NCBI GenBank assembly: GCA_031282205.1
Contig: JAITEE010000066.1
Span: 1-46,873, forward strand
Direction: 5' to 3'
Length of the DNA stretch: 46,873 nucleotides
DNA from: Candidatus Methanovirga aequatorialis
Lineage (GTDB): Archaea; Methanobacteriota; Methanobacteria; Methanobacteriales; Methanobacteriaceae
The first letter of the stretch is position 1. Every line of letters starts with the position of its first letter. The translations under genes and the position numbers were made by a program. This document shows positions 1-46,873 of the stretch, piece by piece. The notes beneath the pieces are model-generated. The model saw only the letters and a list, made by a program, of their open reading frames with translations. It did no database searches and had not been told where the DNA came from.

Positions 1-430
1 TTATTTTTTAATATTAAATATATAGACATAAGCATAAAAATCGACTAGTTTCCTTGCTTAGGTTTAGTTTTAATGGTATACACCATTGTTTTCTTCCTCC
101 TCATAATATGGAATGTTGATAAAGTCAATAGCAAAAATATTTACGTTTCCTAGGAACGGTTTTAGCTGCATGAATCTTCGCACTATCATTTAAAGCCTCT
201 TGAATTCCATCTAAATCAAGATTACGAAGCCTATAATCTAATGGTTCCTTCAGAGAGCATCAATACAAAGATCACTAACGTTATTAACACTAGTTTTAGA
301 CACAGGCGTTAAGAAGATGGTAAACAATAGTTCTATCATTATACACAACATTAGGGGGCTGAATTCAACCCTAACAAATCTTTAACCACATTCACCGAAA
401 GACTTAATACATCATCATTCAATAATAAAC
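1..430 (-). pseudogene. Frameshifted transposase remnant, cut by window edge
   Basis: Read on the minus strand, this stretch gives transposase-like peptide pieces in shifting frames, broken by several stops. One piece reads RLRNLDLDGIQEALNDSAK; the next reads AIDFINIPYYEEEENNG and is followed in another frame by TIKTKPKQG. The AIDF..IPYY block resembles the first catalytic aspartate region of archaeal DDE transposases of the ISH3 kind (family assignment from memory). At least four frame breaks mean it cannot make an intact enzyme. The 3' part runs off the window start. The inverted repeat at 434-479 may be one end of the element. Confidence 0.6.
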
Positions 431-433
431 TAC

Positions 434-479
434 GTGGGGTTTTTTTTTCTTTTTGTCATATTATATAATACAACCCCAC
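434..479. repeat. 8-bp inverted repeat (possible IS end or terminator)
   Basis: GTGGGGTT at 434-441 is matched by AACCCCAC at 472-479, with about 30 AT-rich bases between, including a T run. It lies just downstream of the minus-strand nreA stop and just outside the transposase remnant. It could be the end of the dead insertion sequence or a loose terminator hairpin for nreA. Confidence 0.35.
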
Positions 480-505
480 AATTATAATACTTTACGAACT
501 ACTGA

Positions 506-1675
506 TTATTGTTTAAAGTAGATGTCTAAGGTTGTTTGTTTTGATCTTAGATGTTCTTTTAAAAGACTGCTTTTTTTCACGTACTTATGGATTGGGATTT
601 TCAACTTACTTTTAAGATATTCAAGGGATTGTTTTAAGGTTTCAAATTCGGTGTATTCTCTTTCCATTGCATGTTTGATGTTTTCTCTGACGTTGAAGAC
701 TCCTAGTGGAACATATCCTTCATACGCTTCTCTTAAAACTATGGCACCAGACTGTATTTTTTTTTTATTTAAGTGGTCCAAAATGGACATTTTACAGGTA
801 TAATAGCAACCACCAACAGAGGAGTACTCTGTTTTATCTTTGTTGGTTTCATAGTCTGAGAATATCATCTCTTCTTTTCCTAATATCTGAATAAATGCTT
901 CCATCCATTCATACTGCCATTCCATTGGTAGTAACATAATTGCATAATAGTTTTTTAAGCTTTGAAATTCATAGACTCTGTAGGTATCTAAAATTGAGTA
1001 GTGTCTAACTTCTTTTAATAGGTTGTTAGCTATTGTTGAATCACATGCTGTAATTGACCATCGTGTAGGCACTAACTTCCTTTTTTTACCTGTTCCAATA
1101 GCTCCAACGGAGAGTGCTTTCTGAAAACGAGAGAAGGGAACATCTTTATCATGTAGATTCATTAAAGCTTCACTTGCTTTTAAATCTGTATCGTAGTAAG
1201 TTTTCTCTAACTGTCTGTCCCATCTCACGGTATCAATATCAAATTTTTCTATAACTGCACTTGGGCCATGTGGGGTACTGTCCTCACTAAGTGTGGTTCC
1301 ACGAGGAATTTTTCCAAATTTAGCTTCACCATCTATTGATCTGGATGCAAGAGAAATATCTTTAAGCTTTTCGATTAAAGGATTATTTAAATCATCAATA
1401 GATAACAATTGTTTTCCACGAACAAGATTAAGACGATACTTTATGATATCTTCCTGTGTTTTACCTTCACCAATCCATGATTCAGGCGAGTCTACAATTG
1501 CAGTGTCTCCATGTTCAGGAACCATCATTGGTCCTACATAGACTTTTGGGTAATTCCACCTTCCGACAAATACTGATGGAGGTGTACTTCCTTCTAATTC
1601 TTTACCTACCTTAACAGATTTCATTTGAATCTTATTGGTAAGTTTTTTCAAATATGCATTTTTAGATTTTATCAT
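506..1675 (-). CDS. nreA: NreA-type archaeal DNA repair protein
   Basis: This 389-residue protein matches the archaeal Nre family, which acts in DNA damage repair with PCNA. Seen directly: the N-terminal block [17 protein letters not shown], the central [19 protein letters not shown] block, and a C-terminal [10 protein letters not shown] that fits a PCNA-interacting (PIP) motif at the very end. I see no N-terminal CxxC zinc finger, which some family members have. The length is close to the family norm. It is transcribed alone, with AT-rich spacers on both sides and the dead transposase downstream. The family identification is from motif memory. Confidence 0.85.
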
Positions 1676-2223
1676 ATTAACGTGGGGATGTTTTTATTAA
1701 AAGAAATTCCTTTGATTGGGATCAAGATATTTTTATCTTTTTAATTAATATCGTCATAGTATTAAATACTCTTAATGGTGACGTTGTGGTATTAATATTT
1801 TTTCATTCCACTATGAATTGAATATAGGATCATATAAAAATTCATCCACAATGAATTTATCATAAAGTATATATATGATGAAAAATATAACTCTAAAAAA
1901 TGATTTATTATTAAAATATACTATGATCATGGTTACCATATAAAAATTGAATGTTTTAATATTGATTTAGAATAGAAAAATTTTTGATTTAATAATAATC
2001 ATAAAAATTAAAGTTGGTATACTTCATTTTAACATAAGAACTTTTTATTTTTTAAAAAATTTTTATACTTTTATAATCTTAAAAAATTGATTTTTTTATT
2101 GTATGAGTTTCTTTTCATTGAAGCTGAAAAAAAACTTATTTGTTTTAAAAGATTCTTTGTATAACTAACTTGTTCTATATCGTTCAAATATTTCAATCTT
2201 TTAAAATATTAACTGAGGATTAA
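1676..2223. other. AT-rich intergenic region between divergent nreA and gar1
   Basis: About 550 bases with no convincing gene on either strand. It must hold the divergent promoters for nreA (minus) and gar1-tfb (plus). Several TATA-like runs are present, but composition alone produces these, so I do not place a box. Confidence 0.5.
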
Positions 2224-2490
2224 ATGAAGTTTATAGGAAATGTTGTTCACGTTGCTAAATCTGGAAAATTAATTGGGAGATCTTCTCAAAGTCCTCCTGT
2301 TGGAGCAACAGTTTATAATAAAAAAAAGAGTAGGATTGGGAAAATCTATAACGTTTTTGGACCAACCAAAAATCCTTATATCTCAATAATTCTTAAAGTT
2401 AAAAAGTTTAAATATGATGTTAATGATGAGTTGTATATTTCAAAATCTTCTAAAGATAAAAGGAGGAAGAAGTTACGAAAGAAAAAATAA
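2224..2490 (+). CDS. gar1: H/ACA RNP protein Gar1
   Basis: An 88-residue small basic protein of the Gar1/Naf1 fold. Gar1 is part of the H/ACA ribonucleoprotein that makes pseudouridine in archaeal rRNA, together with Cbf5, Nop10 and L7Ae. Visible features are the beta-barrel core with [20 protein letters not shown], then [18 protein letters not shown] (the conserved vFGPv.pyv.v pattern), and a lysine/arginine-rich tail. It directly precedes tfb, the usual gar1-tfb pairing in euryarchaea. Confidence 0.88.
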
Positions 2491-2588
2491 ACAATGAAAT
2501 TCTTCAGGATAGTGGAATTCTTAACGATAATGTTTTTAGTAATGAAAAATCTGTAGGTGATGATCCAGATAAAAAAAGTGATTATTTC

Positions 2589-3503
2589 ATGGTTGAAAGA
2601 CAAGTTAAGTGTCCTGAATGCGGATCTGAAAATTTAATAGGTGATTATGAACGAGCTGAAATCTTTTGTGCTGAATGTGGTCTTGTTATAGATGAGAACA
2701 TAGTGGACATGGGACCTGAATGGAGAGCGTTTGATCATGAACAAAGAGATAAACGTACAAGAGTGGGTGCTCCAGTAACCTACACAATTCACGATAAGGG
2801 TTTAAGTACGATGATCGATTGGAAAAATAAGGATATTTATGGTAGAGATATTCCTGCAAGAAGTCGTGCTCAATGGTATCGTTTAAGAAAATGGCAAAGA
2901 AAAATAAGAATCTCCAACTCTACTGAAAGAAATCTTGCCTTTGCTTTAAGTGAATTGGATAGAGTTTCTTCAAGATTAGGTCTCCCAAGAAGTGTTAGAG
3001 AGTCTGCCTCTGTTATTTATAGAAATGCACTTGAACGAAAGCTGATTCGTGGTAGAAGTATTGAAGGTGTCGTTGCTGCTTCACTGTATATTGCTTGCAG
3101 AAGGTGTAACGTTCCAAGAACTTTGGATGAAATATCTGAGGTTTCAAGAGTAACTAAAAAAGAAGTTGGAAGGACCTACAGATTTTTATCAAGAGAGTTA
3201 AGTATTAAGTTAATGCCGACATCTCCAGTTGATTATGTTCCAAGATTTGCAAGTGAATTAGGACTTTCAACTGAAGCTCAAACACGAGCTATTGAAATAA
3301 TTAAAAAAGCCATGACAAAAGGTTTAACTTCAGGTAGAGGACCTAATGGAGTAGCTGCGGCGGCACTATATCTTGCATCAGTTTTACTCACTGAAAGGAA
3401 AACTCAAAGGGATGTTGCTGAAGTGGCTGGTGTTACAGAGGTCACCATTAGAAACAGATACAAGGAACTTACAGAAAACCTTGAAATAGGAATAACATTT
3501 TAG
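2589..3503 (+). CDS. tfb: Transcription initiation factor TFB
   Basis: This is the archaeal TFIIB homologue, which bridges TBP bound at the TATA box and RNA polymerase. An N-terminal zinc ribbon (CPECGS then CAECGLV) is followed by a B-finger region ([10 protein letters not shown]) and two cyclin-like repeats, about residues 115-205 and 210-300, each with the [10 protein letters not shown] / [10 protein letters not shown] signature. The 304-residue length from this ATG fits the family. No ribosome binding site precedes this ATG. The same frame stays open back to about 2459, where a GGAGG sequence sits before GTT, so the protein may be about 40 residues longer if an unusual start is used. Confidence 0.93.
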
Positions 3504-3539
3504 TTGTTCTACTTAAATTTAATATTTCCAGTGGATTGT

Positions 3540-4355
3540 ATGCTTTACTTGATTGGGTTGGGTTTATCGGATCATGAAGATATTTCCTTGAAAGGAATGA
3601 AAGTTTTAAAAAATCTTGACTTTGTTTATGCTGAATTTTTCACTTCAAAGCTATTTGGAACAAGTATTGAACTAATTGAGGAAGTAATTGGTAGAGACGT
3701 TGTTTTGCTAAATCGTATGGAAGTTGAAGAAGAAAGTATATTCTTAAATAAAGCAAAGAAATATAACGTTGCATTAATAACTGGGGGAGATCCTTTAATA
3801 GCCACGACCCATACCCAGTTTTTAGTTGAAGCAAAAAAACAAGGAATCAAAACGGAGGTAATTCATGGGTCTTCGATCTTATCAGCTGCAGAAGGAATAT
3901 CAGGTCTTCAACCTTATAAGTTTGGAAAAATAACTTCAATACCCTTTCCAGATAATAACTTCTTTCCCCATTCTCCGTATTTAACAATTGAAAATAACTT
4001 AAAAAATAACGCTCACACTCTTGTTCTTTTAGATATTCAAGTTGATAAAGATAGATTCATGACCATTAACCAAGGATTGGAGTATCTCCTAAAAGTTAGA
4101 GATGAGTTACTAAACGAAGGAAAGGAAAATTTTCTTGTTACCGAAGAAACTTTAGCTATTGGGGTTGCACGAGTTGGTTCAAAGGATTTAAAAATAAAAG
4201 CAGGTAAAATATCTGATTTAATAAATTCTGATTTTGGAAGTCCACTTCACTGCATTGCAATACCTTCAGAGCTCCAAGTTGTTGAAGCAGAATACTTAAT
4301 AGCCATTGCAGGAGCAGATGAATCTATCAAACTTTTAAAAACTAAAAATTTTTGA
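3540..4355 (+). CDS. dph5: Diphthine synthase
   Basis: A SAM-dependent methyltransferase that methylates the modified histidine of elongation factor 2 during diphthamide synthesis. It belongs to the tetrapyrrole methylase fold. Seen: MLYLIGLGLSDHEDISLKG at the start, VYAEFFTS, the GGDPLIATTH SAM-site motif, and HGSSILSAAEGISGLQPYKFGK. I choose the ATG at 3540 because it gives the canonical first strand and the usual length (271 residues). A frame-open TTG at 3504 would add an unsupported leader. It follows tfb by about 35 bases and may share its transcript. Confidence 0.9.
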   Translation: MLYLIGLGLSDHEDISLKGMKVLKNLDFVYAEFFTSKLFGTSIELIEEVIGRDVVLLNRMEVEEESIFLNKAKKYNVALITGGDPLIATTHTQFLVEAKKQGIKTEVIHGSSILSAAEGISGLQPYKFGKITSIPFPDNNFFPHSPYLTIENNLKNNAHTLVLLDIQVDKDRFMTINQGLEYLLKVRDELLNEGKENFLVTEETLAIGVARVGSKDLKIKAGKISDLINSDFGSPLHCIAIPSELQVVEAEYLIAIAGADESIKLLKTKNF

Positions 4356-4700
4356 TTATTATTGCCAAAAACCGTTTTAGGAAACAAAAAAAAATTTAAA
4401 AGACTAAATACAAGTCTAAAAACGAAAAATAAATTTAAGAAACGGAAAACAAGTTTTCCTAAGCTTATTTTGCAATAAACGAGAAGTAAACTTCTCTAAA
4501 TTACCTTCGATAATAATCAAAGATTTGTTATCAGAGATAACTTAGAAGAATTTCTGATAGGAAATTGGAGGAATTTATTCCCTTGTTTTGTTCTCTGGTT
4601 CTAACGTTAAGCATTTAAGTTTCCTTAAGTCAATTACTTCGTAGACAAGATTTGATCAAAAAATTTACTGAAGTCGTATTAAAACAAGTTGTGTGTTAAG
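4356..4700. other. Structured intergenic region with short perfect hairpins
   Basis: There is no gene here. Several short inverted repeats are packed between 4401 and 4541: AGACT/AGTCT (4401-4417), GGAAAAC-AA-GTTTTCC (4444-4459), GAGAAGT-AA-ACTTCTC (4481-4496) and GTTATC-AGA-GATAAC (4527-4541). They could form a small structured RNA, a terminator group after dph5, or the leader of the next gene. No known RNA family is recognised. Confidence 0.4.
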
Positions 4701-5009
4701 ATGGAAAATGATTTATATGCCTTTGATACAAGTTGTCCAAAATGTGGTGGGAAAACGACTAAAAAACAAATTGGATTGGCTGTTTTTATAATGTGTCAAG
4801 ATGTTATGGATTGTGACCACTATGAAATTGAAAAAATTGACTCCATAATTGATAACCCCTCTGAAAAAAGAATTAATTGGGAAAAATTGTGGTATAAAGA
4901 GAGACTCAACATTTTTATTAGGAAAGAAAAAAATAAAATTAAAAAAGAGTTCATTGCAAAAGAAATGGAACGACTGAGAAAAGAGTCTTTAAAAACAAGA
5001 CTTTCCTAA
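4701..5009 (+). CDS. Small zinc-ribbon-like protein, function unknown
   Basis: This 102-residue protein opens with an acidic-hydrophobic stretch and a CPKCGG pair about residue 12. It has further cysteines (MCQDVMDCDHYE) that could complete a zinc site, then a long charged helical C-terminal half rich in lysine and glutamate. I choose the ATG at 4701; a TTG four codons upstream is also open. The coding end contains a short AGTCTT/AAGACT hairpin. It is the last gene before the provirus and could be host or viral. I do not recognise a family. Confidence 0.6.
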   Translation: MENDLYAFDTSCPKCGGKTTKKQIGLAVFIMCQDVMDCDHYEIEKIDSIIDNPSEKRINWEKLWYKERLNIFIRKEKNKIKKEFIAKEMERLRKESLKTRLS

Positions 5010-5772
5010 AAAAAGATTTTACCATGCGATTTGGATTCTTTTACTAAATATAAAACACAACTTTTTCTAATAAACAGACTATTTTCAAAGAATCACACAC
5101 ACACAACATATATTTGTTTTTGCAGTATTTAAAGATTTTGTTTTTTCACAGATCTTTTCGCGAAAAAATATTTCAAAAAATATTTCAAAAAATCATTCAG
5201 TTACGAAAAATCAAAAAAGTAATACTATAGTAATACAAAAAACAAAAAAAATAATGAAAAGAAAAATATCACAAAAAAAATCGCAAAAAAAACTACAAAA
5301 ATGGAAGCAAGAAAAAAAAGAATAATAATATATATATAATAAGTAAAATATTACAATATTACAATAATTACATTAATTTTATTATTTATTATTATTATTA
5401 TTATATATAAGGAGTCCTCTCTAAAATAACTGCTTTTTCAAAATGACTTTTTGTAATATGCAATATCCTCAAAACGAACTAAAAAATTTTAGCACATACA
5501 TATCTACTATGTTATTTTTACATCAACACGAAAAGACCCTAAAAATACATTCATTTGCCTTCAATTATCTTAATGTTTTTCATCATCAAATCATAGAATA
5601 ATTATATGTTTCTTCAATTTAAATGCATGAAAATTTTCTCTGTTTTCTCCTTTTTTTAGAAGATTGTGTGAAAATTTCATTTTTTCATGATTGATCACAC
5701 CCACGACAACACGACAACACAACAAGAACACATCGACACAGAATAAACTTTTATACACCCCTGAATAAGTAT
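5010..5772. other. Non-coding left end of provirus
   Basis: A 760-base AT-rich stretch without a supported gene. It contains a direct repeat AAATATTTCAAAA (near 5166-5190), a TAT/ATT-rich tract at 5320-5410, a CA repeat at 5093-5107 and CACGACAA-type repeats at 5701-5725. A left attachment site, a packaging start site or a terminator for the minus-strand terminase genes could lie here. Confidence 0.45.
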
Positions 5773-6258
5773 TTACTCACTTCTTTCATCTTCTTCCATC
5801 TTTTTTAAAGCCGTTAGAATTTTTGATTCTCCTTTCTCGATATGCATTTTCTCTATATCAATGTATGTCATATTTTTCTCAATGGCCGTCTCTAAAGATA
5901 GTAATGAAGGTAACACCTTCTGAATATAAGAAGCATAACCATTACGAGCACTACGAACATCCTTATCCTCAAAACCCTTAGGATCCGATAGATCACAGAT
6001 AATATTCTCAGTCACCACTTCAAAAACTGGTTTCAACCGCAAAAACCTCTTAGAATCCTCATACTCCCTTTCTCGCCTTCTTCTTTTCTTCACCTCTGTG
6101 ATGCGGTTAGGTTCAATATCTCTAAAATCGCATTTACTAATGAATGTCTTCTTATTTTTTATATTATGAATTGTTTTACAGTTATTGTATAAATCATCAA
6201 GTGTCCAATCCAGATTATCACAATAAATATTGTATAGTTCTTCCCATTTCTTTTCCAT
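5773..6258 (-). CDS. Putative terminase small subunit
   Basis: A 161-residue charged protein directly downstream of the large terminase on the same strand, separated by about 140 bases. It has a very basic run (KKRRRREREYE, about residues 57-67), then an all-helical acidic C-terminal half. DNA binding plus a helical oligomerisation region next to the large subunit fits a small terminase, but no helix-turn-helix signature is clear. The start has a good ribosome binding site (GAGGT) about 8 bases upstream, and a TATA-like box lies about 95 bases upstream. The usual small-then-large order is reversed. Confidence 0.4.
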   Translation of the reverse strand: MEKKWEELYNIYCDNLDWTLDDLYNNCKTIHNIKNKKTFISKCDFRDIEPNRITEVKKRRRREREYEDSKRFLRLKPVFEVVTENIICDLSDPKGFEDKDVRSARNGYASYIQKVLPSLLSLETAIEKNMTYIDIEKMHIEKGESKILTALKKMEEDERSE

Positions 6259-6334
6259 GATCTTTACCTCAAATATTTCATGATTTTCACCCGAGACTTT
6301 TTCGTGTTTTAGTAATACTCAAATAATACTTTTC

Positions 6335-6365
6335 TAGGTGATCGTAACTGGTATTTATAGACATA
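6335..6365 (-). promoter_or_regulatory. TATA-like promoter for the 161-aa gene
   Basis: On the minus strand the spacer holds TCTATAAATACCAG, a good archaeal TATA-box match, about 95 bases before the start of the putative small terminase gene. This suggests the gene can be expressed apart from the large terminase. Confidence 0.4.
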
Positions 6366-6398
6366 TTCAAATATAAGAAAATAGCTAAAAGAAAACAA

Positions 6399-7658
6399 CT
6401 AAAACCCACCATGCAAACCAGGAACAAACTCCTCATACCTAACAAACGACCCAACCTGCTTATCAATCCAAGCTAAACCATTACGAAAAGCATCACAACA
6501 ATGATCATCCAATTTCAAAGGCACATCCTCCCCCACCTCAGACTTCTTCTCATTCCATCTATAATCAGCCAATTGACTTATCGTATTCTCACACCTTTCA
6601 TGTATATGCACCCACTCATTTGCGAAGTATTTGCGGACTGTTTCCACATCCTCAAAGAAACGTGTCATATAAGTGATAGTGTTAAAATTATTCTCACGAA
6701 ATAATGATTTCATGCTCGCAGCGTCATGAGGCACAACAATAGTTGCAAACTTATCTAAACCAGGGAAACACTCCCTCACCCGATCAAATAATTCCTGATC
6801 AGTTAATGTCCTATTACTCCTCTTAGCATCATAATAAAATTCTCCAGACAGAATAATATTATTTTCAAACTGATCATAGGCAAATTCAAGCACCGTACTA
6901 ACATTACTAGCACCATAATCAAGAGAATAAACTAAATGATCATTATTCGCCCTAGAATAAGTATTAGGAACCACATGATTGTTTTCATTGAAATTAGGAT
7001 AAATTAAACCACTAGCAGCACTACATATCCCCAAAATATACCTGTTATACTCCATACTCCCCTCAGGATACTGCGCATACAACTGATCAACATAAAAATC
7101 AGGAAGAGACAGATTATCCTCCAACGTGAAATGCCAATTCATTTTATCCGTCTTAGGATTGTCAATATAATCAACCTGCGCCCAAGACCTCTTACCCATC
7201 GGATTATTAGTCGTGATAATCTTAGAATCAACACCACGACAACGACTAAACAACATTTTACAACCAGCCTTATCATAGATGTTGAATTCATCAGCAAACA
7301 AAACACCATCCACGGTTAAACCTTTAATCTTCGATTCTGAACGGTCATCATTAACACCAATCATAAACACCGTTCTACCCCCAATAATGAGTTTTTGATC
7401 TCCTAATCGTTCTTTGTAGCTTAGTTCTAAGTCTTCACAGATCTCGCGTATGTAAGGCAATAGGTTTCGTTTGATGTTCTGCAATGATTTAGAGGCTAAA
7501 GCATGCTTCACAGACTGATCAGATAAACCAACTTCACGTATAAAAACAATTAAGCCATTAATAGTTTTACCAGAGGATATGGAGCCGTGTAAATGGTTGA
7601 AATATTTCAGTGGGGTGAATATGAATTCACTTGCTTTTCGGCCAAATTCGAATTCCAT
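6399..7658 (-). CDS. terL: Terminase large subunit
   Basis: The ATP-driven DNA packaging motor and headful nuclease, 419 residues. Walker A is HGSISSGKT (residues 24-32) and Walker B is VLFADE (119-124), followed by the coupling region IITTNNP. The C-terminal RNase H-like nuclease has acidic residues in YSLDYGAS, VVPHDAAS and LDDHCCDAFRNGL near the end. Length and motif order match the PBSX/P22-like terminases. It reads leftward from a divergent region shared with the late plus-strand genes. The plus strand is A/C-rich from 6400 to 7380 and T/G-rich beyond, so codon preference switches inside this gene. Confidence 0.93.
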   Translation of the reverse strand: MEFEFGRKASEFIFTPLKYFNHLHGSISSGKTINGLIVFIREVGLSDQSVKHALASKSLQNIKRNLLPYIREICEDLELSYKERLGDQKLIIGGRTVFMIGVNDDRSESKIKGLTVDGVLFADEFNIYDKAGCKMLFSRCRGVDSKIITTNNPMGKRSWAQVDYIDNPKTDKMNWHFTLEDNLSLPDFYVDQLYAQYPEGSMEYNRYILGICSAASGLIYPNFNENNHVVPNTYSRANNDHLVYSLDYGASNVSTVLEFAYDQFENNIILSGEFYYDAKRSNRTLTDQELFDRVRECFPGLDKFATIVVPHDAASMKSLFRENNFNTITYMTRFFEDVETVRKYFANEWVHIHERCENTISQLADYRWNEKKSEVGEDVPLKLDDHCCDAFRNGLAWIDKQVGSFVRYEEFVPGLHGGF

Positions 7659-7729
7659 TCTTGTTCACACACTCATTACTTCTTCTTTCTATGATACTTA
7701 CTTATTTTGTTCATACTATTTAAAATTTT

Positions 7730-7752
7730 AACAAAAATATATATATAATAGA
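7730..7752 (+). promoter_or_regulatory. TATA-like promoter of late block 1
   Basis: The run AAAATATATATATAATAG lies 10-25 bases before the ATG at 7761 in the divergent terminase/late spacer. This spacing suggests a leaderless or very short-leader transcript, which is common in archaea. Confidence 0.4.
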
Positions 7753-7760
7753 AATTATAT

Positions 7761-8390
7761 ATGAGTAATATGAATCTTAACCTTATAACAAATATTCATA
7801 ATAATTATCGTAACAAAGCAGAATCAAGTGTTTACATTAAAAATGATGATGAAGCCTCAGAATTCAGCTTATTAAGACGATGGAATTTCAACAGCTGGGA
7901 GACCAGTACGGAGAAGTTTGATCTTGATGATGAGCAAGATTTGTTGCAGGTTATTCGTTATCCTGTCACAGACTGTTTCAACGGCATGAAAGACGGTATC
8001 CTGCGAGGGAAATGCGTAAGAGCATACGAAGAAACCCAAAACACGAACGCTCTACTCGTTCACACATGGCTATCACCATCACCTATACAAAACTTCGACT
8101 ACCCAATAATAGACAGCACAGGAATCCAAATCCTACTAAAAAATAATGAAAGCACAACAATAGCCACAGGAGAAACCACACGCCTCCCACAATTAGGAAC
8201 AAGCGAGAATGAGTACGGTACAGGATACGAACTACTAACATTCCCATTCATAGAAAACGAAGCACCATACATACTCACACTAACCAATGGAGACACCACA
8301 ATGACAAGAACAATAAACCATATACCACCAGAAACTGGCTGGACATTCGAAGAAAGATACACACCAGACACCGCAGGAGAAATAGCATGA
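7761..8390 (+). CDS. Unknown virion-associated protein, first gene of late block 1
   Basis: A 209-residue protein with no family I recognise. The first 100 residues are polar with KNDDEASEFSLLRRWNF and a DxDDEQDLLQV stretch; the rest is threonine- and asparagine-rich and looks all-beta, as in phage adhesion or baseplate proteins. Its stop overlaps the next start (ATGA type), so it is coupled to the spike-like gene and probably works with it. The second half is strongly A+C-rich on the coding strand, unlike the first half. Confidence 0.6.
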   Translation: MSNMNLNLITNIHNNYRNKAESSVYIKNDDEASEFSLLRRWNFNSWETSTEKFDLDDEQDLLQVIRYPVTDCFNGMKDGILRGKCVRAYEETQNTNALLVHTWLSPSPIQNFDYPIIDSTGIQILLKNNESTTIATGETTRLPQLGTSENEYGTGYELLTFPFIENEAPYILTLTNGDTTMTRTINHIPPETGWTFEERYTPDTAGEIA

Positions 8391-9628
8391 GCTGCGGAAA
8401 TACTGAATACACAGAAAGATACTTAGACGGGCAAAACGGAGACGACACACAAAACGGGAAAACACCAGAAACCGCCTGGAAAACATTAACATATGCACTA
8501 CAAGAACTAAGAGAATCCAACAAAAATTATGGCGGCATGTACCGTCTCAAAATAAACCCCGACAACGAAACCAACCCACAATACAAAATAACCTACACAG
8601 AACTAAGCAACCTAAAAGACATAATACTAGACGGCACAGATAACACAGCAAACATACAAATAACAGATGATACAAATAATAACGATAAAAACATTCTTAA
8701 TAGTGATATTGAATTCTACAACATAACAATTAATTGCCTAGCCGCATTCACAAACAGTAACTTACAATTCAGTAACTGTTACAGCATAAGTATGCGTGGA
8801 TGCGAAGTTAAAGGAACAATACTACTAAACAGAAGCATACTGAACATTAACAACACTAACACCCTCACCACAACCCTATACAGTGGATTGAAAGGAGATC
8901 AGACAGCAGATAACTGCATAATCATGAGCAACGGAGCAATAGTTAACGTAGGCGCAACAATAAACGCCTACAGCACAAACAACTGCATAACCAACCAAAA
9001 CAACCTAGGAACACTAATAACAAACCTAAAACTACCACAAAACCCTGAAGGACATGAACCCACAACAAACAACACAAACATAGGCTACTACAGCTCCACA
9101 ACAACCGACACTGTCACACGAATGCTTAACACAACACAATTAACACCAACCACACCCACAAGCGGAACAAAGTACATACCCGTAACAACAGGGAACAGCA
9201 CAGGAGGCGGCACCCTTAACTGGGTACCCTTTCAGCTAAACATATACAAACGAAGGACAATACAACTGTTTAACCGAGGCAGGCTAACAGGGTATTGTGT
9301 TATGATTTGTTATGAAATGGCTGGAGAATACTATGTTACAGCCACATCAAGCTGGATAAGTGTTACTGATGGTATGAAAGACACTCAATTAAACACCACT
9401 GAATCAATGGGTGATTGGGCACCGTCCACTTCAGTATATCAAGGACCAATAGCATGGAAGTTATATAATGATTGGGATAACGGTATTGACCCCGTAGCTG
9501 TGGAATACGGTTCAGATGGTAGGATAAACTACAGAACACAAGGATGTCAATCATGCAGCATGAATGTTAATCAGACATGGATACAGCACGTAGCGGCAGT
9601 TTGGAAATTGAATAAAAAACCATCATAA
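8387..9628 (+). CDS. Beta-helix tail spike or adhesin
   Basis: A 413-residue protein with NGDDTQNGKTPETAWKTL near the N-terminus, the usual opening of pectate-lyase-like right-handed beta-helix repeats. Short strands rich in asparagine, isoleucine and threonine follow (about residues 60-210), then a different beta-rich C-terminal domain with tryptophans (about 255-413). This fits a receptor-binding spike that could bind or trim the methanogen surface. No catalytic residues can be assigned. DNA from 8387 to about 9285 is A+C-rich (47 of 60 bases at 9001-9060), and the C-terminal domain is not, suggesting two domains of different origin. Confidence 0.65.
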   Translation: MSCGNTEYTERYLDGQNGDDTQNGKTPETAWKTLTYALQELRESNKNYGGMYRLKINPDNETNPQYKITYTELSNLKDIILDGTDNTANIQITDDTNNNDKNILNSDIEFYNITINCLAAFTNSNLQFSNCYSISMRGCEVKGTILLNRSILNINNTNTLTTTLYSGLKGDQTADNCIIMSNGAIVNVGATINAYSTNNCITNQNNLGTLITNLKLPQNPEGHEPTTNNTNIGYYSSTTTDTVTRMLNTTQLTPTTPTSGTKYIPVTTGNSTGGGTLNWVPFQLNIYKRRTIQLFNRGRLTGYCVMICYEMAGEYYVTATSSWISVTDGMKDTQLNTTESMGDWAPSTSVYQGPIAWKLYNDWDNGIDPVAVEYGSDGRINYRTQGCQSCSMNVNQTWIQHVAAVWKLNKKPS

Positions 9629-9675
9629 AAAAAAATACTCGTAAGAAGCGGCCATTATTTGGCCATTTCAGGAAC

Positions 9676-12063
9676 ATGATAATGGATATAACTAACAGCT
9701 TTGATTATGCGGACGTGTTCATTGGAAACTTCCGAACAAAATCGCCTGAAGACATACCAGACACCAGATTCGGCGATACTTACATCATAGACGCAGCAGG
9801 ATTTGACGTTGCTTATGTTGGTTGTGTTAATCGCGTTAACAGTGCATTAGACTCATGCACAACACTCCGTGATGGGGATTACAGATTCACAACCTACGAC
9901 AGTGCTGGTGAAGGATTACGATCAGACAAATACCGCACACAAGGAATTATAACATTCCTAACACCAACAAACATACAACAAAATTTTGATTACACGGACG
10001 TGACCGTGAAAACAATACAAATAAACATTAACAATTGCAACCCAATCATCTACCAAAACAAAAACTTAATACACTACACAGAAGACGACCTACTTTTCAC
10101 AGCGTACCTAACAGACGACACAGGAACGATAAACGAACAATTTCTATTTGAATGCCAACAATGCGATGAAAAGAAACAAACACGTTACACTACAAACCTA
10201 CTCGATTATGAAGCAACTAACGTAGTCTTATACACCAACACATATCAAATACTCCTCACAAAGACACATGATCCTGAAAAGAATAACTCAACACAACACA
10301 TATTCCTAGATGCAGATGATAAAGTCCTTAATTATGTTTATCATCAGCCTATGACGATAAAATTCGAGGATAAAAGACATAAAAAAGAACCATTCACCTT
10401 ATCCTTACGAGGGTCCTGTGTTGATTGTATGGAGAATGAAAGGGTGATTAGGGAAGTTTTCCAACCCGGAGAAGTGAAAACATTAGATCTCCCTGTTTTT
10501 TTCTGGAAAATCAACACGAACCCTAATTTCTTCTTCAATTGGACTGACAACACAGAACCAATCATAATAACTGCAACTGACCAATTATTAGGTTGTTACT
10601 TAGCATTCGGAAGACAGCACAACAAAACAAGGCATAACATAGATGGGCTAGGGTTAAGTAACCTCATATTCAATGCAAAACAATTCTTATCAGAAAATGT
10701 TCAATTCCCTGAAATGTACACGTACAACACTAGCACGTGCAAAATATACCTCCGCTCATCTCAAAGACAAAATAAAATCATGGTCATCTATGATCTGGAA
10801 GAAATACCCTACCCCATAGAGTTTTGGCATACGAACAAGACTGAAGAAGTGACTTTAGAAGTAGTGAACCTCATACAAATAGGCGATCGGAGAACGATTA
10901 ATAACCCGTGTGGAACAAGCCTAATAACTGTTAAAGGATCATCATATTTCCGTTTATGGTTTAATGTTTATTCGATGAACAATTTTAATATGATTGTGCA
11001 AGTTAATATGTATGATGAGGATAAAACCGACCCTGAAACACCATACAAGACAGTTAACAGTCCCATTATACTTGTTGATGGTGATTTCACATTTTTCGAG
11101 ACTTTTTGGTTAGAATCAAATATAAGCCACATATCCATTAAAATTTTGCTTGTTAACCCCACGAACCCTTTAATAATTTATTTCGACACTGTTCTTGGGA
11201 CGATAGCTGATTCTTTGGACGAATTTGAGTTAATATCTGAATGCTATTCCTATGAATGCTTATACTTCCTACTTAAGAATGTTCCTTCCTTCCTATACAA
11301 TATAGTGATTGACGCACCCGAAATAGAACTATTAAGCAAATTTAAAACCACAAACTATGATAACATCAAAGACGGTGAACTACTCACAAAAGGACATAAA
11401 GAACCCAGCACAATCACCATACCCTGCAGCATGCACGGAGTGAACCCTGACATACCAATACAATCTGATGGTAACGCGGTTGAGAAATTTGAATGGTTAG
11501 AGCAAGCAACAACAGAATACTTACTAAATCCACGTGATAGCGATTATAACTTGAAAGAAAGGCAAATACAATTCAGTTTTGATAAAACATGTTATGACGT
11601 GTACAGAATAGACAATATAAAACCCGATTTGATGAATAAGAAAGGAATAAGTTTCGATCTGGGCTTATCAGTTGCCGCGGGTAAAGGATACACAAACTTC
11701 AGCATACCTTTAGGTAACCCGAGCAGCCGAATAAAATACAATATTAAGCCTAATAACACATGCAGACTGTTTAAAATAAACTTAAAATACATTGGTGTGG
11801 TTGAGAGGACTATCAGATTCTTCACGTTAACTAATAATTGGAACGAAGCGATAATAATTTTTGATGAGACGATAATAAAACCAGATCTAGAAAGCACTGT
11901 TAACACGATAGAACTTAATTTATATGAGAATCAATTATACGTTAACGGAGAGTATACAGATTATTATATGATCGGTGATTTGCATTTGGAAGGGATTATA
12001 AACTTATCAGCACCTTCTGATTTTAATATAACTGGTTTTAACGGGAGAATGGAGTTAGTTTAA
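9676..12063 (+). CDS. Large tail or baseplate protein
   Basis: A 795-residue, mostly beta-type protein without signal peptide or membrane segments. Aromatic and asparagine-rich segments, DTYIIDAAGFDVAYVGCVNR near the start and a small cysteine group (ECQQCDEKK) are visible, but no named domain is. It sits between the spike and the Gp37-like tail protein, upstream of the tape measure, and ends two bases before the next gene. Context supports a distal tail, baseplate or side-fibre component. Confidence 0.6.
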   Translation: MIMDITNSFDYADVFIGNFRTKSPEDIPDTRFGDTYIIDAAGFDVAYVGCVNRVNSALDSCTTLRDGDYRFTTYDSAGEGLRSDKYRTQGIITFLTPTNIQQNFDYTDVTVKTIQININNCNPIIYQNKNLIHYTEDDLLFTAYLTDDTGTINEQFLFECQQCDEKKQTRYTTNLLDYEATNVVLYTNTYQILLTKTHDPEKNNSTQHIFLDADDKVLNYVYHQPMTIKFEDKRHKKEPFTLSLRGSCVDCMENERVIREVFQPGEVKTLDLPVFFWKINTNPNFFFNWTDNTEPIIITATDQLLGCYLAFGRQHNKTRHNIDGLGLSNLIFNAKQFLSENVQFPEMYTYNTSTCKIYLRSSQRQNKIMVIYDLEEIPYPIEFWHTNKTEEVTLEVVNLIQIGDRRTINNPCGTSLITVKGSSYFRLWFNVYSMNNFNMIVQVNMYDEDKTDPETPYKTVNSPIILVDGDFTFFETFWLESNISHISIKILLVNPTNPLIIYFDTVLGTIADSLDEFELISECYSYECLYFLLKNVPSFLYNIVIDAPEIELLSKFKTTNYDNIKDGELLTKGHKEPSTITIPCSMHGVNPDIPIQSDGNAVEKFEWLEQATTEYLLNPRDSDYNLKERQIQFSFDKTCYDVYRIDNIKPDLMNKKGISFDLGLSVAAGKGYTNFSIPLGNPSSRIKYNIKPNNTCRLFKINLKYIGVVERTIRFFTLTNNWNEAIIIFDETIIKPDLESTVNTIELNLYENQLYVNGEYTDYYMIGDLHLEGIINLSAPSDFNITGFNGRMELV

Positions 12064-12065
12064 TT

Positions 12066-14042
12066 ATGAGTGAAGAATATTTACGTCTAGAAACCCTAAA
12101 AAGAGTTCTTAAAGACGCTAATAACCTAACAGGAACAATAACATACTCAAACACACTATTCAGCATATACGCTGAAAGATGGAACCGATTCATAAAAGAA
12201 AAACAAACAACAACACCAGAAAACAATCCGAACATCGAAATCACACCAAACAACAAATACAACCAATGCACAAGAATAATAACAGACATAAACCACCTAC
12301 TTGACTTAATAGACCCACCAACATACGTCGCTGACACAGGAGTGAAGCAAAAATACTTAACCGCACTAAAAAACTTACAACGATTCGTGCAAGGCTTACA
12401 CAACCCCACATTACAACAAACACAAGACAAAAGAACAGCATACAAAACAGGATTCAACCAAATACCCACGAGCATAACTGGATTAGACATACTAAACTAT
12501 ATTAACACCTCAGAATGCAGAAACCTACTCACAAACAACATAAACTCCGCTTTCACAGATTTTAACACAACCATACACTACAATGAATATTGGAAATACG
12601 CGGGTAACGTTATGGGCTTAGTATTCAGACTAATAACAGGATTAACATATTGTGATGATTTGTACTTCTCAGCCATGAACCCACAAGACCCAGACAAACC
12701 CGTAACAGGATACTTGATTGATAAACTGGATTTATTACATTACATGAGCTTGTATGATTTTCAGATATGGAATAATTACGGCGTACCATGCGGAAACCTA
12801 AACCTCATACAAGACAGTTTAACCGTGACAGAATATAATGAAGCTAAAAACAGTGTTGATTCTAAAAACTACTTAGAATTAACTCTCCCCATCACCAAAA
12901 AAACTAATCTTGAGCTTTTACAGGTAGGTAATTGGATTGTTAAAAAAGAAAATCTCAACGGGGAAGGGATGCGTTACCTAATAACGGAAGTAGAGAAAAC
13001 AGATCAGAAAATAAAAGTTATAGCAGCTGATTTGAGTGTTGCAACTCTTTTAACTGTTCAGAACACGAGATCAGACGCTGTTATAGGTTCAACTGACCCT
13101 AAAATACTGTTTAAAGACATTATACTTATAACTGGGAACCCTCCAACCATACCTTCATCCGACGTTGGAACAAGCCCCATATACAATTTAAAAAAATATT
13201 TAGACTACTGCACACTAGCAGGATACGATTACGTGTTCGAATTCACAGGCGACACCGAATCATTAAACATAAACAAAAAAGAAACACGGCAAAACATCAT
13301 CTTCCTCTCCGAAGCAAGCATAACCGAGAAAAAAACAGAACAAAAAATAGAGGACATGATACAATCAACACGCAACGTGTACGAATCAAGAAGATTAGAA
13401 CGAGATGAACACGTTTACACTCTAAGCAGAGATGCTACATATAATGTAGGGAATATAATAGCTGCTGGCCAAGGTGCATGGTGCAGTAAACCAGATGGAG
13501 GGTTTGAAAACTGCCCAACACCCATAAACAGTCTTGTTTGGAAACAGAACAGCTACCACCTAGGAGAAGATGAAATACACTACAAAACACTAACCAACAA
13601 CCTGGGGGATAGACTAGTGTTCAACACAGACGAATATAACACCTCCACAAACCCTGATTTATCCACAACAGAAAAATCCGACGACTATTTTTATAAAACA
13701 ATACAAAAAAACCGCAGAACCAATTATGATAACTTCATTAAAACTAAATCAACAATCAAAGAGTTCAAATTAGACTTAACACTTAATATGATGGAATACT
13801 ACGCCCTAAAACAAAAACAAGATGTTAATATTGGAGATATTATTATTCTTGAGCGTGCTGATGAGTCTTATCAAATAGCCGAAGTTGTGAGCACAGTTAA
13901 GAGTTATAATAACCTACTGGACTCTGAAATTGTTTTAGGTTCTCTTTTAAAGAATTTCACGGATAGTGGGGAGTATGTTCAAGCACCTTTACTTAACACA
14001 ACACTCACTAACATTCTACAGTACATTGGGGTTGAAATATAA
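12066..14042 (+). CDS. Gp37-like tail/baseplate hub protein
   Basis: A 658-residue protein. Residues about 270-335 (YLELTLPITKK, LLQVGNWIVKK, GMRYLITEVEKTDQ, IKVIAADLSVATLL) match the pattern of siphoviral Gp37-like tail proteins that form the baseplate hub around the tail tip. The C-terminal part (LNMMEYYALKQKQDVNIGD) also has the 'rises along a DNA-channel hub' style seen in that family. It abuts the tape-measure gene with a one-base gap, an order opposite to most siphoviruses, where hub genes follow the tape measure. Confidence 0.6.
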   Translation: MSEEYLRLETLKRVLKDANNLTGTITYSNTLFSIYAERWNRFIKEKQTTTPENNPNIEITPNNKYNQCTRIITDINHLLDLIDPPTYVADTGVKQKYLTALKNLQRFVQGLHNPTLQQTQDKRTAYKTGFNQIPTSITGLDILNYINTSECRNLLTNNINSAFTDFNTTIHYNEYWKYAGNVMGLVFRLITGLTYCDDLYFSAMNPQDPDKPVTGYLIDKLDLLHYMSLYDFQIWNNYGVPCGNLNLIQDSLTVTEYNEAKNSVDSKNYLELTLPITKKTNLELLQVGNWIVKKENLNGEGMRYLITEVEKTDQKIKVIAADLSVATLLTVQNTRSDAVIGSTDPKILFKDIILITGNPPTIPSSDVGTSPIYNLKKYLDYCTLAGYDYVFEFTGDTESLNINKKETRQNIIFLSEASITEKKTEQKIEDMIQSTRNVYESRRLERDEHVYTLSRDATYNVGNIIAAGQGAWCSKPDGGFENCPTPINSLVWKQNSYHLGEDEIHYKTLTNNLGDRLVFNTDEYNTSTNPDLSTTEKSDDYFYKTIQKNRRTNYDNFIKTKSTIKEFKLDLTLNMMEYYALKQKQDVNIGDIIILERADESYQIAEVVSTVKSYNNLLDSEIVLGSLLKNFTDSGEYVQAPLLNTTLTNILQYIGVEI

Positions 14043-16844
14043 ATGGCTGAGAACAGAATAGAGATAGAATTCACAGGATCAGACGAAATATCAGAGATAA
14101 TAACAGGTATAACTGATCTGTTGCTGGATTTGCAATCCACTGTTGAAAATATTGATTTCAGTAGTTTGGAGTCGTTAGATGTTGACACGAGTAGTATTAC
14201 TAATGCTTCTGAGGATGTGACTACTTTAGGTGATGAAATAAGGAATATTCCTGATGATACAGTAGTAAATGTTGACACTAGTAGTATAGATAATGCAGCC
14301 GCTGATGTTGAAGAGCTTAATTCGGGAATAAACAATATTGAGACATTCATACAAATAAATATAGACGTTAGTGACTTGGAGAACGCTAAAAACGCAATGG
14401 AAGAAGTGAAATCAGCTGAGGAAGATATAACGAGCATGGACCTCTCTTCCCAATTCGGTGACTTAGCAGGGGCAATTGGGGACGCGGCTGTGGCTGGTGT
14501 TGGTCTTGGTTCGTCTTTAAGCGCGATACAACTCGGTATTGCCTCTGCTGACAGTTCACAAATATTTTACAATATTGCAGACGCAGCAGGATACTCTAAA
14601 GAATCAATGGATGGTATGTTAAGCTCTATGTCATCTATTAACACACAAGGAGTGAAGGTTAGGGGTGTTGCGACTGTATGGGCCGATTTCGGAAGAACGG
14701 TCGGTTTGAGCGAATCATCAATAGTCCAGATGGGTGATTCGATGTTAAAAGTTGCTGCAAACGCATCAAACTTAGGTAAAGATGGTGTGGGAGCTGTAAA
14801 TAGTCTTACAGGAGCAATGCTGCGATGGTCGAATGGAACACAACTACAAGGTAGAATGTTAGCAAATCTTGCTAAAACGACAGGATTAACAAAAGATCAA
14901 ATATCTGAATTACAAGCAGTTGCCTTAGAGTATGGCGAGGACAGCCAAGAGTTCGTTGATGCAACAAACAGAATGACGGGGAGTATGGATACAGATAAAC
15001 CCTTAACATTCGCACAAACATTCCAACAAATGAAAAACGAAATCGCTGGAGCTGCCCGTACAATACTTACGGACGTTAAACCAACCTTTGATTGGATAGT
15101 TAAAGAAGCAAAAGTTGTATATGGTGCACTAGAAGGGTTAACAGGAGGGAATACAGCTGAGCTGGTCGTTGGGGGAGTAATGGCGGGTGGATTAATAGTT
15201 GGATTAAAAAAATTAATAAGTTTTTTCACGAGCCTTAAAAACATATTCGGAAAAGTAAGCGATGCAGCAGGTAAAGTTAAAACCGATACAGTTAGTAAAT
15301 CAATTACAAGTTTGAAGGATTCTTTGAAAAATATGGGGAAGATATTCGTACAAGCCGCTGTTGCAATGGCTATAGCAGCAGCGTTAATAGCTGAAGGGAT
15401 GTTATTAGTAGCTGGGATTGGTGTGGTGTTCAAGGCTGTTGAACCACAATTTAATCAAGGAACAGAGGGTATAAAAGCAGTGGCTAAACTTTTAACTGAA
15501 ATAGCAATACCATTAGCGGCTCTTATACTAGCAGGAATAGTATTTAACAAATTAGGGTTAAGTTTCATTGGTGCGTTGTCTGGTGTGGCTGAGGTCATGA
15601 CCCTTATAAGTGAAACATTATTATTCTTCGTAGTTCCGATGCTAGCAATCGCAGCTAACGGCGCATTATATACAAGCATACAAGGACAAGTTCAAGATGG
15701 AATTGAAGGCATTAAAATAGTATCGCAACTATTAACAGACTTAGCTGTTCCTTTAGGTCTTATAATAGTTGCTGGTGCTTTGCTTGGTAGTATAGGTTTA
15801 GAAACATTACCAGAAATGATACTTGGAATCGCAGCAGTCTTCACACTAATATCTGAGACATTACTAGGATTCACACTCCCATTACTAGCACTAGCAGCGG
15901 TAGGTGCGGTCTACGAAGAGATAAAAGACCAGGTAAATGACGGAATAACAGCAGTACAATTATCAATCACCTCGATAGGCTTAACAATACAATTATTAAT
16001 ACTCACATTACAACAAATCATCGAAACAATCATTAACACGGCAGTAAGCGTAATAACAACCTTCATAAGTGGAATAACAACTGTTATACAGGGTATTTCG
16101 GATGGTGTTAACACAATCAGCAGCATGACAATAAACAGCACAGGATTATGGGGTGTGGCAGCTAGCATAACACTAGCTGGTATTGGGTATGCGGCTATTG
16201 GATTCGCACTTGCAGGGTTTGCTGCAGGATTAGTAGGTGCAGGATTAGGAGCTATGGTAGCAAAAGGAGTTAGCTGGATTCTCTCAGTCCTGGGCGGGAA
16301 TCCGCAGAATGTTATACAAGGTATACAGAATAATATTAATAATATGAAAAGTGTTGATAGTGGAAAGCTTGATGGGATAAAAGACAGTATTAACACTGCC
16401 AGGGACAAATTCAAGGATTTAACAAGGGCTCTTGATGATTTAAATAGTGCGATCAGTGATTGGAATAACAAGACGATTACAACACCTGAAAATAAGACTA
16501 TTAAAGCTCCAAGCGTGACTAGGGAAGCATTGCCTGCCGTTCCACGGTTTATTGAGCCAACAATCCCTACGAGCACACAGGATTATGTGAATGATTTAAT
16601 TAGTCCAATAGCTCCATTAACTGCTACGAGTAAGAATAAGAGTGTTGTGGGAGGTAATAATGTTGTTAAAAGAAGAATAGAAATAGACACAACCTCAGAC
16701 GTAAGATTAACTGCTGAGGATAATGTTCAAATTAATCAGGAGAATTTGGATGATTTAGAGAAGAAATTATTAGCTCAGCAAAAAGATTATTTGAATAGTA
16801 GGAAATTCAGGGATTTGCTTAATAAGCAACTAGCAACATTTTAG
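14043..16844 (+). CDS. Tape measure protein
   Basis: A 933-residue protein with the classic tape-measure layout: a coiled, polar N-terminal region with serine/aspartate/valine repeats (VDTSSI appears twice), a soluble helical domain, several long hydrophobic alanine/glycine/isoleucine segments (about residues 430-760) and a helical charged C-terminus. Such proteins set tail length and may help DNA cross the envelope. At about 1.5 angstroms per residue a tail near 140 nm would be expected (inference). Long open frames on the opposite strand are shadows of its biased codons. Confidence 0.88.
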   Translation: MAENRIEIEFTGSDEISEIITGITDLLLDLQSTVENIDFSSLESLDVDTSSITNASEDVTTLGDEIRNIPDDTVVNVDTSSIDNAAADVEELNSGINNIETFIQINIDVSDLENAKNAMEEVKSAEEDITSMDLSSQFGDLAGAIGDAAVAGVGLGSSLSAIQLGIASADSSQIFYNIADAAGYSKESMDGMLSSMSSINTQGVKVRGVATVWADFGRTVGLSESSIVQMGDSMLKVAANASNLGKDGVGAVNSLTGAMLRWSNGTQLQGRMLANLAKTTGLTKDQISELQAVALEYGEDSQEFVDATNRMTGSMDTDKPLTFAQTFQQMKNEIAGAARTILTDVKPTFDWIVKEAKVVYGALEGLTGGNTAELVVGGVMAGGLIVGLKKLISFFTSLKNIFGKVSDAAGKVKTDTVSKSITSLKDSLKNMGKIFVQAAVAMAIAAALIAEGMLLVAGIGVVFKAVEPQFNQGTEGIKAVAKLLTEIAIPLAALILAGIVFNKLGLSFIGALSGVAEVMTLISETLLFFVVPMLAIAANGALYTSIQGQVQDGIEGIKIVSQLLTDLAVPLGLIIVAGALLGSIGLETLPEMILGIAAVFTLISETLLGFTLPLLALAAVGAVYEEIKDQVNDGITAVQLSITSIGLTIQLLILTLQQIIETIINTAVSVITTFISGITTVIQGISDGVNTISSMTINSTGLWGVAASITLAGIGYAAIGFALAGFAAGLVGAGLGAMVAKGVSWILSVLGGNPQNVIQGIQNNINNMKSVDSGKLDGIKDSINTARDKFKDLTRALDDLNSAISDWNNKTITTPENKTIKAPSVTREALPAVPRFIEPTIPTSTQDYVNDLISPIAPLTATSKNKSVVGGNNVVKRRIEIDTTSDVRLTAEDNVQINQENLDDLEKKLLAQQKDYLNSRKFRDLLNKQLATF

Positions 16845-16851
16845 ATATTTT

Positions 16852-17187
16852 TTAATCATCTTTTTTTCTTAAACCAATATAACACTTATAAGTATTTATT
16901 CCCTTATTTATTAAAGGATACATTTTCTTCATTACTTTAACGTGCTTAAATTGTTTTATTAATCTAAGGAAACCAAAATCACATAATATTGTGAACAACA
17001 AGAGTATATCCAAGACCAGATGCATACTAAATTTTTTATGAAGTGTTAAAGCATATACAATATCTATTAAGAATATTATAGACAGAATCAACCCCAAATT
17101 AGGTAAAGTAATATAATTAAACAAACTACAAATATCTAAAATTGAAATTGTCCATATAAAACAACCATACGCAGTTTTAATCCCCAT
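16852..17187 (-). CDS. Small membrane protein of the reverse-strand cassette
   Basis: A 111-residue protein with three likely membrane helices (about residues 8-24, 28-48 and 58-76). Each arginine/lysine group follows a hydrophobic stretch (LRLIKQFKHVKVMKK), giving a strongly basic C-terminal half. The layout loosely recalls the voltage-sensor half of ion channels, but this is only a resemblance. It lies 19 bases after the PH/SHOCT-like gene and is read against the surrounding late genes. An exclusion or signalling role is possible; function is not known. Confidence 0.6.
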   Translation of the reverse strand: MGIKTAYGCFIWTISILDICSLFNYITLPNLGLILSIIFLIDIVYALTLHKKFSMHLVLDILLLFTILCDFGFLRLIKQFKHVKVMKKMYPLINKGINTYKCYIGLRKKDD

Positions 17188-17205
17188 TTTCAGAACACGA
17201 AAAGG

Positions 17206-17832
17206 TTAATTCAATAATTTGCGTTTTAATTCATCAAACTCTTCTTGAGTTAAAACGCCTCCATCTAATAGTTCTTTTGCTTCTTTTAGTTGTGTTACAA
17301 TATCTTTATTATTATTGTCTTTATTTTTTCTTCTTTCTTGAATAAAATTAAAAGCATGCTCTAATTCTTTTTGTTTTGCTAAAACAGCATCGTCACTTCC
17401 TTCCCATGAATGATCCCATTTTTCTTCTTTCCCATTACACATATAATATATGACAATCCCCACAGTAGCTTTTGTTTGACCTTTGTATGTCGCATGTCCT
17501 GGATGCCATCCAGTGAAAACGTCGTAAGTCCCCCATTTTGTTTTACTACCATTTAGGGTAAATTGGACATCAGTTATGTTATTTAGAGGAATAAACTTAT
17601 TTTTAGTAAAATCTTTTTCATCATAAACAAAAACGAGACCTTTTTCTCTAAGATGAACACCATTATCGAGCTTATATTTGAATTCACCATAATTTTCATT
17701 CATTTTTTGTTTAAATATTTTCTTTTGTTTTTCTTCTTCAGCTTTTCTGAGTTTTCTTCTTTCAAAATATCCTTGTCCAACCGTTTCTGATTCGGCTATT
17801 CCTGCGTCTTTTAAAAAGTTCATAAGTCCCAT
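17206..17832 (-). CDS. PH-like protein with C-terminal SHOCT domain
   Basis: A 208-residue protein. The C-terminus (IVTQLKEAKELLDGGVLTQE through KRKLL) is a clear SHOCT-type short helical domain. The middle (about residues 55-165: GLVFVYDE, FIPLNNITDVQF, TVGIVIYYM) reads like a bacterial pleckstrin-homology-like beta fold, and the N-terminus is a charged helix. SHOCT domains often occur at the ends of membrane-associated or stress proteins. It is read against the late operon, behind an RHH gene and before a membrane protein, like a moron cassette expressed in the lysogen. A ribosome binding site (AAAGGATG) precedes the start. Confidence 0.7.
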   Translation of the reverse strand: MGLMNFLKDAGIAESETVGQGYFERRKLRKAEEEKQKKIFKQKMNENYGEFKYKLDNGVHLREKGLVFVYDEKDFTKNKFIPLNNITDVQFTLNGSKTKWGTYDVFTGWHPGHATYKGQTKATVGIVIYYMCNGKEEKWDHSWEGSDDAVLAKQKELEHAFNFIQERRKNKDNNNKDIVTQLKEAKELLDGGVLTQEEFDELKRKLLN

Positions 17833-17883
17833 TTTTTTACATCCTTTTTTTGAAAATGATAAATTATAATAATTTTGTACATT

Positions 17884-18060
17884 TTATTCTCTCACTTTTC
17901 TCTTATTTTCTTCATACAAATAGAATATGTGCAATACGAATTCCTTCAAAAACATGTCTTCCTCAACAGCTTCTTTTTTCATCTGTTTTAAAGCTGATTT
18001 TGGTATATTAACGTTCAGCTTAACTTCTTGAGTCATAATTCTCAACAACCTTTTTGACAT
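17884..18060 (-). CDS. Ribbon-helix-helix regulator
   Basis: A 58-residue protein reading MSKRLLRIMTQEVKLNVNI from its first start, then PKSALKQMKKEAVEEDMF. A strand with alternating residues followed by two helices is the RHH (CopG/Arc) fold of small DNA-binding repressors. An internal ATG at 18036 gives a 50-residue form. It heads the minus-strand cassette and faces the promoter of late block 2 across about 150 bases, so it could control both. Confidence 0.65.
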   Translation of the reverse strand: MSKRLLRIMTQEVKLNVNIPKSALKQMKKEAVEEDMFLKEFVLHIFYLYEENKRKVRE

Positions 18061-18164
18061 TTTATAATATATTATTGTGTTTTATATTATATATATGTTT
18101 TCATACAAAAAATACAAAATATAATAATGTATTAAATGTACTTAAACTACCTACAAACACGAAA

Positions 18165-18182
18165 ACAGTAGATATATATACT
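18165..18182 (+). promoter_or_regulatory. TATA-like promoter of late block 2
   Basis: GATATATATACTATAAAA lies about 25-45 bases before the ATG at 18209, which has no clear ribosome binding site. This fits an archaeal promoter with a short or absent leader. It is in the spacer shared with the divergent RHH gene, so it may be under that protein's control. Confidence 0.4.
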
Positions 18183-18208
18183 ATAAAACACAAAAAACAA
18201 CACATAAT

Positions 18209-18649
18209 ATGATCAACTCAAAAAAAAGCCGTTTTCAAACCATCGTAGAAAAATTAGAACTTATTTTGCGAATGGAATATCCAGACATCCCCTTATTCAG
18301 CATAGGAAAATCCTCAGAGTATGTTCGTTCAAATCAACCTGTTGGTTTCACAATAATGAAAAAAGAGGATGTTTTAATTAGAACAACGAATATTTGCCAG
18401 TCCAAAGAGGCTAAATTTGATATTGGGGTGTTGTTGAAGTTGGATAGTGAGCATGCGACTTATGAATTATCTGAGATAGCTGAGAACCTTATTGATAAAT
18501 TCAATACTGATGATGGGTTCAAAACTCTTGATAACACGGTTATTGAATGCGGATTAGATGATAGGTTGAATACGAGTTATAATTTCGTTAACAGTCAAGG
18601 AAAACGCCTTAACACACTAACAATCCCAATGCAAGTACGATACGCATGA
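18209..18649 (+). CDS. Putative tail terminator or neck protein
   Basis: A 146-residue alpha/beta protein: N-terminal helix (FQTIVEKLELILRMEYPDIP), then beta strands and a helix (YELSEIAENLIDKFNT), ending in LNTLTIPMQVRYA. The secondary-structure order resembles minor tail terminator proteins, and the stop overlaps the next start. The family is not certain from sequence alone. It opens late block 2. Confidence 0.5.
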   Translation: MINSKKSRFQTIVEKLELILRMEYPDIPLFSIGKSSEYVRSNQPVGFTIMKKEDVLIRTTNICQSKEAKFDIGVLLKLDSEHATYELSEIAENLIDKFNTDDGFKTLDNTVIECGLDDRLNTSYNFVNSQGKRLNTLTIPMQVRYA

Positions 18650-19134
18650 ATACTAATGTTAAATTCCGTGAACAATCCGTAATCCGATGGGGTGACCGCC
18701 AAACCGTGAAACGTCATCTCGGATATGGTAAAGACTTCCTATCTGATGATAAACTCATAACAAGCTGTCTCCTGTACGCGAATAACGATATAGAATCAGA
18801 ATTAATAAATGAAGGTTTTTGTGAAGGTGACATAGAACAATTACCAAATTGTAATTTGCAATTAACCCAAATAGCCGAGTTATTAGCTGCGAGCTACGCG
18901 TACTTAGATAGTGAAACTTATAATGCTCAGATTGAAGATATGAAAACTGATAAGTTCAGGAAAATAGCAACAGACAAATTACAGAACCTACTCGGGAACC
19001 TGCGTGGGAAATGTGAGGACATAAGGAATTATGATGATTATGTAATTACTGAATACAGACACAGAAGTCAACATAACGAATTATGTAATGATACATGTTA
19101 TAATTGTGTAGATTGTAGTTTCAAACAATTTTAG
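18646..19134 (+). CDS. Putative head-tail connector protein
   Basis: A 162-residue protein. The central helical region (LSDDKLITSCLLYANNDIES, then NLQLTQIAELLAASYAYLDS) follows the pattern of gp6/Mu gp36-like head completion proteins that form the ring below the portal. The C-terminus is odd: it carries CNDTCYNCVDC, four closely spaced cysteines that could bind a metal or crosslink. It overlaps the preceding gene by four bases. Confidence 0.55.
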   Translation: MNTNVKFREQSVIRWGDRQTVKRHLGYGKDFLSDDKLITSCLLYANNDIESELINEGFCEGDIEQLPNCNLQLTQIAELLAASYAYLDSETYNAQIEDMKTDKFRKIATDKLQNLLGNLRGKCEDIRNYDDYVITEYRHRSQHNELCNDTCYNCVDCSFKQF

Positions 19135-19166
19135 GTATTCAAAACAATTTAAAAAGAAGGAAAAAC

Positions 19167-20723
19167 ATGGAAAATGAATGCGAAGACATAAACGAATTCC
19201 CTACGATAGAGGAGATGCAACGGAACCGTTATTTGTATTATTGCTGGTTAAAATACGTGTATGAGAATGGAGGAGGTGGTGGTCAGCCAACATTTATTTT
19301 TAGTGTTGATGATACTTTAACAGTTACTCAAACAGATTATGAGGCAGACATAAGTCTTGCTGAGGGGAAAGTTGAAGGTAAACATTTAAAAGATGCTACA
19401 ATCACCTCTTCTAAGATAGCTAATAATCAGATAACTGGTGGTCAGTTTAATCCTAAAATAGCTGAAGCAACAGTAACCAATCGTGAATTAGCAGGTAATT
19501 CAGTCACAAATAGTCAAATAAGTAATAATGCAGTCACTAGAAACAAATTAGACGGTGATGTGGTTGATGGAGATAGCAGTAATTTATTAGAATTCAGAGA
19601 TGATGGCTTATACGTCCCCAATATTGCATCATCAAATTCTATTAGTGTATTGAAAGGGCAGAATACTATTACTCCTTCTGCTAAAATAGCTGCTGCATCA
19701 GACAATAATTTAGAAATATTAAGTGATGGTTTGTACAGTAAATTGGTTGATAATCGTTTATGGCATTATATCGGTGATTTAAATGATTTCACTGACTTGG
19801 AAAAGTTAAGCACTCCCCAAATCAACGGAACACTCATAAAAGTGTTTAATCCTGATGCAACCACTCAAATGTATGAGTGGAATGCTACCGATGAAGCATG
19901 GGAAGAATCTAGTGAAACAACAGGTGAAATAGCATTATTACAAGGAGTAGATTACCTACCACCCGCCGATGGTTACGGTAACGAGCAAATGTTCTGGATC
20001 CTCCACATACTCGAATCCAGTCCGACTCATGGTGGTGAGGGATGGTACTGGTTCACAGACCATTGGAATCAGTTAGACGCAACAATCAACGTTGTTAATA
20101 GTGTTAATATTGGTGATATGAATCCAGTAACTAGTAATGCCGTTGCACAAGTCATTGAAAATATTAATCCTGAATCTGACGTTTATTATAATGATGGGGA
20201 TGAAATAAAACCTTTACCAATCGAATTGAATAATCATAAACAATACGTCCCCCTAATGAACGAAACAGTTAATTATAGTTTTAATCACCACATCAAAAAC
20301 GATACAGTATTCACTAAACTAAACATCCAATTACCCTCCGATTTCAAAGATTATACTGTAGATATATACTCTTCAGAATCAGGATCATTTGCTGTTAAAT
20401 TTGATGAGGAACAGAATATTATTAGTTTAACCAGCCAGGACCCAGCAATCAACGATTTCATCTTTTGGGATGGGGAATGGACTGGCCCTGCAGATATTCT
20501 TGGTATAGGAGTATGGACTGGTTCACAATTAATCGCTCATCCTGAGTATGCATATTTTATATTATACGAGGAGGAACCGTTCCCTGTTGCTCCTGATCCT
20601 GATTACATATCATATGTTTCTGTGGCTGATGCGGGTCTTATTTCTAAATCTAATGTCGATACTGATTGTTTCACTTTCAATAGTGATGGGAAATTGACTT
20701 TAGGATATACCTGGGATGATTAA
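19167..20723 (+). CDS. Tail fibre protein with repeats
   Basis: A 518-residue protein. After a short head (residues 1-35) and a glycine run (GGGGG) it carries repeats typical of phage fibre shafts, about residues 70-125 (ITSSKIANNQITGG, VTNRELAGNSVTNSQI, AVTRNKL). A mid region with DDGLYV / SDGLYS motifs follows, and then a beta-rich C-terminal region. It is the first of five adjacent genes that look like adhesion proteins, inserted between connector and neck genes. A good ribosome binding site (AGAAGGAAA) precedes it. Confidence 0.75.
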   Translation: MENECEDINEFPTIEEMQRNRYLYYCWLKYVYENGGGGGQPTFIFSVDDTLTVTQTDYEADISLAEGKVEGKHLKDATITSSKIANNQITGGQFNPKIAEATVTNRELAGNSVTNSQISNNAVTRNKLDGDVVDGDSSNLLEFRDDGLYVPNIASSNSISVLKGQNTITPSAKIAAASDNNLEILSDGLYSKLVDNRLWHYIGDLNDFTDLEKLSTPQINGTLIKVFNPDATTQMYEWNATDEAWEESSETTGEIALLQGVDYLPPADGYGNEQMFWILHILESSPTHGGEGWYWFTDHWNQLDATINVVNSVNIGDMNPVTSNAVAQVIENINPESDVYYNDGDEIKPLPIELNNHKQYVPLMNETVNYSFNHHIKNDTVFTKLNIQLPSDFKDYTVDIYSSESGSFAVKFDEEQNIISLTSQDPAINDFIFWDGEWTGPADILGIGVWTGSQLIAHPEYAYFILYEEEPFPVAPDPDYISYVSVADAGLISKSNVDTDCFTFNSDGKLTLGYTWDD

Positions 20724-20725
20724 AA

Positions 20726-21193
20726 ATGGAAATTAAGCAAAATATAAGTTTTCAAGGTGATGCTAATAGTTCACACAGTATTTTCTCAATTGATCAAAAC
20801 GATGAAATTGCGAAATTTTTTGGTATTCGTGATGGGTTCTGCTGTCTTGGAGATGATTTTGATAATTTAACACGATTCCCAGTGGTTAAAAACCCAGATT
20901 TTAGTGTTCCTTTGTTTTTTGATGGGGTGAAGTGTGGTCAGTTCTCAGTTTTTAATAATACCGTATATATTTATCTTAATAAATTTATTGATAAGTTTGC
21001 AAAGGGTGAATATGTTCTCTCTGAGGAAAACATAAATTCTGCCTATTTCCCTAAAAATTTAACAATTTTAGTGATGGATGTTGCAACAGGTGTTTTAAGT
21101 TTAGATGAAAACAATTATTTGAAAATGAAAATCAATTTATCTACAAGTGTTTATATAGATTATTTGACTATAAGGTGTTCCTATGAACTATAA
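20726..21193 (+). CDS. Fibre-associated protein 1, function unknown
   Basis: A 155-residue beta-type protein beginning MEIKQNISFQGDANSSHSIF and ending in IDYLTIRCSYEL. It starts two bases after the fibre gene and overlaps the next gene by 11 bases. It has no membrane segment and no recognised domain. Position and composition suggest a small fibre-tip or receptor-binding subunit. Confidence 0.5.
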   Translation: MEIKQNISFQGDANSSHSIFSIDQNDEIAKFFGIRDGFCCLGDDFDNLTRFPVVKNPDFSVPLFFDGVKCGQFSVFNNTVYIYLNKFIDKFAKGEYVLSEENINSAYFPKNLTILVMDVATGVLSLDENNYLKMKINLSTSVYIDYLTIRCSYEL

Positions 21194-21740
21194 CAAAGTT
21201 AAAATCACTAAAGACTATAATGAAGCAAATATAGGATTAGAATATAAAAATAATAGAAATATTTCGGGTTTGAGGATTAATCATGATTCCAATACGGGCA
21301 CATACTCTAATCAATTCAAAACACTTGATGATGATGAATATGAAAATTTTATGAATGAAGATATAAATAACGGTATTACGGCTATAATCAACCGTGACGA
21401 TGTGAATGCAGGCCTTTTAACGTTAACGGAACAAAAATTAATTATTTTAGCAGGTGGATTAGTCAATTATTCAGGTATCCTACAATATAATGGAAGTATG
21501 AGTGGCTTAAATGAGTATGCTCCATCATTCACGTATTTAAATATGTATCCTCCAGCATATCCTACTATTAGTAATATTAGCACGGTTCCTGGTTCTTCTT
21601 TTGATAGGGTTAAAAATTCTCTCCTTATTCTTAATAAACTTGGACGAATGAGATTATCCTGGTACTTTGCCTCTGATTTTACTATTAGTCCTAATTATCC
21701 GTTCTTTTTCAATTTCACGTATAACAGGGGGAGTCTTTAG
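21183..21740 (+). CDS. Fibre-associated protein 2, function unknown
   Basis: A 185-residue protein opening NYNKVKITKDYNEANIGLEY, similar in style to the next gene's KGKFKITKDIEGN. The C-terminal part (RLSWYFASDFTISPNYPFFF, ending NFTYNRGSL) is beta-rich, like the ends of its neighbours. The shared KITKD opening suggests paralogy with fibre-associated protein 3. It is overlapped by the preceding gene and followed one base later by the next. Confidence 0.5.
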   Translation: MNYNKVKITKDYNEANIGLEYKNNRNISGLRINHDSNTGTYSNQFKTLDDDEYENFMNEDINNGITAIINRDDVNAGLLTLTEQKLIILAGGLVNYSGILQYNGSMSGLNEYAPSFTYLNMYPPAYPTISNISTVPGSSFDRVKNSLLILNKLGRMRLSWYFASDFTISPNYPFFFNFTYNRGSL

Positions 21741-21741
21741 C

Positions 21742-22272
21742 ATGAAAAAAGGCAAATTTAAAATCACTAAGGATATTGAAGGCAATCCATCAGGTTTTTA
21801 CATTAATGACCGTGATTATGAGGAAAAGAATGGAGCATGCTTAGGAATTTCTGATAATGGTGAATTACAATATAAACATAAAAATATGGATGGATTAGAA
21901 CCAATTTTTACAGGTTTCCCCAACCCAATTAATGATTTTGTTAAATGGGGAGGAGACGACTCATTTTTTCACGTTGACATTATCGGCATACATTACTCGA
22001 ATAATTTTAAAGAATTGTTTTTCAATATAAAAACAAAATTTAGTATGAGCGGGACTAGTTGGTACGTATTCAATTTAAATGAGTTAGGATTCGACCCAAC
22101 GGAATGGATTAATCCTAAGGGATTACCTACTCAAATGTGTGCGGATTATTTTACAAATACTATTGCTTATTTTTACACAGGAGGGCTGCTATATGTGAAA
22201 AATTATAATAACAGAGTAACTATCCCTTCAGGAACGACAATGCATTGTAATACGAGATGGTACCATGAATAA
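21742..22272 (+). CDS. Fibre-associated protein 3, function unknown
   Basis: A 176-residue protein. I start at the ATG at 21742, which has a GGGGGAG ribosome binding site, rather than at an earlier open codon inside the previous gene. The N-terminus KFKITKDIEGNPSGFYINDR resembles the preceding protein; the middle is aromatic and beta-like; it ends TMHCNTRWYHE. It overlaps the next start by eight bases. Probable fibre-tip component by context. Confidence 0.5.
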   Translation: MKKGKFKITKDIEGNPSGFYINDRDYEEKNGACLGISDNGELQYKHKNMDGLEPIFTGFPNPINDFVKWGGDDSFFHVDIIGIHYSNNFKELFFNIKTKFSMSGTSWYVFNLNELGFDPTEWINPKGLPTQMCADYFTNTIAYFYTGGLLYVKNYNNRVTIPSGTTMHCNTRWYHE

Positions 22273-22675
22273 TTTAAATTTAATCGACACATTCGACTAT
22301 GATCTATATCCCTGGGGCAGCTCATTAGGGAATGTTAAAATACAGGCAAACCTATATGATCTAAGTGAAATTAACGATGATTTACTCCTAAAAGAATTAA
22401 AAATAACACTTAATGTCCTTACTGGTATGGATCATGGAATGTGGGGTGGAAACCTTCTTAATATTGATAATAGATTTAAACCTCAAGATTATAACAATCC
22501 TTCGATCATCTTACCATCCTGGACTATTGCTTCTAATGTTCCTTCTCCTTCGTACTCAAACAGTAACAGTTTATTGATTTACACGAATAGTAACAAGGAG
22601 TTATACATAATTTTAACTTGTTATAATTCTGTAATTGCATCTGGACGTTATAATTTTTACTTCAAATACATATGA
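22265..22675 (+). CDS. Fibre-associated protein 4, function unknown
   Basis: A 136-residue beta-type protein ending in a short aromatic strand (GRYNFYFKYI), comparable in position to the endings of the three upstream proteins. No domain is recognised. It closes the fibre cassette; about 115 bases with a strong hairpin separate it from the neck gene. Confidence 0.45.
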   Translation: MNNLNLIDTFDYDLYPWGSSLGNVKIQANLYDLSEINDDLLLKELKITLNVLTGMDHGMWGGNLLNIDNRFKPQDYNNPSIILPSWTIASNVPSPSYSNSNSLLIYTNSNKELYIILTCYNSVIASGRYNFYFKYI

Positions 22676-22712
22676 AAAATATAAAATACAGGTAAAATGG
22701 TAGTTTCAAAAT

Positions 22713-22787
22713 ATGTTTAACCTAGATTACTTCACAATCGAAGAAATAATAGCAGTTACCCGGAATTTCCGGGCAACTGAATGGTGA
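22713..22787 (+). CDS. Possible 24-residue micro-ORF
   Basis: An ATG at 22713 opens a 24-codon frame (MFNLDYFTIEEII...) ending four bases before the neck gene. The 13-bp hairpin lies inside it. It could be a leader peptide or chance; no ribosome binding site is strong. Confidence 0.25.
   Translation: MFNLDYFTIEEIIAVTRNFRATEW
22753..22779 (+). promoter_or_regulatory. Strong hairpin just upstream of neck gene
   Basis: CAGTTACCCGGAA pairs with TTCCGGGCAACTG around a single T, 12 of 13 positions matching. It is unusually GC-rich for this genome and ends about five bases before the ribosome binding site GGTGAT of the gene at 22792. It may be an RNA processing site, an attenuator or a protein binding site dividing the fibre cassette from the head genes. 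Confidence 0.5.
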
Positions 22788-22791
22788 TTAA

Positions 22792-23172
22792 ATGATGCAA
22801 GTTAATATTCATATAGATGAAACAATAAGTAATCTAGCAAGAATCAGTGCAGATCTGAACAGTCGTATGAATTTACTCGCTCAAATAGGGCGTGAAATAC
22901 AGAATGTATTGTTTGAGGAGGCTCCTGTGGTCACTGGTAATTTCGCTGCTAATATTATTGCTGAGATTGAATCTGATGATTTATTAATAGTCACAGAACC
23001 ATCAGAAGCAGAAGGTGGCTTACCTTATGCGATGAGGGTGTTAGTGGGCACGCGTAAAGACGGAAGCCCATTTTCAGAGAAAGGTTTTGAACTATTCACA
23101 CGGAACATGCCTTATGCGGAAGAAACAGCCATTAACGAAACCCAAAATTGGATAAGTGAGATATTAGCATGA
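22792..23172 (+). CDS. HK97 gp10-like neck protein
   Basis: A 126-residue protein matching the HK97 gp10-like/tail-completion pattern: an N-terminal helical region, then EEAPVVTGNFAANI (the conserved aPvdTG.Lr.si motif), a strand region, and PYAMRVLVGTRKDGSPF with PYAEETA near the end. Such proteins join head and tail. It overlaps the portal gene start by four bases. Confidence 0.65.
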   Translation: MMQVNIHIDETISNLARISADLNSRMNLLAQIGREIQNVLFEEAPVVTGNFAANIIAEIESDDLLIVTEPSEAEGGLPYAMRVLVGTRKDGSPFSEKGFELFTRNMPYAEETAINETQNWISEILA

Positions 23173-24218
23173 ACAAGGATCTATTTATTAATCAAATTAA
23201 CAAAAATCAAACATTACTCTCACAATTGAATCAAAACCCTAATTGGAGTAAGAATTATAAGTTATTAGAGGATTTAATTAATTATGATGCTTATTTCAAC
23301 TCACTAATCACTCTCTGCAATTTCATCTCCAAACAACCAATAACGTTCAAGTGTGATGATAAACGGTTTGAAAACATTGTTAATGAATCAATACAGAATA
23401 TTAACTTTCAAGACTTCGTCAATCTGTTTTTAAACTATTTATCTTATGGTTATGTTGTCTTTGAAGTTATTTATAAGAAATCAGGTGCTGATGATATTGT
23501 TACTGTCTCGGAGTTAAGTTTTATTGATTATAATTTCAGCATACTCTTCCAGGAAGATGATGATGGTTCGCTTTATTCTATTAGGGTTGGGAACACGGAA
23601 TTAAATTATTTAAAATTTCAAAATGCTTCATTTAATTCAAAGAAGAACAAATATTATGGTAATAGTATTTTAACGAAGGATATTGCTAATACTATAATGT
23701 ATGCTAGGGATGCTTTGCTTAATCTTAATATTGCTAATTATCGTTTTGGTAACCCGTTATTCGTGACGAAAACTGATAGTTTTAAGAATAAGAATAGGTT
23801 AAAGGAAGCTTTCAAAAACGTGAAGGATGGTTTAACAAGCATATTCATATCAACTGATGAAGAGGTCACAACCGTACAATCAAACCATAATGAGGACAAT
23901 TTTATTAAATCGATAGAATTGTATGATAAGAAGATAGCTAAAAGCCTATTTATAGGTGATATGCTTTATGGGGGGTCGAATTCTAAGGGTTCGTATAATC
24001 AAGGAGAAATACAATTAACTATGTTATATGCTAACCTGGATTCTATTATCAAGGATATTGAGGAGTTTTGGATAGAGATCATCAAGAAATTATATTTGAT
24101 CAATATTTCGCCTGATTTAGAAAAATTCCATGGACTACATGCTGATTTTAGTATTGTTAAGTTTTCTGACACAGACTCTTTAAATATACAGTCAATTGAG
24201 AAAGATTTGGTGGTTTGA
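23169..24218 (+). CDS. Portal protein
   Basis: The 349-residue dodecameric portal through which DNA enters the head, of the Mu gp29/DUF935-like type. Supporting features: the helix-rich N-terminal third, a wing region (VFEVIYKKS, LSFIDYNFSILFQ), GNSILTKDIANTIMYARDAL, and the C-terminal GGSNSKGSYNQGEIQ motif before long helices. It is shorter than the average portal. Its place directly before the MuF-like gene is canonical. Confidence 0.82.
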   Translation: MNKDLFINQINKNQTLLSQLNQNPNWSKNYKLLEDLINYDAYFNSLITLCNFISKQPITFKCDDKRFENIVNESIQNINFQDFVNLFLNYLSYGYVVFEVIYKKSGADDIVTVSELSFIDYNFSILFQEDDDGSLYSIRVGNTELNYLKFQNASFNSKKNKYYGNSILTKDIANTIMYARDALLNLNIANYRFGNPLFVTKTDSFKNKNRLKEAFKNVKDGLTSIFISTDEEVTTVQSNHNEDNFIKSIELYDKKIAKSLFIGDMLYGGSNSKGSYNQGEIQLTMLYANLDSIIKDIEEFWIEIIKKLYLINISPDLEKFHGLHADFSIVKFSDTDSLNIQSIEKDLVV

Positions 24219-24221
24219 AAA

Positions 24222-25382
24222 ATGGATTTGGATGAGTTTTATAATTACTCTATTGACTCGGCGATTGAGGATGATAACGGGCAGGTTAACTCTAAAATGC
24301 TATATTCTATTTTAGCAGCTTTAGTTTTGAAAAATTATCCTCGTGATAGTTTTGATGATGCTTACCGGCTTAGTGTGACTGAGGATTTGTTTAAAAAGAA
24401 TTATTCTCAATTACAAAAAATGATCGATGATATAATCTCAATTAAACTAGGGATAGATTTCACAGATTATAATCCGGATGGGGATGATGACAGATATTTG
24501 ATTATAAAATCAGTGGTTGCAGCAAGCCTAACGAATGATTTGATTGATATAATCGGGATTGACAGATTAACTCAGGAAATCGTGGATAAAGCAACGAACA
24601 ACTTCATGCAAGAGCAAGGGATAAGAAAGGACTGGAGGAACAGTAAATTGAATCAGGAGTTCGTAGAAGGGTATCTTGAGAATAGATCTGATATGGATGT
24701 TGCTGTTCTTAATGGTTTCACTCACAAATTGTGGCGATGGACTGGAGAAGGAGCTACAACGAGACATGAATCAAATGACGGTTTGATAGTTCCTATAGAT
24801 GAAGAATTTGAGATAATTAACGATGCAACAGGAGAAACAAGCAATTTAATGTTTCCACGTGATGATTCTGGTTCAAATCTGAACGGTGATGAGTGGAATT
24901 GTTATTGTGAGGTTGAATATTTGAATACTGTTGAATTAGCAAGGACTATTAAGCCTATTAGTGATATAAACGGTACAATACTCATAGATAATCGTCCTAT
25001 TTTCGCTGATGATGGTGAGGCACTAACTGACCTGCAATTGATGAATACTTATACTTTACTCAAAGAGAATTTACCTATTCCAATAAATCTCACACATGCG
25101 TCCTCAGCTGTTGGTGTGGATGATAAAGAATTAGTGTCTGACTTATTGGATGATGTTGGGATGATTACAGATGTGGGATTGTTTATTGATGATGAATCGG
25201 GTTACATGTTTATAAAAACACTTGATTCTGAAATAACAAACGATACTATCACAGATTATATAAATGAGGGCAGGATTAATGGTATTAGTCTTGAAGGATT
25301 GCGATTAAAGGATAGTATATACATAAATGCATTTAGTCTTGTTAAGGAACCAGCATGCCCTAAATGCACAATAAATCATTAG
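24222..25382 (+). CDS. MuF-like minor head protein fused to prohead-protease-like domain
   Basis: A 386-residue, apparently two-part protein. Residues about 90-232 carry the SPP1 gp7/Mu gpF pattern: WRWTGEGATTRHESNDG, DEEF, FPRDD and a closing NCYCE. Residues about 285-380 look like a phage prohead protease of the XkdF kind: candidate catalytic His292 (LTHASSAVG), Ser356 (GISLEG) and the closing FSLVKEPACP, which matches the EvSlV..PAnP ending of that family. Most viruses carry these as separate genes. It is followed by the scaffold gene, the natural substrate. The protease assignment rests on motifs only. Confidence 0.7.
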   Translation: MDLDEFYNYSIDSAIEDDNGQVNSKMLYSILAALVLKNYPRDSFDDAYRLSVTEDLFKKNYSQLQKMIDDIISIKLGIDFTDYNPDGDDDRYLIIKSVVAASLTNDLIDIIGIDRLTQEIVDKATNNFMQEQGIRKDWRNSKLNQEFVEGYLENRSDMDVAVLNGFTHKLWRWTGEGATTRHESNDGLIVPIDEEFEIINDATGETSNLMFPRDDSGSNLNGDEWNCYCEVEYLNTVELARTIKPISDINGTILIDNRPIFADDGEALTDLQLMNTYTLLKENLPIPINLTHASSAVGVDDKELVSDLLDDVGMITDVGLFIDDESGYMFIKTLDSEITNDTITDYINEGRINGISLEGLRLKDSIYINAFSLVKEPACPKCTINH

Positions 25383-25395
25383 GAGGAATCATATA

Positions 25396-25953
25396 ATGAG
25401 AGAAAAACAAATAGACATTGCTAAAATGAAAAACGATATCTTGGCAGAAACCTACGTCGATTCGTTAATCGAGGAAGGTAAAATATCTGAAGATATGAAA
25501 GAAGAACAACTATTGCTAGCAAGAACCGATTTAAATAGTTATAAAACATTAACAGCACAATTTAGCACAACAATAGCAGAAGATAGTAGTGATGCAGACG
25601 AAGATATTCTTAAAAGAGCTATGAAAGAAGAAAACAGTGAATTAAGTCCTGTTGAATTAGCTAAAAAGGAAGCGCGGGCTGAGATCGAAGCTGAAATGTT
25701 CGTGCAAAAACAAGTTGATGATGGTGTTATATTGCCATCTGAAGCCAGGTCACATGTTTTATTTGCAAAATCACATTTAAAAGCCTATAAAACATTATTA
25801 AATCAAAGAAATGAATTAAATCTTGGTAAGAAAGTCGTTAACAGCTTTAAAAAAGATGAGGGGAATGAGTTGAGTTTCGTTAATCTTTGCAAACATTTGA
25901 ATAACGAGTTTGAGAAACAATCAAAACCGTACAAAACCTTAGGAGGTAGTTAA
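25396..25953 (+). CDS. Putative scaffold protein with internal tandem repeat
   Basis: A 185-residue charged helical protein between the protease fusion and the capsid genes. It contains a duplicated unit: residues about 17-55 (AETYVDSLIEEGKIS...LNSYKTLTAQ) and 99-137 (AEMFVQKQVDDGVIL...LKAYKTLLNQ). The unit resembles the C-terminal region of Mu gpI-type scaffolds. It probably guides capsid assembly and is then degraded. A ribosome binding site (AGGAGG) precedes it. Confidence 0.65.
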   Translation: MREKQIDIAKMKNDILAETYVDSLIEEGKISEDMKEEQLLLARTDLNSYKTLTAQFSTTIAEDSSDADEDILKRAMKEENSELSPVELAKKEARAEIEAEMFVQKQVDDGVILPSEARSHVLFAKSHLKAYKTLLNQRNELNLGKKVVNSFKKDEGNELSFVNLCKHLNNEFEKQSKPYKTLGGS

Positions 25954-25955
25954 GA

Positions 25956-26516
25956 ATGGGATTATTCGATTTAGGCGATAAAGGAAAAGTATTAGTCTCA
26001 TTGGATGAGGGACCTATCACCCTAGTGAAATTCCCCGCCGTGCCATTACCAGCTGAGACTTATCGTGCAAGACCAGGTGATATTGTGTATTTTGCTCCTG
26101 TTCAAACGGGGAAAGCAACACAATACATCTCAGCAACAGCACAAATGATAAAAACCTATGCTAACGGCACATACGTACCCGCAGGAATAGTGCTAACCGA
26201 ACCAAAATATAATAACAGTTTAGGGATGAGGGAAGCAGATATTGCATTATTCGGGATCATAGAAGAAGCATTGTTCGAAGGAACCCAACCTGCCTTAGCA
26301 ACAAGACAATTTGCAGCTCAATTTGTCGCAGCAAAAGCAAACCCTACAGTGGAATTACCTAGATTCAGTGTAACATCTACAGTAGGCTCTAACCCTATCA
26401 TTTATCAAGATGGAACTGACGTATCAACCGCCCGAGTATTCATAACTAGTCTACCGAACATTGTGAATAGCAGCGGAGTTCAAGAAACAAACGAAGAAGA
26501 TGAGGAGGAATTATAA
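25956..26516 (+). CDS. Putative head decoration protein
   Basis: A 186-residue protein directly before the major capsid gene. Residues 35-115 (YRARPGDIVYFAP, VPAGIVLTEPKYNN, EADIALFGIIEEAL) read like the beta-tulip decoration proteins that staple the capsid. It ends in an acidic tail (NEEDEEEL). The stop overlaps the capsid start region by one base, implying matched expression. Confidence 0.6.
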   Translation: MGLFDLGDKGKVLVSLDEGPITLVKFPAVPLPAETYRARPGDIVYFAPVQTGKATQYISATAQMIKTYANGTYVPAGIVLTEPKYNNSLGMREADIALFGIIEEALFEGTQPALATRQFAAQFVAAKANPTVELPRFSVTSTVGSNPIIYQDGTDVSTARVFITSLPNIVNSSGVQETNEEDEEEL

Positions 26517-27460
26517 TGGCTGAATACATAAGCACAAAAGCACCAACAGATTTCATACTCGAAAACGACGTACTACCTTTATTTGTGGAAGAGAGAGTGA
26601 GAACAAGCTTACAATTACTACAAATCGTAGGTAGAAGACAGGCAAAAGATGGGCAGTTCGATGTTGTGGTTGAGGAACCAACATACAAAGAATTTAAAGC
26701 AGCGAATAAAAAACAGAGAGCTGGTGAAGCTTCTGATTTCAAAAGGTTGAAAGGATTAAAGCCTGTTTATGATAGTGATAAAACAAAGCTTAATAAGTAT
26801 TATGTTGAATATACGAAGCTTAAAAGAGAAAACGACACGATGGGTGATATTCCGCGTGAAATTGCTGACACTGCACTTATGTTAGCTGAAGATTTGAACG
26901 ATGAAATATTGGATAAGACAATAGCTTATGCTCAAGGTTCAGCTATTCCTGTAGGGCAACTTGATTGGGTTAATAATCCAATAGAAGCTAACGTGTTGAT
27001 TAAAAACTATTTACGTGATCAGGATGGTCACAAATACAACCTTAATCAAATGTTCATCGTTGAAGAGCGTTATGAAGAATTCATAAAAGCATTATATCAA
27101 CCCGATTATCACATAGCCTTCAGTAACGTTTATGGGACTGAATCAGCTTTAATCGTTGGTGAAGATGGAGTTTTGATGAAAATTAACAAATTAGACCTTA
27201 AATACGCCGATATGGGTGCTGATTACTTCGCAATTGATGATACAGCTGAATATGGTGCAATTTACAGTAACTTGGAGAACTGGGGATTCAGTTATAATAC
27301 ATCAGCCCTCACAGAACAAGGAGATGTGCCAATAGCTTATGCTGAGGAAGAGACGCAGAATTTTAATGTGACTGACATGAGAACAAGCGTCCTATCCGAT
27401 GCTGGTTTCGGTATTCGTGCTCCTAGAGCTGTTGTTAAAGGAGATTTAGTTGCTCACTAA
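26516..27460 (+). CDS. Major capsid protein
   Basis: A 314-residue protein with the expected place and size of an HK97-fold capsid subunit. It has no obvious cleavable N-terminal delta domain. Visible are a basic loop (FKAANKKQRAGEASDFKRLK), the spine-helix-like EIADTALMLAEDLNDEILDKTI and YNLNQMFIVEERYEEFIKAL, with A-domain strands and GIRAPRAVVKGDL at the C-terminus, typical of capsid ends. A good ribosome binding site (GAGGAGG) precedes the ATG. No covalent crosslink is implied. Confidence 0.75.
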   Translation: MAEYISTKAPTDFILENDVLPLFVEERVRTSLQLLQIVGRRQAKDGQFDVVVEEPTYKEFKAANKKQRAGEASDFKRLKGLKPVYDSDKTKLNKYYVEYTKLKRENDTMGDIPREIADTALMLAEDLNDEILDKTIAYAQGSAIPVGQLDWVNNPIEANVLIKNYLRDQDGHKYNLNQMFIVEERYEEFIKALYQPDYHIAFSNVYGTESALIVGEDGVLMKINKLDLKYADMGADYFAIDDTAEYGAIYSNLENWGFSYNTSALTEQGDVPIAYAEEETQNFNVTDMRTSVLSDAGFGIRAPRAVVKGDLVAH

Positions 27461-27499
27461 ATCCCTTACCTTAATATTTTAAATGGGGGAGGATTATAA

Positions 27500-29095
27500 A
27501 TGGTTTTACCGAATAAGAATAGTAAATATTTCCTTATAGTTAATGAAGATAATTTTGGTGTTGAGAAATGGAAAAGTTTTGTTAATAATCTTGCAACAGG
27601 TGATAAAACCTCACCTCCGACTAATGCACAACAATACCAAGATTTTCTGAGTGTTGATTTCTCTGGTGGTGGGGTTGATTCTGATTCTGGTGATTCGGAT
27701 ACGTATGAGGATGCTAATCTCTCACCTTCTATTGTTGTTGAGGGAGTGAGGTCGAAAACTGTGAATCCTGAACTGTTAATTGATTTCAGGGATTTGTTAT
27801 TCCTTTTGTATCAAAATGGGAGATTATGGGGTCTTGATACTAGTGGTGATTTATCGGATGTTATCACCGGGACGAGCGTGTTCCTGTATGGGGCGTCTGA
27901 TTATGATAAGACTGGTTCGTTCAGTTTGTATGTTGGTAAGTATGTGAATGAAGAGTTTCGGTTGAAAGGGTGTCAGATAAGTAGTTTGGAGTATAGTATT
28001 AGTGAGAATCAGGTTATTCCGTTCACTGTGAGTATGCAGAGTCAGGATGATAGCACGGACCTTTTAAAAAATCAGGGGAGTGTTACTGCTAGTAGTAGTA
28101 TAAAATATCCGAGTATTCCAGAATTGGGTAAAGCAGCATATTCAACTCCGATAATGGGTAACTATTTGCAAGGAATATATTTGTACACTGGTTCAGCCCC
28201 ACTCAACCTTCAAGACGTCTTAGATTTCGCTGATACAGATAATGATGATATAGATGACTTAAACCCGTACATAAGACAAATTGGATGTAGTGTTACGGAA
28301 TCATCATTCAATTATGATTTAGATTTATCTGATGCTTCAGAATTCACGGCTTGCAGCAGATTCAGTAGGGATGCTCCAACAACACAATTAAAAGGTGAGG
28401 CTACGAGCGGTTCACCGACTTTGGAAATAGAATTAACTAATAAGCAAACAACAGCACTATTCCTGAACCTATCATATGGTGCGGAAGGATTAGCTGAGTA
28501 CATTAAAACTAATGCTTCAGCTATCGTGCAATTATACGCAAACAGTCTCGGTGAGATTGTTGTTTTTGCAATGAGTGCTAATCTGGTTGTTACAAGCCCC
28601 AATTTTGAAAAAGACCCTACAGAAAACTTAACGTTCACAGGAGGAGGGAGAACAAGTTTCATCGTTCCAAACGGTGAATCATCCGTCACACAACCACATA
28701 CACCCTATGCGTTATGGTATCAGGCAGGAGGAGCTAATAATATGAGTGGAATAGGATACGCAACAATAACATTCACCTCAGCGAATATTGGGGAGAATAT
28801 GATGATCCGGAAAACCGATAGTGCGAGCACACACTACCAAGATTATAACGACGCTATATTCATCACTGAAATTAATAATGCGCGTAGTTTCAACTTCCCT
28901 TTATGGCAAAGAGGGGTTGCGGCAACCGATAAGAAATATAATTTGATTAGTCTTGCTCTTGATGAGTCTGAGACTGTTAAAGGTAGTTTCATTATTAACG
29001 CAAGCACAGACACGGAAACAAACCCGAAGGATCTGACGAGCTTGTGGAATAGTGACGTGCAAGCAGAAAAAAGTGATGAAGATGAAGGAACATGA
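27500..29095 (+). CDS. Major tail tube protein with extra domain
   Basis: A 531-residue protein that looks like a major tail protein. Residues 1-320 have beta-strand-rich tube-like sequence (SPSIVVEGVRSKTVNPELLI, IPFTVSMQSQ), with a C-terminal extension (about 390-531) of a separate beta domain: FIVPNGESSV, TFTSANIGENMMIRK. The tube part is longer than the usual 150-250 residues, so extra Ig-like decoration is likely. The start has a strong GGGGGAGG ribosome binding site. It overlaps the first zinc-ribbon gene by four bases. Confidence 0.6.
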   Translation: MVLPNKNSKYFLIVNEDNFGVEKWKSFVNNLATGDKTSPPTNAQQYQDFLSVDFSGGGVDSDSGDSDTYEDANLSPSIVVEGVRSKTVNPELLIDFRDLLFLLYQNGRLWGLDTSGDLSDVITGTSVFLYGASDYDKTGSFSLYVGKYVNEEFRLKGCQISSLEYSISENQVIPFTVSMQSQDDSTDLLKNQGSVTASSSIKYPSIPELGKAAYSTPIMGNYLQGIYLYTGSAPLNLQDVLDFADTDNDDIDDLNPYIRQIGCSVTESSFNYDLDLSDASEFTACSRFSRDAPTTQLKGEATSGSPTLEIELTNKQTTALFLNLSYGAEGLAEYIKTNASAIVQLYANSLGEIVVFAMSANLVVTSPNFEKDPTENLTFTGGGRTSFIVPNGESSVTQPHTPYALWYQAGGANNMSGIGYATITFTSANIGENMMIRKTDSASTHYQDYNDAIFITEINNARSFNFPLWQRGVAATDKKYNLISLALDESETVKGSFIINASTDTETNPKDLTSLWNSDVQAEKSDEDEGT

Positions 29096-29244
29096 GTAGT
29101 GTTTTAACATGCCCCTATTGCGGTAGTAAAGAAGTGCACAGTTTCGGTAAACGTGAACAGGATAATTATAAGTGTCATGCTTGTAATCGGTTCATTGTTG
29201 GTGAGAAATTAATAATTATGAGGGATTATGGTTACAACAGATAA
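29092..29244 (+). CDS. Zinc-ribbon miniprotein A
   Basis: A 50-residue protein starting in the last codon of the tail gene. It has CPYCGSKEV and CHACNR, a two-pair zinc ribbon of the kind used in transcription or DNA binding. It overlaps zinc-ribbon miniprotein B by 17 bases, and the two proteins are similar in layout. A regulatory role in late expression is possible. Confidence 0.6.
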   Translation: MSSVLTCPYCGSKEVHSFGKREQDNYKCHACNRFIVGEKLIIMRDYGYNR

Positions 29245-29407
29245 ATTTAAGAGAAGGGAAGTGAATACTTGCCCTTACTGCGGATATGAAAACCTAACAA
29301 CCACAGGAGCGTATTATTTAAATAAAGACGGTTTACGGGTTAAGGATTTTAAATGCCTTAAATGTGGGAAGTTCATATTAAATAGTAAAGTTTGGAATAG
29401 GAAGTAG
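29228..29407 (+). CDS. Zinc-ribbon miniprotein B
   Basis: A 59-residue protein with CPYCGYEN and CLKCGKF, a second zinc ribbon resembling miniprotein A. It lies between the tail tube gene and the lysin gene. Two adjacent overlapping ribbons suggest a tandem duplication of an ancestral gene. Confidence 0.6.
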   Translation: MVTTDKFKRREVNTCPYCGYENLTTTGAYYLNKDGLRVKDFKCLKCGKFILNSKVWNRK

Positions 29408-29434
29408 AGATAGAGAAAAGGAGATGGATCAGGA

Positions 29435-30409
29435 ATGAGTGAAATAGAAGAATTCAAAAAAGCAGTTAAAGAATTCATTGATAATTATGAAAATGAAACC
29501 CTTACCCCTGAGGGTGAAGAACATCCAGATAATTGGCCTTACATAAGAGATATAAGTGATTCAACTAATACATATATTCATCGTGAAGCATTAGTTGACA
29601 TGACCAAAAGATTCGACGCTTATAATGAGGATCATGGTAACTCACCATTGGTCATTAGCAGACGTGATCCTTTACGTGATGGTTTATTGGATTGGCGTAT
29701 TGGTGATGATAGTTCTTGGAGTTTAACTGGTGATTATTTAAGATTGGATAAATATTTGGAGATCTGGCAACGATTAGATGTTTTCGGGGGAGTGTTAAAT
29801 CCTTACGTGCAAGATGATGTTAATCAAATACCTGAATGGATACCTATCATTATAGAAGGATCATCAACACCCTCACCTGAACCTGTACCTCCTGAAAGTA
29901 CTGATTGTAATGGTGAGGTGTGGCAGTGGGGTGGAACTAGTACTATTTATGAACCTCATCACCAGGTAACTGATTGGAATTGTAGTATACATGCATTTTG
30001 CGAGGTTGCCTTTAAATGTAATGACCTGGATTTATCTGAGGGTAATGTGACTGATGATGCATTTAATAAGGGTTGGATTAGTTATTCTGGGGCTGGTCAT
30101 GATATTTTCTATAAGTTAAGAGATAAGTACACACCTAACTTAGATATTACTGAGCGGAATTTATCAGATTTAACTTGGTGTGGTTTAGCTAAACTGATTG
30201 CATCTAAGGATTCTGCCGTGATTCTCCATGGTATGTATAAAAATACGTGGGGTCATTATTTCCGTGAGGGTGCGGTTGATTTCGACAATGGTACTGTTTA
30301 TGATTTAGGCAGTTTGAGTGATGGGTTGATGTGGCGTGGTATGTATGAAGTAGAGTCATGGTGTGCTCAAATCAGCCAACCATCTTGTATAATATTCAAA
30401 AGAAAATAA
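29435..30409 (+). CDS. Pseudomurein-targeting lysin (cysteine peptidase)
   Basis: A 324-residue lysin candidate. The N-terminal half has two repeats like pseudomurein-binding repeats: about residues 46-75 (YIHREALVDMTKRFDAYNED) and 98-140 (DYLRLDKYLEIWQRLDVF). A proline/serine linker (143-154) leads to a papain-like domain with Cys183 (DWNCSIHAF), His274 (WGHYF) and Asp290 (YDLGS) in the expected order for C71/C39-type enzymes that cut the peptide bridges of pseudomurein. It precedes the holin gene. The specific bond is inferred from family knowledge. Confidence 0.8.
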   Translation: MSEIEEFKKAVKEFIDNYENETLTPEGEEHPDNWPYIRDISDSTNTYIHREALVDMTKRFDAYNEDHGNSPLVISRRDPLRDGLLDWRIGDDSSWSLTGDYLRLDKYLEIWQRLDVFGGVLNPYVQDDVNQIPEWIPIIIEGSSTPSPEPVPPESTDCNGEVWQWGGTSTIYEPHHQVTDWNCSIHAFCEVAFKCNDLDLSEGNVTDDAFNKGWISYSGAGHDIFYKLRDKYTPNLDITERNLSDLTWCGLAKLIASKDSAVILHGMYKNTWGHYFREGAVDFDNGTVYDLGSLSDGLMWRGMYEVESWCAQISQPSCIIFKRK

Positions 30410-30419
30410 GGAGTGTTAA

Positions 30420-30614
30420 ATGGTGGAATTGAAAGAACTAATGCAATTAATCGTACTATGCAGCTTAATATTATTCGCTGGATTCATATTAGTTATCAGT
30501 TACTTCATACCAGCTGAATTTAATCAGGAGATGTTCACTATACTTAATTTGATTATTGGTGCGTTAATTGGTATTGTGTCTGTGAAAGGCAATGATATCA
30601 TAAATAAAAAATGA
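30420..30614 (+). CDS. Holin-like membrane protein
   Basis: A 64-residue protein with two hydrophobic helices (about residues 8-28 and 38-58: LIVLCSLILFAGFILVI and ILNLIIGALIGIVSV) and a short charged C-terminus (KGNDIINKK). Size and place right after the lysin match a class II-type holin that lets the lysin reach the wall. The start has a GGAGTG ribosome binding site. Confidence 0.65.
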   Translation: MVELKELMQLIVLCSLILFAGFILVISYFIPAEFNQEMFTILNLIIGALIGIVSVKGNDIINKK

Positions 30615-30628
30615 ATAGAGGAAGATAA

Positions 30629-30823
30629 ATGAACTTATCAGACACATTATTCATAGACTCAAGCGTGATCGTAGCTGTCATCACGTTCATTGGAGTATAC
30701 CTCAAACAGAAATTAGAAACGCAACATGATACTCAAATACAACAATTCACCTTAGCATTAGAGCGAATAAGCTTGTTGGAGGAAAGATGGGAAGAATGCG
30801 TGGAAAAATTAACAAAAAGATGA
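30629..30823 (+). CDS. Second small membrane protein of the lysis block
   Basis: A 64-residue protein: one N-terminal membrane helix (about residues 10-26, VIVAVITFIGVYL) and a coiled-coil-like soluble tail (LALERISLLEERWEECVEKL). This fits an accessory lysis or antiholin-type protein. The stop overlaps the next gene's ATG (ATGA), indicating translational coupling. Confidence 0.55.
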   Translation: MNLSDTLFIDSSVIVAVITFIGVYLKQKLETQHDTQIQQFTLALERISLLEERWEECVEKLTKR

Positions 30824-31263
30824 GACTACGAGACTTCTTTAGAAAAAAGAACAAAGAAATAAAGATAAACGAGATATACTACATAATATCTTCGCTTAAA
30901 TGGCATGTAGATATTCAGGATATATCAGAAGTTATAATGAACAGTATTGTGTCCGATTCGCTTGATTATGAAACGGTTGAATTATTATTTGGTTATGAGG
31001 ACGAGCAAAAAATCTACGAAGAGATAATCAAGCACACATTCAATGATTTCACAACTCAGGACATTGAAAAATACTTCAAAGAAAATGAAACTGAAGCACT
31101 GAACTTTTTCAGTTTATTCAAGAATAATCTGGGTTTTAAGGAGGTTTCGGATTTCACTTGTTTAGAATTTATCTTCGTGCAGAAATGTTTACAACTAGAA
31201 TCAACTGGTGAAGCAGGAAAATCGAATAAAAAAGAATCGTTAATTGGTGGGGTTAGAATATGA
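30820..31263 (+). CDS. Unknown helical protein, possible tail chaperone
   Basis: A 147-residue helical acidic protein. The start at 30820 (MRLRDFFRKK) is preferred because it forms an ATGA overlap with the upstream stop; an earlier in-frame ATG at 30787 lies inside the upstream gene. Helices rich in glutamate and phenylalanine dominate (YEEIIKHTFNDFTTQDIEKY). With the next gene it could form the chaperone pair for the tail, but it lies after the lysis genes, so this is weak. Confidence 0.45.
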   Translation: MRLRDFFRKKNKEIKINEIYYIISSLKWHVDIQDISEVIMNSIVSDSLDYETVELLFGYEDEQKIYEEIIKHTFNDFTTQDIEKYFKENETEALNFFSLFKNNLGFKEVSDFTCLEFIFVQKCLQLESTGEAGKSNKKESLIGGVRI

Positions 31264-31622
31264 GAGAAGAATTATTAAAATTAATAGAGGAAAGAAAAGA
31301 AGGAAAAAAAATAACTGTTGAAGGGATAAATATACATGTTAGGTATCTTAAGAGTCGTGAAGAATTAGAAATACAGAAAAGTTTATTTAAAGCAAAACAA
31401 TTAGAAAACATTGACCTTAAAACAAAATTAGGTGATGGTAGTGATATTGGTGGTTTTCTAATGGAGCAATTTACGTTAGATGACCTTATAGATATTGAAT
31501 TTGATAGGAATGTTAAGATCATTGAATTAACGAATGAGGAAGGCCTCACGAAGGATGAAATTGAATTATTATGGTCTGTTGAAGGAATAAAGGAAATTGT
31601 ACAAAAAATAAAAGAAAAATAA
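31260..31622 (+). CDS. Unknown protein, possible tail assembly chaperone
   Basis: A 120-residue protein that begins in an ATGA overlap with the previous gene. The pattern ITVEGINIHVRYLKSREELE, then LDDLIDIEFDRNVKIIEL, resembles small tail assembly chaperones, which sit between the tail tube and tape measure genes. Here the order is different, so I hold the role as possible only. It is the last gene of late block 2. Confidence 0.4.
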   Translation: MREELLKLIEERKEGKKITVEGINIHVRYLKSREELEIQKSLFKAKQLENIDLKTKLGDGSDIGGFLMEQFTLDDLIDIEFDRNVKIIELTNEEGLTKDEIELLWSVEGIKEIVQKIKEK

Positions 31623-31865
31623 TTAGAAAATTAATTGGAAAATATGAAAATAAAATCAATAATAATTTTAAGGAAAAAAGTAATACTTTAAAAATTAAAA
31701 AAAAAGAAATATTAAAAATATTCAAATATTAAAAATATTAAAAATATTCAAATATTAAAAATTATTAAAATACTTCATCATTCATTCGATTATATGCTTT
31801 ATCATTCATATTTTTTGCTATTTTTCAATTTTTATTTTCATACTTTTTTTCCTCCTTTTGAACTA
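31623..31865. other. AT-rich repeated region between convergent operons
   Basis: About 240 bases of convergent intergenic DNA. From 31709 to 31777 it holds tandem-like copies of ATATTAAAAATATTCAA (two near-perfect copies of a 30-base unit). The short AT repeats may act as a terminator region for both transcripts or as an unwinding element. Confidence 0.45.
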
Positions 31866-31887
31866 CCATGACTGATTTCAGTCATGG
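31866..31887. terminator. Perfect 10-bp hairpin at early operon end
   Basis: CCATGACTGA and TCAGTCATGG flank a two-base TT loop. The minus-strand gene's stop codon (31878) lies inside the right arm, and a T-rich stretch follows on the minus strand as A-rich DNA on the plus strand. It is the best candidate for a terminator of the early operon, and a binding site is also possible. Confidence 0.5.
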
Positions 31888-32132
31888 CTCAAGATGGTCT
31901 TGTGTGCAGCAGACAGAATTTTATTCCATCTGCTGTCATTAATCCTCCAAGAGGAGGATTTTATGATTTTTTCAACCTCTTCCTCAGAGATCAAGCCTTC
32001 AGCTTGATCATAGAAGAGTTCTGCCCAATCTTCTACGTCTGCGGTGTTGAACCACAGCGTATCGGGGGTTAATTTTTCGATTTCGTCGTTAAATTTGCAA
32101 GTGGTATTATTTGCGAATTCTTTTTCAAACAT
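31878..32132 (-). CDS. Small acidic early protein A, paralogue of the 75-aa protein
   Basis: An 84-residue acidic protein, last in the early operon. The core TLWFNTADVEDWAELFYDQA is alike in pattern to IFWTDSDIDSWARIFIEDG of the protein at 32809-33036, so the two appear paralogous. No known domain is recognised. Small size, acidity, variable spacing and position in an early operon are common to anti-defence proteins. Its DNA holds four hairpins with stems of 7-8 bp. Confidence 0.6.
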   Translation of the reverse strand: MFEKEFANNTTCKFNDEIEKLTPDTLWFNTADVEDWAELFYDQAEGLISEEEVEKIIKSSSWRINDSRWNKILSAAHKTILSHD

Positions 32133-32270
32133 TTTTTTTCACCTTTTTTTAATTTCTTTTACTTATTCCATAAATTCTCCTCTTCTAATTCGTCTAACAT
32201 GTCCAGAAAACAAGATCTGATAACTTCAGATCTTTTATTTTTTGGAACGATTTCGTAGAATCGTTCTTTA
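31900..32270. repeat. Cluster of inverted repeats inside small early genes
   Basis: Perfect arms lie at 31907-31935 (CAGCAGA/TCTGCTG), 31941-31960 (AATCCTCC/GGAGGATT), 31989-32009 (GATCAAGC/GCTTGATC), 32011-32035 (TAGAAGA/TCTTCTA), 32212-32234 (AAGATCTGA/TCAGATCTT) and 32245-32266 (GAACGATT/AATCGTTC). Loops are 4-15 bases. All lie inside or at the ends of two small coding genes, so they are in the early mRNA as well as DNA. Confidence 0.6.
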
Positions 32271-32350
32271 TCTTTCATCTGCACCCTGAATGTTATTTGA
32301 GTATTTTTCGCAAGTAACTTTCTTTTATTTTTTATTTCATCATCTCTCAT
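32159..32350 (-). CDS. Ribbon-helix-helix-like early protein
   Basis: A 63-residue protein. TQITFRVQMKDKERFYEIV followed by NKRSEVIRSCFLDML fits the RHH fold: a strand, then two helices. It is a candidate DNA-binding regulator of the early genes. A GGGGGTG ribosome binding site lies just upstream of the start. Two hairpins (32212-32234 and 32245-32266) lie in its coding sequence. Confidence 0.55.
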   Translation of the reverse strand: MRDDEIKNKRKLLAKNTQITFRVQMKDKERFYEIVPKNKRSEVIRSCFLDMLDELEEENLWNK

Positions 32351-32808
32351 AAAACACCCCCATTTTTTTCTTTTTTCTTTAAGTTTTGTTTAAACTTTTC
32401 TTTCACAATCACTTTTTGTGTAATCTATATTATGTTCGACCTTTTTTGTTGTGAAATCTTTTAAAAAGGAAAAGGAGGGTAATGGTGCTTTTTTTAATAA
32501 TTCTTTTTTCATCCTGAAAACCGATTAATGATTGTTTTTTTTAAAATGAACAATTGTACTTGTTTGTTTGGATATTGCTTTAAAGTATACCGAAAAACGT
32601 ACACGTTTGTGGAGGTTTAAAATAAAATAACAATAAATGTTAGACTTTTTAATGTTTTGATGAAAAAATCATGAAATCCTTTAAAAAGGAAAAAAAGGAA
32701 AAAGAAAAGGAAAAACGTGAAAAGAAGATGAAATAACCATACCCGCAAAACAGAAAAAATGAATGAAAAAAACAAAAAAAAATAATGAAAAAAAATAATT
32801 TTTTTTCT
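32351..32808. other. Intergenic region in the early operon with direct repeats
   Basis: About 460 bases without a supported gene. A 22-base direct repeat TGAAATCYTTTAAAAAGGAA (20 shown) occurs at 32452 and 32672, 220 bases apart, each followed by AAAAGGA-type purine runs. Such paired repeats next to AT-rich DNA could be an origin or a regulator binding region. It interrupts the otherwise packed early operon. Confidence 0.45.
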
Positions 32809-33036
32809 CTAATGTAATGCGAGATACGCTTGCTTCTTCAGATAATTTATTTGCTCATCTGTTAGGTTCCAGAATAATTGAATATAAGTTAAACTATCCC
32901 TAACCCCATCTTCAATGAATATTCGGGCCCAGGAATCAATATCTGAATCCGTCCAAAAAATATTCTCATAATCCTCCTCTAAACATTTTTTTAATTTGGT
33001 ACTGTACGTTATTTCGATTCTTTTATTATTCTTCAT
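32809..33036 (-). CDS. Small acidic early protein B, paralogue of the 84-aa protein
   Basis: A 75-residue protein. IFWTDSDIDSWARIFIEDG aligns by eye with the D..DWAELF core of the protein at 31878-32132, and both end in a helical segment (WNLTDEQINYLKKQAY). No family is recognised. It follows the 81-residue gene by six bases in the early operon. Anti-defence or host-control roles are plausible but not shown. Confidence 0.6.
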   Translation of the reverse strand: MKNNKRIEITYSTKLKKCLEEDYENIFWTDSDIDSWARIFIEDGVRDSLTYIQLFWNLTDEQINYLKKQAYLALH

Positions 33037-33042
33037 ACTTTA

Positions 33043-33288
33043 TCACTCTTCCTTATTGTTTTTTAGACGGTCATAGTAACCTGCACTGTCTAAAAAATGA
33101 GGAAGATAACTCTCTAAGAATTTAAAAGCAGTATCATTCCCTTTTTTAAGGTGATGGTCTAATGCTATTGTGCATGCTGCTGCTAAGCATATTTCAGCTG
33201 CATCCTGCATATCCTCAACATTTCCTGATATATGTTTGATTAATTCGATTGTTTTTTCTTCTTTTTCTTTTTTACTTAGTTTATTCAT
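33043..33288 (-). CDS. Small helical early protein
   Basis: An 81-residue all-helical protein (SKKEKEEKTIELIKHISG, then DAAEICLAAACTIALDHHLK). Not recognised. The start overlaps the end of the 33-residue membrane peptide gene by four bases. Together with its neighbours it forms a run of very small coupled genes. Confidence 0.5.
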   Translation of the reverse strand: MNKLSKKEKEEKTIELIKHISGNVEDMQDAAEICLAAACTIALDHHLKKGNDTAFKFLESYLPHFLDSAGYYDRLKNNKEE

Positions 33289-33386
33289 ACTCTCATCTTT
33301 TTATCATTTAATTCATCATCAAAACAAATTATAAGCATAGATATGCTTAGTATCCACCATCCAACAAATATTATTAGGTTTATCAT
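33285..33386 (-). CDS. 33-residue membrane peptide
   Basis: A mini-gene reading MINLIIFVGWWILSISMLII followed by an acidic end. One membrane helix is clear. It overlaps the stop of the upstream 35-residue gene by four bases and the downstream gene start by four bases. It might tune membrane function or act as a toxin-like peptide, but there is no direct evidence. Confidence 0.45.
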   Translation of the reverse strand: MINLIIFVGWWILSISMLIICFDDELNDKKMRV

Positions 33387-33490
33387 GAGAAAAACCTTCT
33401 GAATTTTAAATTACTCCTATACAGTTGATGGTTGAATCTCTTGCGTACGTATTCATGGAATTCTTCCCGTGTTCTTTTAGCTTTCATCAT
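33383..33490 (-). CDS. 35-residue basic mini-protein
   Basis: A short gene reading MMKAKRTREEFHEYVRKRF, strongly basic, ending in RRFFS. It is packed between two coupled genes, with a four-base overlap at its end. It could bind nucleic acid. Too short for certain coding calls; the tight overlaps support it. Confidence 0.4.
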   Translation of the reverse strand: MMKAKRTREEFHEYVRKRFNHQLYRSNLKFRRFFS

Positions 33491-33510
33491 TTTCACCTTT
33501 TTATGATTTT

Positions 33511-33774
33511 TCATAACCACTCCTCGCCATATTCTTCGTTTAATTGTATTTCATGTTCATAGATTTCTTCTTCTAAATCATCAATAAAATCTTGTAATTT
33601 GTTGTTGTCTCCTCTTAATTTGATGTTTAGGATTTCAAGTGCTTCGTTTTTACTACGAAGGCGGATATTCTCTTCACATACACGACGATTTTCCCTTAGT
33701 ATTGCTTCTAGTTGCCGTTTTGTGTATATGAGACCATTGTATTCGATCTTGTTTTCATAGCTATGAGGATTCAT
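33511..33774 (-). CDS. Coiled-coil early protein
   Basis: An 87-residue protein with a nearly continuous coiled coil (residues about 20-75: LEAILRENRRVCEENIRL through LQDFIDDLEEEIYEHEIQL). The function is not known. Its start overlaps the end of the upstream 44-residue gene by four bases. Confidence 0.55.
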   Translation of the reverse strand: MNPHSYENKIEYNGLIYTKRQLEAILRENRRVCEENIRLRSKNEALEILNIKLRGDNNKLQDFIDDLEEEIYEHEIQLNEEYGEEWL

Positions 33775-33905
33775 AAAACATCCTCCTCATACCATTTCAC
33801 AGGTTTTAAAGGATTTTCATCTTCTACTTCATCAACACGACTTTTTAACTTCGCTAACGATTTTGAAATATTTATACATTTTTCTTTCATCATCCTAAGA
33901 ATCAT
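33771..33905 (-). CDS. 44-residue early mini-protein
   Basis: A short gene reading MILRMMKEKCINISKSLAKL, then acidic, ending KWYEEDVL. It begins two bases after the putative annealing protein stop and ends in a four-base overlap with the coiled-coil gene. Position in a coupled chain supports it as real. Confidence 0.45.
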   Translation of the reverse strand: MILRMMKEKCINISKSLAKLKSRVDEVEDENPLKPVKWYEEDVL

Positions 33906-33907
33906 AA

Positions 33908-34810
33908 TTATTCACCTGTCATATCGATTCTAACACCGTCTTTGATTTTCAATTCATTTTGAACTTCATCAAAAATAGTTTTCCACTCATTGAAGTAATA
34001 ATTCAGCTTTTTGAATATTTTAAGCTCAGTATAAGATTCTTTTAACCCTATGTCCTCATTTATTATCTTTTTTGCTAATTCCGCTTTGATCTTGTTAATT
34101 TTGTCGTTCATCTCCTTATTTTCACTACTCTTTTCTCCTTTTTCTTCCTTATTCTCTAAATCCTCCTTATTCTCCAAATCTTCCTTATCATCTAAACCAT
34201 AATTAATAGGCTCATATAAATCATCATCTAAATCATTAAAACTATCAGGGAGATGAATAGGTTTATTCCCACTCACTTCTTTAATTTCCTTAACCTCATC
34301 ATCTATTTCATGCTTCTCTCTGTATTCCATACCCAATAATCTTAATTGAGCACGATTAGTAGCCTTACTAATCGCAATTCTTGAAGCAAACGTTTTAGCT
34401 TTAGTCGTTTTCTCAAAAACACTAACAATCCCATCAGGAGTTAAATTAGGAACAAACCGCCCATTAACATCGATTGAAAAAGGCTCTGCAGGGTCCTTGA
34501 AGAATTTTAACATTCTTTTCTCGTTTGTCTTCGATTGTTTGAACAAGCTGAAAACTGCTTGCTGCAATTCAGAAGAGAAATCAATGATGATACCATCTTC
34601 AACACAAACTTCACCTAGACAGGATTTCACTCTTGCCTCAACACATTCACTTGTCTGCTTTAATTTCAATATTTCTGTGCTTATTCCTTTATTAACCGCT
34701 AATTTATTCACGATTTTGGCGGAAGGGATTGTTTTACCCCCAACAGAATACATGTCTCCTTCTATGTAGTTTTTAATATCCTTTTTCATTTTAGCAATAT
34801 TATTTTTCAT
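33908..34810 (-). CDS. Putative single-strand annealing or recombination protein
   Basis: A 300-residue protein. The middle (FEKTTKAKTFASRIAISKAT, then NRAQLRLLGMEYREKHEI, about residues 130-170) has the alanine/threonine/arginine helix pattern seen in phage recombinases that act on single-stranded DNA. It is next to integrase and helicase genes. The C-terminal half has a low-complexity acidic stretch with a six-residue EDLENK repeat and a helical end. The identification is tentative; a phage DNA-metabolism role is likely from context. Confidence 0.45.
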   Translation of the reverse strand: MKNNIAKMKKDIKNYIEGDMYSVGGKTIPSAKIVNKLAVNKGISTEILKLKQTSECVEARVKSCLGEVCVEDGIIIDFSSELQQAVFSLFKQSKTNEKRMLKFFKDPAEPFSIDVNGRFVPNLTPDGIVSVFEKTTKAKTFASRIAISKATNRAQLRLLGMEYREKHEIDDEVKEIKEVSGNKPIHLPDSFNDLDDDLYEPINYGLDDKEDLENKEDLENKEEKGEKSSENKEMNDKINKIKAELAKKIINEDIGLKESYTELKIFKKLNYYFNEWKTIFDEVQNELKIKDGVRIDMTGE

Positions 34811-34820
34811 TTTATCACCT

Positions 34821-35882
34821 TTATTCTTCGTTTAATAATTCATTTACCTTAATATCAATCTCTTTTTTTAACACTAACAAATCTTTAAGCTGCATATTTG
34901 AAATAGTCCCTAAATAATCATTATTTATAATTTTAATAGGGCTTACTTGCAACAAAGACATGTACTTCTCAATATACTTATTCCGAATGTGGGTAGGGTC
35001 CGTTTTAAAATACGCTTCAATCACAGGGCTTCTTTTCCTACCATGAATGGCGTTAACAAACTCAACATCCTTAATAATACAGGCATTCATCTTTCTAAGA
35101 GAATGAGATCGGAAAAACAATTGCTTGCCAACAACAGGAAAATTCAGAACCCTATTTACTCTCTTATAAAATGAATTCATCGTATTGAAACTCATAGAGA
35201 ACAAACAATCATCCAAATTTAAATCATGTCTCATTAACAAATGAGAGCAGATTCTCCTACTTGCTTCATCACTACAAAGAATATAATAAGGATAATTAGT
35301 CTTCCTTCTAACAAAACAGATTAATGGAACGAGCAAATCCCCCCTTAATAATTCTTTTAATGATAAAGATATTGCTTCTTTATTGTCCTCACAAACAATA
35401 TCAAACCCAGAGAAAAAATCACGTATTTTCAAATCAAAACACTCCATACGTGCAGTACCACTACTCGCCTGAAACAAGACAAGTGAGAGAAATTCAGGAG
35501 ACTCATTCTTCTCAACATACTCTACAACCTGCTTAACATGACTCATCGTTGGAATATCCTTAAAAAAGATATGATTGTCTTCTCTCAAGGATATTTTTGG
35601 GAGATATGGGATAAGCACGTCAAAATGACGTAGTATAGAGAGAAATGATTCCCAATACTTCTTTCTACTTGAAACAGCTAGGTTTTCATCCTTGTATAAT
35701 TTTGATCTGTAATTAATCAGAATCTTCCTAAGCTCAGAAATTGGCATTTTAATTACATGTTCTAATTCTAAACCTATTGTTTTAACGAACCATTTACACG
35801 AATTAGTGTATAGTCGTATTGTGGCATCAGATATGTTTCTTTCATCTTGAAATATCTTCAAATATTCTTTATTTGTTTTCAT
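34821..35882 (-). CDS. int: Tyrosine recombinase (integrase)
   Basis: A 353-residue site-specific recombinase. N-terminal SAM-like DNA-binding region (SDATIRLYTNSCKWFVK), then the catalytic domain: first arginine in SSGTARMECFDLKIRDF (about 165-180), HSLRK box (about 277), and the nucleophile tyrosine in AYFKTDPTHIRNKYIEKYM near residue 308, an archaeal arrangement. I choose the second ATG (35882) because GGAGG lies eight bases upstream. It inserts and excises the virus. It is inside the replication operon rather than at the element end. Confidence 0.85.
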   Translation of the reverse strand: MKTNKEYLKIFQDERNISDATIRLYTNSCKWFVKTIGLELEHVIKMPISELRKILINYRSKLYKDENLAVSSRKKYWESFLSILRHFDVLIPYLPKISLREDNHIFFKDIPTMSHVKQVVEYVEKNESPEFLSLVLFQASSGTARMECFDLKIRDFFSGFDIVCEDNKEAISLSLKELLRGDLLVPLICFVRRKTNYPYYILCSDEASRRICSHLLMRHDLNLDDCLFSMSFNTMNSFYKRVNRVLNFPVVGKQLFFRSHSLRKMNACIIKDVEFVNAIHGRKRSPVIEAYFKTDPTHIRNKYIEKYMSLLQVSPIKIINNDYLGTISNMQLKDLLVLKKEIDIKVNELLNEE

Positions 35883-36138
35883 TAACATCGCCTCCGTTAT
35901 TTTTTGGACATTCGTGGTAAAAACCTTCCATTAATCTCGTACCATCTTCATAGAGATAAAATTTCTTACCATTCATCTCCCCAGTCTCAATAACTTTCTT
36001 TTCAACATGTAAATGCTTGTCTGTGAAAAGCAGTCTTCTTACTATTTCATTCATGCTCAAACCAGTTTCAAAACTCTTATTTTTAATAACTGTCTTCTCT
36101 TCATAGTTTAAAGCAACTATTAGTTGTTCTCTCCTCAT
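35869..36138 (-). CDS. RHH regulator preceding the integrase
   Basis: An 89-residue protein. VALNYEEKTVIKNKSFETGL followed by SMNEIVRRLLF is a CopG-type ribbon-helix-helix pattern; the rest is a short beta-like C-terminal region (GKKFYLYEDGTRL). It overlaps the integrase start and probably controls the integrase/early promoter. It is one of three RHH proteins in the element. Confidence 0.6.
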   Translation of the reverse strand: MRREQLIVALNYEEKTVIKNKSFETGLSMNEIVRRLLFTDKHLHVEKKVIETGEMNGKKFYLYEDGTRLMEGFYHECPKNNGGDVNENK

Positions 36139-36166
36139 AATAACCCCATTACTTTTACGAGTTTGT

Positions 36167-37867
36167 TTATTCCCATCCAGGCTTTAATTCATCCCAAAGA
36201 ACATTAAAAGGTATTCTAAAACCCCGAACAGTTCCATTATAAACCATATAGGATTTATATTCCGTATTAAAACCCAATTCATTTAATTTGTTCGAAAGAG
36301 AAGAGCAAGACATATTAATCTTGCTTTTAGGATACCCTGCCTTAACAAGAATGAACTCATGCTCCTTCACAAGATTATACATTAAATAAGACACTCTGTT
36401 ACTATTCAAAAAATCTTTAAAGGTGTCTATAGTATTCTCAACATGTTTCACTTCTTGATAACGATTATAATCATCTCTGACAAGATTCAGGAAATCAACC
36501 CATGATTTCTCTTTGTATTCTGTGTTTTGGGATTTTTTAACTATTAAATCCTTATTAAATAGTAATCCATGAATTAACCATTCTCTAGCTTCTTTAAATG
36601 AAGCTATTTTCGCCTCTAAATCATGCTCACTTAAATCATGCTTATTTTCTTCACGAAAGGCATCTACAAACTCTAGGAAATAGTCTTTATCGGTCCACGA
36701 CTTCATAAACTTAATGATTAAGTCATAAGGCCTTTTTTCAGTATAATCTTTTATGTTCTCTATCCAAAACCCGACGAACAACTTAGATATTGGTTTAAAT
36801 ACTTCTTTTAGGTCATTAACTTCCATGAGATGATTGTATTCTTTAATTTGATCTTTTTTTGGTTTTTCAGACATCGAAAAGCGTAATATTTCATAACGAC
36901 GATCAACACCATCATCAAGATCGTCCTGAAAATCAGAATTACGAGTAGTAATCATATAGCCGAAGCAATAATCAACACCCCGCTCCTCACCATTCATATC
37001 CAACGGTCTGCGAACCTCATAATCACTAACCATTAATTTCATAAGTTCATTATTATATTCCATGAATGTTTCACCCTCATCTAAGACAAAACAGCCAGAT
37101 GGTTGCCTAAGCCCCCTAAAAATCCTTGCCTGACTGCTGAAGTGACCACTGCTGAAGTGACCCATCAAAGGAACATTCATCTCAAACAAGTTATAATTTG
37201 TGATTAATTTAGCAACGCTTGTTTTAGAAACAGTGTTAGGACCAATTAGGATAAGATTAGGAAATATTAGATGCTGTTGCTTCATCAACATGCTGCATTG
37301 GCTCATCAAACCAAAAAAATGCAACTTGATATACTTCTCAGGACTTGCACCGAAAACATTATATAAGTCGTGCAATAGAAGAATATACGTGAAGATTTGT
37401 TTTTTCACCCCCAACGAAGAAATATATTCTTCATATTTCATCAATGAAGACAAATCATATTGTTCATTATCTTTTTGAACAATAAAACCTTCTTCATTTT
37501 TGAATACAGAGTCCAAAGGCATTCTTTTTAGATGAGGAATACCAAACTGGTCATCCATGAACCTTATAAGGAATTGTCGGGCGGTTAACCCGCAAACATG
37601 CGTAGGAAAAGTGAATCGTGCCTTATTCACTAATTCATTCAATCCCTTAAATCTATAAGAAATTGAATCTATTTTCATTTCAGAGAACATGTATTCATCA
37701 TCCTCTAAAATGTTATAATATTCTTTGTAATCAGATATTTTCTGATTAAACACTTTGTCATGACTGAGATTCACATCATCATTTATTTTTGATGATTTAA
37801 CCCAGCCATGATCATAGTAGAATTCTTTGTTGCCAATTTTAAGGCAACTCAATTCTTCTTTATTCAT
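36167..37867 (-). CDS. AAA+ replication helicase/primase-type protein
   Basis: A 566-residue protein with an N-terminal region of unknown fold (1-195) and an AAA+ domain: Walker A GPNTVSKTS (209-217, serine replacing the last glycine), Walker B CFVLDE (about 259-264), sensor-1 TTRNSDF (N310) and arginine-finger-like DRRYEILRF (322-330). The C-terminal region is winged-helix-like (FNTEYKSYM, RGFRIPF). This fits the viral MCM- or SF3-like helicases that start replication. I choose the ATG at 37867, with GAGGTG upstream. A 15-base tandem duplication (37133-37162) encodes GHFSSGHFSS between the ATP motifs. Confidence 0.75.
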   Translation of the reverse strand: MNKEELSCLKIGNKEFYYDHGWVKSSKINDDVNLSHDKVFNQKISDYKEYYNILEDDEYMFSEMKIDSISYRFKGLNELVNKARFTFPTHVCGLTARQFLIRFMDDQFGIPHLKRMPLDSVFKNEEGFIVQKDNEQYDLSSLMKYEEYISSLGVKKQIFTYILLLHDLYNVFGASPEKYIKLHFFGLMSQCSMLMKQQHLIFPNLILIGPNTVSKTSVAKLITNYNLFEMNVPLMGHFSSGHFSSQARIFRGLRQPSGCFVLDEGETFMEYNNELMKLMVSDYEVRRPLDMNGEERGVDYCFGYMITTRNSDFQDDLDDGVDRRYEILRFSMSEKPKKDQIKEYNHLMEVNDLKEVFKPISKLFVGFWIENIKDYTEKRPYDLIIKFMKSWTDKDYFLEFVDAFREENKHDLSEHDLEAKIASFKEAREWLIHGLLFNKDLIVKKSQNTEYKEKSWVDFLNLVRDDYNRYQEVKHVENTIDTFKDFLNSNRVSYLMYNLVKEHEFILVKAGYPKSKINMSCSSLSNKLNELGFNTEYKSYMVYNGTVRGFRIPFNVLWDELKPGWE

Positions 37868-37885
37868 TCTAACACACCTCAGCAA

Positions 37886-38227
37886 TTTTAAACGGTGTGT
37901 GCGTGTTCTGTTTACTTAAAATTTTTTCTGTTTTCTAAATATAAACAATAATTATCATAACGTCATTCATTGAATAGATGTTTTACAATATTTTTGAAAG
38001 TATTTATATTAGGTTTGTCATAGTACTGATGATAAATACTTTGGTATTTTTTTGATTTTTTCACACCGTTATAATTTCTACCTGATTAAAGATTTATAAT
38101 GACAAAATGATTTAATGAAAGTTATAAAGATATCTAAACGATTTAAAATTATTAAATGAATTAAAAAAGTTGTTGTTTTAAGTGATAAGGAGTTTTATAT
38201 ATTTATCAATAGTTTATAGGTGATAAG
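37886..38227. other. Right end of provirus and flanking intergenic DNA
   Basis: About 340 bases without a gene. On the minus strand, TTTATATTTAG near 37933-37943 is a TATA candidate for the early operon, about 65 bases before its first start. The right viral end probably lies in this region. I found no left/right repeat longer than chance: CTAAATATAAA occurs at both ends (5044 and 37935) but is only 11 AT-rich bases. Confidence 0.4.
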
Positions 38228-39013
38228 ATGGATTTATTGTTTTTTTCTTTTGCTTTGAAAAATATTTTTAGAAATAAATGGAGATCAACGTTTATTATAG
38301 TTCTTTTAGTAATTGGTGTTTTTGCATTATTTGCGAGTGTGACCTCAAGTGAAATCAGTGGGATTTTGTTGGATAAGATGATCAATGGATCAATTGGGAA
38401 TACAAGTTTTGGGGACAACAATAACTTTTCTTCCTTGATGGAAAACTATTCAAACTTAGATTATTCTTCACTGAATTCTTCTGATTTAGATACTGAGAAT
38501 TCATCTGTAAATACGGGTATATTTGCTAACTTCAATGGTTCCAATCCTCTGAACAACTCGAATATTTCCAGTATTGAAGACCTAAGGAAGGAGATGACTG
38601 AGGGCATAAAAACCTTGTTCTTTTATTTGACTGTTTTCCTTGTTATTATGGGTTCTCTTGTTATCATGATTGCAATGTTAAAAGCTGTAGGTGAGAGAAC
38701 GAGGGAAATTGGTGTTTTAAAAAGTATTGGCTGGACTAATTCCAGAGTTTCTGGCTTAATCTTGTTAGAATCTATTTTTCAGTTGTTCATTGCTTGGATT
38801 GTGGTTATAATCTTACTACTAATTCTTTATGTGATGAATGGTCAATCTATTAATGAGTCTTTTGTTAATACGTTACATATGAATATGGACATAGTCTATA
38901 GAATTTTTGCAATAACCTTCTTAACATCTTTACTCGTACCTATAATTGGAGTTATAATCCCCTTGTTGAAAGCATTCCGTATAAAACCAAGTGAAGCAAT
39001 GAGATATGAATAG
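38228..39013 (+). CDS. FtsX/MacB-like ABC transporter permease (short form)
   Basis: A 261-residue permease. One N-terminal membrane helix after AFALKNIFRNKWRSTFIIVL, a short extracellular loop of about 95 residues rich in asparagine and serine, and three C-terminal membrane helices with TREIGVLKSIGWTNSRVSGL, the FtsX signature. Family members usually have a 200-residue outer domain; here it is much reduced. It is followed by the ATPase gene and likely forms an export or lipoprotein-type transporter with it. Confidence 0.8.
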   Translation: MDLLFFSFALKNIFRNKWRSTFIIVLLVIGVFALFASVTSSEISGILLDKMINGSIGNTSFGDNNNFSSLMENYSNLDYSSLNSSDLDTENSSVNTGIFANFNGSNPLNNSNISSIEDLRKEMTEGIKTLFFYLTVFLVIMGSLVIMIAMLKAVGERTREIGVLKSIGWTNSRVSGLILLESIFQLFIAWIVVIILLLILYVMNGQSINESFVNTLHMNMDIVYRIFAITFLTSLLVPIIGVIIPLLKAFRIKPSEAMRYE

Positions 39014-39070
39014 TTGATGGGTTTTTTGCTGTTTTGAATCAAAACTTTTTTAAAGAATGATCAAGGAGCT

Positions 39071-39730
39071 ATGATATTAATGATAAGCATTAGAAATTTA
39101 ACTAAAATATATGATAAGGGAAGAACGATAGCTTTAAATAAAGTTGATTTAGATGTTGAAGATGGTGAATTTGTTTCCATAATGGGTACCTCTGGTTCAG
39201 GTAAATCGACTTTGTTGAATATGATTGGAGGGTTGGATGTCCCAAATGAGGGAACTGTGGATGTTATGGGAGAAAACTTATCTAAGATGAATTTGAGTAG
39301 GTATAGGCGAGAAACTGTAGGATTTGTTTTTCAGTTACATAACCTTGTTCCTAATCTTACTTGTGTGGAAAACGTTGAATTACCTTTGTTTGGTAGTGCA
39401 AGATCATCTGAGATGAAGAGTAGAGCAATGGATCTTTTAAAGGCTGTAGGATTAGATCAATATTCTAATAAACACCCGAATAAATTATCTGGTGGGCAGA
39501 TGCAGAGAGTGGCTATTGCACGGGCTTTGGTTAATAATCCTAAAATTATATTGGCTGATGAACCAACAGGACAGCTTGATAGTGAAAATAGTGATTTGAT
39601 CATGGATTTGTTACAGGAAAAACAAAAAGAAACAAATGCTGCACTTATAGTCGTCACTCATGATTTTGAAATAGCTAAAAGGGCAGAAAGAATAATTAAA
39701 ATTAGGGATGGACAGATAGAAGAGTCATGA
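39071..39730 (+). CDS. ABC transporter ATP-binding protein
   Basis: A 219-residue ATPase of the LolD/MacB class. Walker A GTSGSGKST, Q-loop FVFQLHNLVPNLT, signature LSGGQMQRVAIARAL, Walker B IILADEPTGQLDS and the H-loop VVTHD are all intact. It begins 57 bases after the permease. AAGGAG before the start is close to the first ATG, so a start at the second ATG (39080) is possible. Confidence 0.9.
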   Translation: MILMISIRNLTKIYDKGRTIALNKVDLDVEDGEFVSIMGTSGSGKSTLLNMIGGLDVPNEGTVDVMGENLSKMNLSRYRRETVGFVFQLHNLVPNLTCVENVELPLFGSARSSEMKSRAMDLLKAVGLDQYSNKHPNKLSGGQMQRVAIARALVNNPKIILADEPTGQLDSENSDLIMDLLQEKQKETNAALIVVTHDFEIAKRAERIIKIRDGQIEES

Positions 39731-40602
39731 TTTTTGTTAGAATAATTTGAATTAATAAATGTTTCGTATAGTTTGTTTAAATATCTATCAATTTTCCAAA
39801 AAGGTTTCTATATTCATAATTCAATGTTCTCACTTTAAAAAATAAAATTTTATCCATGTTTATATTATAAAATTGGAATATGATTTTAAATTAAAAAAGA
39901 AATAAAAGGATATTATACCTACTAAATTTGATTTTGAACTGAATACTAATTTAGGCATGAGAGTTAATTTTGCAAGTTTTGAACGTTAAAAAACATTTTA
40001 ATTTTTTTAAAATAACCATTTAATGTTATAGTGTATTAAATAATGTTTGTAAGTAATAAAAATGTTTAATTATTTATTATAAACATTAAATTTTTAATTA
40101 AAGAAATTATAATTGATATTTTTAAAAATAAAAGTATTTATAAATATCTTATTATAGTGATAATGGTAATGTTTATCAATATTAATCTAATTATTTCTTA
40201 TAAAAATTCTCTAAATTAAATTTGAATAGATTATATTGGATATTGATATTTTATAATTGACAAACTTTACCAAAATCATTATAATAGCTATTTTATAGTA
40301 TTTCTTATATTTTTTAGTTTTTATTTATATGTTTAATTAGCTAAAATTTGCGTTTAGAAGATGTTATATAAATAGTTTGCTATAAAAAGAGGATGTAAAA
40401 AAGTGTGGAGTTTTTCATGAAAATCAACAATTTACTTATAAAGAAAATGTGAAAAATCAAAAAAAACTCCACAAAAATTTACACCCTCTATAAAAATAAA
40501 GAAAAAATAAAATTATAAAATATACAAATCACTATAATTTATAAAATCTTAAATAGATAATTTTCATGGAAATTAAAAATAATTTTATAAGTATTAGGTT
40601 TT
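39731..40602. other. Large AT-rich intergenic region
   Basis: About 870 bases between the ATPase gene and the end of ftsY. Apart from the MITE at 40389-40488, nothing coding or RNA-like is seen. Confidence 0.5.
40389..40488. mobile_element. 100-bp MITE with 8-bp target duplication
   Basis: The ends GAGGATGTAAA and GAGGGTGTAAA (inverted) are followed by four variable bases and TGTGGAGTTTTT, identical on both sides. The element is flanked by TATAAAAA at 40381-40388 and 40489-40496, an 8-bp direct repeat. It encodes nothing. It was probably moved by a full-size IS whose family duplicates 8 bp. Confidence 0.75.
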
Positions 40603-41880
40603 TTAACTAAATAGCTGTTCTAACATCCATTCTGGATCATATTCGACAATATCATCGTATCCTTGACCTACTCCTAAAAACATGATTGGTTTTTGAATGA
40701 CGTAGGATATTGAAAGTGATGCTCCACCTTTTGTGTCGGCGTCTGCTTTGGTTAGAATAACTCCGTCAATATCAATTTTAGCATTGAATTTAATTACTTG
40801 TTCGACGGAGTTGTTCCCCGTTAATGCATCGCCAACGAATACGATTATGTCTGGTTTTGTGACTCTTTTTATTTTTTTCATTTCGTCCATAAGATTGGTA
40901 TTTGTTTGCATTCTACCTGCGGTATCTATTAATACTAATTCTTTTCCTTTAGATTTCGCATGTTCAATAGCGTCATATGCAACTGCCGCAGGATCAGAAC
41001 CTTTTTGATGTTTGATCACTTTGATTTTGAGTTTGTCGGTGTGGTGTGTTATTTGTTCGATGGCTCCTGCTCTGAATGTGTCTGAAGCTGCGACGACTGG
41101 GGTGTAACCTTTTTTTAAATAGTAATTGGCTAATTTGGCTATTGTTGTTGTTTTTCCAGTTCCGTTTATTCCAACGAACATTACAATTAATGGTTTCCCT
41201 TTTTTCTTTGCTTCTTCTAACATTTCAGTCATTTTTTTGCCATCGACATCGATGATTTTTAAAACGGCTTTTTTTAATGCTGCGTAGGTGACATCGGCGA
41301 TTTCATCACTTCTTCCAATTTTTGTTCCAAGAAGGTCTTTTTTCACGGATTCAATGACTGTGTTAGCTACGTCAATGGCCACATCTCCTTCTAAAAGGCC
41401 TAACTCGAGTTCCCATAGAACCTCTTCAATATCTTTTTCTGATATGGTTTTTTCTTTAATAAAAGATAGAAAATTTAATTTGCTTTTTTTTTCTTTTTCT
41501 CCTTCAACTGTAACATCATCGTGTTTTATGTCTTCTTCACTATCCTCTTTCTTTTTAAAGGAGGGTAGCCATTTTTTGAATGAGCTTTTTTTCTCAGTTT
41601 TCTCTTCATCTGATTTTTTTTGTGTTGTTTCGTTATTTTTGGAGATGGTTTCTTTTTCGTTTATTATTGATGTTGGTTTTTCTTCTGGTTTTTTGGTTTT
41701 ATCTTCATCGACTTTAGATGGTTTTTCTTTTGGAGGTTCTTTACTATCGACCTTAGTTAATTCTTCAACTTTCTTTAAATGTTTTCCTTCTATGTTGTTC
41801 TCTTCTTTTGCTTCATCTGAAATTTTCTTTGTTAGCTTATTGGTGGCATCACTGAATTTCTTTTTTAATGATTCAAACAA
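40603..41880 (-). CDS. ftsY: Signal recognition particle receptor FtsY
   Basis: A 425-residue GTPase that receives SRP-bound ribosomes at the membrane. An acidic and lysine-rich N-terminal A region (about residues 1-130) leads to the N domain and the G domain: GINGTGKTTTIAKLA, SDTFRAGAIEQ, LIDTAGRMQTN, TKADADTKGGASLS and GVGQGYDD. The length and order match archaeal FtsY. It ends the translation cluster, after pfdA. Confidence 0.95.
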   Translation of the reverse strand: MFESLKKKFSDATNKLTKKISDEAKEENNIEGKHLKKVEELTKVDSKEPPKEKPSKVDEDKTKKPEEKPTSIINEKETISKNNETTQKKSDEEKTEKKSSFKKWLPSFKKKEDSEEDIKHDDVTVEGEKEKKSKLNFLSFIKEKTISEKDIEEVLWELELGLLEGDVAIDVANTVIESVKKDLLGTKIGRSDEIADVTYAALKKAVLKIIDVDGKKMTEMLEEAKKKGKPLIVMFVGINGTGKTTTIAKLANYYLKKGYTPVVAASDTFRAGAIEQITHHTDKLKIKVIKHQKGSDPAAVAYDAIEHAKSKGKELVLIDTAGRMQTNTNLMDEMKKIKRVTKPDIIVFVGDALTGNNSVEQVIKFNAKIDIDGVILTKADADTKGGASLSISYVIQKPIMFLGVGQGYDDIVEYDPEWMLEQLFS

Positions 41881-42072
41881 GATCTTGACCTCCTATGTTA
41901 TGATGATGTGTGTTTAAGTGATGTTTGTGTAGATTTTTTGGCATGGTACGTTGATACGGTGTGTTTGGTGAGGAAGAATAAAATTAGGAGATAGTATTGG
42001 TATGACATTTTTTCATTGAATTATGGGGTTGGTTGAGGAATAAAAATATTGGTGCTTGGATTAGGAGTAATA

Positions 42073-42513
42073 TCACATGTTTTGGGGTTGTTGATTTCTT
42101 TGGGTTTCTATCATAAGCTTTTCGGCTTTTGGTGATAGTTGAGAGATAACTTGACTTATTTTTTCTAGGTTGGTTAGCATTTTACCGATACTTTGTTGTA
42201 ACTCTTTTTTTTGTTGGGCGATAGTTTTTTTAGCTTCATCAATATTTTTTTTAATGGCTACACCAGCACCAATGCTCATGATGACTTCGTTGGTATTGTT
42301 GATCTCGGCTTCCATAAAAGAGCCTGCTCCAACAGGTACCAATGTATTTAATCTACTTTTTCCCTGCACATCTTTTATGGTTGTTTCTAGGATCTCGACT
42401 TCATTTAAAGATGCTTGAATGGTGTCAATTTGTTGTTGTACTACTTCTGCTTGATTTTTATAGATATTTATTTGAGTCATGATATTTTCTAATTCGTTTT
42501 GTTGATTTTCCAT
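42073..42513 (-). CDS. pfdA: Prefoldin alpha subunit
   Basis: A 146-residue coiled-coil chaperone subunit that, with prefoldin beta, hands nascent proteins to the thermosome. Two long helices flank beta hairpins (SRLNTLVPVGAGSFMEAEI, VIMSIGAGVAIKKN), the fold signature. I start at the ATG at 42513, which has an AAGGT ribosome binding site; nine extra codons upstream are open. It lies between rpl18a and ftsY. Confidence 0.9.
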   Translation of the reverse strand: MENQQNELENIMTQINIYKNQAEVVQQQIDTIQASLNEVEILETTIKDVQGKSRLNTLVPVGAGSFMEAEINNTNEVIMSIGAGVAIKKNIDEAKKTIAQQKKELQQSIGKMLTNLEKISQVISQLSPKAEKLMIETQRNQQPQNM

Positions 42514-42586
42514 TTGATTACCTTCGTTTATAATTTTCATGGATATATTGTAAAAAAAGAGATAGTGGAATTTTTAAGGACAGGGT

Positions 42587-42811
42587 TTAAGCTATTGCTT
42601 TTATTAGTGGGTCTATAACTTCGTCTTTGTTTATTTCTTTAATTTTTTCTATTTTAATCATATTTTTTTTGATTCTGTGCTTGCTTCCAAATTCGGAATA
42701 TATTTTTTCGTAGATATCCTTTTCATTTGTTGCTTTGAGCTCTTTTGTAAAGATCTGAGTTTCTTCGCCTAATGCAAATTTACCTTTTATTCTATAAATT
42801 TTTGTTTTCAT
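42587..42811 (-). CDS. rpl18a: Ribosomal protein L18a/LX
   Basis: A 74-residue protein of the archaeal 50S subunit (formerly LX). It opens MKTKIYRIKGKFALGEETQ and has the TNEKDIYEKIYSEFGSKHRI core. It lies just downstream of eif6, as in related methanogens. Confidence 0.88.
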   Translation of the reverse strand: MKTKIYRIKGKFALGEETQIFTKELKATNEKDIYEKIYSEFGSKHRIKKNMIKIEKIKEINKDEVIDPLIKAIA

Positions 42812-42903
42812 TCTATAATCCTCTTGTATTAATATTGATTATTTAAAATGTATTGGCATTTAGTAATCATTTTTTTATGTATCTTATTGATCTTAAGAAA
42901 CGA

Positions 42904-43572
42904 TCAACCATCAAGAAAACCTAACGCTTCTTCGATTTTTAACATTTCTGGTCCTGATGTCTCTTGGGGAACTATGGCTCCAAATGAATTGGCTATTGAA
43001 CATGCACCAACAAGAATGTTTCCTCTTCCGACAGTGCCAGTGCTGGCAGGAACTTTAAAAATTTTTTCAGTGAACTTAATCTCATCTTCTGATGTGTCGA
43101 CATGGAGAAGAGCACCTTTGTTGGTGATGTTGGCTAGAGATCCTAAGATATTAAATCCTGCAATGGATTTCCTCCCCACGTAGACATTTAGATTATCTTC
43201 AATAATATTAACTGAATCATCAGAAAGTAATGGACTAACCACGGCCCCATTATCGTTTGCAATGGCTATGTTTCCTATTGCAGTGTACTTATCTGGAAGT
43301 TTAGCAACGTTAATTCCAAAGTTTTCTAATGATTCAATTTCTCTATCGAATGTATATGGAGAAACAATTAGCCCGTTAGAATTACCTACTGTTAAAGCTC
43401 CTACTAAGCTGCTTCCTGCGATAGAAGTTTTTATAATATCTACGTTCAACACTTCTTTTAAAATTTCTTCCATTGATTCTTCAAGGTTTGTAGGAACAAT
43501 TGCAATTTCGTTAGTAACTGATATGTAAACGCCTAAATTAGGACTTCCCATGAGGTCAATTCTTTTAAGCAT
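42904..43572 (-). CDS. eif6: Translation initiation factor 6
   Basis: A 222-residue ribosome anti-association factor that binds the large subunit. Five alpha-beta repeat units form the fivefold fold; visible copies are GSPNLGVYISVTNEIAIVP, GNSNGLIVSPYTF, ANDNGAVVSPLLS, ITNKGALLHVDTS and IANSFGAIVPQETS. The length is typical. Confidence 0.93.
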   Translation of the reverse strand: MLKRIDLMGSPNLGVYISVTNEIAIVPTNLEESMEEILKEVLNVDIIKTSIAGSSLVGALTVGNSNGLIVSPYTFDREIESLENFGINVAKLPDKYTAIGNIAIANDNGAVVSPLLSDDSVNIIEDNLNVYVGRKSIAGFNILGSLANITNKGALLHVDTSEDEIKFTEKIFKVPASTGTVGRGNILVGACSIANSFGAIVPQETSGPEMLKIEEALGFLDG

Positions 43573-43607
43573 TAATCTTTATCTCCTTTTAATAGATTGG
43601 TATTAAA

Positions 43608-43853
43608 TTATTCTTCTAATGTAGCTTTAACTACACTATCATCATCTTTAACAGCTTTAACTTTGATTTTTGAAGGTATTTTTTGAATACTTCTTGCCCA
43701 AATTTTTTCATTAACTTTTGCATCAAGTTTGACTTCTTCAGCTTTCATATGTTTCTTCAAGAAATTTTGAACTTCTCTAATGGCTCTTGGTGCTCTTATA
43801 GTTCTTTGAACATTTTTAACTTTTCTAAGTGGTATGGTATATACTCTTTCCAT
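43608..43853 (-). CDS. rpl31e: Ribosomal protein L31e
   Basis: An 81-residue large-subunit protein beginning [18 protein letters not shown], with [17 protein letters not shown] and [18 protein letters not shown] choose the ATG at 43853, which gives the conserved start; three upstream codons from GTG are open. It sits between rpl39e and eif6. Confidence 0.92.
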
Positions 43854-43983
43854 TATAAACACTCCTATATCCGAACTTTTTAATAGGTTCTCTAATTGTT
43901 TTTAGCAACGAAGGTTTGATCAAATAATCGTTATTTATTACTACCTGCAAATAATCTATGTTATAAAATATAGAATATACTCA

Positions 43984-44139
43984 CTATACTTTAAGACTAT
44001 TTCTTCTCCAATGTCTTGGTTTATGTTTGTATTTAACACTACGACTAGTTTTAACTACTGCCCATACGGGAACTCTTCTATTCTGTTTATAAGCTTTTGC
44101 AAGTCTCAATTTTTTACCTAACGGTCTATGTATACTCAT
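43984..44139 (-). CDS. rpl39e: Ribosomal protein L39e
   Basis: A 51-residue very basic large-subunit protein. The sequence has [20 protein letters not shown] and ends with [11 protein letters not shown], diagnostic for L39e, which lines the exit tunnel. It starts one base beside the PP-loop gene stop and is followed by rpl31e in the usual order. Confidence 0.93.
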
Positions 44140-44733
44140 TTAATCACCTATTTTAAATCCAACAACTCTGGTTTGGTAATGTTCTGGAAATATTTCAGAA
44201 GATTTAAATCCTCTCTCATCAATTAAACATCTAATTTCAACTTCATAATCTGAACTATTTTCTTTGTTACTTTTTTCTTTTTTAAACTCAAAGAGATTGT
44301 TAACAATGGTGTCTATGGTTTTATAACCAAAACCATTTAGATTAAGGTACTGAATATTTTTTCTATCTTCCAAACTTTTAATTTCATTTTCATCTAATTT
44401 AGGAACTCTGTCATCTCTTCTGGTTCCATCAGCAATGATACCATATTCTAAATCAGATAGATTTTCAATTACTTCTTTATGAATATAATCAATACCATTA
44501 TTTGGAAATCCATCTTTGATGATCATGTCAACTCCTTTTTCAAGAATCTCTTTATCCAGCTCTAAAACATCAAAATCAAATAATAATGATTTTGCGGATT
44601 TCATAGCAGGGGTATATGATTTAAAAACTCCAAAATTAGCATTCATTAATTTGGGATTAAATCCCATTTTTTTTAGGATAATAGCTATTAAAGAACTATC
44701 TTTACCACCACTATATAGAACAGCAGTATTCAT
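44140..44733 (-). CDS. PP-loop ATPase, probable RNA modification enzyme
   Basis: A 197-residue protein with the PP-loop SGGKDSSL at the N-terminus, which binds ATP and adenylates substrates. FDVLELDKEIL and ADGTRRDDRVPKL follow. Such proteins thiolate or amidate tRNA or other substrates; the target here is unknown. I choose the ATG at 44733 (MNTAVLYSGGKDS) rather than an earlier open codon. It stands in the ribosomal cluster, upstream of rpl39e. Confidence 0.8.
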   Translation of the reverse strand: MNTAVLYSGGKDSSLIAIILKKMGFNPKLMNANFGVFKSYTPAMKSAKSLLFDFDVLELDKEILEKGVDMIIKDGFPNNGIDYIHKEVIENLSDLEYGIIADGTRRDDRVPKLDENEIKSLEDRKNIQYLNLNGFGYKTIDTIVNNLFEFKKEKSNKENSSDYEVEIRCLIDERGFKSSEIFPEHYQTRVVGFKIGD

Positions 44734-44774
44734 TAGATCACATATCATAGCTATTTAAACTAGTTCATTGATTT

Positions 44775-45098
44775 TTATTTTCTTCTTATGTTGATCTCTC
44801 TTTTTGTGCCAGAGACTCTTTTTAAGAGATCTTTAAGTTGATCATCGGTTATTTTATTTTTAACAGTACCAGATTGAACAATTTGAATTAGTTGTAACTC
44901 AACTTGATTAACAAAATCAGGTTTGGTTAATTTTAGGTTGTTTAATCTATTTCGAGCTTCAGGAGTTAATATTTGAATCATTGCTTGTTTTTTTTGCATT
45001 TCTAATTCTTGCTGCATTTTTTGCTGATTTTCAGCAGCTATAGCTTGTTGTTGTAACTCTGCCATTCTTTTTTGTCTTAATTCATCAAGATCAGTAAT
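44775..45098 (-). CDS. PDCD5-like DNA-binding protein, apparent ATT start
   Basis: A 107-residue protein of the archaeal PDCD5 family, with MAELQQQAIAAENQQKMQQE, then PEARNRLNNLKLTKPDFVNQ and a basic C-terminal end. The family begins about 12 residues before that MAEL. Upstream in frame I read ITDLDELRQKR, starting with ATT at 45098, and AGGAGAG lies about 7 bases upstream. No ATG, GTG or TTG exists in this frame between the preceding stop and the MAEL codon, and no ribosome binding site precedes that ATG. The ATT start is therefore likely but not proved. Confidence 0.8.
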   Translation of the reverse strand: MTDLDELRQKRMAELQQQAIAAENQQKMQQELEMQKKQAMIQILTPEARNRLNNLKLTKPDFVNQVELQLIQIVQSGTVKNKITDDQLKDLLKRVSGTKREINIRRK

Positions 45099-45217
45099 AT
45101 TATTACTCTCCTAAACTACCATTAAACACAATATTTTTAGTTATTTAATATCATTTATTGGTAACATTAATTCAAATAATTTAGTTTTTTAGTGTATATT
45201 GAACTAATAATTATATA

Positions 45218-45673
45218 TTAAACTAATATTTTTTGAGAATATTTCTTGAGTTCTGGAATATCTTTAATTACCTCTGCAGAGGATTTATCTAGGAATGACA
45301 TGCCTTGTGGGGTAATAACTCTTCCACCATCGACTTTTTTAACGTAACCTGCTTCTTCTAATTGATGTAGTACTCCACGAATAATGGATCCACTTCCTTT
45401 TCTAAATTTTTCGGGGTCAACACCATTATCTTTTTTTCCACCATAGAAGGTTTTAAGACTGTTAATTCCAACGGGACCATCCATGTAAACTCTTCTTAAT
45501 ACAGCAGCACATCTTACATACCACCAATCAATATTGTCTGGTTTTCTTTCTTTGTGAACCCCTGTTTTAACAAAATTACCCCATTCAGGAGCTTCAATTT
45601 TGTTGTTGTTGTAAAAATCATCTGCAACATGCTTTATTAATAAATCTGCAGGAACATCATACACTGTAACCAT
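45218..45673 (-). CDS. rps19e: Ribosomal protein S19e
   Basis: A 151-residue small-subunit protein. [37 protein letters not shown], the [15 protein letters not shown] motif and [14 protein letters not shown] match archaeal S19e over its full length. It follows yhbY and precedes the PDCD5 gene. Confidence 0.94.
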
Positions 45674-45806
45674 ATTATTATCTCCTATTAATTTAATTTT
45701 TTCATTTAAGTATGAATATTATTTTTTCATTGGTCTATTATCTAATTTATAGTTATGAATGAACTCATATAATTAGATGATATTTAAACTAACTACTACT
45801 TTTAAA

Positions 45807-46070
45807 CTAACTACTACCTTTTTTATAAATAACTACGACATTACCTCTTAAATCAACAATTTTTGACTTAGTGCTGGTAACAATCTTATCAGTATAATAT
45901 TCTTTCTTGTCTGCAATCCCTTTAGCAAATCGTAATTTCACGACTTCATAGGATTTTAGTTGACGCTTTATTTCTTCAGATATATTTTCATTAACACCCG
46001 ATTTACCTATGTTAATGGTTATTGTGGAAAGAGATTTGTTCATTAGTTCTTTCTTTGATAATGTGAGCAT
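45807..46070 (-). CDS. YhbY-type CRM-domain RNA-binding protein
   Basis: An 87-residue protein of the CRM (YhbY) fold, involved in ribosome assembly or RNase P-related work. TITINIGKSGVNENISEEI is followed by LKSYEVVKLRFAKGI and IVDLRGNVVVIYKKG. Its start overlaps the RNase P protein end by 59 bases in another frame. An ATG at 46043 would shorten the overlap but remain inside it. Confidence 0.85.
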   Translation of the reverse strand: MLTLSKKELMNKSLSTITINIGKSGVNENISEEIKRQLKSYEVVKLRFAKGIADKKEYYTDKIVTSTKSKIVDLRGNVVVIYKKGSS

Positions 46071-46410
46071 TGATCTTTGATCTCCTTTTTAGTTTCTTTT
46101 CTTTCTTGTAAGGAACTATCATGACATTGTCACATTCATGACATTTGATATGTACTTCGCTTGAAATTAAACGGACATTAGAGTTTTTACCAGGAAATAA
46201 AAATTTATAACAATTTTTACAATAGCTGCGACTCCATTTTTGAGGAATTTTAGCCTTGTATTTTTTGGAAATATCTCTTGCTATCTCAACGTATCTGTGG
46301 GATCTTGAGGAATTTTTTGGAAATTCTTTCATGGCCAAAGTGAACAGAATATCCATACGTTCTTTCGCTATATTTCTCATCCATTTTGGTTTTTTACTTC
46401 CTCTCGACAA
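46012..46410 (-). CDS. rnp4: RNase P protein component 4 (Rpp21)
   Basis: A 132-residue subunit of the tRNA 5'-end processing enzyme. Helical N-terminal part (ERMDILFTLAMKEFPKNSSR, then RYVEIARDI) and a zinc ribbon with RSYCKNCYKFLFPGKN and HIKCHECDN. The lysine-rich C-terminus overlaps the yhbY gene. It is first in the minus-strand cluster, so the cluster promoter should lie above 46410. Confidence 0.9.
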   Translation of the reverse strand: MSRGSKKPKWMRNIAKERMDILFTLAMKEFPKNSSRSHRYVEIARDISKKYKAKIPQKWSRSYCKNCYKFLFPGKNSNVRLISSEVHIKCHECDNVMIVPYKKEKKLKRRSKINAHIIKERTNEQISFHNNH

Positions 46411-46873
46411 TATTGATCCTCTTTCGAGCTTTAGACAGTCATAGATTGAATTATTAATACATAGTCATTTAACATATATTCTATTGAACTACTATATCTT
46501 TAAAATGTATTATAAATATTATATTAAATAAATATTAATTTATTAATATTGTATATTTCAATATGATCATATTAACTCATTTTATCAAAATATATTATTT
46601 TATATTAAGGTTATATATCAATATTACTATCTAATCCTTGATATAAATAAATCGTCTTTTTTTTTAAAAAAATTAATGAACTTTTTAAAATTAATGAATT
46701 AGAAAAAATTAAATATTTAAGAATTAAACATGATTAAAAGTTTTTTTATATAACGAGTCATGGCCAAAAGTCGTTTCACTAAAATTTTGAATTTCTTTAT
46801 TTTAAATTCAATCGTTGAAATCACATTAAAATTTAATTTAAAGTTTTATTATAACTATATTCTTATAATTATG
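46411..46873. other. AT-rich region upstream of the translation cluster
   Basis: About 460 bases with no gene or RNA that I can support. It should contain the promoter for the minus-strand cluster; many TATA-like sequences make it impossible to choose one by eye. Confidence 0.45.

Follow-up and report, generated by a model that had tools for sequence, protein, structure and literature searches.

The head genes of an integrated provirus

We analysed a stretch of 46,873 nucleotides of Candidatus Methanovirga aequatorialis (hereafter the window). Host genes were found on both sides, encoding TFIIB at 2.6 kb and an SRP54-type GTPase and eIF-6 at 40.6 and 42.9 kb, respectively, and a terminase gene was located at 6.4 kb, which indicates a provirus integrated from about 5 to 36–38 kb. 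A search for an att site detected no shared repeat of at least 14 bases between 4.3–7.0 kb and 33.0–38.3 kb. The host genome encodes methyl-coenzyme M reductase alpha, as a methanogen does, and the named relatives are Methanobrevibacter and Methanorudis, which makes the host a methanogen and very probably one of the Methanobacteriaceae. The terminase gene (6399–7658) is on the strand opposite to the late genes. Long tape-measure-sized and tail-like genes (7761–23172) precede the portal and head genes, which is an unusual late-gene order. After the head genes, 29435–30409 encodes a 324-aa protein that by eye resembles a pseudomurein (cell-wall) peptidase, and an ORF at 34821–35888 on the minus strand is by eye integrase-like; neither matched Pfam. 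The head-gene region contains the following genes and features.

23169–24218, plus strand: portal protein (Portal_Mu; PF06074, E 1.9e-21; phrog_113, E 6.7e-23), directly upstream of the fusion gene
24222–25382, plus strand: MuF–protease fusion gene, 386 aa, ATG start and TAG stop, with MuF homology and protease homology
24714–24920, plus strand: MuF domain signature, residues 165–233 (K.W, TRH, FP.D, NC.C), from phrog_2468 and an alignment of stand-alone MuF proteins
24921–24923, plus strand: TTG codon of residue 234, at the domain joint, a candidate internal start with GAGGT upstream
24969–25379, plus strand: predicted prohead-protease domain, about residues 250–386, from sequence homology and the fold of a relative
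25095–25097, plus strand: codon of His292, candidate catalytic residue, invariant in all aligned relatives
25287–25289, plus strand: codon of Ser356, candidate nucleophile, invariant in all aligned relatives
25356–25367, plus strand: CxxC (Cys379 and Cys382) where the protease domain ends, invariant among relatives of the methanogen-virus type and lacking in HHTV-1
25381–25395, plus strand: Shine-Dalgarno sequence AGGAGGA, overlapping the TAG stop of the fusion gene, just 5' of the scaffold ATG
25396–25953, plus strand: separate scaffold protein, 185 aa, in which the C-terminal scaffold module of relatives occurs twice in tandem, from BLAST and shuffles
25956–26516, plus strand: head decoration-like protein by position only, in the same place as a 175-aa gene of the related virus L007; no family match in Pfam or PHROGs
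26516–27460, plus strand: probable major capsid protein, 314 aa, from position and size only

A MuF domain and a protease-type domain in one frame

The fusion gene is a single open frame of 386 codons without an internal stop, and the other two frames are full of stops at the joint between the domains. The motif TGEGATTRHES starts at residue 174, NCYCE at 226, and FSLVKEPACP at 371; these are the motifs named in a preliminary description of this DNA, which had read from the letters a MuF/gp7-type signature followed by a C-terminal region in the same frame.

MuF proteins of other phages are minor head components near or associated with the portal. The PHROGs profile search matched phrog_2468 (head morphogenesis) to residues 165–233 (E 2.4e-8), with the motif itself spanning residues 174–230, and a stand-alone MuF protein of a related genome (L002) was 46% identical to residues 163–235 (E 4e-13). 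The K.W, TRH, FP.D, and NC.C elements are common to the fusion protein and the stand-alone MuF proteins of related genomes, and the gene lies directly 3' of the portal gene, which stops 3 bases before it. The curated family PF04233 was absent from the Pfam match list of the fusion protein. The L002 protein terminates three residues beyond NCQCDVEY, and it is there that the chain of the fusion protein continues (NCYCEVEYL-NTVEL...) into the second domain. Thus, with the MuF domain first and the protease-type domain second in one uninterrupted frame, the sequence confirms the fusion of a MuF minor head domain with a predicted prohead-protease-type domain.

Initiation at the candidate TTG codon 234 could give a free protease. 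Since a comparable upstream site was present at 10 of the 155 internal NTG codons of the neighbouring genes, this candidate carries little weight as an internal start.

Sequence relatives and candidate catalytic residues of the protease half

Residues ~250–386 showed homology to the first 150 residues of P0002, a protein of a Methanobacteriaceae virus (L007, 784–1830), with 29% identity in BLASTP (E 2e-8), and hhalign gave a probability of 97% (E 9e-11). The local alignment scores against three relatives were 112, 99, and 87, whereas the best of 1000 shuffles scored 62, 58, and 58. The tail of P0002 passed the Pfam cut-off for the Mu-like prophage I protein (Mu-like_Pro, PF10123; E 7.6e-7), as did that of the homologue in L029, which identifies both as Mu gpI-like protease-scaffold proteins. 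The domain also aligned with proteins of L029, L012, L038, L043, and L025 and, more weakly, with gp19 of Haloarcula hispanica tailed virus 1 (HHTV-1), to which P0002 is related by the sequence of its protease domain (E 4e-4).

His292 and Ser356, which had been proposed as candidates at these very positions, were invariant in 8/8 aligned sequences, HHTV-1 gp19 included; the eight are those of the window, P0002/L007, L029, L012, L038, L043, L025, and HHTV-1. The overall identity among these relatives is low (15–30%). Homology to a protease-scaffold protein and the conserved candidate catalytic His and Ser together support an assignment of the domain to the prohead serine proteases. D364 is a candidate for the third catalytic residue; most relatives, though not every one, have an acidic residue in its column. 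Between Ser356 and the PAC/GAC motif the window has 21 residues, whereas each of the other seven sequences has 32–39, which leaves the loop behind the serine 11–18 residues shorter. In the model of the L007 domain the shortening falls in the hairpin after the serine (strands 105–116 and 124–137). Since this hairpin is cut back, the predicted protease activity is not assured.

The C-terminal region had been labelled XkdF-type, and this label was not supported. The XkdF family (Peptidase_S78_2, PF14550) reached 12.8 bits, with the cut-off at 24, and did so at residues 98–157, which is the wrong part of the protein, and gave no profile match to the C-terminal region; what is common to XkdF and the domain is the general logic of prohead proteases. 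The nearest relatives are instead the Mu-gpI-like protease-scaffold domains of archaeal viruses and HHTV-1 gp19. Neither Pfam nor PHROGs contained a protease profile that matched the C-terminal part alone, and sequence searches of the PDB returned chance matches only.

Fold of the protease half

The protease domain of L007, the best relative, was modelled with a pLDDT of 82; HHTV-1 was left out of the rows for structure prediction. This model found 57 matches at E ≤ 0.001 in BFVD, many of which are named prohead protease or head maturation protease, and HHTV-1 gp19 was the top match (E 1e-9). Among solved structures, three chains of T4 gp21 ranked first, weakly (E 0.08–0.13 and TM about 0.4; best E 0.08). 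T4 gp21 and herpesvirus assemblin use a Ser-His mechanism according to the literature. These matches support an assemblin-like fold for the relative L007. The domain of the window was itself modelled poorly (pLDDT 55), and a fold search with this low-confidence model found nothing; its fold therefore rests on homology. A protease-fold match, obtained through L007, and conservation of H292 and S356 were the two points on which the preliminary description had staked its proposal, and both were found. Its central claim of a minor head protein fused to a prohead-protease-like domain is supported by the single frame and by the BLASTP and hhalign matches.

A separate and duplicated scaffold gene

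The ORF at 25396–25953 matched the scaffold tail of P0002 (BLAST E 1e-5) and, weakly, phrog_328 (head maturation protease; E 0.0014), at positions 186–298 of 339, which is the scaffold end of that profile. The score of the internal duplication was reached in 0/1000 shuffles, and the scores against the tails of the relatives in 0–8 of 500 shuffles. Single-protein searches of IMG/VR with the scaffold or with the fusion protein as the query found no relative. The Shine-Dalgarno sequence of the scaffold gene overlaps the stop of the fusion gene, so that protease and scaffold are genuinely encoded by two genes here.

The same domains are cut differently in related viruses

In the Methanobacteriaceae virus proteins of L007, L012, L029, and L025, a protease homologous to that of the window, with H, S, and CxxC invariant and a longer loop after the serine, is joined to a scaffold module of the Mu gpI type, and the neighbourhood is the same as in the window. 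The order in L012 and L029 is portal, MuF, protease-scaffold, and protease and scaffold are joined in L007 too. Thus, the relatives join the protease to the scaffold and keep MuF separate where it was seen, whereas the window shows the reverse. These different joins indicate that gene boundaries have moved within a conserved domain order. In HHTV-1, MuF (gp15) is likewise encoded upstream of, and apart from, the protease-like gp19, which lacks the CxxC. HHTV-1 gp19 (L013, 3782–5242), annotated as hypothetical, is probably a prohead protease, judging from its alignment and its match to the L007 model.

L025, which belongs to the window's own genus, has another N-terminal domain before the protease and no MuF gene between the portal and protease genes, and L043 has a similar N-terminal extension. 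Together with MuF in the window, these extensions suggest that the N-terminus of the protease is a place of attachment for other domains. In L043 (89–1417), protease (89–985) and scaffold (1061–1417) lie in the same frame and are split by an in-frame stop, which may be a further instance of the two being separated, or an error in the sequence. The proteins of L042 (JARKQC010000120.1), binned as Bacteroidota, are nearly those of the viral contig L012, a virus of methanogen type; L042 is probably misbinned.

Known MuF fusions

The preliminary description had stated that most tailed viruses keep MuF and protease separate, which is fair as a general statement, but fusions have been published for phages of actinobacteria. 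A MuF–protease fusion was described in Microbacterium cluster EG phages (PMC7302621) and is annotated in mycobacteriophages of cluster B1 (PMC9584339; L047). Since these precedents exist, the fusion is not a new kind of system; it is a kind already known from actinobacteriophages, of which the window is a new example from an archaeal virus. In gp9 of the B1 phage Bluephacebaby, MuF is at 260–339 and a head-maturation-protease PHROG matches at 592–818; as in the window, MuF comes first, the protease-like region later, and the gene just after the portal gene. This likeness is one of architecture. The Bluephacebaby fusion has 857 aa and a bacterial host, whereas that of the window has 386 aa and an archaeal host. 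The scaffold was not identified in B1 phages (PMC9584339), whereas the window has a recognisable separate scaffold gene. Two Methanobacteriales virus genes (L003, 937–2376, minus strand; L045, 5731–7227, BK063677.1, vir080) encode MuF fused to an ADP-ribosyltransferase domain. PHROG 595 (head maturation protease) was dropped as a precedent because the vir080 gene is such a MuF–ADP-ribosyltransferase fusion and a separate protease gene lies elsewhere in vir080, so that the phrog_595 label looks misleading. To our knowledge, neither T4 gp21 nor herpesvirus assemblin is fused to a MuF-like protein.

Origin and possible working of the fusion

We read the gene as encoding, in one polypeptide, both the MuF minor head protein and the capsid-maturation protease of a methanogen tailed provirus, and as having arisen by boundary shifts; we put the probability of this reading at roughly 0.78. 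The likeliest course starts from the standard order of portal, MuF, protease, scaffold, and capsid and involves two shifts. In one, the MuF stop would have been lost and MuF joined to the protease; in the other, the gain of a stop and a ribosome-binding site would have separated the scaffold tail, now a stand-alone, internally duplicated gene.

The main competitor, which we regard as unlikely, is that the C-terminal domain has retained the prohead-protease fold without its activity, as a structural remnant on MuF in a capsid that matures without cleavage. The shortened stretch between Ser356 and PAC, shorter than in every relative, and the lack of a fixed third catalytic residue beyond the candidate D364 are consistent with this, as is the probable capsid protein, in which no obvious long N-terminal propeptide was seen by eye; moreover, Microbacterium cluster EA phages have no maturation protease gene (PMC7302621). 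H292 and S356 have nevertheless been retained despite the low identity among the relatives, and no other protease candidate was recognised between the portal and capsid genes in Pfam or PHROGs, both of which argue against this reading.

It is less probable still that MuF and protease are separate genes which only seem joined because the MuF stop was lost through a mistake in sequencing or assembly. We saw the fusion in only this one genome, a draft of 215 contigs, with no second archaeal MuF–protease fusion found among 554 genomes, IMG/VR, and the phage collection, and the MuF and protease genes of L029 are about 6 bases apart; an assembly error that deleted the stop thus retains a small residual probability. 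Against such an error, the frame is clean with stops in both other frames, a stand-alone protease would have no start except TTG234, which is itself in the MuF frame, and the split of the scaffold indicates that the locus has been re-cut anyway; the fusion also has precedents. That the C-terminal part is a cargo or effector borne by MuF and delivered to the host seems hardly credible. MuF proteins often carry effector domains (PMC5512222), and the ADP-ribosyltransferase fusions of related Methanobacteriales viruses are of that sort, but the domain of the window is homologous to scaffold-joined proteases, and a scaffold gene directly follows it.

In phages such as Mu, protease and scaffold share a chain, which would carry the protease into the prohead. 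In the window the protease lacks this link to the scaffold and has MuF as its sole fusion partner, so that MuF as its carrier is the simplest proposal: MuF would take over from the scaffold tail in bringing the protease into the prohead, and the fusion would place it next to the portal, as had been suggested from the letters. On completion of the shell, the serine protease (H292 and S356) may cut the scaffold and perhaps also the capsid protein and its own linker at residues 235–250. More speculatively, and with the odds rather against it, MuF may have replaced the scaffold tail, with the result that a small number of protease copies begin at the portal vertex and are not distributed throughout the scaffold core; an optional start at TTG234 would then determine how much enzyme is free and how much is anchored.

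The window thus adds an archaeal virus to the actinobacteriophages from which this fusion has been described so far, and it comes with relatives that cut the same domains elsewhere. A probable protease assignment is also gained for HHTV-1 gp19. This set of relatives allows one to ask by what route a maturation protease unlinked from the scaffold gets into the prohead.
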